From Limisphaerales bacterium (GTDB lineage: Bacteria; Verrucomicrobiota; Verrucomicrobiia; Limisphaerales; UBA11358), in the NCBI GenBank assembly GCA_003134375.1, contig PLAY01000099.1, positions 37,077 through 76,424 of the forward strand: DNA of 39,348 bases. Reading direction: 5' to 3'. A model generated the notes under the pieces. The model had not been told where the DNA came from. It searched no databases and saw only the letters and a list, made by a program, of their open reading frames with translations. Position 1 is the stretch's first letter. The number at the start of each line of letters is the position of its first letter. This document shows positions 1 through 39,348 of the stretch, piece after piece. The position numbers and the translations under genes are program-made.

Positions 1-831
1 GGGCGGACGCAGACGGCCAGCCCGCAGGCGGGCTTCCAGGTGTCGCGCCGGTTTACGGGGCAGATACTGGACGCGGAAACCGGCCTTTACTATTACAACG
101 CCAGATATTACGACCCGGAATTGGGCCGGTTTATTCAGGCGGATACAAAGATTCCAGACCTCAGCAATCCGCAAAGCTATAACCGTTACAGCTATTGCCT
201 CAATAACCCGTTACGCTATACTGACCCGGATGGCCACGGTTTCTGGAGCACCGTCGGTTCGTTTTTCAACGCGGAGACATACAAGAGCTCTGGCCAGTTG
301 ATGGTCATGCACGACTCGTTTGGCTGGAGGTGCGTGGAAATTCCGGTGGCCATTGGGGGCATGGCAATAGCAACGGCGGATAATGTGTTAAATGTCGTGT
401 CACTAGGCGGCAAGGGAGCCGCAGAGGGCGCAGGAAAGGAACTGATTAAAGTTGCCGAAGGACTTGGAAAAGAAGAAGGAGAGAAAGCAATTGTAAAAGC
501 TGGAACCAAGTTAGAGGAACGGGCAAAAGAATTACATGGTGTTCTTGATCCTCGCGCACAACGAGCAAGAACAACAGCAGTAACCGAAACGGAGGAGGGT
601 GTAACAGTCGTTAGTTCCAGTGAGAGGCGGCTTGCACCCGCACAGCGCGCACAACTTAGGCCCGGTGAAATTGAAGGTGTAGGTGAGGGACATGCTGAAA
701 CAACCGGCGTCGATGCGGCAAAGAAGGCAGGGCTTACACCGACCGCAACGGGGGCTAGTCGGCCAATATGTCCGGAATGTGCGAAGACTTTGGAGGAACA
801 AAATGTCAAGGCTGTCAGCCCCTTAAAGTAA
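1..831 (+). CDS. RHS-repeat protein C-terminus with deaminase-like toxin tip (5' truncated by window)
   Basis: The frame is open from base 1, so this is the 3' end of a larger RHS/YD-repeat gene. The first ~65 residues are the RHS-associated core (FTGQILDAETGLYYYNARYY, then YDPELGRF, then NNPLRYTDPDGHG), which closes the RHS shell and precedes the variable toxin. The tip is unrelated to the core and ends with HAE (in GEGHAETTG) and a C-x-x-C (RPICPECAKTL). Together these are the two zinc-binding motifs of the cytidine-deaminase fold used by many polymorphic toxins. A Gly/Ala-rich stretch lies between core and tip. The gene is followed 19 nt later by a DUF416 gene, the position expected for an immunity protein. 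Known of the family: RHS tips are released or delivered into competitors. The deaminase call is from motifs only; the nucleic-acid substrate is unknown. Confidence 0.85.
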   Translation, partial: GRTQTASPQAGFQVSRRFTGQILDAETGLYYYNARYYDPELGRFIQADTKIPDLSNPQSYNRYSYCLNNPLRYTDPDGHGFWSTVGSFFNAETYKSSGQLMVMHDSFGWRCVEIPVAIGGMAIATADNVLNVVSLGGKGAAEGAGKELIKVAEGLGKEEGEKAIVKAGTKLEERAKELHGVLDPRAQRARTTAVTETEEGVTVVSSSERRLAPAQRAQLRPGEIEGVGEGHAETTGVDAAKKAGLTPTATGASRPICPECAKTLEEQNVKAVSPLK

Positions 832-850
832 CCCTAAAGAGATGGTGATT

Positions 851-1462
851 ATGCCGAGTTTAACTTATAGCAAAGAAGTAACACAGCATCAGTTGGAATT
901 GCTGCCAAGCCGTAGCCGTGTTGCCTTTGGATTATCCTGTTGCGAACGGATGCTTCCGAATTACATGGCGTTCAAGCGAGAGGTAAAATGGGGAGACGAG
1001 CAGCCGTTAAGAAAAGCGCTTGATGAGTTGTGGAAGCACGTCGAGGGCGAAACTATGGATACGGCAAAAGTCAGAAGTTTGACGAAAGAGTGTGAAGTTG
1101 TCGCCCCCGATTCTGAGAACTTTACGGCACTGCTCACGACTGCGGCCCAAGATGCCTGTTTTGCAATTTGCAGCGTTTTGGATTACGTGTTGCAAGAAAA
1201 TCCTGAGCGAATTGCCAAGGCATCATCCTTTGCAATAGACACGTTAGACCTCTACATTCAAGAACTACAGGATGGATTTTCAAATACCCCAACCTTAGTG
1301 TCAAACACCCCAGAGCGTCAAGAACGGATTAGATTGCACCCACTCATGCAATGTGAACTTGCGCGTCAGGATGCCGACCTCAAATTGTTGGCAAGTAATC
1401 CCGATTTGAAGTCGCTTAAATCTCAGTGGCGCGCTCCCAGCAAAAGCAATATTGATCTCTGA
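851..1462 (+). CDS. DUF416-family protein, probable immunity protein
   Basis: The protein resembles E. coli YjaG (DUF416): it has the N-terminal signature L-x-L-P-x-x-x-R-x-A-F followed by a CxERMLPNY block and the GD...L...LDELW segment, and its ~200-residue length fits the family. I place the start at 851 because an AGAG sits 9 nt upstream; an ATG at 842 is possible but too close to that element. Its place directly after an RHS deaminase-toxin gene, on the same strand with a short gap, suggests it neutralises that toxin. The immunity role is inferred from position only; the DUF416 assignment is from sequence similarity seen by eye. Confidence 0.75.
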   Translation: MPSLTYSKEVTQHQLELLPSRSRVAFGLSCCERMLPNYMAFKREVKWGDEQPLRKALDELWKHVEGETMDTAKVRSLTKECEVVAPDSENFTALLTTAAQDACFAICSVLDYVLQENPERIAKASSFAIDTLDLYIQELQDGFSNTPTLVSNTPERQERIRLHPLMQCELARQDADLKLLASNPDLKSLKSQWRAPSKSNIDL

Positions 1463-1632
1463 TTGGACTAAATATGTCTTCCGCCACAATTGATATTATT
1501 ATTGAAACTGGCCTTGCCTCGATTTGGTGGACAAGCGTTGGGGTGATTCCGGCTTGCTGGCCTTGGCAAAAAAAGATATAGTTGTCGGCAACAAATCGTT
1601 CTTTGAAAATTTGACGTGAGTCTGGCGCGCGC

Positions 1633-1932
1633 TTGTGGAAATGGAACAACCAGACGCCGACCAACCTTCAGGTGTGGATCGGGAACATCTACGAGGAAAA
1701 AGGCGGCAAGAAGTTGTTCCATGTTTATGCCGGAGACCAACTGGTTTGCACGTTTGAAACCAACTCGGTGCTCTATGGCGGAACCGACACGAACAAGGTG
1801 GGTTACTATTATCACCACGACCAACTGACCTCGTCCAGCGTGTTGAGTGATTCATCGGGCAACCAAAAGGAAGTGAACGCCTATTATCCTTTCGGGCGGA
1901 CGCAGACGGCCAGCCTCTCAAGTTACCCTTGA
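1633..1932 (+). pseudogene. RHS core fragment, out of frame with its toxin
   Basis: The translation includes FHVYAGDQLVCTF and VGYYYHHDQLTSSSVLSDSS followed by VNAYYPFGRTQTAS, a typical RHS repeat stretch that normally leads into the conserved core. Here it stops after GRTQTAS at LSSYP and a TGA, and the whole core (present at 40-230 of the window) is missing. The last 22 bases before the break are identical to bases 1-22 of the window, so this is a second, deleted copy of the same region. No start or upstream RHS portion is present. It is best read as a remnant left by tip-cassette exchange. Confidence 0.75.
1894..1915 (+). repeat. 22-bp exact repeat of window bases 1-22 (RHS tip-exchange homology)
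   Basis: Bases 1894-1915 are identical to bases 1-22 and encode the same GRTQTAS peptide. Identity stops abruptly at 1916, which marks the junction where the orphan toxin tip begins. The repeat probably extends further left than the window shows for the first copy, so 22 bp is a minimum. Such shared core sequence is the substrate for homologous exchange of RHS tips. Confidence 0.8.
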
Positions 1933-2167
1933 GACACAAAGTGGCACAAAAACGCGCGTAGATTTTGCTACAAAAGACCAATTGGGGCAGATTGGATTAA
2001 CTGAGGCTAAATCGTCTCAAACTGCTAGATTGACACCAAATCAGGCAAAAGCATTTCCTGAAATTGAACAAACGGGAGCAACAGTTAAGGGTGTGGGCAA
2101 GCCGGGATTTCCAGGTGGAACACAAATACCGCCTACAAAAGTTGATATTGTGAGGCCGAATCAATAG
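1916..2167 (+). pseudogene. Orphan RHS toxin tip, PD-(D/E)XK-like
   Basis: In the frame starting at 1916 the sequence reads SQVTLETQSGTKTRVDFATK, then GQIGLTEAKSSQTARLTPNQ, AFPEI, and a Gly/Pro-rich end GKPGFPGGTQIPPTKVDIVR. The order D (in RVDF) then E-A-K fits the PD-(D/E)XK nuclease core seen in some RHS/polymorphic toxin tips. It lies one base out of frame with the RHS fragment that precedes it, so it is not made as part of an RHS protein here. A TTG at 1982 could initiate only a piece lacking the D residue. It is followed 2 nt later by a DUF1444-like gene, likely its former immunity partner. Confidence 0.65.
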
Positions 2168-2169
2168 CC

Positions 2170-2727
2170 ATGAAAATCACCGATCAAGTTATTGCATATC
2201 TGAAAGGTTCGCCACCGGACGATGGTCGTTCCGTAATTGAATTGTCGCATAAAGACAGTCCAGTCATTCGGCCATATTCGGAAGGTTTGCATGTCTGTTA
2301 CTTGGTGGATAAGGGACAGACTTACGAATACATCCAGAATCGCCATTTGGAGGAGGATGGAATCAGCCCTGACGAATTACATCAGATTGGACTGCGGAAT
2401 CTGAAGGGTCTGATTGCCCAAAGAAACGCCAAGGTGCAGCCGCATGGCAACGTGTTTGCTTTTCTAGCAGGAGGCGACTTCGAGGCAAGCATCATGTTGT
2501 TGGACGAATTTTGGGAGGGTGAATTTCGGAAGTTCGTCACCGGCAAATTGGCAACAGTTATACCAGCGCGCGACGTGCTGGCATTTTGCGATGCTGATTC
2601 AGCGAATGGAATCGCCGAACTACAAGAGGTAATCAATCGTGTTTGGCCGACAGGCAATCATTTGGTTTCCAACAATATCTACGTTCGGCAACCGACTGGC
2701 TGGCGAGTATTGTTGCTTCCCCGATGA
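2170..2727 (+). CDS. DUF1444-like protein, probable immunity protein of the orphan toxin tip
   Basis: The 185-residue protein contains HGNVFAFLAGGDFEASIMLL followed by DEFW, closely resembling the block of DUF1444 (YtpQ-like) proteins in which a glycine pair and an E-A-S triplet precede LLLD. The N-terminal half has several acidic and aromatic residues and no signal peptide or membrane segment. The start codon is 2 nt after the stop of the orphan nuclease-like toxin tip. That spacing is typical of toxin/immunity pairs, so an immunity role is inferred. Retention of an intact immunity gene after loss of the full toxin is common in RHS loci. The family call is by eye and not certain. Confidence 0.65.
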   Translation: MKITDQVIAYLKGSPPDDGRSVIELSHKDSPVIRPYSEGLHVCYLVDKGQTYEYIQNRHLEEDGISPDELHQIGLRNLKGLIAQRNAKVQPHGNVFAFLAGGDFEASIMLLDEFWEGEFRKFVTGKLATVIPARDVLAFCDADSANGIAELQEVINRVWPTGNHLVSNNIYVRQPTGWRVLLLPR

Positions 2728-2792
2728 ACCCGATTACTAATTCGGAACATTTCACTCGTTCCCTATTGAGGAATGAATGACGGTCACCGACT

Positions 2793-3176
2793 ATGCCACT
2801 TGCTACAATAGACTTCATTACAGAAACTCCGGAGACCGGGGAATTCGCTTTGATATTAGTTGAAGATGGTCCTTGGCCTAATAAAGACGCTAACTGGAAC
2901 GAATGTCTTTCCAGAATTCAAAATCGAATCTACGATGCCATAGACATTGCAATAGATGGTCATTTAGCAGCGAAGCACCCTAATTCAAAAGGCAGAAGCG
3001 TGCGGGTTCAAATTGATTCTCCAAGCGGGCTGCCTCCTGCTTTGGCAAAACTGGTAGCCAGAATGAAAGAACACATCGAAAAGGATGCTGAATACAGTAA
3101 AGCAATCAAGCAATCCCGATTCGTTCAAAATCTTCGCATAAGCACCGGCCACGAGATGGGGCGTTTCAAAAAGTGA
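2793..3176 (+). CDS. Small hypothetical protein, possible immunity protein (weakly DUF6572-like)
   Basis: A 127-residue soluble protein beginning MPLATIDFITETPETGEFAL and continuing with W-x-x-x-L-x-x-I-x-x-R-I-Y. The opening IDFI, a central Trp and a helical segment recall DUF6572-type immunity proteins, but the match is weak. It overlaps the next gene by 4 nt (GTGA), so the two are probably translated together. It sits in a run of small AT-richer genes after RHS toxin tips, where unpaired immunity genes are common. No catalytic motif is visible. The function is unassigned. Confidence 0.6.
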   Translation: MPLATIDFITETPETGEFALILVEDGPWPNKDANWNECLSRIQNRIYDAIDIAIDGHLAAKHPNSKGRSVRVQIDSPSGLPPALAKLVARMKEHIEKDAEYSKAIKQSRFVQNLRISTGHEMGRFKK

Positions 3177-3631
3177 TATTGTGTAGAGTGAAGCCAACAC
3201 AGACATTGGTTATACAGATTGGAAACGAGTTGGGGAAACCTCTCCTTCTTCTTGGCATTTACATAGATGTGGAGTTTTACATAAGCGGTCAACATCGCTA
3301 TGGATTTCGATTCGGCCCCACAGACCACAATGGACGGCTCCGCATTACATATTCAGATGTTGAAACAAAGCGAGCAATAGAAGCTAAAATTTTTTTGATG
3401 GATTACAACACACCGCTGGATGATTGTGATGACTGTCTAAAAGTAAAAATACCATCGGCTGATGAATTGAAAAAGGCATACGAATGGAACACCAAATGGT
3501 TTGCAGACAAAGCATCTGAAGATGCAAAAGGATGGCTTAATGCCGCGAACGGCAAAATTAAAGCAAACGAAACTTCTGTCAAATTGCATGGAATAGAAAC
3601 AATCGTTTCTGTTCCATGTTCGGTTGTTTGA
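3173..3631 (+). CDS. Hypothetical protein in RHS tail region
   Basis: The 152-residue product starts at a GTG overlapping the preceding stop (GTGA). The first half is beta-rich (TLVIQIGNEL, LLLLGIYIDVEFYISG) and the second half is Lys/Glu-rich and probably helical. It has no signal peptide and no motif I recognise. The base composition is AT-richer than the flanking mobility genes, as are its neighbours, which fits recent acquisition with the RHS locus. It may be another immunity or orphan tip-associated protein, but nothing in the sequence decides this. Confidence 0.5.
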   Translation: MILCRVKPTQTLVIQIGNELGKPLLLLGIYIDVEFYISGQHRYGFRFGPTDHNGRLRITYSDVETKRAIEAKIFLMDYNTPLDDCDDCLKVKIPSADELKKAYEWNTKWFADKASEDAKGWLNAANGKIKANETSVKLHGIETIVSVPCSVV

Positions 3632-3672
3632 CAACAAAGAGAGCCGCCTGATACGCTTTTGGGGCAACTCTT

Positions 3673-4464
3673 ATGAACACGCCGCCAATTGTCGAGCATA
3701 CACCGCGGAAGCCATCAGGCTTTGATCCGGGACTCAAATGCCTTGCTGCCGTGTTCATCTTCGTTGTGGTCGTTCGGGTTCTTCTCACGTTGGCCAACAA
3801 AACAGGGTCCCGTGAAATCGTTGGCATCGGACTTATTGGCGCGTTCTTTGGTTTGATAGCTCTTATCGTCACATCATGCGTTGTCTGGTCGCGCAGAGCA
3901 ACATCACCACGACCTGCAAGACGGTGGGCACTTATGATTGCGATTACATGGGCATTTCTGCAACTTCTCGTTTGCTTGCTGATAATGCTTCAAATGTTGC
4001 CACGAGCTTTGAGTGAAACAGACCGGCCTGCCACTGAAATAAATCGCAAGACATTTTCAATAACGTTGCCGGGTAACTGGATTGAGGACACAAAAAGAGA
4101 CACGTATGATCCTGATTCCCTCGTCTTTTTCGACGGCCCGGAATCCGCCCTTTTTTCTGTCATCGTGGGTCAGAAATCAGCCGGCTCTTCAGTTGATACT
4201 ATGCTGGATAATCAAAAGGATTCCCTTAAAAGAAAGATCGTCAATGCAACAATTATCCCCATTACAAAATGGTCAAATTTTGACGGCAAAGGCTTTCAGA
4301 TGGAAGGAAAGATTCAGGGGATTATAAACGGGCGCGTCACGGTTTTTGGATTTGAGAAGGGTGACAATGTTTGCATTGTCGAGGAGTGGGCAACTCCTGG
4401 TGACTACAAAACTTATGCCAAGGATTTTGAGAAAATCCGGCAGACGTTTCGACTACATGATTGA
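3673..4464 (+). CDS. Membrane protein with C-terminal PsbP/DUF1795-like domain
   Basis: The N-terminus carries three predicted membrane segments: CLAAVFIFVVVVRVLLTL (~24-41), IVGIGLIGAFFGLIALIVTS (~49-68) and IAITWAFLQLLVCLLIMLQM (~89-108). A ~150-residue extracytoplasmic-type domain follows, with FSITLPGNW near its start, FFDGPESALFSVIVGQ, and a closing KDFEKIRQTFRL. That pattern (a short strand with LPxxW, then alternating strands, then a helix with F..I..TF) is like PsbP/DUF1795-type lipoprotein domains. No lipobox is present because the domain is anchored by the membrane helices. The function is unknown. It is not obviously part of the toxin cluster. Confidence 0.7.
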   Translation: MNTPPIVEHTPRKPSGFDPGLKCLAAVFIFVVVVRVLLTLANKTGSREIVGIGLIGAFFGLIALIVTSCVVWSRRATSPRPARRWALMIAITWAFLQLLVCLLIMLQMLPRALSETDRPATEINRKTFSITLPGNWIEDTKRDTYDPDSLVFFDGPESALFSVIVGQKSAGSSVDTMLDNQKDSLKRKIVNATIIPITKWSNFDGKGFQMEGKIQGIINGRVTVFGFEKGDNVCIVEEWATPGDYKTYAKDFEKIRQTFRLHD

Positions 4465-4490
4465 CAAATTATTCAGTTTTACAAAACGAT

Positions 4491-4521
4491 TGTTTCAATT
4501 CAATGCTTAATGATTGAAACA
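4491..4521 (+). promoter_or_regulatory. 9-bp inverted repeat abutting the PEP-CTERM start codon
   Basis: TGTTTCAAT (4491-4499) and ATTGAAACA (4513-4521) are perfect inverted copies with a 13-nt spacer, and the right arm runs into the ATG at 4521. It could be an operator or an mRNA hairpin that limits access to the first start codon. A second in-frame ATG at 4533 lies outside the stem. No regulator can be named. Confidence 0.4.
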
Positions 4522-5171
4522 TGAGCACACAAATGAAACTAAAATCAATTTTCACGCTTATTGTCGTCCTAGGCAGCGCGCTGACCTCGCAACTGGCGTC
4601 CGCGCAAGGCGTGGTCAATTTCTCCAATACTAACGCTGTCAGCATCAGTTCCCAGGCGGTAGGAGACGAGCAAATGAATCTATTCTTCACCACAGGCAAC
4701 AACGCAGGGGGTTATACCTTCAATAGCTTCGCGCTGCTGCTCGCAGCCAACCCAAATGCCGCAGGCGTGCAAACATATGCAAATCTTGACTTAACCTATG
4801 GGGACATCCTTAATGCCTTTAGCGGGGATTCAGCAAATCATGTTGTGTCAGCAACGGGGGGGTATGATGTGTTTACGCCTGATTCAGTTGATGCTCACAC
4901 CTCATTTTTAGCCGCCAACACGACTTATGAAATAGTCTTTTTTTGGTTTGGGGGAAATCCGTTGAATATAAGTTCCACAGATACTTTGCCAACTTCAACC
5001 GATGGCTGGAGCTATGGCGGCGCAACATTTCCTTTTGATTCCTCGTATGTATTTAACGGCAGCCCGGTCTTTGCCATCACTGCCACACCTGTAACGGCGG
5101 TGCCGGAACCTAGCACTCTGGCTCTCGCCGGTCTCGCCTGTCTTGCGGCGTGCTGGCGGTCAAGGAAGTAG
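4521..5171 (+). CDS. PEP-CTERM sorting domain protein
   Basis: The protein has an N-terminal signal peptide (basic MKLK, then FTLIVVLGSALTSQLASA, with a cleavage-like ASA-Q). Its C-terminal PEP-CTERM signal consists of VPEP, a hydrophobic segment STLALAGLACLAACW and the basic tail RSRK. The mature part is rich in Asn, Thr, Ser and aromatic residues, as usual for exported PEP-CTERM proteins of Verrucomicrobiota. Known of the family: the tail is processed by an exosortase and the protein is exported. The mature domain is not otherwise recognised. The start may be 4521 or 4533, both in frame and both ahead of the signal peptide. Confidence 0.9.
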   Translation: MSTQMKLKSIFTLIVVLGSALTSQLASAQGVVNFSNTNAVSISSQAVGDEQMNLFFTTGNNAGGYTFNSFALLLAANPNAAGVQTYANLDLTYGDILNAFSGDSANHVVSATGGYDVFTPDSVDAHTSFLAANTTYEIVFFWFGGNPLNISSTDTLPTSTDGWSYGGATFPFDSSYVFNGSPVFAITATPVTAVPEPSTLALAGLACLAACWRSRK

Positions 5172-5337
5172 CCGGGACGAAAGGCGCGCACTACATAAAA
5201 ACGTCAATACGGCGAATTTTATCTTGTCCAAAAAAAATCGAGTCGCGCGCTGTCGCTGCGGGCAATTATACGGCAGCGGCGAAAAACTCAAGGTATTGCT
5301 CGCCCTGTGCCCTCTGCGCTCCACCTAATACCATTCT

Positions 5338-5405
5338 CCAAGTTATTCATCGCCGACCGAAGGCGGCTCCAAAAGCCAGCCACAGGGCGGTGGTGAATAA
5401 CTTGG
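5338..5405 (+). ncRNA. Long stem-loop upstream of IS110 transposase, candidate bridge RNA portion
   Basis: CCAAGTTATTCA (5338-5349) pairs perfectly with TGAATAACTTGG (5394-5405). Five further pairs inward (two of them G-U) give a 17-bp stem closed at 5354/5389. The 34-nt interior holds a smaller hairpin with GGCT-ccaaa-AGCC. IS110-group elements are known to encode a bridge RNA in the non-coding region upstream of the transposase, with stem-loops whose internal loops recognise donor and target DNA. This stem is in the right place. Whether it belongs to a bridge RNA, and where that RNA starts and ends, is inference. Confidence 0.4.
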
Positions 5406-5650
5406 CCGCCGTCGTCGCCAGCGAACCGATTCCCGCTGACACTACGGCTGGCAGACGTTTTGCCGCAGCGTCGATACGGTCGTTTCCACCGCACCCCGCG
5501 AGGGTTAAGTCAAGGAAACCGGCGACGCTGACGGCTCGTGTTCAGAAGTCTGAGAGAACTTTGCCCCGTGAGGGCCACCGTATTAGTTCGACTATGAACC
5601 GGGTCATCCCGACCAGCGCTGCCGTCACCACAAGAAAGGAATCAAAAAAC

Positions 5651-6916
5651 ATGAACGCATGGAACGAAGTCACCCACTTCGCGGGATTTGACTGGGCCAA
5701 GGATCATCACGATGTGCTGGTCTTGGATAACACCGGAAAAATCGCCGCCGAATTGCGGTTTGAACACACGGCCGCCGGTTGGTCACTGTGCCAGCAAAAG
5801 CTGGCGGCGTTTCCGCACCTGGCCATCGCGGTCGAGTCCGGCCACGGTGCGGCCATTGAGCGGTTGATGGTGCTGGGCTACCGGGTTTATCCGGTGCATC
5901 CGCGCAGCTCCAAATCGTATCGCACGCGCAAGCTGCCCAGCGGCACCAAAACCGATCGCATTGATTGCTGGGCGTTGGCAGACGCACTGCGGTTGGAGGG
6001 CGAAAGCTGGCACATGCTGAACACCCCGGAGCCACTGGTGCAACGGTTGCGGTTGCTATGCCGGGATGAAGTCGCGTTGATTGAGCAGCGCACGGCTTTA
6101 ATCAACCAACTGCAACAGGCACTCTATGAGTATTATCCCGCCGCCTTGGCAGCCTTCGATGACTGGACCAGCCTTTCGGCCTGGGCCTTTGTGGCGCGGT
6201 TCCCCACGCCACAGGCTTTGGTCAAGGCGGGCAAACGCCAATGGGAAAAGTTCCTGCACACGCAAAAATTATATCATCCAGAGTGGTATCAAAAACGACT
6301 GGCGATTTTTGCCAAGGCCGATGAATTTTGCGGCCCCGAGGCGGTGACCGCTGCCAAAAGCGTGCTGGCCACCGCGCTGGTAAAGTTGTTGCAGACCTTG
6401 GAACTGCAACTGGCCAGTTATCGTTTGCTGATCACGGAGTGCTTCAAACAACATCCCGACTATCACGTCTTCGCCTCTTTGCCCGGTGCCGGCCCGAAGC
6501 TGGCACCCCGGCTGTTGGCGGAACTGGTCGCCCTGCAATCACTGGCGGATCAACCCCAAGTCTTGCAATGTCTGGCGGGCATGGCTCCGGTCAGCTATCA
6601 GTCGGGCAAGGTGTCGGTCGTGTATCTGCGCCGCCAATGCAACCGGTTCTTGCGTGCAACGCTGCACCTGTGGGTGGATTTGAGCCGACACTATTGCGAC
6701 TGGGCGCGTATTTACTACGAGGCCCACAAGAAAAAAGGGCAAAGCCATGCGTGTGCGCTCCGCTGCCTGGGAATGCGCTGGCTGAAAATCCTCGCGGCCA
6801 TGATCCGCAGTCACACGCCTTATGATGCCGCGCTCCATGCGCGCAGCCAACTCCAGCACGGATCGTGGGTGTTGCAGTTGCAACCCAAACTATCCATCAC
6901 GAAGGATGCCAGCTAA
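5651..6916 (+). CDS. IS110-family transposase (DEDD recombinase)
   Basis: This 421-residue protein has the two IS110 domains. The N-terminal DEDD (RuvC-like) part contains FAGFDWAKDHHDVLVLD (first Asp), VESGHG (Glu) and KTDRIDCWALADAL (the Asp pair). The C-terminal Transposase_20 part contains FASLPGAGPKLAPRLLAEL and AGMAPVSYQSGK, with the conserved Ser/Gly-rich serine region. I start it at the ATG at 5651 because the N-terminal motif begins there; the frame is open further upstream but that part is low-complexity and overlaps the folded leader. The protein acts with a bridge RNA to recombine the element into target sites. It looks intact. Confidence 0.92.
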   Translation: MNAWNEVTHFAGFDWAKDHHDVLVLDNTGKIAAELRFEHTAAGWSLCQQKLAAFPHLAIAVESGHGAAIERLMVLGYRVYPVHPRSSKSYRTRKLPSGTKTDRIDCWALADALRLEGESWHMLNTPEPLVQRLRLLCRDEVALIEQRTALINQLQQALYEYYPAALAAFDDWTSLSAWAFVARFPTPQALVKAGKRQWEKFLHTQKLYHPEWYQKRLAIFAKADEFCGPEAVTAAKSVLATALVKLLQTLELQLASYRLLITECFKQHPDYHVFASLPGAGPKLAPRLLAELVALQSLADQPQVLQCLAGMAPVSYQSGKVSVVYLRRQCNRFLRATLHLWVDLSRHYCDWARIYYEAHKKKGQSHACALRCLGMRWLKILAAMIRSHTPYDAALHARSQLQHGSWVLQLQPKLSITKDAS

Positions 6917-6933
6917 ACGCGCCGACATAAAAA

Positions 6934-7012
6934 CAGCGGTCGGGCGGCTCGTGCTGTGCAAGCCGTTCCTCGCTACCGCTGCGGTCTGGCTTGACAGCGC
7001 CGCCCGCCGCTG
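6934..7012 (+). other. Extended hairpin immediately after IS110 transposase
   Basis: CAGCGGTCGGGCGGC (6934-6948) pairs with GCCGCCCGCCGCTG (6999-7012) over 14 bp with one bulged T. Inside, GCTGT/ACAGC and AAGCC/GGCTT continue the stem, separated by small internal loops. The terminal loop is about 23 nt. Such a long stem with internal loops could be a 3' bridge RNA (as in the IS1111 subgroup), a transcription-blocking structure, or a recombination end. It starts only 18 nt past the transposase stop. Confidence 0.45.
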
Positions 7013-7026
7013 TGGGTTGCGCTTAA

Positions 7027-7064
7027 GGTTTTGCGTTCGCAAAACCGTGCCCGGCTTTGGGCAC
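7027..7064 (+). terminator. Two adjacent hairpins downstream of the IS110 element
   Basis: GGTTTTGCG-tt-CGCAAAACC (7027-7046) is followed directly by GTGCCC-ggcttt-GGGCAC (7047-7064). Both are perfect. Neither is followed by a strong T tract, so rho-independent termination is only one option; they may instead mark the element's right end. Confidence 0.4.
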
Positions 7065-7237
7065 GAAACTAACCTGAACACCGGTGAACAATTATTATGA
7101 AAAAGCACTTGCCAGCACAGAGAACTCCTTGACTTTTTCGCCGCCGCCAAGCCCTTGCTTTTAGGAACAGCGCGCGGGGAAGTGACGCTGCTTTTTGTCA
7201 CTGGACAAATGAAATTTTTGGGCTATTTGATTTGATT

Positions 7238-7444
7238 ATGGACAGCGAGCCAGGTGCTATTTTGACCGGCAGGTTGAGCGAGGCGGATTCAATTTCAATT
7301 CCGAGAGCCGCCCGCAGGCTTGGCCTCGACACCTATACGCTTTGCACGCTCATTCAACGCGAGCGTGTCCAGGCCGGGCTTTCCCCTTCAGGCGAATTTG
7401 TCATTGCCAACGAGGAATTGAACCGGCTTTTGAAAAAGGATTAA
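7238..7444 (+). CDS. Small HTH protein, excisionase-like
   Basis: The 68-residue product contains ISIPRAARRLGLDTYTLCTL, a helix-turn-helix of the MerR/excisionase type, then a short wing (GLSPSGEFVIANEELNRLL). Proteins of this size and pattern act as recombination directionality factors or local repressors next to integrases. I chose the ATG at 7238 over an in-frame TTG at 7232. It opens a run of small genes (7238-8409) that leads to the tyrosine recombinase, with only 4 nt to the next gene. The precise role is inferred. Confidence 0.65.
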   Translation: MDSEPGAILTGRLSEADSISIPRAARRLGLDTYTLCTLIQRERVQAGLSPSGEFVIANEELNRLLKKD

Positions 7445-7448
7445 CGGC

Positions 7449-8057
7449 ATGGAGAAGCGCGAAGAAAATCCACAACACGAAGTGCCGGGCAGCGAGGCGC
7501 GACTGACGGATGGACAACTGGCCGCCTACAACGCCGCTTTCCAGACGATTGAAGGCGATCTTGCAACCATGCGGCCCGTGCGCGAGGCGTTGAGCCGGTT
7601 GGAACACGTCCAATGGGAACGGCCAGTGCCAAAGGCTTTTGCCACCCACACCACGCCGGAAGGCCAATGGAACGCGCACGCGCTGCTGCTTAAACTTTTC
7701 CGAACTGAAATTTTGCTTTGCCGCAAGGCGGACGGCGACGAATGGGCGGTGATTCAACGGCTGGTGGCTTCCCCCTACACGCAAGCCCACGGCGACACCG
7801 AGATTTTGCTGAAAGGAAATGGCCCCCGCGAGGTGGCGACCGAATACATGGGGCAAATGCGGCACACGCTGCGATTCATGGCGCGTAACGCGGAAGTCAA
7901 AGCGCAGAAAATCGTATGGGAGCAATTCCCCGACGACCATCCGGGCAAAGTCATTCGCGCCCTTTCAGAGCGATGCGACAGTGTTGCCGAAGGCACGGAA
8001 GTGATTAAACAGGCGCAAACGCAGTCCGTGCGCCAGTCGCGCGGCATCGGCATTTGA
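7449..8057 (+). CDS. Hypothetical protein in integrase-associated gene cluster
   Basis: A 202-residue, mostly helical, hydrophilic protein without membrane segments. It is rich in Glu, Arg and Gln, with a QTIEGDLATMRPVREALSRL helix and a basic tail (KQAQTQSVRQSRGIGI). Its start is 4 nt after the upstream HTH gene and its stop is 7 nt before the next gene, so the three form an operon. I do not recognise the family. Context suggests an accessory role in maintenance or excision of the integrated element. Confidence 0.6.
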   Translation: MEKREENPQHEVPGSEARLTDGQLAAYNAAFQTIEGDLATMRPVREALSRLEHVQWERPVPKAFATHTTPEGQWNAHALLLKLFRTEILLCRKADGDEWAVIQRLVASPYTQAHGDTEILLKGNGPREVATEYMGQMRHTLRFMARNAEVKAQKIVWEQFPDDHPGKVIRALSERCDSVAEGTEVIKQAQTQSVRQSRGIGI

Positions 8058-8064
8058 TTGAGGT

Positions 8065-8409
8065 ATGGATCAGGAACGCGAAAAATTTCTGAATTTGAGG
8101 GAGAAACCGGCGCGCGTGACCGTGGAGGAAGCGGCGTGGATTTTGCGATGCGCCGCGCACGACATTCCGATTTTGGTTTCCAACGGATTGCTCAAACCAT
8201 TAGGGCATCCGGCGGACAATGCCACGAAGTTTTTCGCTTACGACACCCTTCAGGAACTGAAGCACGACATAAAATGGCTGGCCCGTGTCACCGACGCGGT
8301 AAGTGAACATTGGAAATTCAAGAACGCCCGTAAATCGGAAAACGCGGGACAGTTTTCTGCGCCAGGCGAATCAGACCGTTCCGGCAAATCCGCAATGCAA
8401 CGCGCATGA
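8065..8409 (+). CDS. Putative HTH (excisionase-like) DNA-binding protein
   Basis: The 114-residue protein has ARVTVEEAAWILRCAAHDIP followed by a strand-turn segment (PADNATKFFAYDTLQELKHD). This resembles the winged helix-turn-helix of excisionase/AlpA-like proteins extended by a helix. The C-terminal 30 residues are polar and probably disordered. It is the last gene of the small operon before the integrase promoter region, where three direct CGGACACCAA repeats lie just 15 nt past its stop. A role in binding those repeats is possible but not shown. Confidence 0.6.
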   Translation: MDQEREKFLNLREKPARVTVEEAAWILRCAAHDIPILVSNGLLKPLGHPADNATKFFAYDTLQELKHDIKWLARVTDAVSEHWKFKNARKSENAGQFSAPGESDRSGKSAMQRA

Positions 8410-8423
8410 ATGTTCTCATTTTG

Positions 8424-8455
8424 CGGACACCAACGGACACCAAAACGGACACCAA
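8424..8455 (+). repeat. Three direct repeats of CGGACACCAA
   Basis: Exact copies of CGGACACCAA start at 8424, 8434 and 8446 (spacing 10 and 12 bp, about one helical turn). They lie in the 323-bp stretch between the small HTH operon and the integrase start. Such phased direct repeats are typical binding sites for recombination directionality factors or integrase arm-type sites. The core CGGACA is the reverse complement of TGTCCG, the core of the larger array at 16026-16349. Confidence 0.7.
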
Positions 8456-8619
8456 ACGAGTTAAAAACGGTATGGTTGGATTAAGCCGAATTAGCTTGAA
8501 TAGCCAATGAAATCAGCTATATTTGAACTGCAAACGCGGGGATAAATGGCCGATTCCGACCCTCGCCTCCAATCCGAACCGTGTGTGCGGCAAGGATTTA
8601 TGAAAATTGACTGGCCGGA

Positions 8620-8643
8620 GCTCCAGCAAAAGCTCCAGCAAAA
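8620..8643 (+). repeat. Tandem 12-bp duplication before the integrase
   Basis: GCTCCAGCAAAA occurs twice back to back (8620-8631 and 8632-8643), about 90 bp upstream of the chosen integrase start. It may be an integrase arm site or a chance duplication. The rest of the 8410-8732 gap holds no gene I can support. Confidence 0.6.
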
Positions 8644-8732
8644 ATAGTATTGCGCACCATTGCGCGAGTATTGGCCAGTATCTGCTAACGCGGCTTCTTC
8701 GATACGAGGCATCCTTAACAACCAGGATGTCT

Positions 8733-9791
8733 ATGAAATGCAAATACCGTCTCTTCCAACGGAACAACGGGATATTTTTCATTCAAAACAACGCGACCGG
8801 CAAACAGGAAAGTCTCCGAACGCGGGACAAGGAAGCTGCGCGACGGATTTTCAACGCCAATAACGAGGCACACCAGCAGCCAGCCATCAACCTGCAAATC
8901 GCCCGCGCGTATTTGATGGCGTGTGATCCGCTCATCGTCAAACGCACCTGGCAGCATGTCATGGAAGAGTTGGTCAAAACCAAACATGGTTCGACCCAGG
9001 AACGCTGGCAACGAGCCATCAAGGACAAGGCTCTGGATTCGATTCGTTTACTGCCATTGATTGAAACCCAGGCGGAGCAGCTCTTTCGGGTGTTGGAGAA
9101 AGGAACGGTCTCGACGAATGTTCATTTGCGCAAGTTGCACAATTTTTGTCTGTCGATGAATTGGCTGCCGTGGCCGACCATTCCAAAGAAACTATGGCCG
9201 CCGGTTCAGTTCAAGGAGAAGCGAGCCATCACATTGGAAGAACACCGCCGGATTGTGGAACGGGAGAATAACCCGGAGCGCAAGAAGTTTTACGAACTGT
9301 GCTGGCACTTGGGCGGCAGCCAGGGCGACATCGCCAATTTGAAGGCCGAGGATGTGGATTGGGAAAATCGCACCGTCAGTTTTACCCGGAAAAAGACCGG
9401 CGTTCCGGTGATTCTGCATTTGGGCGAAGAAGCATTGAACACGCTGAAAGATTTGCCAAGCGAAGGGTTGCTGTTCCCCTACCTGTCGGGAGTCCGCGCC
9501 GGCGACCGGGCAACCGAATTCAAACAGCGTTGCCGGGGGCTTGGAATCGAAGGCGTATCACTTCACAGCTACCGCTACGCCTGGGCGGAGCGGGCCAAGA
9601 CTTGCGGTTATCCCGAACGCTTCGCGCAGGAAGCTTTGGGGCACAATTCCATCGCCGTGCATCGTGCCTATGCGAAAAAGGCCAAGGTGAAGCTGCCAAG
9701 CCTTGAGGAATACGAACGGAAAATTGTGCCGTTGCCAAACATGAATCATCGTGAAAATCCGGTTGGTACACCCATCAAGGAGGTCGTATGA
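8733..9791 (+). CDS. Tyrosine recombinase/integrase with atypical active site
   Basis: The 352-residue protein is a phage-type integrase. Numbering from the ATG at 8733, the C-terminal catalytic domain has a Lys in the TRKKTG beta-turn (~220), H-x-x-R in LHSYRYAWAER (278-281), the LGH of EALGHNS (304) and the nucleophile Tyr in HRAY (313). The usual first arginine (G-x-R-x-x-E) is replaced: GGSQGDIANL gives Ser196/Gln197 there. The start at 8733 is preceded by AGGA with 5-nt spacing; earlier in-frame starts lack this. It probably integrates and excises the mobile element that carries the relaxase and perhaps the BREX island. The stop overlaps the next gene's ATG by 4 nt. Confidence 0.88.
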   Translation: MKCKYRLFQRNNGIFFIQNNATGKQESLRTRDKEAARRIFNANNEAHQQPAINLQIARAYLMACDPLIVKRTWQHVMEELVKTKHGSTQERWQRAIKDKALDSIRLLPLIETQAEQLFRVLEKGTVSTNVHLRKLHNFCLSMNWLPWPTIPKKLWPPVQFKEKRAITLEEHRRIVERENNPERKKFYELCWHLGGSQGDIANLKAEDVDWENRTVSFTRKKTGVPVILHLGEEALNTLKDLPSEGLLFPYLSGVRAGDRATEFKQRCRGLGIEGVSLHSYRYAWAERAKTCGYPERFAQEALGHNSIAVHRAYAKKAKVKLPSLEEYERKIVPLPNMNHRENPVGTPIKEVV

Positions 9792-10081
9792 ATGTAAGTC
9801 CACTCGATGTTCTCGGACCTGTGTTCCATTTTTTGGATGAGGTCATTGCCGACGACGGAGTTTATCTCTATCTCGTATTCGTCTGGCTCTGCCTGATTCT
9901 GATTGCGTGGATACTGAGTGGCGGTTTGCGGCGGAAACAGCGGCCAGGAAATTCTGCCGTGGTCATGCCGGGCATTATCATCACCCCGCGATCCCCGGTT
10001 GAATCATCGCCACCACCACCAATCATCGGCGCTGATATTGACTCTGGAGGGGATGATGGCAGCGACTCGTCAATTGACTGA
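9788..10081 (+). CDS. Small single-pass membrane protein
   Basis: A 97-residue protein with one clear membrane helix (YLYLVFVWLCLILIAWILSG, ~26-45), then a basic flank (GLRRKQR) and a low-complexity Pro/Ser/Asp-rich tail ending in an acidic stretch. Its ATG overlaps the integrase stop (ATGA), so it is co-translated with the integrase. I do not recognise a family. The tail composition suggests an unstructured cytoplasmic region. Confidence 0.6.
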   Translation: MNVSPLDVLGPVFHFLDEVIADDGVYLYLVFVWLCLILIAWILSGGLRRKQRPGNSAVVMPGIIITPRSPVESSPPPPIIGADIDSGGDDGSDSSID

Positions 10082-10245
10082 CGAACACGATTATCGGCGC
10101 AGTGTGGTGTCTTGTTCAAGGGACAAAATATGTCATGCTGCTTTCATCGGCTTCGGGTGAAATCTGTGCAATGGTGACTGAGGATAAGATTCTTGCCGAA
10201 AGTGTCATCGCGGCAATAAATGAAGCGATTGTTTCCAGAGGGTGA
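10078..10245 (+). CDS. Short ORF, C-terminal fragment-like (DUF6232-like)
   Basis: The frame opens after a TGA at 10075 and encodes IIGAVWCLVQGTKYVMLLSS followed by ASGEI...KILAESVIAAINEAIVSRG. The ending (a strand with SSASGE, then a helix with INEAIVSRG) resembles the C-terminus of small DUF6232-type membrane proteins. Start options are a GTG at 10102 or an ATG at 10135, which would give only 36-47 residues. It may be a remnant of a larger gene or a genuine microprotein. Confidence 0.35.
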   Translation: MTNTIIGAVWCLVQGTKYVMLLSSASGEICAMVTEDKILAESVIAAINEAIVSRG

Positions 10246-10316
10246 ACAGTTACATCCCACGTGTTGGCTTGCCGGCAAGTCGAAGGCTTGTCAGAAGGTA
10301 CGCGAGCAAGGAGTTG

Positions 10317-10580
10317 CTAACGTTCGCTAAATCCCCGACTGAGTTGGTTAATGACCAGCGGTGCTCCGACCCCCAAAGTGAACGCTGCGGAAGCCGTATC
10401 TACCGTAAATATCACCGGCAACACACCCGCGCCCAATGCAATGGCTCCTCGCACCACATAGAACGACATCTTCTCATAACGCGCGGGAAGTCTTTGGTTC
10501 CGCCGGAGGCAATCGTAAGCTGCAGCGCACTCCGCTAAAACACTACCGGTCACGGCATACAGGATGTAATAATTGCTCAT
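10317..10580 (-). CDS. Small hypothetical membrane protein
   Basis: The 87-residue product has hydrophobic segments near the N-terminus (YYILYAVTGSVLAECAA) and in the middle (FYVVRGAIALGAGVLPVIFT, then AAFTLGVGAPLVINQL). It is probably a small inner-membrane protein with two or three helices. It faces the integrase module on the opposite strand and stands alone. No family is recognised. Confidence 0.5.
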   Translation of the reverse strand: MSNYYILYAVTGSVLAECAAAYDCLRRNQRLPARYEKMSFYVVRGAIALGAGVLPVIFTVDTASAAFTLGVGAPLVINQLSRGFSER

Positions 10581-10634
10581 AACTCAAATTGCGCGAAGGA
10601 TGCGCGAGAGTCGAAGGAATCAAATGGCGAGCCT

Positions 10635-11834
10635 TTATATTCCCAGACTGGTAGGCCAATGAAGAGGTCTTTCCCGCTCGGTATCGCCAGATAATTGCGG
10701 TGCTGCGAAAAAGCCTTCTGTGAATTCACGGAAATGGGTCAACGCACGCCGAGCCTCTTTGTTCCATTCAGCATTGGCTTGGTTCGGATCGGCATGAATT
10801 CGCCTCATTATGCCGAGGCGTCGTAGGGCAGCGCGGTAGTGATCCAAGTCGTGCCCACGCCGGTCAGTCGGACAAGAAAAAGGTGGACGCTTCGATTTGA
10901 GCCAGTGCCGAAAGGCGGTAACAATGTCATCGTCACCATAGTCCCACTTGATTTGGAAAGTTCCGAAGGTTACTTGGTTCTCAAAGACCGTGCCAGGACA
11001 CCCCTCCAAATTCTGACCCAAAGACTCAGCAAAAGCTCCTTCACGAACAGGGTCAAGACGTGAAAGAACCCAAGCACCTTTACCCGATTTCCGGCTCTTC
11101 TCCAACGGCCAAAACTCAGATAGACGGCTCCTGGCTGATGGGTTTAGCGAACGCCAACGGTTTGGAAAAGGTAACGGTGGGGAGAAGTGATGCCCGGCTA
11201 TGGCCAGATAGACTACCCGTGCATGCTCATTTAGCAGTGCTAAAAAACAAGATCGGCCCAGCTCCGTTTCGGTAGATTCCTTTCTCTTAATTTGAGCCAA
11301 TCGAGTATTAAGCTCTGCCACGGATTTCTCAACCTCCTTCAAATCCTTTACCCCGAACTGTGCAGACTTTCCTGATACCGTCTCCATCAGTCGGCGAGCA
11401 TCCCCTTCCAACTCATCAAACGCTTTGTCAATTCGACCAATGCGCTCAACGATTGGCGCCAGCGCAGCTTTTGTTCGCTCTTCAATGTGCTTCGTGAATC
11501 TCCTAAGCTCCTTTTCCACAATTACGGATTGCTGCATAGACGCTTCGGAGTCAACTATCTGGATGGTCGCCGCTTTCTTCAACAGCAATTCCCTCTGCTC
11601 GACAGCCTCCGCACTGATGCCCAAGGACATCTCCTCCGTACTAATTCCTGGAATACCTTCGTCGAGGGCTTTAATCCGCCTGACAATCTCCCGGATTCTC
11701 TCTGACTCCCTCGCGTACTCCCAAAGGCAGCAAGGCACAAGTTCTTCGATGGAAAGGCCGCTGAAATTCCATTCTTCCTTCTCGGCTTCCGTTTCCGTTT
11801 TCGCTCTAACTTTCCGTGTGGTGTCAGGTAGCAT
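10635..11834 (-). CDS. Hypothetical protein with central coiled coil
   Basis: I choose the ATG at 11834 (399 residues, MLPDTTRKV...) because it overlaps the stop of the upstream gene by 11 nt, while the open frame further upstream runs through that gene. Residues ~50-220 are strongly helical with heptad-like Leu/Ile spacing (FTKHIEERTKAALAPIVERI, LKEVEKSVAELNTRLAQIKR), a likely coiled coil. The C-terminal ~180 residues include PLPFPNRWRSLNPSARSRL and a HDLDHYRAALRRLGIM segment of globular appearance. No enzymatic motif or membrane segment is seen. It forms a two-gene unit with the gene at 11824-12096. The function is unknown. Confidence 0.6.
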   Translation of the reverse strand: MLPDTTRKVRAKTETEAEKEEWNFSGLSIEELVPCCLWEYARESERIREIVRRIKALDEGIPGISTEEMSLGISAEAVEQRELLLKKAATIQIVDSEASMQQSVIVEKELRRFTKHIEERTKAALAPIVERIGRIDKAFDELEGDARRLMETVSGKSAQFGVKDLKEVEKSVAELNTRLAQIKRKESTETELGRSCFLALLNEHARVVYLAIAGHHFSPPLPFPNRWRSLNPSARSRLSEFWPLEKSRKSGKGAWVLSRLDPVREGAFAESLGQNLEGCPGTVFENQVTFGTFQIKWDYGDDDIVTAFRHWLKSKRPPFSCPTDRRGHDLDHYRAALRRLGIMRRIHADPNQANAEWNKEARRALTHFREFTEGFFAAPQLSGDTERERPLHWPTSLGI

Positions 11835-12096
11835 TTTGTGGTAAACTCTCAAAATCACAAAGCTCAAGAACTCCATACTCTGGGCAATCACGAACCGCGA
11901 ATGACACCCGAACATCACCAGCGTCGTAGTAGCAACGCGGACGGCTGCCCGCACTCTGCTGTTTGTGCATTACGTAGTGGCCAGGGCCGCGAAATGGCGT
12001 ATAGCGATAGCGCCCCGGTGAGCGGGGAAAATCACTCTCCTCAAAATAGCCAACTGGTATCCCATCCAACATGAACTTGTGCTTTGAAAGTGCCAT
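11824..12096 (-). CDS. Small conserved hypothetical protein
   Basis: The 90-residue protein (start ATG at 12096; an in-frame TTG at 12114 is less likely) reads MALSKHKFMLDGIPVGYFEE, then PGRYRYTPFRGPGHYVMH, and ends VSFAVRDCPEYGVLELCDFE. The dense aromatic, Gly and Pro pattern is that of a compact beta-rich domain, and I recall similar small proteins in Verrucomicrobiota and Planctomycetota without a known role. It overlaps the following gene by 11 nt, so the pair is co-translated. Confidence 0.65.
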   Translation of the reverse strand: MALSKHKFMLDGIPVGYFEESDFPRSPGRYRYTPFRGPGHYVMHKQQSAGSRPRCYYDAGDVRVSFAVRDCPEYGVLELCDFESLPQNAT

Positions 12097-12461
12097 ATCG
12101 CTGAATGACGCCAATCAATATCTGAACCGCACTCACCCAATGACGCAAGAACTTTCCTACAACTTCCGGCAAACCCAAAACGCCAACCGGCATTGGCTCC
12201 AACGCGTCTGGCTGAATTCATCTTCGACAAACACAGTTAACGACGTGCCCGATGATTGCGTATCATGGCCAGTTGAATCCGGCATCCTCGCACTGTCAGA
12301 AAGTTTTCAACTGCGTCCGGTTTGGTCTGCTTCAGAATAAAATCGAACAGCAATCGACAAGTAAAAGAATTGTGGGCCGTTTTGTAATAAATTCTCCCGG
12401 CAGGCATTCGTGATGCATGGTCACGTCGAGAAATAAAACCGTTGAAAAGAATCGCTGAAAT
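12097..12461. other. Intergenic stretch without recognised feature
   Basis: This 365-bp segment separates the two-gene unit at 10635-12096 from the end of the relaxase operon. Open frames here have unconvincing composition. I see no convincing promoter, hairpin or repeat, though the promoter for the 12096 gene and a terminator for the 12462 gene should lie here. Confidence 0.5.
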
Positions 12462-12812
12462 TCAATCGCTCTGCTCTGACTTTTTCGCCGGTTTGACCTC
12501 GGTCACGATGATGTTCTGAATTAAAGGCGTGCCATCAGCGGGCGAAAGCTGGTAGTTGGTTGACACCTTGGCAATGAACGCCAGTTCCTTTTTCTGCATC
12601 GCTATTTGAAGCCGTTTCAGATTTTTCCCGCTGATCAGAACTTCGTGCATGACAAAGACCAGACGGAGATGATGTTCCTTGTTTTCAATCTTGAGTTCGG
12701 CCAGCAGAAACTGATTGAACGGCAGCAGCAGGCAATGCTCGCTGGAAAGCTCAATCCGCAATCCGTCAGCCTGGGAATCACTCGACCAGCATTCGGTTGT
12801 TTTTGTGCTCAT
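12462..12812 (-). CDS. Hypothetical protein overlapping the relaxase 3' end
   Basis: The 116-residue soluble protein begins MSTKTTECWSSD and contains alternating strands and helices (HCLLLPFNQFLLAELKIENK, HHLRLVFVMHEVLISGK) with a Lys-rich tail (EVKPAKKSEQSD). Its ATG lies inside the relaxase gene, and the two frames overlap by 35 nt, which implies translational coupling. No motif or membrane segment is seen. By position it may be a mobilization accessory protein. The function is unknown. Confidence 0.6.
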   Translation of the reverse strand: MSTKTTECWSSDSQADGLRIELSSEHCLLLPFNQFLLAELKIENKEHHLRLVFVMHEVLISGKNLKRLQIAMQKKELAFIAKVSTNYQLSPADGTPLIQNIIVTEVKPAKKSEQSD

Positions 12813-15594
12813 ATTTTTGGTTGTGTTGATGTTTGCTTTGCTCGGTTTTTTTCAGACGGCAAATGGTGTCGGCCACCTCCTTGCCAAAGCGGAGGAGATA
12901 ACCGTGAAGTTTGTCCCAAAGCTGCAAACCGGGTTGCTGATGGAAATCCCTGGCAAATTCAAACGCCAGCGGACGGTGCCCGGAACGGGCAACATTTTCC
13001 CGGAGCTGTTCCTTGTCGGGCGTGAAAATACGGATGCCGCGCCGGCCGCGCGAGATGGTCACATACCACTGCTGCGCGTTGGTCGCGGCCTTGACGGTGG
13101 AATCGGAAAACAGAACGAAATCCACCGTTTTGCCCTGTGAACCGTAGGAGGTGACGGCATAGCCGGGTAGAAATTCCCGGAAACTTTTATCCAAAACACG
13201 GCCATCGGCCAATTCAATGCCGCCGTCAGCGCGAACGGATTTCACCGTGACCAGTTCACCATTGGTGATCCGGCTGCCGGATGCCAGCTTACGGTTGGCC
13301 TTCAGGTGCAGCCGGTCATTTTGGGAAATCGGAAGTTCACGCGGGAGACAGACGTTGATTTTGTCGAGCATCTTGCTTGGGACGGTGATGAACCGTCCGT
13401 CTACTTCGACCAGCACGCCCGACTTCACGATACCGCCCAATTTCCCGGTCTTGCCCGGCTGGGCATCCCGCACCTTTTGATTGAACACAATCACGGCATC
13501 GGGGGGATAGAACCGTTCATCCCGCTTCTGTGCGTTGGTCAAATCGAGGCGGTCAAGGATTTGAACGGCGGTATCCGCCACGCCGAGCAATCCTTTTGCT
13601 TTTAACGCTTCACGCACCTTGGCGTTGATGCGATGAACTTCACCCCACGTTTGAGACACCACCACGGCAGTGGCCGATTGTTCAATGACGCGGACATATT
13701 CATCCGCCAGCTTGTCAGACTGTTCACCCAAGCCGCACGCCACCACCGCACGCATCTTCTCCAATTGTTCAAACGATTCGACCAGTTTGCCCGCCGCCGC
13801 CAGTTCGACAACCTTGCGATACTGCCGGATGGACGCACGTTCCTTTTTGTCCCGGCCAAGTGTCGGGTTCTGCCGCCGGATTTTATGCAGTTCAACCGGG
13901 CGAATCCCCGAATGGCGTTCGATGGCCAGCAGCGCATCCGAAGCTTCGACTGCTCCATGCTGGCGCGTGTCGCCCGAAAGTACCAGCCGGGCATTGCGTT
14001 CACACACCAGCCGGACCAATTCGAGCATTTGTTTCCCGCCAATCTGGCCGGCCTCGTCCACCACGACGACTGTGCCTTCAGCCAGTTCACGTTTGAGCAG
14101 AAAATTGGCAACTGTCGTGGGTGACGGGAAACCCGCTGTTTCCATTTCCACCACCTGCTGGCGTTGCGGCGCGAGGACCACCACGCCCCGGCCACCGTCG
14201 CGGATTTGTTCGACCAACTCACGCAGGACGAAACTTTTTCCAGTGCCCGCACCGCCACGAAATGACGACACCCGGTCAATTGATGAAATCAAATCAGCAA
14301 GCGCCTTGCGCTGCTCCTCGTCCAACTTTGGATTGGCCGGACGCGGTTTCCATACCAGCGGATAACATTCGCCGACACCGGCTTTGACCGTTTGAACAAT
14401 CTCCATTTCACGCAACAAGACCTCGCGCAAAGTGACTTCATTCGGACGCTCCTCATTGCGGATATAATTTCGCTGGCGCGTGAACGCTTTGAGTTCAGCG
14501 AGGGAGAAATCCTCACCGCGCGCCCGTTCCAATGCCTGCTGCCATATCTGGCATTCCAGCACGACGGACTTGCGCTCAAACAAATGTTCTTCCGCCCATT
14601 GAATGGCGTCAGCCAGGCCGACGCGTTCACTGGCGGCAACATTCTTTTCCGGCCGGCTTGAAAGCTGGCGCAACGAATCGCGTTCGGTTTTGCTCATCTG
14701 TGCATCCCATAGAGATTGCAGTTCATCACGGCTCAAATCCTTTTGTTTTCGTGTCCGCTCGGCGGTCGCCAGTCGTTCCCGCAAATCCTTGATGTTTGTG
14801 CCAGCCAGTTCAGGCTTGCCAGCGAGCAGCTTGGCCACGGCCTTGTCAATCTGCGCGTCTCGTTTGGAAAAACGCTCGCAGAGTTCTTCGGAGACGCCTT
14901 CAATCTGGAAGTCACCGCTCATCCGGTTGTGAATCGAATAACCGAATGAACGCAATTCACGGGCGAGTTCATGGTAATAAGCGTTCTCGGCGAATTTCCG
15001 CGCCCGCAAAAGCTCATAATTCTGGAGGGCCTTCCAGCGATTTTCCGCCGAATCAAACGTCGCGTTGAAGACAATGCAATGCGTATGCAGATGCGGATCG
15101 AGGGCGCGCGACGTGTCATGGGTGAACAGCGCCGCCGCAAAATTGCCGGTTCGCCGGTCAACGTTCGCGCCACCGGCCCGGACGCGCGTGGAAGCAAACA
15201 CTTCAAACTCGCGCAAAGCTGATCGCACTGCGCGCTCATGCGCCTCAAGGATGCGCCCGTCTTCACCGGCCAGCGCGACCATCGAAACGGATTTGGGCGG
15301 GGAGAAAGTGAAATCGTAAAATATCCGCCGATTGGCCGCAGCGTGGCCGTCTTCGACCCGTGTCGTGTTGATCCGTTGCGTCAAGGTTTCACCCGTGGCC
15401 GGATGCTGATTTTCGCAGAGCCGCAGAAAATCATCCGCGCGGATTTTCCCCGACAAGCCAAGCCGTTCCACGCCCAACCCATACCAGTCACCCGCCACCC
15501 GCTGGCCCTCGTTGTAATAGTCGCCGACGCAAAGATGCTCCTCAAAGTATTCCCTGGCGTTCTTCAGATTGTATTGCGTCTTGGCCGTGACCAC
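12778..15594 (-). CDS. MOBF-type conjugative relaxase-helicase (TrwC/TraI/TraA family)
   Basis: This protein nicks oriT and unwinds the transferred strand. The N-terminal TrwC relaxase domain has a tandem Tyr (~26-27, DYYNEGQ), the segment IFYDFTFSPPKSVSMVALAG, and the three-His metal site HDTSR...LDPHLHTHCIVFN (~159-172). From ~420 a RecD/TraI-like superfamily 1 helicase follows, with Walker A FRGGAGTGKS (~445-454), Walker B VVVDEAGQIG (~512), and the late motifs YAVTSYGSQGKTVD and QWYVTISRGR. I start at GTG 15594, which has AGGG 7 nt upstream; a TTG at 15600 is in frame but badly spaced. About 940 residues is normal for a compact MOBF protein. It is divergent from the coupling-protein operon, with a likely oriT between. 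Confidence 0.93.
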   Translation of the reverse strand: MVTAKTQYNLKNAREYFEEHLCVGDYYNEGQRVAGDWYGLGVERLGLSGKIRADDFLRLCENQHPATGETLTQRINTTRVEDGHAAANRRIFYDFTFSPPKSVSMVALAGEDGRILEAHERAVRSALREFEVFASTRVRAGGANVDRRTGNFAAALFTHDTSRALDPHLHTHCIVFNATFDSAENRWKALQNYELLRARKFAENAYYHELARELRSFGYSIHNRMSGDFQIEGVSEELCERFSKRDAQIDKAVAKLLAGKPELAGTNIKDLRERLATAERTRKQKDLSRDELQSLWDAQMSKTERDSLRQLSSRPEKNVAASERVGLADAIQWAEEHLFERKSVVLECQIWQQALERARGEDFSLAELKAFTRQRNYIRNEERPNEVTLREVLLREMEIVQTVKAGVGECYPLVWKPRPANPKLDEEQRKALADLISSIDRVSSFRGGAGTGKSFVLRELVEQIRDGGRGVVVLAPQRQQVVEMETAGFPSPTTVANFLLKRELAEGTVVVVDEAGQIGGKQMLELVRLVCERNARLVLSGDTRQHGAVEASDALLAIERHSGIRPVELHKIRRQNPTLGRDKKERASIRQYRKVVELAAAGKLVESFEQLEKMRAVVACGLGEQSDKLADEYVRVIEQSATAVVVSQTWGEVHRINAKVREALKAKGLLGVADTAVQILDRLDLTNAQKRDERFYPPDAVIVFNQKVRDAQPGKTGKLGGIVKSGVLVEVDGRFITVPSKMLDKINVCLPRELPISQNDRLHLKANRKLASGSRITNGELVTVKSVRADGGIELADGRVLDKSFREFLPGYAVTSYGSQGKTVDFVLFSDSTVKAATNAQQWYVTISRGRRGIRIFTPDKEQLRENVARSGHRPLAFEFARDFHQQPGLQLWDKLHGYLLRFGKEVADTICRLKKTEQSKHQHNQKYEHKNNRMLVE

Positions 15595-15627
15595 ACCCAA
15601 ACCCTATCGGAACCTGCCCATGATTTT

Positions 15628-15718
15628 TTGCAGTTGCTGCAAGTTCGCACACCGCTTTTGTGGTGAGCTAGGGCCATGTGCGAAATCGAAACGCTTAAAC
15701 GCGACCGTCTGACCTAGC
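15628..15718. promoter_or_regulatory. Nested inverted repeats between relaxase and mobilization operon (candidate oriT / divergent promoter)
   Basis: Three perfect inverted repeats are packed in ~90 bp. TTGCAG-ttg-CTGCAA spans 15628-15642. TTCGCAC (15644-15650) pairs with GTGCGAA (15678-15684). GCTAGG (15667-15672) pairs with CCTAGC (15713-15718). Position next to a MOBF relaxase and between divergent transfer genes is typical of oriT. No known nic consensus was recognised, so the call is contextual. Confidence 0.45.
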
Positions 15719-15719
15719 C

Positions 15720-15974
15720 ATGCCAACCACCACCACCGCCCAATTACGCACCGCCATCGAGGTGCTAAATAAGCTTGCCGAACGCCTCAACGAACAGGCC
15801 GCGCATTCGGTGATTCAGATGCCGGAATCACGCCTGGGTGACGACTACGCCACACGGATTGAATCACGAACCATTGAGCAAACCACCCGGATTGAGACCG
15901 TTGCCGCGCAACTGAAAAGCTGGCGGGAAGAAATTCTTCAACAGCAGAAGCAATCCATTTCCATCCATGTTTAA
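15720..15974 (+). CDS. Small coiled-coil protein, first gene of mobilization operon
   Basis: The 84-residue protein is entirely hydrophilic and helical (LRTAIEVLNKLAERLNEQAA, then RTIEQTTRIETVAAQLKSWR), with heptad spacing suggesting dimerisation. It starts directly after the nested repeats and its stop overlaps the next frame by 8 nt. Small helical proteins at this position often assist relaxosome assembly. That role is inferred; no family is recognised. Confidence 0.6.
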   Translation: MPTTTTAQLRTAIEVLNKLAERLNEQAAHSVIQMPESRLGDDYATRIESRTIEQTTRIETVAAQLKSWREEILQQQKQSISIHV

Positions 15975-16353
15975 CACGATTTTTTCACAGGCAAGCCCTA
16001 CCCCTTCGCCAGCGAAGGATTTTATGTCCGCGAAGTGGTCGCGGAATGGATGCGGTATGTCCGCACCGTGTCCGGCCTGGATGTCCGCGTCCTTGTCCAC
16101 TCGCTGTCCGCAAACAGGCCACGGACAGTCCGTGTCCGCGTCCAGTCCGCGGTCGCAGTCACGGACGCGACATGTCCGCACTGATGGTCTCAAGACAGTC
16201 CGCAGGCCGGCCACCGCCATGTCCGCAAAATGTCCGCGCAAAGTCCGCGACCTTGGACGCACCATGTCCGTATACAGTCCGCAACACCGGATTGTCCATG
16301 ACCACTGGCTGGCTGCCGAATGTCCGCATGGCGGCCACGCCATGTCCGCATGA
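15967..16353 (+). CDS. Repeat-derived ORF (MSA-rich), doubtful protein
   Basis: The frame starts 8 nt before the stop of the preceding gene and ends 3 nt before the next ATG, so it fits the operon. Its 128-residue product is dominated by the GTCCGC array: MSAKW, MSAPC, MSASL, MSAKC and a final MSA. It is rich in Cys, Arg and Pro without a recognisable fold. Because GTCCGC boxes fall in different frames within it, selection seems to act on the DNA rather than on the peptide. It may be a by-product of the array, kept open to maintain translational coupling. Confidence 0.3.
   Translation: MFNTIFSQASPTPSPAKDFMSAKWSRNGCGMSAPCPAWMSASLSTRCPQTGHGQSVSASSPRSQSRTRHVRTDGLKTVRRPATAMSAKCPRKVRDLGRTMSVYSPQHRIVHDHWLAAECPHGGHAMSA
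16026..16349 (+). repeat. Array of GTCCGC boxes with ~11-bp phasing
   Basis: Fourteen exact GTCCGC copies, all in the same orientation, start at 16026, 16059, 16083, 16106, 16134, 16145, 16174, 16198, 16221, 16232, 16243, 16277, 16322 and 16344. One-base variants are at 16069, 16128 and 16266. Many are preceded by AT (ATGTCCGC). Most start-to-start distances are close to 11, 22-24, 33-34 or 45 bp, placing many boxes on one face of the helix. The array lies directly upstream of an HTH gene and a ParA-like gene, so it may be a partition (parS-like), iteron or relaxosome site. Confidence 0.85.
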
Positions 16354-16356
16354 CCC

Positions 16357-16767
16357 ATGTCCTCGTTTGATCCCATCATCGCACGCAAGGCGGTCACGGA
16401 ATTTGCCCCGCCCCGGCCGGAGCGATTCCGGGAATTATCCGCCGCGAAGGATTTCATCACCGAGTTGCGGCAAAAACGCGCCTCGTATCGCTCCATCGCC
16501 GACCTGCTCACCCGGCATGGCCTGCCGATCGGCAAAACTGCCGTGGCCGCATTCTGCCATGTAGTGCTGGGTGAGACATCCCGTTCCAACAAACATCGCG
16601 TGCGAAAGCGTCCACTGATTTCTGATTCGGCCAATGGCCAATTACCTCTCCCCGCTACACCACCATCTGTCCCGCCGGCCACCGGCAACGGCGGCGAAAA
16701 TCCGCAAACCCGCGTTCGCGGTCCGCGCATCGCACAAATCCGAATGCTCAAACCACAAAATCCATGA
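16357..16767 (+). CDS. Putative HTH DNA-binding protein of mobilization operon
   Basis: The 136-residue protein has a helical N-terminal half with AAKDFITELRQKRASYRSIA followed by LLTRHGLPIGKTAVAAFCHV. This looks like a resolvase/sigma-type helix-turn-helix as found in small mobilization proteins. The C-terminal half is Pro/Asn/Arg-rich and probably disordered. The gene begins 8 nt after the last GTCCGC box and overlaps the ParA gene by 4 nt (ATGA). It is the best local candidate to bind the array, possibly acting as the DNA-binding partner of the ParA-like ATPase. The binding role is inference. Confidence 0.6.
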   Translation: MSSFDPIIARKAVTEFAPPRPERFRELSAAKDFITELRQKRASYRSIADLLTRHGLPIGKTAVAAFCHVVLGETSRSNKHRVRKRPLISDSANGQLPLPATPPSVPPATGNGGENPQTRVRGPRIAQIRMLKPQNP

Positions 16768-17459
16768 AACGTCTCGACCTCATCCTCAACGGCAAAGGCG
16801 GCGTCGGCAAAAGTTTCTTCGCCATCAACTTTGTTCAATACCTGAAAGACAAGGGCATCACCCACGTCGCCATTGACAGCGACAACGAAAACTCGACGCT
16901 GAAACGGTTTCATCCCGATGCGCGGTTCGTTGACCTAGACGACCGGCGCGGGCCGGACGCCATTTTCAGCACCTTGGAGAAATCGAATCTCGTGGTCATG
17001 GACTGCCGCGCCGCGTCCACCGACCTGTTCATTGATTTCTTTGCCCAAATCAACCTGCCGACTGTGCTGTCGGCGCTCGGCGCGTCACTCACGCTGGTCA
17101 TGCCGGTCAATCACGAATCCGACAGTGTGGATCAGGTGCAACGGCTGGCCGACGAGTTTGGCAAAAAGTGCGGTTACGTGGTGGTTCGCAATGCCGCCCA
17201 TAGTGAGAGCTTCACGCTCTATGAAGGTTCCGAAGTCTGCGCCCAACTCAAGGATAAGCTGGCCGGCAAAGAAATCGCCATGTCACAATTGCAAGATTGG
17301 CTCGTTGTGGCGCTCAACGAGCAGAATTTAACCATCACGGCGGCAGCGAAGCATCCCGCTTTCAGTCTGCTGGACCGGCAGCGGCTGCAAACCTGGCAGC
17401 ACAAATTTTACGCCGGGATCGAATCCGCCGCCGACCTGCTATTGCCCGCCAAACCATGA
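16764..17459 (+). CDS. ParA/MinD-family P-loop ATPase
   Basis: The 231-residue protein starts MKRLDLILNGKGGVGKSFFA, with the deviant Walker A (KGGVGKS, residues 11-17) and both signature lysines. VAIDSDNENSTL follows as the Walker A' region, then LVVMDCRAAS (Walker B-like). ATPases of this class move or position plasmid DNA or transfer proteins, using ATP-driven dimerisation on nucleoid or membrane. No ParB is visible, but a small HTH gene and a repeat array are adjacent. It is coupled by 4-nt ATGA overlaps to both neighbours. It may serve partition of a plasmid form or polar placement of the transfer machinery. Confidence 0.85.
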   Translation: MKRLDLILNGKGGVGKSFFAINFVQYLKDKGITHVAIDSDNENSTLKRFHPDARFVDLDDRRGPDAIFSTLEKSNLVVMDCRAASTDLFIDFFAQINLPTVLSALGASLTLVMPVNHESDSVDQVQRLADEFGKKCGYVVVRNAAHSESFTLYEGSEVCAQLKDKLAGKEIAMSQLQDWLVVALNEQNLTITAAAKHPAFSLLDRQRLQTWQHKFYAGIESAADLLLPAKP

Positions 17460-17827
17460 GCACACCCAACAAGGACAAGCCCGACTTCGACGAGGAATTT
17501 GACCAGACCGTCGCGCAATGGCGTGAACAGCATAAACTGCGTGAAGACGATGCCGTGCTATTGCTTGTCGAATTATTCCGCATCCACCAACATCATTGGG
17601 ATCAACTGCGCCGCCGGGAGATGCCCTCCTTCGAGCAATTCCGCTCCGACATTGGGTTGCTTACGGCAGCGGCGAAAACATTTCAACAACAGGTTTCAAC
17701 CCTGATTGAATCCCTCAAAAAGCTGCCGGCGGCTGCGCCTTCGGAAAATGTCACGCTTGTTGCCGCCATCTTTGCCGTGATTGCTGCTCTGCTCGGCGGT
17801 TATCTCATCGGGAGGGCCTGGCCATGA
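17456..17827 (+). CDS. Small C-terminally anchored membrane protein of mobilization operon
   Basis: The ATG at 17456 overlaps the ParA stop, giving a 123-residue protein. Residues 1-90 are acidic and helical (DFDEEFDQTVAQWREQHKLR; TAAAKTFQQQVSTLIESLKK). The C-terminus is one membrane helix (VTLVAAIFAVIAALLGGYLI) with a short basic end. It overlaps the coupling-protein ATG by 4 nt. Tail-anchored helper proteins like this often sit beside type IV coupling proteins and may link them to the relaxosome or the membrane. No family name can be given. Confidence 0.7.
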   Translation: MSTPNKDKPDFDEEFDQTVAQWREQHKLREDDAVLLLVELFRIHQHHWDQLRRREMPSFEQFRSDIGLLTAAAKTFQQQVSTLIESLKKLPAAAPSENVTLVAAIFAVIAALLGGYLIGRAWP

Positions 17828-19311
17828 AAGTCGATTTTGTTCCATTCCACTCAACCCATCTTTCAATCTGGTTCAAATGTCTCCGGCCAATTGTGTTTGG
17901 ATATGGCGTTTTGCTGGTCATCATGGCCATCTGGCTTTTGGTGACCTCGCGCGCACGCAAGAACCATGTCGCGCAACTCGGCGGGCTGACTTGGAAACGC
18001 AATCAATTCTGCCGGGGCTGGCTTATCACCGGCGACACCGGCTCCGGCAAGACCAGTTCCGGCATCAATCAACTCGCCCACCAAGTCTTTCAAAACGAAC
18101 CCGAATGGGGCGGGCTGTGCATTGATGAAAAGGGCGTTTATTGGGAGACGCTCGTGGCGATGGCAAAATTTTACGGGCGCGAGCACGACCTTATTCACCT
18201 GCAAATCCGCGCGGACGATTCGGACACGCAATGGACGCCGCCGCACCGCTACAACTTGACCGGCGACCGCAGCATTCCCTTTATGACATACGCCAAGTTT
18301 GTCATAGATACGGCAACGAGCCTGGGACAAGGCGGTGACAAGGGGTTTTTCAAGAGCCAGGCGCAAATCCACATCACCAATGCGCTGGAGCTTTTATTCG
18401 AGTTGAGGCGTCCCGTCACGCTGGCTGGCGTTGCCAAGCTGCTCACCGACACCGATTTTCTGAAGGAACAAATAGACAATCTTGGAAATCTGGTTGAAAC
18501 GCCACGGCGCGCCGCCGTTAAGGAGCATTTTTTGAATCGCTTCATCAATGACCAGCCGCCCGAACAAATCGGCGGTGTGCGGGAAACCACCGGCAACTAT
18601 CTGCAATACTTCCTGACTCCGGAAGTCGCCGAGGTGTTCTGCACCGGAGAAAGCACATTTGATTTTGCCGCCATTGACAAAGGAAAAATCATCTGCGTTA
18701 CCATGCCGCAAAAGTTTCAAACCGAGCGGCGTTATGTCAACACGTTCCTGAAATTGCTTTTCTACAATCACGCACTGCGCCGGTTCGACAAATCAAAGGC
18801 CAAACGCGCCAAAGATAACTTGCTCATTCTGTGGGCGGATGAAGCACAGCGATTTATGACCGCCAGCGAGGACGGGACGAGTGATTACAATTGCGTGGAT
18901 GTGATCCGCGAAGCAGGCGCAACCATCGTTGCCGCCGCCCAATCCACCACGTCCCTTGTGCCGCCGCTTGGGAATGACAAGTCGAAGGTGCTGACGTTGA
19001 ATTTGCGCAACCGGATGATTTTCCGTTCCGCCGACGAAGCGGATGCCGTTCAAGCCGCAGATTTTCTTGGCAAAAAACAAGTCGTGAAACGTTCGTGGGG
19101 TTCAAGTGCGGGAAAGCGCAGCGTGAATTTCTCCGAAACCGACGAACACAAAATTAAACCGCACAAGCTCCGCAACCTGCGCGACCATGAGTGCGTCCTC
19201 GTCCACTGCGAACGGGGATTCCGCCGCGTGACGCTGCCTCCTTTGGAGGCTGACGGAAGTGTTTCCAACTGGTTCAGTTGGTGGATGCGGTTGTCGAGAT
19301 TGCAACCGTGA
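17824..19311 (+). CDS. Type IV coupling protein (VirD4/TraD-like ATPase)
   Basis: This 495-residue protein would pump relaxosome DNA toward a conjugation channel. One N-terminal membrane helix is seen (~22-41, PIVFGYGVLLVIMAIWLLVT). The ATPase domain has Walker A WLITGDTGSGKTSS (~67-79), then GLCIDEKGVYWE, and Walker B LLILWADEAQRFM (~340). A late arginine-containing segment (TLNLRNRMIFRSADEADA) resembles the VirD4/TraG C-terminal region. It is the last gene of the + strand mobilization operon. Its stop is 2 nt from the stop of the convergent defence nuclease. No VirB-type channel genes are present, so transfer would need a helper system. Confidence 0.85.
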   Translation: MKVDFVPFHSTHLSIWFKCLRPIVFGYGVLLVIMAIWLLVTSRARKNHVAQLGGLTWKRNQFCRGWLITGDTGSGKTSSGINQLAHQVFQNEPEWGGLCIDEKGVYWETLVAMAKFYGREHDLIHLQIRADDSDTQWTPPHRYNLTGDRSIPFMTYAKFVIDTATSLGQGGDKGFFKSQAQIHITNALELLFELRRPVTLAGVAKLLTDTDFLKEQIDNLGNLVETPRRAAVKEHFLNRFINDQPPEQIGGVRETTGNYLQYFLTPEVAEVFCTGESTFDFAAIDKGKIICVTMPQKFQTERRYVNTFLKLLFYNHALRRFDKSKAKRAKDNLLILWADEAQRFMTASEDGTSDYNCVDVIREAGATIVAAAQSTTSLVPPLGNDKSKVLTLNLRNRMIFRSADEADAVQAADFLGKKQVVKRSWGSSAGKRSVNFSETDEHKIKPHKLRNLRDHECVLVHCERGFRRVTLPPLEADGSVSNWFSWWMRLSRLQP

Positions 19312-19313
19312 CT

Positions 19314-20561
19314 TCAAAGGCCGCGCGGCGAAACAATTACCACAACTCGGAGGCCACCCGAAATGGCCGCAACATCCTTCTCCAGAGCAACGGGGTTGTC
19401 GCAATAGCCTTCTGGATCGTAAACGAGGCAGACCAGTGTCCGACAATCAGGGTGCGTTCGATACCTTTCCTTGTCCTCGATAAGTTGGTTGGCGACTTCC
19501 TTTTGTCCAAGGGTCTTGCGAGTCATCTTCGCTTCAACCACCACCTTCTCGGATTTCAGTAGAAAATCCATTCGGCTCGAATTCCCCGCGTAGCTCGGCG
19601 TAACTTCTTCCGGCCTCACATCATCAAAATGAAGAAGAAGCAAAGCGTGCAGTAAATCTTGAACATCATACTCATCCTTGATGCGAAATCCTGGGCGGCT
19701 GTCGTGACGCGTGCTAAGTTGCCGTGCAAACAGAGGAAATCTTCGACATACATTCTCGACCAACGCGGCAGCATCTTTCTCCGGTCTGGTTAACTGCCAC
19801 GTTTCTGCGAGCGCGGATTCAAGCCTTGCTGTTGCCGCCGCACGCAGCGCCACCCAAATCACTGCTGCCTCGGCTGTGTCGCGCGGTTCAACTGGATTGG
19901 TTATACATCGCCCCAGCAATTCTCGATCAAGAGCGGCAAAGCCATCACTAACAAGTGAAGGCGGGACGAAGTCATTTCTCCAAAGCGAAACCCAACGAAG
20001 CACCGCGATTTCGGTGAGGGTCAAAAGTTCAAGCTGGCTACCGACCTCTCGCGCTCCAGCAATTCCCAGCGTTTGTCCGGCCAATCGGTAAAGCCACCGC
20101 GCCCATACCTCAGAATGTTCCTGTTCAAGCAGTCGGCCCACAACATTGTTAAGCCAAGCAGCCAACTCAGCATCCGCCTTTTCATCACTCATCTGGCCCA
20201 GGCATATTCCCAACACTTCGAGCGGTCGGTATGTAAACGCAGACCGATCCGCTGGAAAAGCTTCTCGTTGTGAAAGCTTCTTCAACGCTGCACGCCAGTC
20301 CACGTCGCAAGGTAAGTTGGGACCTTTCACCCGGATTGAGCGCAAATATCCTGTCGCCGCTAAAACGGGTGCCTCACTCAATCGTCTTGGCTCTGACACA
20401 AGTGCTGCTAGGTTTCCCAGGAACAAATTATTTTGTCGCGCCGAATTGAACACATAGGCAGCGAAGCCCACCTCTGGAGAAAGTCGGCTGCCGTTGGCTC
20501 TGAGGAATTGCTCCAGAGTTTGCAACTGCGCTCCGAATGAAAGTGTGAGTTCCCGGCTCAT
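19314..20561 (-). CDS. pAgo-associated nuclease with DpnII/MboI-like PD-(D/E)XK domain
   Basis: The C-terminal ~120 residues match the restriction-endonuclease domain of DpnII/MboI type: DEYDVQDLLHALLLLHFDDV, PSYAGNSSRMDFLL and VVVEAKMTR. The likely catalytic residues are Asp332, Glu343 and Lys345, followed by QLIEDKERY and CLVYDPEGYCDNP. The N-terminal ~290 residues are helical and unassigned; they may sense activation or bind the Argonaute. The start is the ATG at 20561, which overlaps the Argonaute stop by 4 nt (ATGA); an in-frame ATG at 20570 would add three residues. Its tight coupling suggests it is the effector unleashed when the inactive Argonaute finds invader nucleic acid. The activation model is inference from known inactive pAgo systems. 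Confidence 0.85.
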   Translation of the reverse strand: MSRELTLSFGAQLQTLEQFLRANGSRLSPEVGFAAYVFNSARQNNLFLGNLAALVSEPRRLSEAPVLAATGYLRSIRVKGPNLPCDVDWRAALKKLSQREAFPADRSAFTYRPLEVLGICLGQMSDEKADAELAAWLNNVVGRLLEQEHSEVWARWLYRLAGQTLGIAGAREVGSQLELLTLTEIAVLRWVSLWRNDFVPPSLVSDGFAALDRELLGRCITNPVEPRDTAEAAVIWVALRAAATARLESALAETWQLTRPEKDAAALVENVCRRFPLFARQLSTRHDSRPGFRIKDEYDVQDLLHALLLLHFDDVRPEEVTPSYAGNSSRMDFLLKSEKVVVEAKMTRKTLGQKEVANQLIEDKERYRTHPDCRTLVCLVYDPEGYCDNPVALEKDVAAISGGLRVVVIVSPRGL

Positions 20562-22852
20562 AGAAACCATTTACTTGCCCTGAGCTTTACATTGAGCATC
20601 GCCGGTGACCAGTCTGGAACGTGTTTTAGGCGACTCAGCAGGCCCGCGATTAAATCTGAATAATAGATTGTCACAGGGAGCTTCGCTGGCAACGTGGAAC
20701 GCCATGACAAGGACGTAAATTTCAGCACTTGCTCGGTCAGGGATGACAAGGAGCGATAGGTTGATTCGGGATGAATATGAACCAGCAACGGAGCGGGAAG
20801 CGGCGAAGTCTCTCGCTTGATTAGTTCTGGGCCATTCGTGCAGAGGAGCCGCGTAAAACTTCCCAACTGTGAAATGAGGCCGCGCATCGGCACATAAGTC
20901 GCCTTAAACGCCCCGTGCTTGTTTCGCACCGCAATTCCTCTTTGCTCCTTATCCAAAATCAGAAATGAGTGATCCTGGGTCACTGTGAGAAATGCGAATT
21001 CAATATTTTGTTCGTTTCCCACGCTCTCAACACATTTGCGCATTATTTGGCCGACCTCAACATTCTTCAAGGGTTTGAACGAATGGACGACCACACGAAC
21101 CGTATCCCCTTTTTGCCAACCGTTTCTACGTTTGATCTCTTCGAGGATTTGGACTGTGCTCTTTTCAAGCACAGCAGGATAATCTTGATAACCACATTCG
21201 GACGAAAGGTTCGACAGTAGATAATTCCCGTCTCCGCGAAAGACGGTAGTGATTCCAATGAATCGTTGTTTCTCAACAAAGCGACTTTCCAACAATTCAC
21301 AAGTGCCGACACCGATAACCAACTCATCGGCGATGCTCAAGTCATGGTCCACCGTCCACGGAATTCCATTGAGCTTCGCATACAAAGCGACGGCGATGTT
21401 CTGGAGACTATACTGCAAGTTCATTTCCGCTTGGCTGATAGTGGACACCCGGACATCTTGGACTGGTATTCCCGCCATCAAGAGCACCGCTTTGGAATGC
21501 AGATACGGATTATCTACGTCAGGAAGTTTTTCGTGTTCGTTTAATACAACCACGATGGCCGCGTCGAAGCTTCCGCCTGCACTCAGGAAATCCTCGACCG
21601 CCTTCCGATAAACTTGGGAGGGCTTCCCCGCAGGTTTTGCCAACCACGGCACACGACAGAAAACAAATTCTGGATTCACCAAGCCGAAAGTTTTGGCGAA
21701 GCCGCCACTAAACGCCGAATTCCCTTGCTCCAGATTTACGCCGTCACGGAAATAGCGCAAAAATCTTTCGACTGCTCCTTGGACTGAATCCGGGAACACC
21801 ACCAAAATTCTTGGTGATTTCTTTCCAAAAGTATCGCGGCTGAATGGGCCAAACCGATCCAAACCTTGCCACGCGTATTTGTGCCGCTTGCTTCGCGCCG
21901 AATCAAAACAGTAATCTACTGGTGGTGCGAGCAGATGGGTTTTATAGCTGTCCACATTCTCGATGATAATTTGCTCGCCGACAGAACACTCCAATCCAGA
22001 ACAAAGGGTGATGGGGGAAGCCTTGGCAAGGTAGCCCCCCATTCGCGTCACCATCACGTCCAACGCCGGGCCTGTCAGACACGCCGCCTCTTGAAACTGT
22101 CTCTCCTTTTCAAAACTCTCGTAACGGTTACCGAGCAATTGCTTTAGACATTGACTGAACGACGCACGCGAACCCTCCAACATCACATCATCGGCACAAA
22201 TCGAGTCTGTGCCATCGAACGATTCGGAGAGTAACACTTGCAACCCGGATAATTGTCGAATCCGGCCAACGAGCCGGCGCTGCTCTGGTTCGGGATTTCT
22301 CCGCACTACATATAAACCTTGGATATTCACTCCTGCCGCAACCAACTCATCGAGCGAAGCGGTGATCAACCAATTTGTCGAAACCACGAGGAACAGACCA
22401 ACCTCCAGCACTCCGTCTCTCAATTCAATCAATCGTGCGTCCAACTCGAACTTGGGATGAATTTTGAAGCCGTTCATGACTTGCGGTAGCCCCGCAAGCT
22501 TCCCACGGATGGCTTCAACCATTTCGCCTTTTTTGCCACGAAAAGTGAATGGGCGCCGACGAAAGGCTTCATAGTCTGGAAACTTCTCCGGCAACACATC
22601 GTGAATCCGTGCTGCGAGCAGCTTGAGATGATCGGCACAGCGCAGTGTTTTGGACTCGCCGAACTTTGTCCCGGGATTTGCCGACCTAGGCATACCGTAG
22701 CAGACCCCTTCCTGCCAGTGCAGAAACCACGAGCCTTTTAATTGGTTTCGCAGCGGTTTGAGTTCTTTGTTGTCCGCCATTGCGCGGACGTATCCTGCGA
22801 ACTCATCGCTCGAAAACCTAATCCTGAAGCCGTTCAAATAAAGTGTGCTCAT
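20558..22852 (-). CDS. Prokaryotic Argonaute, long-B-like, catalytically inactive
   Basis: The 764-residue protein has a MID domain (~340-495) with DNPYLHSKAVLLMAGIPVQ, in which Tyr450, Lys454, Gln465 and Lys493 (YAKLNGIPW) fit the guide 5'-phosphate pocket. It has a PIWI domain (~495-764) that ends TSLSWRSTLPAKLPVTIYYS...LRASKWFL, the classic C-terminus. The catalytic DEDX set is broken: VIGVG replaces the usual IGxD at ~512-516, and VVVHSFK at ~587-593 lacks the third-position Asp. Residues 1-330 form the N/PAZ-like part. It should bind a guide and target without cutting. It follows brxL by 14 nt and overlaps the nuclease gene by 4 nt, so it is both a BREX operon member and the sensor of a nuclease pair. 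Confidence 0.92.
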   Translation of the reverse strand: MSTLYLNGFRIRFSSDEFAGYVRAMADNKELKPLRNQLKGSWFLHWQEGVCYGMPRSANPGTKFGESKTLRCADHLKLLAARIHDVLPEKFPDYEAFRRRPFTFRGKKGEMVEAIRGKLAGLPQVMNGFKIHPKFELDARLIELRDGVLEVGLFLVVSTNWLITASLDELVAAGVNIQGLYVVRRNPEPEQRRLVGRIRQLSGLQVLLSESFDGTDSICADDVMLEGSRASFSQCLKQLLGNRYESFEKERQFQEAACLTGPALDVMVTRMGGYLAKASPITLCSGLECSVGEQIIIENVDSYKTHLLAPPVDYCFDSARSKRHKYAWQGLDRFGPFSRDTFGKKSPRILVVFPDSVQGAVERFLRYFRDGVNLEQGNSAFSGGFAKTFGLVNPEFVFCRVPWLAKPAGKPSQVYRKAVEDFLSAGGSFDAAIVVVLNEHEKLPDVDNPYLHSKAVLLMAGIPVQDVRVSTISQAEMNLQYSLQNIAVALYAKLNGIPWTVDHDLSIADELVIGVGTCELLESRFVEKQRFIGITTVFRGDGNYLLSNLSSECGYQDYPAVLEKSTVQILEEIKRRNGWQKGDTVRVVVHSFKPLKNVEVGQIMRKCVESVGNEQNIEFAFLTVTQDHSFLILDKEQRGIAVRNKHGAFKATYVPMRGLISQLGSFTRLLCTNGPELIKRETSPLPAPLLVHIHPESTYRSLSSLTEQVLKFTSLSWRSTLPAKLPVTIYYSDLIAGLLSRLKHVPDWSPAMLNVKLRASKWFL

Positions 22853-22866
22853 TCCTGGTCCTTGGG

Positions 22867-24915
22867 TTATTCCACCAGCGCCTTCAAAAAGGCGTCTTTC
22901 GAGTCGGCGTAAAACTCGATGCTGATTTTCGTCGCCAGCGCGTCCGGCAGATCAAACAACTGCTTCCGTGCCGATATTGGCATCAGCAACGTCGTCGCGC
23001 CTTTCTCCACCGCCAATTCCGCGACGGCCACCGGGTTCGCAATCATCTCCACCGACCCGCCCAGATTAAGCGCGCCCACGACAATCAATCCACCCTTCAC
23101 GCTGCGTTCGATCAACCCGCTGCACAGCGTCATGAGCACGGCCAGCCCCACGCCGTGTCCAGACGTGTCGGAGTCCAGTGCCCGCAATTGCACGGAGAAC
23201 TCGTGCGCGCGAGGGTCGCGGTCGCCGACTAACTCCTTCGCCCGCGTGTAAAGGTTTTGCTCGCCGTAACGCACGCTCTCGCGGAATGCCGGCGACACCG
23301 GCGCGTTCAGGATTTTCACGCCGCCGCCCGGTCCGACCGTCACTTCCAGCCGATACAGTGCCGGATTCGTTCCGTTCCCGCCGGGGCTGATGGTCCAGAC
23401 CTGTCCGGGCGGGAGCGGGTCGCTCTCGATGTGCTCATCGCTGTGCAATTCTGGCGTGGAAACGAATTGCTCCACGCCCTCGACGCCAAGGTGATAACTG
23501 AAATGCGTGTTCCGAAACTCCGTCCGCAGCACGCGCTTTTGCTGCTCCTTCACGCGCCGACGCGCTTCCAACGCCAGCCGCACGATCATTTCTAAATCTT
23601 CGTCGGGAATCTTCATGGCTGCATCGGGATACAGCAACTTGATCAGGCCGCTCACTGTCTTGCTTACGGCCTCGATGTCGCGTCCGCTCAACGCGCCGCC
23701 CCAATTCACCCGGCCTTGCAGCGCGGACAGCCGGCTGCCCGTCCGCAGTTTGTTCCAGCACTCCGCGAGGAAATCGCTCACCAGCCCGAAATGATCCGTC
23801 AGGTGCTCCCGCGCGCTGACTTTCGGGAATTCCCAGCCCGGCACGTAACAATGGATGCGATCCATGAACGCGCTGTCGTTTCGCATCTCCGGCGGCAGTG
23901 GCGTAAGCAAATGTCCGATGCGCTGCTGCTGCGTCACATCCACGTCAAAGTTGCCCACCATCACGATGCTGCCAAAGGCCCGGATACTTTCCTTGCCGCG
24001 CGAAAACTCGCCCGACGCCATGTAACCCTTCATGATGTTCACCCCGTCCTTCTGGTCGAACGAGATGCCCGATACTTCATCGAAGCACACCACGTCGTAA
24101 TGACATACCAGACCGCGCTGGCCACTTGCGTTGTTCACAAACATTTTCGCTACTGTCGCCTTGCCGCCGGAGATCAGATGCGAATAAGGCGAAATCTGTT
24201 GGAACAAATGGCTCTTGCCCGTGCCACGCGGCCCAAGCTCCACCATGTTAAAATTCCGTTCGACGAACGGAATCATGCGCAGCAACGTCACCGCCTTGGC
24301 CCGCTCGCTCAATGCCGCCGGCTCAATCCCAATCGAACGAATTAGTAAATCCGTCCATTCCTTGACCGTGAATTTCTTCCGCGCCTCTTCCATCGTTTGG
24401 AGAACGTCCGGTTTCGAGAGTTGAATCGGGCGCAGGCTTTCAATCGCAAAGGGCCGCCCGTTCTTTTCCTCGGCGATGGCTGCGTCATACGTCAGCGACA
24501 CTTCCGCGTAGAACCCGTCCGTCAGCATCCGCTCGTTGTCGTGAACCAGCTTGTCCTCAATCCGCACGTCCTTCAGGGCGAGGCTCGGCAGTTCCGCTAG
24601 AAAGCAATCATTCTTTGCATCCAGCCGCGCCTTGATGATGTCTATCAATTTCACCGAACCCTTCTCGCGGGCCCGCGCCTTGAACAATTCTTCCTCGCCC
24701 GTCCGCACCGTCCGGTCTTTCAGTTGCCGCTCGACGATTTGCAGACCTTCCTCGATTTCCTTTTCATCCGTCGTGGCGCAGTAGCGCCCGAGCAGGAACT
24801 CGACGACATACGTCGGCACTGGATATTGCCGGCTGTATTTCCGCACCAGATCCTTGCGCACCATATAGCCTTGAAAGGCCGACGCGCCCAGCTTGTCTAA
24901 ATCATCCATTGTCAT
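22867..24915 (-). CDS. brxL: BREX type 1 protein BrxL (AAA+ ATPase with Lon-like C-terminal domain)
   Basis: The 682-residue protein matches BrxL in length and order. The AAA+ core has Walker A LGPRGTGKSHLF (~227-238) and Walker B VVCFDEVSGI (~275-284). The C-terminal ~160 residues resemble the Lon protease fold (VQLRALDSDTSGHGVGLAVL at ~576-593, then GGLIVVGALNLGGSVEMIAN). By hand alignment, both the Lon Ser (within SGHGVG) and Lys (within IANPVAV) appear replaced, so proteolysis is doubtful. BrxL is known to bind DNA as hexameric assemblies and is needed for phage exclusion. The start has GGAGGAG upstream inside the last codons of pglZ, with a 2-nt gap. Confidence 0.92.
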   Translation of the reverse strand: MTMDDLDKLGASAFQGYMVRKDLVRKYSRQYPVPTYVVEFLLGRYCATTDEKEIEEGLQIVERQLKDRTVRTGEEELFKARAREKGSVKLIDIIKARLDAKNDCFLAELPSLALKDVRIEDKLVHDNERMLTDGFYAEVSLTYDAAIAEEKNGRPFAIESLRPIQLSKPDVLQTMEEARKKFTVKEWTDLLIRSIGIEPAALSERAKAVTLLRMIPFVERNFNMVELGPRGTGKSHLFQQISPYSHLISGGKATVAKMFVNNASGQRGLVCHYDVVCFDEVSGISFDQKDGVNIMKGYMASGEFSRGKESIRAFGSIVMVGNFDVDVTQQQRIGHLLTPLPPEMRNDSAFMDRIHCYVPGWEFPKVSAREHLTDHFGLVSDFLAECWNKLRTGSRLSALQGRVNWGGALSGRDIEAVSKTVSGLIKLLYPDAAMKIPDEDLEMIVRLALEARRRVKEQQKRVLRTEFRNTHFSYHLGVEGVEQFVSTPELHSDEHIESDPLPPGQVWTISPGGNGTNPALYRLEVTVGPGGGVKILNAPVSPAFRESVRYGEQNLYTRAKELVGDRDPRAHEFSVQLRALDSDTSGHGVGLAVLMTLCSGLIERSVKGGLIVVGALNLGGSVEMIANPVAVAELAVEKGATTLLMPISARKQLFDLPDALATKISIEFYADSKDAFLKALVE

Positions 24916-24917
24916 AG

Positions 24918-27320
24918 TTATTGATCTCCTCCCACCATCGTCGCTTGTTTGCTCAGAACCCGGCCGGTCGCGTCGAACACGACGATGCTCGTCGCCGTTC
25001 CCGCGAGGTTCTCATCTTCCACCAGCAGCCCGGCCTTGCCCTCTTTGTCGAAAGATTTCGTCTGCGTGATGCTTGTCTTCGGGTCGTTTGGCTTGGATCG
25101 CAGGTCGGCGAATAATCCCTCAACCGCCGGCTCGATGACCACGCGGCAGCGTTGCCCCAGCCATTGCACGCTCTCAATCTTCACCACCACGGCCTTGCCT
25201 TCTGTGGCGCTGCGGAATGTCAGGTCGGGCGTCACGCACTCTTGCGGACTCAATCCGCCGTGCGCGTATTCCGTCCCGCTTGAAAAGCAATACGCCCCTG
25301 GCGCGTAGGCAACCGGCTGCCGCGTGTCCCAAAACCAACCCGCCGCCGGCACGTCCGCTTGCGCGCCTTCTTTGATGACCGCACAGCGCGACCAGCGGCA
25401 CTCCGCCAGATATTTCTTGAGCGGCAACGACGGCAAACCGCCCGGCGCGAGCAGCCAGCCGTGATCGGTGATGACGCGCACCGTCCGCCAGCCGGTTTCG
25501 AGCAGATGAATGATGCGTTCCAGCACATGGTCGAGTTGTTCCTCGATCTGCCCCGCCAGCCGCGCTTGCAGTTTGTGGCCCAGCGCATCGAACTCGCCAT
25601 GCTCCGTCCATGCGCGGGCATCCTCACCCGCCGGCAAACCAGTATCCAATCCGCGCAATACTTGATGCCCCGTGGCAGTAATCGCGTCGCGCAAACGGTC
25701 TGCCGTCACTGGCCTCTTGCCGTCGGCGATGACCGGACAGAAATCCGCTCCCGCTTCTTCGCCCATCACCGCGAGCGCAGCCGGTGTCACCGCCGGTTTG
25801 GCCGTTGGCGTCACCGAGGGCAGCGCCGACAGGCGGTAGCCTTCCGTCGCCAGCAGTTGCCGTTCATGCGCCTTCGCCAGTAGCCGTTGCGCCACGTCAA
25901 AGCGCAACCCGTCCACGAACATCAGGCACTCGCCCGGTTCAGCGACCACCAGCCGTTCCTTCAAATCCGCCCGCCCCGGCAGCGGCCATTTGCGCGCCGC
26001 CGCTTGGAAATTCCGCGCTGTGTCATCCAGCCAGCCAAGATAAATGCTTCGAATGGCCGCGCTAACCGCCGCCATGTCATCGCTGGTTTTCACGCAAGCC
26101 AGCGCTCGCAACACCGCGTCGTCCGCCCGGTAGCCGCCCTTTAGGTAGGCACTTGCGATGGCATCGGGTGAATCACCGACCAGCGGCAACGCCGTGTGTT
26201 CGGCTAATGTCCGCAGATGTTCCAGCGCCACCGCCATTGGACTCAATCCCATCCGCGCCCACACCCAACCCCGCCTTGCGCCATGCTCTTGCTCCAGTTC
26301 CAGAATCGCCTTGCGACCTTCTTCCGCTACGAACTTTGGCAGCGCCATCAGCGCCGTGCGCAGGCTTTTTTCATCCTTCTCGTTTTCGTCCGGCCACGAA
26401 TCCCGTTGCACGAACAAGTCGCCCGGCCTCGCGCGCCGCAGCGCGGCGGGGATACCCGGATACAACGCGGGTGATTCCGTGAACCGCCGCCAAACTTCCG
26501 CCCACGCACCTTTCCGCAATCCCAATCGCTCTGCCGCCACCAAATCGCCTTCACTCACCGGGTCGAACTTGAACTCATCCTTGCAGCGCGAGCAAAACGC
26601 TTTCCAATGTGCCGTGTCCCAACCGTCGCGCGTCTTCGGGTCGCTGACCCATGCCAGCAAGTCGCGCACGGTGTCGCCCACCATCAGCTTGTCAAAATCT
26701 TCCGCCTCCAGCTTGTGTCCGCGTAGCGTGGAAATCGGTGCCGTCGCCAGCATGTCGAGCGCCCCCATTAAAGCGTTATGCGTCGCGTGATCGCGCGCCA
26801 TGTCCAGACCCAGCCCGCCATTCTCCGACATCAAAAACGCTTCCAACGTCCAGTCCTTGCCGTTCATTTGCGTCCATACCGCGCCGCGATATTGCAATTC
26901 CACCAGCGGCTTCAATTCTTCGGGACACTCCTCCGGCGACCGCAAATCTTGCCGGCTCACCTTCGGCAGATACAAAACCGGCACGGCACGCTTGCCCTTC
27001 TCCGCATCCGATGGGGAGAAGGTGTCCGCAGGACGGATGAGGTGTTCCATTCCCGGCATCGGCAATGCGCCGTCCACGATGCAGCGCAGCCAGATCGCCG
27101 GCCCGGTGAGTTGTTCTGGTTCGTATTCACCCAGCGTCAGCAATTCCGGCATCAGGGCGCGCAGCCGCGCCACGATCGGTTGCCAGTCGCCTTCCACGTC
27201 CGTCCACAAAATCGCCGCCGGCGGCAGACTGTCGCCGGAATTAAAACGGCCCGCCGCCGCGAGGCTCACCCTCACGGCTTCGACGAAGGTTCCGGCCGTG
27301 GTTGTTTTTTCAATGGGCAT
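24918..27320 (-). CDS. pglZ: BREX type 1 protein PglZ
   Basis: This is the signature BREX gene. The 800-residue protein carries a C-terminal PglZ domain of the alkaline-phosphatase superfamily, with FVDGLRFDVAQ (~468-478), the TPTAKPAVTP substrate-loop region (~504-513), VITDHGWLLAPGG (~616-628) and an EYAHGGLSPQE motif near residue 690. These Asp and His residues are the expected metal ligands. The N-terminal half is helical and variable, as usual. It overlaps the AIPR gene by 11 nt upstream and is 2 nt from brxL downstream. PglZ is essential in characterised BREX systems, though its exact biochemical role remains unsettled. Confidence 0.94.
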   Translation of the reverse strand: MPIEKTTTAGTFVEAVRVSLAAAGRFNSGDSLPPAAILWTDVEGDWQPIVARLRALMPELLTLGEYEPEQLTGPAIWLRCIVDGALPMPGMEHLIRPADTFSPSDAEKGKRAVPVLYLPKVSRQDLRSPEECPEELKPLVELQYRGAVWTQMNGKDWTLEAFLMSENGGLGLDMARDHATHNALMGALDMLATAPISTLRGHKLEAEDFDKLMVGDTVRDLLAWVSDPKTRDGWDTAHWKAFCSRCKDEFKFDPVSEGDLVAAERLGLRKGAWAEVWRRFTESPALYPGIPAALRRARPGDLFVQRDSWPDENEKDEKSLRTALMALPKFVAEEGRKAILELEQEHGARRGWVWARMGLSPMAVALEHLRTLAEHTALPLVGDSPDAIASAYLKGGYRADDAVLRALACVKTSDDMAAVSAAIRSIYLGWLDDTARNFQAAARKWPLPGRADLKERLVVAEPGECLMFVDGLRFDVAQRLLAKAHERQLLATEGYRLSALPSVTPTAKPAVTPAALAVMGEEAGADFCPVIADGKRPVTADRLRDAITATGHQVLRGLDTGLPAGEDARAWTEHGEFDALGHKLQARLAGQIEEQLDHVLERIIHLLETGWRTVRVITDHGWLLAPGGLPSLPLKKYLAECRWSRCAVIKEGAQADVPAAGWFWDTRQPVAYAPGAYCFSSGTEYAHGGLSPQECVTPDLTFRSATEGKAVVVKIESVQWLGQRCRVVIEPAVEGLFADLRSKPNDPKTSITQTKSFDKEGKAGLLVEDENLAGTATSIVVFDATGRVLSKQATMVGGDQ

Positions 27321-29031
27321 TGCTATTTCCGTTCGCGGTTGGGACTTGGGGTAACACGGGCTGATAATCTAACTCCTGAATGAGGTCGCCCCGACGGAAT
27401 GTGGCCGCCAAGCGTTGCCAGGAAATCTCCTGCTCGCCATAAATCCTTTTCAGCGCGGCCTCCACTGCGGTGACCGCCCTTTGGTAATACGCATCGCTTT
27501 TTTCCTCCACCAATTGCTTTGCTGCCGCAAATTTCAGGTGATTCAATTCCCCGAGTGAAATACCGAGATCACCCAGTAGATATTTCCCCATCAACATCGC
27601 CAGGAAACCAGAGCCGTAGGATATAAATGGCGGCGCACCGAACGGCGGCCGCTTGCGTTTGTTTTCTGCTATACGGAAAAGCAAAGTGGCGATGACAACT
27701 TGCGCGCCATTCAAGTCTGGCGAAAAAATAATGCCATATAGCTTGCCGAAATGTTCCCGCGACTGATATTTCGCCTGATGCGGACGATTCCGCCACACGG
27801 ACAAAACCGCCTCCGCCGCTGTGGCGGTGGAAATGTCCGTGGCTTGAAAGGAGACTTCACTCCGATGCCGCCGATAATTATATCCCAGCAGTCCAATGGC
27901 GTTTTCAAGCTGTCGCTGGGCGAGGTCGTTTGAGCGCAAGTCCCGCAAATCAACCGGATTTTGACTGTTGGTTGCGAAAGTGATGTTTCGCATCAAGTCC
28001 ACATCCTCGTCGGCCAGCTCATAGATTCGGACCAGCGCGAAAGATTTTTCCACGCTGAGTTGTCCCGCGAGGGAACTGGCGAGGGCTTTTTGAATGGTCA
28101 CACACGTTTGTCCTCCGTTGATCACCTGCAAACCGTCCACCTTCACTTGGAAGTCACCCTGCTGAAGTGCATTGTGACTGAAACGCCGGCAGACCATCGT
28201 GATGCCGTTGTTGTAAAAGTAGAAGTTAGGCGCTTCCGTCGCTACTCCCAGGGTTTTGCTGATGGCTTCGTTGACCCGGTTGCCTTGCAGCCCTAAATAG
28301 CGGCGGATGTTCCGCTCCAGTAACCGCTCGCCATGCCGTGTGAACAAGGCGGCAATTTCCGTTACCGATATGCGCCCGACCAACACCCGGCGAAAATCAT
28401 ACTCCTCTATGATGGCTTTCCCGCTCAAATGCAAAGAATCATCCACTGCTTTGACCGATTGCATCAGGGCGATCAAACTATCGCTGTTCGCGTGTTCCCA
28501 TGTGACTTGGTTTCCAAATCCCGCCTGATCCATCAGGCTCTGCGCGGTCGCAGTCCATACGAGTCCATTATTGCAGAGCACGACGCGCGCCTGCGGTATG
28601 TTGCCATCGCGGATCAAAGACCTGATTTCTTCCAGCCTTGGCTTTAATCGCGGATTGACGTTCAAAGTCGCGTTCGGGTCAAAGAGCATCCGCACGGCTT
28701 GAATGACCTTGGTCACCCCGTTTTCTGGAAAATTGGCGGTCGCCTCCAAATCCCTTTTATATTTCCCTTGAAATATCGTCACCACGAACTCGTCGTCCTG
28801 CACATCGGAAATGTGGATGGCATCAATTCCGAAATCGTCCCCGCCTTCGGTCAGACATTCAAACGCCTTGTCCGTGGTGAGGTCCAGGACCGTTTGCACC
28901 GTCAACAGCACAAAGGCGGTGGTTCGTTGCTTCTCTTCTTGGTTGATGCCTAGCTCATCTACCAATTGCTGGGCGCACTCCTCCGCCAGTTTCCGCACCT
29001 GTTGATCAATAATGCTTGCGTTGATATTCAT
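27310..29031 (-). CDS. AIPR-family (abortive infection phage resistance) protein with N-terminal nuclease-like motif
   Basis: I start at the ATG at 29031 (573 residues, MNINASIIDQQVRK...), which has GAGGA in the preceding 9 nt; the open frame extends 40 codons upstream but only into pglX. Near the N-terminus, GGDDFGIDAIHI and VVTIFQGKYKR give a D-x-G-I-D then Q-x-K pattern (Asp66/Asp70, Gln88, Lys90) of a PD-(D/E)XK-type fold. The AIPR domain follows with ERNIRRYLGLQGNRVNEAIS and NFYFYNNGITMVCRRF, then VINGGQTCVTIQKAL. AIPR proteins accompany restriction and BREX-like loci. Here the gene is embedded between pglX and pglZ, with 7 nt to the former and 11 nt overlap with the latter. Confidence 0.88.
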   Translation of the reverse strand: MNINASIIDQQVRKLAEECAQQLVDELGINQEEKQRTTAFVLLTVQTVLDLTTDKAFECLTEGGDDFGIDAIHISDVQDDEFVVTIFQGKYKRDLEATANFPENGVTKVIQAVRMLFDPNATLNVNPRLKPRLEEIRSLIRDGNIPQARVVLCNNGLVWTATAQSLMDQAGFGNQVTWEHANSDSLIALMQSVKAVDDSLHLSGKAIIEEYDFRRVLVGRISVTEIAALFTRHGERLLERNIRRYLGLQGNRVNEAISKTLGVATEAPNFYFYNNGITMVCRRFSHNALQQGDFQVKVDGLQVINGGQTCVTIQKALASSLAGQLSVEKSFALVRIYELADEDVDLMRNITFATNSQNPVDLRDLRSNDLAQRQLENAIGLLGYNYRRHRSEVSFQATDISTATAAEAVLSVWRNRPHQAKYQSREHFGKLYGIIFSPDLNGAQVVIATLLFRIAENKRKRPPFGAPPFISYGSGFLAMLMGKYLLGDLGISLGELNHLKFAAAKQLVEEKSDAYYQRAVTAVEAALKRIYGEQEISWQRLAATFRRGDLIQELDYQPVLPQVPTANGNSNAH

Positions 29032-29038
29032 GGTTTCC

Positions 29039-32000
29039 TCATTTCTTTGAATGTGATCGGGCTGCTTGTTTGACCTTGTTCGCGTAATGACAGTCATTCC
29101 ACCGGTTGCCGTCAAATTCCCGGCCACCGGCAAAATCAATCGTTTGTTCATCCCAACTCCATAACCACGGAAATTCTTCTTTGGCCCGGTGAGGGTCTTT
29201 GCCGCGATCCTTGTCCCATTTGATGTTCGGCTTGATGCGCATCACGCCCGCGCCCTTTTTGCCGCCGGCAATGTCCGCCGCCATGAAGGGGCGGATGTTC
29301 ATCCGCACACCATCATTGATGTCCGGCTGCCAGCCTACGGCTTGATGTGCCAGTGACTTCCAACGCACGAATACATCAAACGGGGGCTCGCCGACGAGAA
29401 TGGCTTCCAGTTTTTCCTTCAAGACCAGTGCCGCCGCCAGCCGTTCATCCGCGCCTTCTTCATCGCGCTTGATGCCATCCTTCTGCCGCGTGATCCAGTC
29501 GCCTAGATAACTGTGCGTCAGATTTTCCAAAGTCCGCCGGCCTTTGTCGCCGCTGGCCAAGACGTGATAATTCACCAGCGCATGGAAACCATCGCGCTTG
29601 CGCCCGTCCCAGATATGCCAGACAAATGGGCTTTGATGGAACACGTCACAGTGCTGATCAAAGAAATCGTTCCGCAACCATTCTTCTAGGTCGGCCGCGT
29701 CCGAACCGCTGGCGCGGATCAGTTCCAATTCCGTTTGCGCTTTCCAGTCCTTGCCATAAGCCATTTGCAAAAGCTGGCGCAGTCGCTCCGCCGCCGGCGA
29801 TTCACCGCGCACGGATGGGAGGCACACGATGCCATCGTCATCCGCCAGCTTTTCCAGACCATCCGGGCCGAGCGCCGGGCAATCGGGAAAACTCGAACCC
29901 GTCTGGCGCGGCCACTGGTAGCCGACCAGGCGCGCCACGGCCACCTGCAATGGCTGATCCGAACCTTTGGGCTGACCGTTGAACAACCACTGCGTCGGGT
30001 CACTCGAAAACGGCTTCGGTAATCCGTGCGGATATTTCTCCGCTGCCACCTTCTGCCAGTGCGCTAGGTCGAAGGGCACCTGTAAGAGCGTTGTGTTACC
30101 TCCAATATTTAGTGCCTGATCTAACTTCCGCAGTTCGCGGGAATAAGCACCGGATTCACAAAAAGCCCACAGTGCAGGAACGTTGTCCTCCGAGTTTGGG
30201 ATAATTGCGCAACATGTGCTGTCGTAAATCTCGCCTGAATAAATTGTGGCTGGAATTTCTGCCATCAAACCCACAACAACCCCATGTTTTTTCCAGTTTG
30301 GCTTTCCGCGGAGCCAGTTTTGCGCAACGTGATTCAGATGTTTGACGCTTTGTGCAAGTTCAAACATCTCGCCTCGCTCTTTTTGCCAGAACACACCCAT
30401 TTCTCTGGATACAAATGGCTCAGAACGCCTAGGTGCTGTCTGATAGAATTCCCAGTCACCACCGAATTCTTTGGCAGGAATTTCCCAAAAACACTTGGTA
30501 AAACGGTTTAGGTCTCCGGCCTTGGCACCAGACAGTGCTGTGCAGTATTCGGCCAGCTTTGGAATGTCTAGTGCAATGTCTGCAGAAATTATTCTAGCGT
30601 CTGGATTTTTCAGTTGGCTTATCTGGTTATGTTCAGAGGGTGGAATAACGGCTAGATGCAGGGATTTATTCTCGCAATCCCGATCAACGCTGACGTCAAG
30701 TGCGGCGAACTGATGCAAATCACTGGGTTGCGTCTGGGTCGAAATGATAAGCATGACATTGAAGTCCCACATCGGAGTCTGGAATGCTTTTGGCCCCAAT
30801 CTGGCGATCAAGTCCCATTCGACAAGTGGCAGCAACTTGCGCCGAAGCGATTCGTCTTTTCCAAGGAACAACCAATTCTGTGGAGTGACTAGGGCGGTGC
30901 TTCCTTTAGAAGCGCAGAAGTCTAGACTACGTTCCACAAAACAAGTGGCGAGGTCCGCTTTAGCTTCAGGGTAAACGCGTTCGCAGTAATCTTTTAGCAC
31001 ATCATCCTGTTTTTTCGCGCCGAGATAGGGAACGTTGGTGGCGACGAGCGTGAACTGGCCGGCGAGAATTTCCGTCGCCTTGGCGATCCCTTGTGCCGCC
31101 ACTCCTAACTCATGGCGCTCTGGTTTCGACGTGGTTAGTTCAATAGCTCGGCCCAGCAGTTCCATCAACCGGTTCATCTGCTCCTTGCTCAACATCCCGC
31201 CTCCCAAAACCCGCTTCGGGTTGATCAAGCTGCCCAACACCGGGCTTTTCTGAAAAAGGTCGTAAAGCTGTCCAAAGAAAAATCGAAACGGCGTCGCTTC
31301 CGAACCTTCATCCGCCAGGATTTTAATCCATTCGTCCTTCGTTGTTCCAATCACCAATCCCGAACAGGCCAGGTTCATCGCTGGCAGTTTGCGGTGGCCT
31401 ACACGCCGCCACGCGGCCAACGCCAGATTGAACGCGCCAATCTGCGTGCAGCGCGGGTCAATCTCCAAACCAAACAGATTGTCGCGGATGACCGCCGCCA
31501 CCATCGTCGCTTCGTCCAACTTTTCCTCCGACATGCGCAACGCCACCAACCGCTCGAACATTGCCACCACGAAATGGCCGCTGCCCATGCACGGGTCGAG
31601 GCATTTTAATTCCTTCGCCGTCTTCGGCCAACCATCAAACGTGCCGGCGGCGGGCGTCCACTTGCCGTCCTTGCCTTTGATAAAGCGCAGAAATTTCCAC
31701 GAGCATCCCGGCAACGCAACGACCTTGCGGAGTTCATCTTCGCTCTTGGCATTTTCCGCCAGCCTGAGACTCGCGGCGAGGACTTTGCCGGCCCACCACG
31801 CGCCGAGCGTGTTATCGAGCAGGAAATCCACCATATAATCTTCGGTGAACAGTTGCGTGACGGACGGCAGTTCATCCGCGCCGATTTTGTTGCCGGCGGC
31901 ATTGATCTGATCCTTCCGTTCAGTCTGCCAGAATTGGTAGCACCAACCAAGGCTGTCACCGGCGGTGAATGTGTCCTTGGCCAATGTGTCCAGCAGTTGC

Positions 32001-32488
32001 TCCAGCTTGATCTGGTCTTCGCGGGCCAACGGCACTTGCAGCACGGGATCATCGGCGCGGAAGATTTCCGGCAGCATTGTCTGCGCATAACGCCCGGCCA
32101 GCGCCCACAAATTCGTCTTGGCGTCCTTCGCCAGTTCCTTGACCTCGTCCAGACTCACCGCCACGCCCATGTCCGGCTCGATCAGCAAATTATTTTCCGC
32201 CAGAAACCTTGCGAACAACATCCGATGCCAATGCTCATAAGCGCACTCCTGCGCGAGATGCTCAATTTTGGAGTTGCCCCTTTCGTCTCGCTCGTCTCCC
32301 AGTTGTTTGGCGTGAGCACGAAGTTTTTCGCGCAGCTTGCGCTGCTCTCCTGACATGGATTCGTAAGACCTGTCCTGATGCACCGCCAATGCCTTCAGCG
32401 CATCATTCGCCGCCCGCTCCGCTAGATTGCGCGCCGCGATGCACGTCTGTTCCAGCTTGTTGCGAAGTTCGGTGGGAAGTGTGTTCAT
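29039..32488 (-). CDS. pglX: BREX type 1 adenine-specific DNA methyltransferase PglX
   Basis: The 1149-residue protein fits type 1 PglX in size and operon place. Motif I is LDPCMGSGHF (~297-306, S-adenosylmethionine binding), and FGLEIDPRC follows. Motif IV reads TNVPYLG (~484-490) instead of the usual NPPY. A typical preceding helical block contains SLGWCYQFWQTE and VTQLFTEDYMVDFLLDNTLG. C-terminal ~450 residues correspond to the target-recognition region. PglX methylates a non-palindromic adenine site to mark self DNA. It lies 18 nt after the TIR gene. The Val at NVPY is a visible departure that may be neutral or may lower activity. Confidence 0.93.
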   Translation of the reverse strand: MNTLPTELRNKLEQTCIAARNLAERAANDALKALAVHQDRSYESMSGEQRKLREKLRAHAKQLGDERDERGNSKIEHLAQECAYEHWHRMLFARFLAENNLLIEPDMGVAVSLDEVKELAKDAKTNLWALAGRYAQTMLPEIFRADDPVLQVPLAREDQIKLEQLLDTLAKDTFTAGDSLGWCYQFWQTERKDQINAAGNKIGADELPSVTQLFTEDYMVDFLLDNTLGAWWAGKVLAASLRLAENAKSEDELRKVVALPGCSWKFLRFIKGKDGKWTPAAGTFDGWPKTAKELKCLDPCMGSGHFVVAMFERLVALRMSEEKLDEATMVAAVIRDNLFGLEIDPRCTQIGAFNLALAAWRRVGHRKLPAMNLACSGLVIGTTKDEWIKILADEGSEATPFRFFFGQLYDLFQKSPVLGSLINPKRVLGGGMLSKEQMNRLMELLGRAIELTTSKPERHELGVAAQGIAKATEILAGQFTLVATNVPYLGAKKQDDVLKDYCERVYPEAKADLATCFVERSLDFCASKGSTALVTPQNWLFLGKDESLRRKLLPLVEWDLIARLGPKAFQTPMWDFNVMLIISTQTQPSDLHQFAALDVSVDRDCENKSLHLAVIPPSEHNQISQLKNPDARIISADIALDIPKLAEYCTALSGAKAGDLNRFTKCFWEIPAKEFGGDWEFYQTAPRRSEPFVSREMGVFWQKERGEMFELAQSVKHLNHVAQNWLRGKPNWKKHGVVVGLMAEIPATIYSGEIYDSTCCAIIPNSEDNVPALWAFCESGAYSRELRKLDQALNIGGNTTLLQVPFDLAHWQKVAAEKYPHGLPKPFSSDPTQWLFNGQPKGSDQPLQVAVARLVGYQWPRQTGSSFPDCPALGPDGLEKLADDDGIVCLPSVRGESPAAERLRQLLQMAYGKDWKAQTELELIRASGSDAADLEEWLRNDFFDQHCDVFHQSPFVWHIWDGRKRDGFHALVNYHVLASGDKGRRTLENLTHSYLGDWITRQKDGIKRDEEGADERLAAALVLKEKLEAILVGEPPFDVFVRWKSLAHQAVGWQPDINDGVRMNIRPFMAADIAGGKKGAGVMRIKPNIKWDKDRGKDPHRAKEEFPWLWSWDEQTIDFAGGREFDGNRWNDCHYANKVKQAARSHSKK

Positions 32489-32506
32489 GACTTAATATTT
32501 ATCCTT

Positions 32507-33547
32507 TCAAACGTAACGAAGGTAACGATGCCAAAATTCTTTGTTCGCAACATTCGGTGGAAACTCTAAATCTTGTTCGAGTTTGGACAAGAATTCAGCA
32601 TTTGCATCAGCCTTTAGAAAATCAGTTAATTCTTGCAACGCAGTCTGCGCCCTCGAAACTCGAATGTGCTCGAAACGTGGTGAAAGACGATCCCCTTCCC
32701 TCTCGACTTCTTGAATTTGAAGAGCGTTCATCGCTTCTGGCCATTCACCGTCACCAGGAAAACAAGGGTGGCCGGCTTGCTCTGCAAATAATGCTGTAGC
32801 GGTGATTTGGTGAACTTTTCCTAATGCATTTTTTGCGCTTTGAACAAGTTTTTCAAACTGTTCTTGGGTAGTGGAATACTTGCGGGCAACGGCGTTCCCC
32901 TCGTCCTTGTCTTTGCACTTCTCCAAGTCCGCAATCTGTTGTTTCAATACCGCCGCTTCTTTTTCTTTTTCACCAATTTTGATAATCGCTCCCTGATACT
33001 TGTCTTGCGCCTCTTTTAGTTTGTCCGCAGGCACAACCTTCGGCGCGGGCAGGGATTTTATCAATTCACCCAAACCGGCAAGGAAGACGTCGCGCTGCAA
33101 ACCCCAGGCATCCGTGCCCACGCTGGTTCCCACCGTGTCCCGAATTTTGTCGGGCAGTTGGTCGAGATAGCGGCCATTATTGATTTCTCCCGCCTGAGCC
33201 ACTTCGAGTGTCGAGCCGAGTTCACTCTTTGAGAGGGGTGGAACGACCAGCGGAAAATACGGCCTGTCGAGCGTCCAGGTCGCGCCCAATTCACAGAGAC
33301 AATACTGGCTCGAAAAAAAGTTTTCGCTCAACAGCAGAACCACGATTTCCGCGTCCTGAAGCCTCGCTTTCAGGTAATCAACAAAGCTGGGCGTTCCAGC
33401 CGGAATCCCGTTGCCCGGCACGGATGAAACCAGAATGTCATTGGTGCTTACACCACAGCCGATAATCAGCAGATTGCGCACCTCCGTTGCGAGCGCTGCA
33501 TCAGCCGATGAGTGGCTCAAAAATATCTTTTTGTGTTGCGTGCTCAT
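32507..33547 (-). CDS. TIR-domain protein embedded in BREX operon
   Basis: Residues ~7-140 form a TIR domain: KKIFLSHSSADAALATEVRN opens it, EIVVLLLSENFFSSQYCLCE follows, and Glu86 in CELG is the position of the catalytic glutamate of NAD-cleaving TIR enzymes. A coiled coil spans ~170-215 (KEAQDKYQGAIIKIGEKEKE, VLKQQIADLEKCK). The last ~130 residues are globular and unassigned, and could sense the trigger. Its ATG overlaps the brxC stop by one base (TAATG) and it ends 18 nt before pglX. NAD depletion during infection is the likely role from known TIR defence proteins. What activates it here is unknown. Confidence 0.9.
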   Translation of the reverse strand: MSTQHKKIFLSHSSADAALATEVRNLLIIGCGVSTNDILVSSVPGNGIPAGTPSFVDYLKARLQDAEIVVLLLSENFFSSQYCLCELGATWTLDRPYFPLVVPPLSKSELGSTLEVAQAGEINNGRYLDQLPDKIRDTVGTSVGTDAWGLQRDVFLAGLGELIKSLPAPKVVPADKLKEAQDKYQGAIIKIGEKEKEAAVLKQQIADLEKCKDKDEGNAVARKYSTTQEQFEKLVQSAKNALGKVHQITATALFAEQAGHPCFPGDGEWPEAMNALQIQEVEREGDRLSPRFEHIRVSRAQTALQELTDFLKADANAEFLSKLEQDLEFPPNVANKEFWHRYLRYV

Positions 33548-36500
33548 TAGTTGATGACCACCGGCCCTTTCTTTATTTTTTCAAGCAGTTCCCCTTCGGT
33601 TTCCGCCAGCCACGCTGTCACATCTTCCGGCGTCTTGAGTGTCCCGCTCGTCAAACTCACGCGCTGCGTTTTGGGTTCAAGCAACCGTGCTGCCGCCAGT
33701 GCAGCTTGCCGGAAACGTTCCGGTAAGGCATCCGCCGTCGTCGCCCACATCGGCAGTGAGCGTTCGGTCAGTGCCTTGATGATGGCCGCGTCGTCGCCAA
33801 CGGCCAGATCGCCTACTGGCTCAATGCCCGCTTCCTTAAGCAACCGCGTCTGGTCGGCTTTTTTCGTTTTCTTCCAATTCGGGTTTTCTTCCAGCGCCGC
33901 CATCGCGCGCTCAAACGCTTCCTTCGTTGCCGTATGCACCTTCTTCAGCGCCGCGCGCAGGAGCTTCACCACCTTGTCGTGAATGGCCGGCACTGGATCG
34001 CTGTCCTCCAGCAACCGTCGTTCATCGCGCACTGCGTCAGCTTCGGTCTGTAACTCCACTGCTTCCGGCAAACAGTTCGCGTAGTCGAGCAGGTCGCCCA
34101 AAATCTCCCACGCGGGTTTCCGTTTTGCCGCGAGCGTCGCTTGTGCCTGCCACTTCTCCACGAGCTTTTTCAATTCGTCATGCTCCGCCAGCATCGCCGC
34201 CAGCATTTCGTTGCCGGCCAGCGCGTGGATGCTTTCTAGCGTGGTCGTTTTGGGACACGCCGGCAGCGGCGGTTCACCGCCGGCCTTTGCCGCCAGGTCA
34301 TCCATTGCGGTAAGAAATTTCTCCGCTGCCACAGCTTCTTCATCGGCCTTGCACGGAATGTTGGCATCTTGGAACAACCGGCGCAGCTTGATGCGGCCCT
34401 TCACGTCAATCGCCACCGTCTCGGAACGGAAATCCGTCACCGGCACTTTCGCCTGGTCGAGTTGCCCCAACGCCAGCACCGTGCCCTTGTGGACGGCGCG
34501 CACATGGCCGCTGGTGTGCAGCGTGATCAGCACGGCATCAATGGCATCGCGCGGCCAGCCATAGGGTGCGCCCTCAAATTGCTCGCGGATTTCCTTGCCC
34601 TTCTTGCCCGAACCGATGGCCGACAAAACCGCCGCGCTCACCGGATGCTTATCCGGGTTGTCCTTGTGATCTACCGCCAGCAGCGCGTTGCTGTCCTTGT
34701 TCTTCGCACGGTTGATGACGCTGTTCCAGCGGCTGTCATCGGCGTCCCGGAATTGCGGGAACAGCCGGTCCAGCGAGTCCTCGGCGGCGGATTTCACTTT
34801 CTCAATCAGGTCGAGGCCATGCACTTCCGTGCCACCGCCCTTGAACACTTTGGCCGTGCCGATCAGTTCGCGGATGATGTGATCACGGTTGCTTTCGGCC
34901 GTGGCGCGGCGCGTCTCCATCGCCGAGCGCGCTTCATTGCCTTCCGTCGTCGTCGGCACGCCCTTGAATTCCAGAGTTGCCTTGGCAGCTTCAAACTCGA
35001 TGATGGCCTTTTTCAAATCGTCAGCGCTCGCTTTGGCGATATGCACGAACACCGTCGCGCTGTCCGTGCCGGCCTTCTGCGCGTCCGTCACCACCACTTT
35101 TTCGGCGTCGCCCCAGCCGTCGCGAATCCACACCGGCACTTCCGTGCCGACCACCGCCGGTGCGTCGCTGCCGTAATGGACTTTCAAATCACGCGGCGTC
35201 TTGCTGACACCATGTGGCATCCGGGTGTTGCCAAGCATCTTGAGGCATTCGGCGTTCAGCAGCGCCGCCCGCTTGTTATTGATTCCAGTCAGATCGCTGT
35301 TGAGCGTCGTGGAACGCCGGCGAACCTCGTTTTCCCACTCGCTGCTTTCGCGTGTTTGCAGGCTGTATTCGTCGTCAATCTTGATGAGCTTCGCGTCGGT
35401 CACCAATCCGTCCAGGATTCGCGGGATGTCCCGGCGCAGACGCGGGCCGTCCTTCTCCAAATCTTCCACCAGCAAATCGGCCAGCATGGCCGGCGTGGCG
35501 CGCACGCCGATGTCCGCCACCTTCTCGCGCGGCAGTTTCCGGATGAGAAAAATCAGGCCGCACAGCCGGCTCGCCAGTTTGCCGTCGGGCGTGCCGTCGC
35601 GTAGGTTACGGATCATCTCGTCAATTTCTTTGGACAGAAATCTCGTTTGGAGCAGGATCGGTTGTTGCTGGTCGAAGATGCAATCCGCCGCCAATACTGT
35701 GCCCAACGGTTTTTCTGCCAGGTCGCGCACGGCCTGATATACAATGGTCAACTGATTCCGCAGCTGCGCCGCCGTGCCTTGCACATCAATCGCGCGCAGA
35801 ACGTGCTCCCAGAAACGCCGCCGCACGGGCAGCAAGGGATAGTCATCCACCCGGACCCGTTTATCTTCCTCACGCGGGCCGACTTTGGTTGACGCAAGTT
35901 GACGATCTACTTCACCCGCGTTCGCATCCAGAGTCTCTTCGATGATCTTCCGCTTGTCCGCCTTCTTTGCCAGCACCACGCGGCGCGTGACCGTTTCCAC
36001 ATCCGCGTCCGAAAGCTCCACGCTGATTTTGAAACGGTCGCGCAGGCGTTGCAACAGCGAGTCTTGACCGGCCAGCGCCGTCTGACCCGCGCCGACCAGC
36101 ATCACCCGGCTGTTCAGTTGTTTGCAGACGGCTTCCGCCACCATCTGCACGTCCAGTGAACGCTGCGGGCTGTCGTTGATGTAGAGCTGGATTTCATCCA
36201 ACACAATCAAGGTGCAGGGCAGCTTGCCTTTTTCCTCCAATACCTCGCGGATAAGCCCGATGAACTCCGCATCCGTCACCGTGTCGCGCCGTGGGAATTG
36301 CGCACGCAGCGCTTCCTTTGCCTTCTTCTCATCCGTCGCAAAATCCGGATCCGCCGCCAGCAGGGCCTTCGCAATCAACGGGCTGACATACAGATCATTT
36401 AACTCCCGGAGAAAATCCTGCCCCGCCGCTTCCACCGACTTCCACACTTTTTCGTAAAGCCCTGTCTTTTGCAGCCATAGGCAGAACTGCGCCTGTGGCA

Positions 36501-36996
36501 GCGACTCGGGCAGGTCTTTCGACCGGAAAATAATGCTTAAAACCGCCAGCCGCACATTCTGTCCGCCGCCGGTAGGCAGCGCGCCCGCCGCCGCGTGCAA
36601 TCCGGCAAACCGCTTGCCCAGCGTGTCGAGTTCCTTGAGCAATTCCTTCACTTCGGCGGGCAGGTGTGCGAGCCCGCGCGCCGTCTCCCCGCTGTCCGGG
36701 AACTTGGTGTCCACCCATAAGTGCCGCAGCATCTTTTCCAAGTGTGTTTTGCCGCTGCCGAAGAAGCCGCTCACCCATCCCGCCGGCTGGGAAGCAGAGT
36801 TGATGTTCGAGATGTAGGATTCCAAAATCCTGATGATGCCATCCTTGTATTGGCCCTCGCACACAAAGTGTGAAAGTTCATACCGCAGGGTTTCAATTTC
36901 CTCGGCGGTGACTGCGTCCTTCACGGCGGCCACGCCGTCGTTAAGCAGCTTCGTCTTCGTCGGATCGCGTTGGAACAGGTCTTTGTTTAGGATCAT
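33547..36996 (-). CDS. brxC: BREX type 1 ATPase BrxC
   Basis: The 1149-residue protein begins MILNKDLFQRDPTKTKLLND, usual for BrxC. Walker A is GWVSGFFGSGKTHLEKML (~73-90) and Walker B is LIVLDEIQLYI (~263-273). Other regions are long helical segments (for example ~830-1080). BrxC is a large STAND/AAA-like ATPase required for BREX. It overlaps brxB by 4 nt (ATGA) and the TIR gene by 1 nt. The protein looks intact. Confidence 0.93.
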   Translation of the reverse strand: MILNKDLFQRDPTKTKLLNDGVAAVKDAVTAEEIETLRYELSHFVCEGQYKDGIIRILESYISNINSASQPAGWVSGFFGSGKTHLEKMLRHLWVDTKFPDSGETARGLAHLPAEVKELLKELDTLGKRFAGLHAAAGALPTGGGQNVRLAVLSIIFRSKDLPESLPQAQFCLWLQKTGLYEKVWKSVEAAGQDFLRELNDLYVSPLIAKALLAADPDFATDEKKAKEALRAQFPRRDTVTDAEFIGLIREVLEEKGKLPCTLIVLDEIQLYINDSPQRSLDVQMVAEAVCKQLNSRVMLVGAGQTALAGQDSLLQRLRDRFKISVELSDADVETVTRRVVLAKKADKRKIIEETLDANAGEVDRQLASTKVGPREEDKRVRVDDYPLLPVRRRFWEHVLRAIDVQGTAAQLRNQLTIVYQAVRDLAEKPLGTVLAADCIFDQQQPILLQTRFLSKEIDEMIRNLRDGTPDGKLASRLCGLIFLIRKLPREKVADIGVRATPAMLADLLVEDLEKDGPRLRRDIPRILDGLVTDAKLIKIDDEYSLQTRESSEWENEVRRRSTTLNSDLTGINNKRAALLNAECLKMLGNTRMPHGVSKTPRDLKVHYGSDAPAVVGTEVPVWIRDGWGDAEKVVVTDAQKAGTDSATVFVHIAKASADDLKKAIIEFEAAKATLEFKGVPTTTEGNEARSAMETRRATAESNRDHIIRELIGTAKVFKGGGTEVHGLDLIEKVKSAAEDSLDRLFPQFRDADDSRWNSVINRAKNKDSNALLAVDHKDNPDKHPVSAAVLSAIGSGKKGKEIREQFEGAPYGWPRDAIDAVLITLHTSGHVRAVHKGTVLALGQLDQAKVPVTDFRSETVAIDVKGRIKLRRLFQDANIPCKADEEAVAAEKFLTAMDDLAAKAGGEPPLPACPKTTTLESIHALAGNEMLAAMLAEHDELKKLVEKWQAQATLAAKRKPAWEILGDLLDYANCLPEAVELQTEADAVRDERRLLEDSDPVPAIHDKVVKLLRAALKKVHTATKEAFERAMAALEENPNWKKTKKADQTRLLKEAGIEPVGDLAVGDDAAIIKALTERSLPMWATTADALPERFRQAALAAARLLEPKTQRVSLTSGTLKTPEDVTAWLAETEGELLEKIKKGPVVIN

Positions 36997-37553
36997 AGTT
37001 CAACTCCACTGTGTATGGTGATGGGCACGGCCCGATAATTCAACCCGTCGCGTGCATCGAGCAGGCGGTAATTGTTGTTGTCAAATTCGCCGGGAAAAAA
37101 CAGAACCAGCCGTCCCCGGATGGCTTGCTCCACTTCCTTCAACACCTCCGAGACTTGCGTGAATCCGTAAAGGCTTGCCACTCCACAGGCCGCCACCACC
37201 GTGTCCTCCCCGACCTTGCCGTCAGTTAATGCGCCACGCAGTTGCGTGGCTGCGAACGGTAAAAAATCATTTTCAAGTTTGGTCGCCATATCCGAAGGTT
37301 CGCGGAAATATTCCTCGCGATAATTCGTCGCTGCCATCCAGCGCGCGAACACGCTGGTAAAGTCGAATTGCAGCCACCCGTGCCCGGATTCTTTTGTCGC
37401 CAGCTCGAAAAGTTCCAGCCGCGCCCGCAGCCGGCGTTCATCCGCTTTCGGATAGACTACGAAGATGGTTTTTTGTGGGCCGGCCAGATTCCGCTGCCAC
37501 GGGGCGGAGATGTGTGCTTTGTAACTGCCGACAAGTTCTTCAATGTGTGCCAT
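36993..37553 (-). CDS. brxB: BREX type 1 protein BrxB (DUF1788)
   Basis: The 186-residue protein matches the DUF1788 pattern: an N-terminal segment with ISAPWQRNLAGPQKTIFVVY, the central LEFELAT...GWLQFDFTSVFARW, and the closing RLVLFFPGEFDNNNYRLLDA, then RDGLNYRAVPI. These FPG and RDGxNY blocks are the family's hallmark. It is soluble, with no known enzymatic activity, and is part of the core BREX set. It overlaps brxA by 14 nt and brxC by 4 nt, so all three are translationally coupled. Confidence 0.92.
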   Translation of the reverse strand: MAHIEELVGSYKAHISAPWQRNLAGPQKTIFVVYPKADERRLRARLELFELATKESGHGWLQFDFTSVFARWMAATNYREEYFREPSDMATKLENDFLPFAATQLRGALTDGKVGEDTVVAACGVASLYGFTQVSEVLKEVEQAIRGRLVLFFPGEFDNNNYRLLDARDGLNYRAVPITIHSGVEL

Positions 37554-38364
37554 GAATCAGCCTTTTCTCTTTTTCCGTCAGAATGGCGTCGAACGACACC
37601 ACCATCATGCCGCCGCCGCTCTTGATGTCCAGCAGTCCGAGCCTCTTCGCGTCCATCGCGAGGAACGTCAGCGCGTTCTCATCCCGGTCGAGCACGCGGG
37701 CAAACAGACTGTCGAACAGGTCGTGGCCGCGTAGCCCGAGCATGTAACCCAGCACCAGCGCGAACGCCGCCGACACCGGCGTCGGCTCAACCGTCTGCCG
37801 CTTCTTCCGGCTGCGTCCGTCGAAATGCCCCGATTGCGTCCACGATGACGCGGCGTTGCGCACTACCTTGTCGAGCGTCGCATCATTCAAGCGACCCTCG
37901 ACGGCCTCGCGAATTGCATCCGTGAAATGTTGCCGCGCAATTTCTTCGCCAACTGACATTGAGAGCACCACCGGGCAGGTCGCCCGTAGCAACGGATCGC
38001 GTGCGATGGATACCAGCAGAGCCAATTGCCCATGTGCCTTTTCGTCGGCATACCAGAACTGCCGAAGCAGTCGAAAAATTGCCACAGACACATCGAGCGC
38101 ATAAAGCTCTGTCATCCGTTGCAACGTGAGGCGCCGGGTGGAAAGCGTGTGCTTGCCCAGGCAGTTGTCTTCCACCAACGCCTTCACGTAATCCGCCCGC
38201 GTCGCCGCCGGGTTGCTCGCCCGGAAGAGGGTCGAAAGCTCATCCAGCATCATGGTGCGGCTTGTGTGCGTCCCCTTGTCGCCAAAGTGAAAACCCAATT
38301 CTTCCCAAGCGGCCTTGGTTTGGTCACTCGGCGATGTCGTAGTTAATAATGGGTCACGATACAT
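37540..38364 (-). CDS. brxA: BREX type 1 protein BrxA (DUF1819-like)
   Basis: The first gene of the operon encodes a 274-residue helical protein beginning MYRDPLLTTTSPSDQTKAAW, somewhat longer than many BrxA proteins. The central part has LTLQRMTELYALDVSVAIFR and ARDPLLRATCPVVLSMSVGE, consistent with the DUF1819 winged-helix protein that binds DNA. The identity rests mainly on its position directly upstream of brxB and brxC and its overall character. The ATG has GGAAG 8 nt upstream. About 55 nt of leader separate it from the predicted promoter. Confidence 0.82.
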   Translation of the reverse strand: MYRDPLLTTTSPSDQTKAAWEELGFHFGDKGTHTSRTMMLDELSTLFRASNPAATRADYVKALVEDNCLGKHTLSTRRLTLQRMTELYALDVSVAIFRLLRQFWYADEKAHGQLALLVSIARDPLLRATCPVVLSMSVGEEIARQHFTDAIREAVEGRLNDATLDKVVRNAASSWTQSGHFDGRSRKKRQTVEPTPVSAAFALVLGYMLGLRGHDLFDSLFARVLDRDENALTFLAMDAKRLGLLDIKSGGGMMVVSFDAILTEKEKRLIHGTH

Positions 38365-38394
38365 TCTTCGTCTTCCGTTTAATCTAAAATTTTA

Positions 38395-38412
38395 GCCGGC
38401 AAACCAGCCGGC
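38395..38412 (-). promoter_or_regulatory. Paired GCCGGC boxes in the BREX leader
   Basis: GCCGGC-aaacca-GCCGGC spans 38395-38412, between the predicted -10 and the brxA start. Each box is itself palindromic, so the pair can be read as a direct or inverted repeat with 12-bp centre spacing. It could be an operator for a dimeric repressor or an mRNA hairpin near the start of the operon transcript. Confidence 0.45.
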
Positions 38413-38426
38413 CAAAACGTAAGCTC

Positions 38427-38454
38427 ACAATACACCGCGCAATTAGGTTGTCAA
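38427..38454 (-). promoter_or_regulatory. Sigma70-like promoter of the BREX operon
   Basis: On the minus strand, a perfect TTGACA (38454-38449) is followed after 16 bp by TATTGT (38432-38427), a 4/6 match to the -10 box. The predicted transcription start is near 38420, about 55 nt before brxA. No other promoter of similar quality is seen in the intergenic region. Confidence 0.6.
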
Positions 38455-38589
38455 GACACGAAATGAGAATTTAATAAATACAAGGAATTCCGTGCTTTTA
38501 GGGTGCAGTTCCGCTCGCGCTCCTCTGCGTCTGTCTTTTAGCCTCTCGCGCCGGCAGCGCATCTGGACGCCATGCGTCCCGCGTTGGAA

Positions 38590-38835
38590 TCAAAATCGTG
38601 ACCGTTTCAAACCCACTTCCCATTTCGTTTCCAACCTTTCGTGGATGTCGCTTACCTTGAACCACACCACCTTGCCAATCTTGTAGTGTGGCAAAACCCC
38701 GCTAACCATCCACCGGTCCACCGTTCGCATGCTGATGCTCAAAAGTTCGGCAACCTGTTTCCTCGTGACCAAAGGTGCCTGAATCTTCAACGCATTTTTC
38801 TGTTCCGCCACTTTGCACTTGCCACACCAAGCCAC
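38590..38835 (-). CDS. Excisionase/MerR-like HTH protein upstream of BREX operon
   Basis: The 81-residue protein has TRKQVAELLSISMRTVDRWM followed by SGVLPHYKIGKVVWFKVSDI, the standard helix-turn-helix plus wing of HTH_17/excisionase proteins. A C-x-x-C (CGKC) lies at the N-terminus if the GTG at 38835 is the start; TTG codons further in are alternatives, because there is no clear ribosome-binding site. It is co-oriented with the BREX operon and ends 225 bp before brxA, with the BREX promoter between. It may regulate that promoter or serve as the element's excision factor. Confidence 0.65.
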   Translation of the reverse strand: MAWCGKCKVAEQKNALKIQAPLVTRKQVAELLSISMRTVDRWMVSGVLPHYKIGKVVWFKVSDIHERLETKWEVGLKRSRF

Positions 38836-38853
38836 AAACCTATCTTCATTTGC

Positions 38854-39348
38854 ATGCTTTCCAAAATCTTGAAACTCATTATTCCTGGTATTGCAAGCGC
38901 CATAGCTATCAAGGGAAGTGCGTATTTAGAAAAATTAAATACGCCCAAGATTTTGGCTGTTTTCATCGCCGTATGCGTAGCTGCAAGTTTTGCTGTAATT
39001 GCCGATGAAGTTCTTATTGGCGCGAAAAAGTATTTTTTATTTATAAGAAAGATCATGGACAAACGCGCGCGCTTTGAGGGCGATTGGTTTGTATCCCAAG
39101 ACGAGGGATCACGAATGCCATACGGCGCCATCTCGATTGACTACAACGCAGAGACAGATGGCTATGTTTATAACGGACAATCATACGACAACGCTGGGAA
39201 AATAGCTTCAGAATGGGCGTGTGACAGGCTCCAGTTTGACATACCAAATTCCCGCGTTCGGTTTATTGCCCAAACGATAGTGAAAGGCGAAAGTGGTGCG
39301 GAGCATGTTGCTTATGGTTGGATTTCCTTTCGGCGCGTTTTTGAATCA
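38854..39348 (+). CDS. Two-helix membrane protein with beta-rich domain, possible Cap15/S-2TM-beta-like effector (3' truncated)
   Basis: From the ATG at 38854 the frame is open to the window end (165 codons, no stop). Two hydrophobic helices are present: ILKLIIPGIASAIAIKGSAY (moderate) and ILAVFIAVCVAASFAVIADE. A basic linker (KKYFLFIRKIMDKRARF) follows. The rest is strand-rich: FEGDWFVSQ, GAISIDYNAETDGYVYNGQS, RLQFDIPNSRVRFIAQTI, HVAYGWISFRRVF. This layout (two membrane helices then a lipocalin-like barrel opening with G-x-W) is that of S-2TM-beta proteins such as the CBASS effector Cap15. The homology is inferred from architecture only, and the partner cyclase would lie outside the window. 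Only 18 nt separate it from the divergent HTH gene's GTG. Confidence 0.55.
   Translation, partial: MLSKILKLIIPGIASAIAIKGSAYLEKLNTPKILAVFIAVCVAASFAVIADEVLIGAKKYFLFIRKIMDKRARFEGDWFVSQDEGSRMPYGAISIDYNAETDGYVYNGQSYDNAGKIASEWACDRLQFDIPNSRVRFIAQTIVKGESGAEHVAYGWISFRRVFES

Follow-up and report, generated by a model that had tools for sequence, protein, structure and literature searches.

A periodic box array and a covarying hairpin in a proposed transfer-origin region of Verrucomicrobiota mobile elements

A dense box array inside a mobile-element module

The window, by which we mean the whole stretch of 39,348 nucleotides that was analyzed, carries an array of GTCCGC boxes among the genes of a mobile element (Table 1). 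Judged by sequence, these genes belong to a conserved Verrucomicrobiota mobile-element module that consists of a MOBF relaxase, an 84-aa gene (p84), a hairpin block, the array, a 136-aa helix-turn-helix (HTH) protein, a StbB/TraL-type ATPase, a small gene, and a coupling protein. The ATPase is encoded directly after the HTH protein, and the two genes overlap.

Table 1. Coordinates of the array and of neighboring features in the window
Feature	Position	Strand	Basis or remark
Tyrosine integrase of the element	8607..9791	+	Pfam Phage_integrase 9.2e-13
TrwC/MOBF relaxase-helicase, divergent to the array operon	12778..15600	-	Pfam TrwC 1.3e-82, NCBIfam MobF 2e-65
p84, 84-aa gene upstream of the hairpin block, conserved partner	15720..15974	+	tblastn matches in most relaxase-bearing relatives
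128-codon ORF containing the array	15967..16353	+	open in relatives without amino-acid constraint
Hairpin block, proposed relaxase recognition/nic region of oriT	15979..16025	+	alignment A5, strong covariation
GTCCGC box array, 14 exact and 3 near copies	16026..16349	+	proposed binding array of the StbA-like HTH protein
136-aa HTH protein, StbA/TraK-like architecture	16357..16767	+	HTH, Pro-rich linker, conserved C-terminal RGPRIA
ParA-type ATPase, TraL/StbB family, 231 aa	16764..17459	+	NCBIfam TraL 3.1e-15; 493 plasmids
Small gene, StbC/TraM position	17456..17827	+	ORF; synteny with R388 and IncP plasmids
TrwB/TraD-type coupling protein	17824..19311	+	Pfam TrwB_AAD_bind 6.9e-13

To the right of the coupling protein gene lies a defense island as cargo (19314-38364), with BrxL, a PglZ-like protein, AIPR, a BrxX-like methylase, BrxB, a Piwi-domain protein with a DpnII-like nuclease, and a TIR protein. 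Since BREX, Argonaute, and TIR genes sit on this element, the module may help explain how such defense genes move. The window also holds an IS110-family transposase ORF (5150-6916) that is unusually long at 588 aa, some 170 additional residues preceding the transposase domain.

The array is real and very probably functional. Our recount agrees with the sequence-only reading that prompted this analysis, which had described 14 exact and 3 near-exact boxes in one orientation within 324 bp; the near copies are GTCCGG at 16070 and GTCCGT at 16128 and 16266, and the minus strand of the same interval contains zero GTCCGC boxes. The array spans about 324-330 nt, with successive GTCCG-to-GTCCG spacings of 33, 11, 13, 23, 22, 6, 11, 29, 24, 23, 11, 11, 23, 11, 45, and 22; nowhere else in the window does a hexamer cluster as densely. 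Against the 14 real boxes, the top count over all hexamers per 324 nt had a mean of 5.2 and a maximum of 8 in 40 order-1 Markov sequences with the length and dinucleotide make-up of the window. As that reading had also held, the boxes keep to no one codon frame, all three being occupied, and they precede an HTH gene and a ParA-like gene, the latter of TraL/StbB type.

Two identities for the array were set aside. The sequence-only reading had offered replication iterons as one option, and no Rep initiator gene was found among the neighboring genes scanned. A known structured RNA was rejected on Rfam scans: positions 15500-17000 gave nothing convincing and one chance-level match, and over the window together with loci L009-L011 the sole match at gathering level was a tRNA in L009.

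Spacing, boxes, and an open frame across relatives

Phasing within the window's array alone is suggestive only. Its best period is 11.4 bp (P = 0.066 against random spacing), and the vector length at 10.5 bp is only 0.25. Phasing becomes certain when relatives are pooled. The same genome holds three more arrays, one with the whole operon (C48), one in a remnant (C186), and one adjoining a tyrosine integrase (C62). For the family as a whole, the region after the hairpin block was taken blindly, as the 280 nt from the block's end, in 101 copies (91 non-redundant), and a region was called periodic if its autocorrelation at 11-12 bp reached P below 0.05. This was the case for 73/91 post-hairpin regions, compared with 9/87 upstream stretches and 49/392 control stretches 0.9-2 kb away; about one-fifth of the copies lack significant periodicity. 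The autocorrelation of box positions that the earlier reading had looked to is thus weak in the window's array and plain in most of its relatives. Lag peaks in the family fall at 11, 22-23, 34, 45, and 57, and the mean period is 11.34 bp (bootstrap 95% 11.27-11.42). Helical phasing at 10.5 bp is therefore not supported, nor is the earlier suggestion that the boxes are bound on one face of relaxed B-DNA.

What do the arrays have in common besides their period? The box sequence differs between elements, being GTCCGC, GCCGGCG, TCGCAAGAC, GTGCTTCGC, or GTTGCTAACC in classes that were named by eye on copies from MAG contigs. With common lags and differing boxes, the spacing is shared across the family and the sequence is not. 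Of all 4-mers, GTCC is preserved best when related arrays are compared, at 66% of cases versus 37% overall; words of the same composition are mostly kept in 12-41%, and TCCG, which is part of the same box, in 59%. Moreover, the arrays diverge together with the HTH protein, more closely than with the neighboring ATPase. Array k-mers track HTH identity with a Mantel r of 0.85, and of 0.63 after StbB identity is removed (0.40 in the reverse test), a result to which linkage may contribute, array and HTH gene being adjacent.

The array also lies within an open reading frame. In the window, the start of the 128-codon ORF overlaps the stop of p84 and its own stop falls 3 nt before the HTH gene. One frame is stop-free in 19 of the 23 arrays of the closest group, and it is the same frame relative to the HTH start wherever the array length is a multiple of 3. 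The open frame of these relatives likewise starts over the p84 stop and ends by meeting or overlapping the HTH start. When the observed substitutions were placed at random, 41.3 stops were expected in the kept frame across 18 sequences (minimum 25 in 1000 simulations), and 2 were observed; the other two frames contain 40 and 44 stops versus 56 expected. Substitutions are spread over the codon positions at 0.229/0.262/0.254, and dN/dS is 0.82 in frame compared with 0.77 in an unrelated frame. The frame is kept stop-free without amino-acid constraint. We therefore think that the array is probably translated through, with its sequence set by DNA binding, and translation through it perhaps keeps the operon coupled.

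The open frame favors an array that is chiefly coding, in which the stretch separating p84 from the HTH gene would encode a fast-evolving Arg/Pro/Ser-rich protein, with the boxes as by-products. The absence of stops and the fit of the frame between the two neighboring genes speak for this reading. Against it stand the equal substitution at the three codon positions, the similar dN/dS in and out of frame, and a period, 11.34 bp, that is no multiple of a codon. In addition, arrays in integrase islands that lack the operon keep the period and the strand bias (GTCC 95, GGAC 5), while arrays without the operon share no single open frame. Given these points and the preservation of GTCC, we rejected a coding repeat as the main cause and regard a chiefly coding array as improbable, although the open frame itself stands. 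The sequence-only reading had held that protein coding does not explain the boxes, and had set conservation of the boxes against conservation of the 128-residue peptide. For the boxes it was right, as the period and the even spread of substitutions over codon positions show; the open frame kept in relatives is something it did not foresee.

Selection against stops would also fit translation-transcription coupling, as expected of an RNA-level element, either Rho-utilization-like or an attenuator, that has a C-rich sense strand and stays silent as long as the ORF is being translated. Of 63 arrays with an HTH gene, 55 have more C than G. However, several arrays have balanced or G-rich boxes, the array is kept in islands where no operon lies downstream, and Rfam offers no match. 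We consider an RNA-level role to be the least probable of the readings discussed here, with only a slight chance of being correct.

The hairpin block, the HTH protein, and relaxase-less carriers

The hairpin block contains the conserved CAAGCCCTACCCC at 15992-16004 and a 6-bp stem that pairs 16003-16008 with 16013-16018. In relatives, the stretch between p84 and the HTH gene opens with CAAGCCTTACCCC, followed by a stem-loop, and the inverted repeat with its conserved CAAGCCTTACCCC lies between the relaxase and coupling-protein genes in most copies. The stem covaries: 90% of cells are paired, with 32 double-change cells versus 10.5 in shuffles. The folding energy of the single minus strand is unexceptional (z -0.86); the case for the hairpin rests on covariation. 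An intrinsic terminator is not favored as the whole explanation of the hairpin, as several copies lack a complete T-run and the conserved sequence is found 5' of the stem.

A covariance model of the block, R1, matched 54/320 genomes and 23/118 genera of the order at E up to 1e-4. Within the genus the block co-occurs with the relaxase family (18/21 versus 11/28 genomes, P 0.0013). Additional loci in which R1 places the block ahead of HTH and StbB genes include some titled Spartobacteria. Searched against R388, IncN, and IncP plasmids, it gave no match at E below 0.9; the R388 relaxase is of a different subfamily.

Read on the minus strand, the hairpin comes first and the conserved GGGGTAGGGCTTG after it. 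A hairpin and then a conserved sequence is the arrangement known for MOBF oriTs, and in R388 the hairpin GCGCACCGAAAGGTGCG precedes TATTGTCTATAG. By this analogy, nicking is predicted at this place on the minus strand. If this prediction is right, the array would lie on the lagging side, unlike in R388.

A sister relaxase group, about 50% identical (L031, L035, and L045), has a hairpin CCTTG...CAAGG with a different 5' flank, CGCTGTTCT. Where HTHc directly follows at these loci without a StbB match in the fetched stretch, there is no array. This pattern fits a hairpin that is read by the relaxase and an array that is tied to the StbA/StbB pair. Two further loci from two genomes, L106 (G010:C13, 4579-9141) and L114 (G032:C89, 5225-9747), have a split relaxase gene whose halves flank the p84-hairpin module on opposite strands. 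The arrangement looks like an inversion that ended on one side within the relaxase gene and on the other within the array or the StbB gene, and it could be an assembly error or real.

The protein that would read the array is likely a member of the StbA family by sequence. Profile comparison with hhalign matched the HTH family to a joint StbA/TraK alignment at E 1.4e-5 (probability 80), and more modestly to StbA and TraK taken singly (probability 49 and 22). The HTH family and StbA/TraK also share an architecture, namely an HTH, a proline-rich linker, and a short C-terminal motif, and an AlphaFold model of the 136-aa protein has a confident HTH core at residues 31-70 (pLDDT ~90). Foldseek gave no significant match to the HTH model, and VIA-align returned GcrA-type HTH domains at Z 5.9 or less, a common arrangement; the solved StbA domain 7pc1 was outside the aligned candidates of both fold searches, which proves nothing.

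Hairpin and array also occur in loci without a relaxase. In several genomes they are flanked by a tyrosine integrase on one side and a small HTH gene on the other (L011, L109, L110, L111, L153, and L155). Elsewhere, close to a serine recombinase, they surround an HTH gene that stands alone, and they often form an inverted pair there (L105, L096, and L044). The fetched stretches of these loci gave no relaxase match except at the far end of L096, where the relaxase belongs to another copy of the module. The relaxase-less islands are probably oriT-only hitchhikers that are moved by other elements.

Individual loci of this kind show further features. L105 (2376-8755) contains, in order, a serine recombinase, the hairpin, the array, a lone HTHb gene, a second and inverted hairpin match, and a group II intron reverse transcriptase. 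In L098 (3001-3728), hairpin and array occur twice, in inverted orientation, over about 730 bp, some 1.1 kb from an SRP54 (ffh) gene. Neither between the copies nor near them was there a match to HTH or relaxase, and the pair is possibly a minimal non-coding unit. In the integrase islands of L109 and L011, a conserved GGTCGCGTCAA...TTGACCCGCCCGCCGCCG stretch follows the array, and a similar stretch occurs in L009. It is a candidate attachment site or terminator.

A proposed origin of transfer and its known counterparts

We propose, with a probability of about 0.72, that the array is a binding array for the StbA-like protein encoded at 16357-16767 and that together with the hairpin block it forms the origin-of-transfer region of a MOBF element. 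The sequence-only reading had put forward a relaxosome-loading or centromere-like array, and this part of it gains from the position of the array, the stbA/traK-stbB/traL homology, the family periodicity, the conservation of the boxes, and the relaxase-less carriers of the hairpin.

A centromere in the stricter sense is the nearest competitor. Here the HTH protein and the ParA-type ATPase would segregate an excised, replicating element in the manner of a type Ib-like partition system, and transfer would be secondary. A ParA-fold ATPase, an adjacent DNA-binding gene, and iterated sites are all present, and in R388 StbA with stbDRs stabilizes the plasmid. However, that stability needs no StbB (PMC3098194). 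The ATPase here is nearest to the conjugation branch, TraL/StbB, and in nearly all gene-bearing copies the module is framed by relaxase and coupling protein. Finally, the relaxase-less islands retain the array, and no ATPase match was found in them. A partition centromere is thus unlikely, if less so than a coding array.

How would an origin of transfer built on such an array work? The relaxase would nick at the hairpin block, and HTH protomers would occupy neighboring units of the array, spaced by about 11.3 bp. The StbB/TraL-like ParA-type ATPase and the TrwB coupling protein would then carry the nucleoprotein complex to the secretion channel. Alternatively, when the HTH protein dominates, the element would be held back and its own operon repressed, much as StbA of R388 represses its own promoter (PMC3937220). 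In R388, deletion of stbA raises both transfer and loss, and deletion of stbB abolishes transfer (PMC3098194). By analogy with these effects and with the self-repression, the HTH protein is likely to set the balance between retention and transfer. Relaxase-less islands with hairpin and array would be mobilized in trans.

A further and more tentative idea, which we think has the odds against it, is that the array acts as a specificity code. The 11.34-bp unit would be constant and the box sequence free, each helper's StbA-like protein would read its own box type, and relaxase-less islands would match it. Helpers would hide the array in a frame kept open only for the passage of ribosomes, and the code would be order-wide in Verrucomicrobiota.

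These results offer a testable origin of transfer for mobile elements of Verrucomicrobiota, a phylum for which a limited literature search found no worked-out conjugation system. The hairpin and the 11.34-bp array together are a searchable mark for relaxase-less islands, for which the way of transfer is seldom known. Moreover, a frame that is selected to stay open without amino-acid constraint, across a proposed protein-binding array, is unusual and directly testable.

The closest known counterpart is stbABC with stbDRs of plasmid R388 (IncW, MOBF11). Both systems combine a MOBF relaxase, a coupling protein, an oriT, repeats of about 11 bp, an HTH gene, an overlapping ParA-type ATPase gene, and a third small gene; in R388 the genes for relaxase, coupling protein, and TrwA (TrwC/TrwB/TrwA) face oriT, stbDRs, stbA, stbB, and stbC. 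R388 StbA binds stbDRs, which are two sets of five 9-bp repeats with 2-bp spacers (PMC3098194), and in NAH7 the StbA homologue TraD protects oriT DNA over its operon promoter (PMC12421886). Our autocorrelation test gives lags of 11, 22, and 33 for the R388 stbDRs and for the stb regions of IncN and P. putida; we preferred these lags to a comb estimate of 10.71 for R388, which came from one sequence and was discarded as noisy. The differences are several. The R388 repeats are strictly 11 bp, whereas the arrays described here average 11.34 bp, are longer (often about 400 bp), and vary widely in box sequence. In R388 the repeats are on the other side of the proposed nic, while here the hairpin lies between the proposed nic and the array. 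Also unlike R388, the HTH protein is only distantly alike, the array lies inside an open frame, and relaxase-less islands carry the array too.

Other systems share single parts of this design. IncP plasmids (R751 and RP4) resemble it in the layout of TraK-TraL-TraM, with an HTH gene beside oriT and TraL as the nearest relative of the ATPase, but they use a MOBP relaxase, and upstream of traK their 11-bp periodicity is weak or absent. In the pWBG749 family of oriT mimics, accessory-protein sites likewise set oriT specificity, and non-conjugative elements with matching oriTs are mobilized in trans; however, SmpO is a ribbon-helix-helix protein with few sites on staphylococcal plasmids (PMC8136818), whereas the carriers here are integrated islands. 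The iOriT elements (PMC11389934) also pair an integrase with a proposed oriT in the absence of a relaxase, and the present islands differ from them in having two recombinase classes, a Verrucomicrobiota host, a long accessory array, and putative mobilization. Altogether, we regard the array system as one of the StbA-stbDR kind, made unusual by a constant 11.34-bp unit under changing boxes and by a frame that is kept open without amino-acid constraint.
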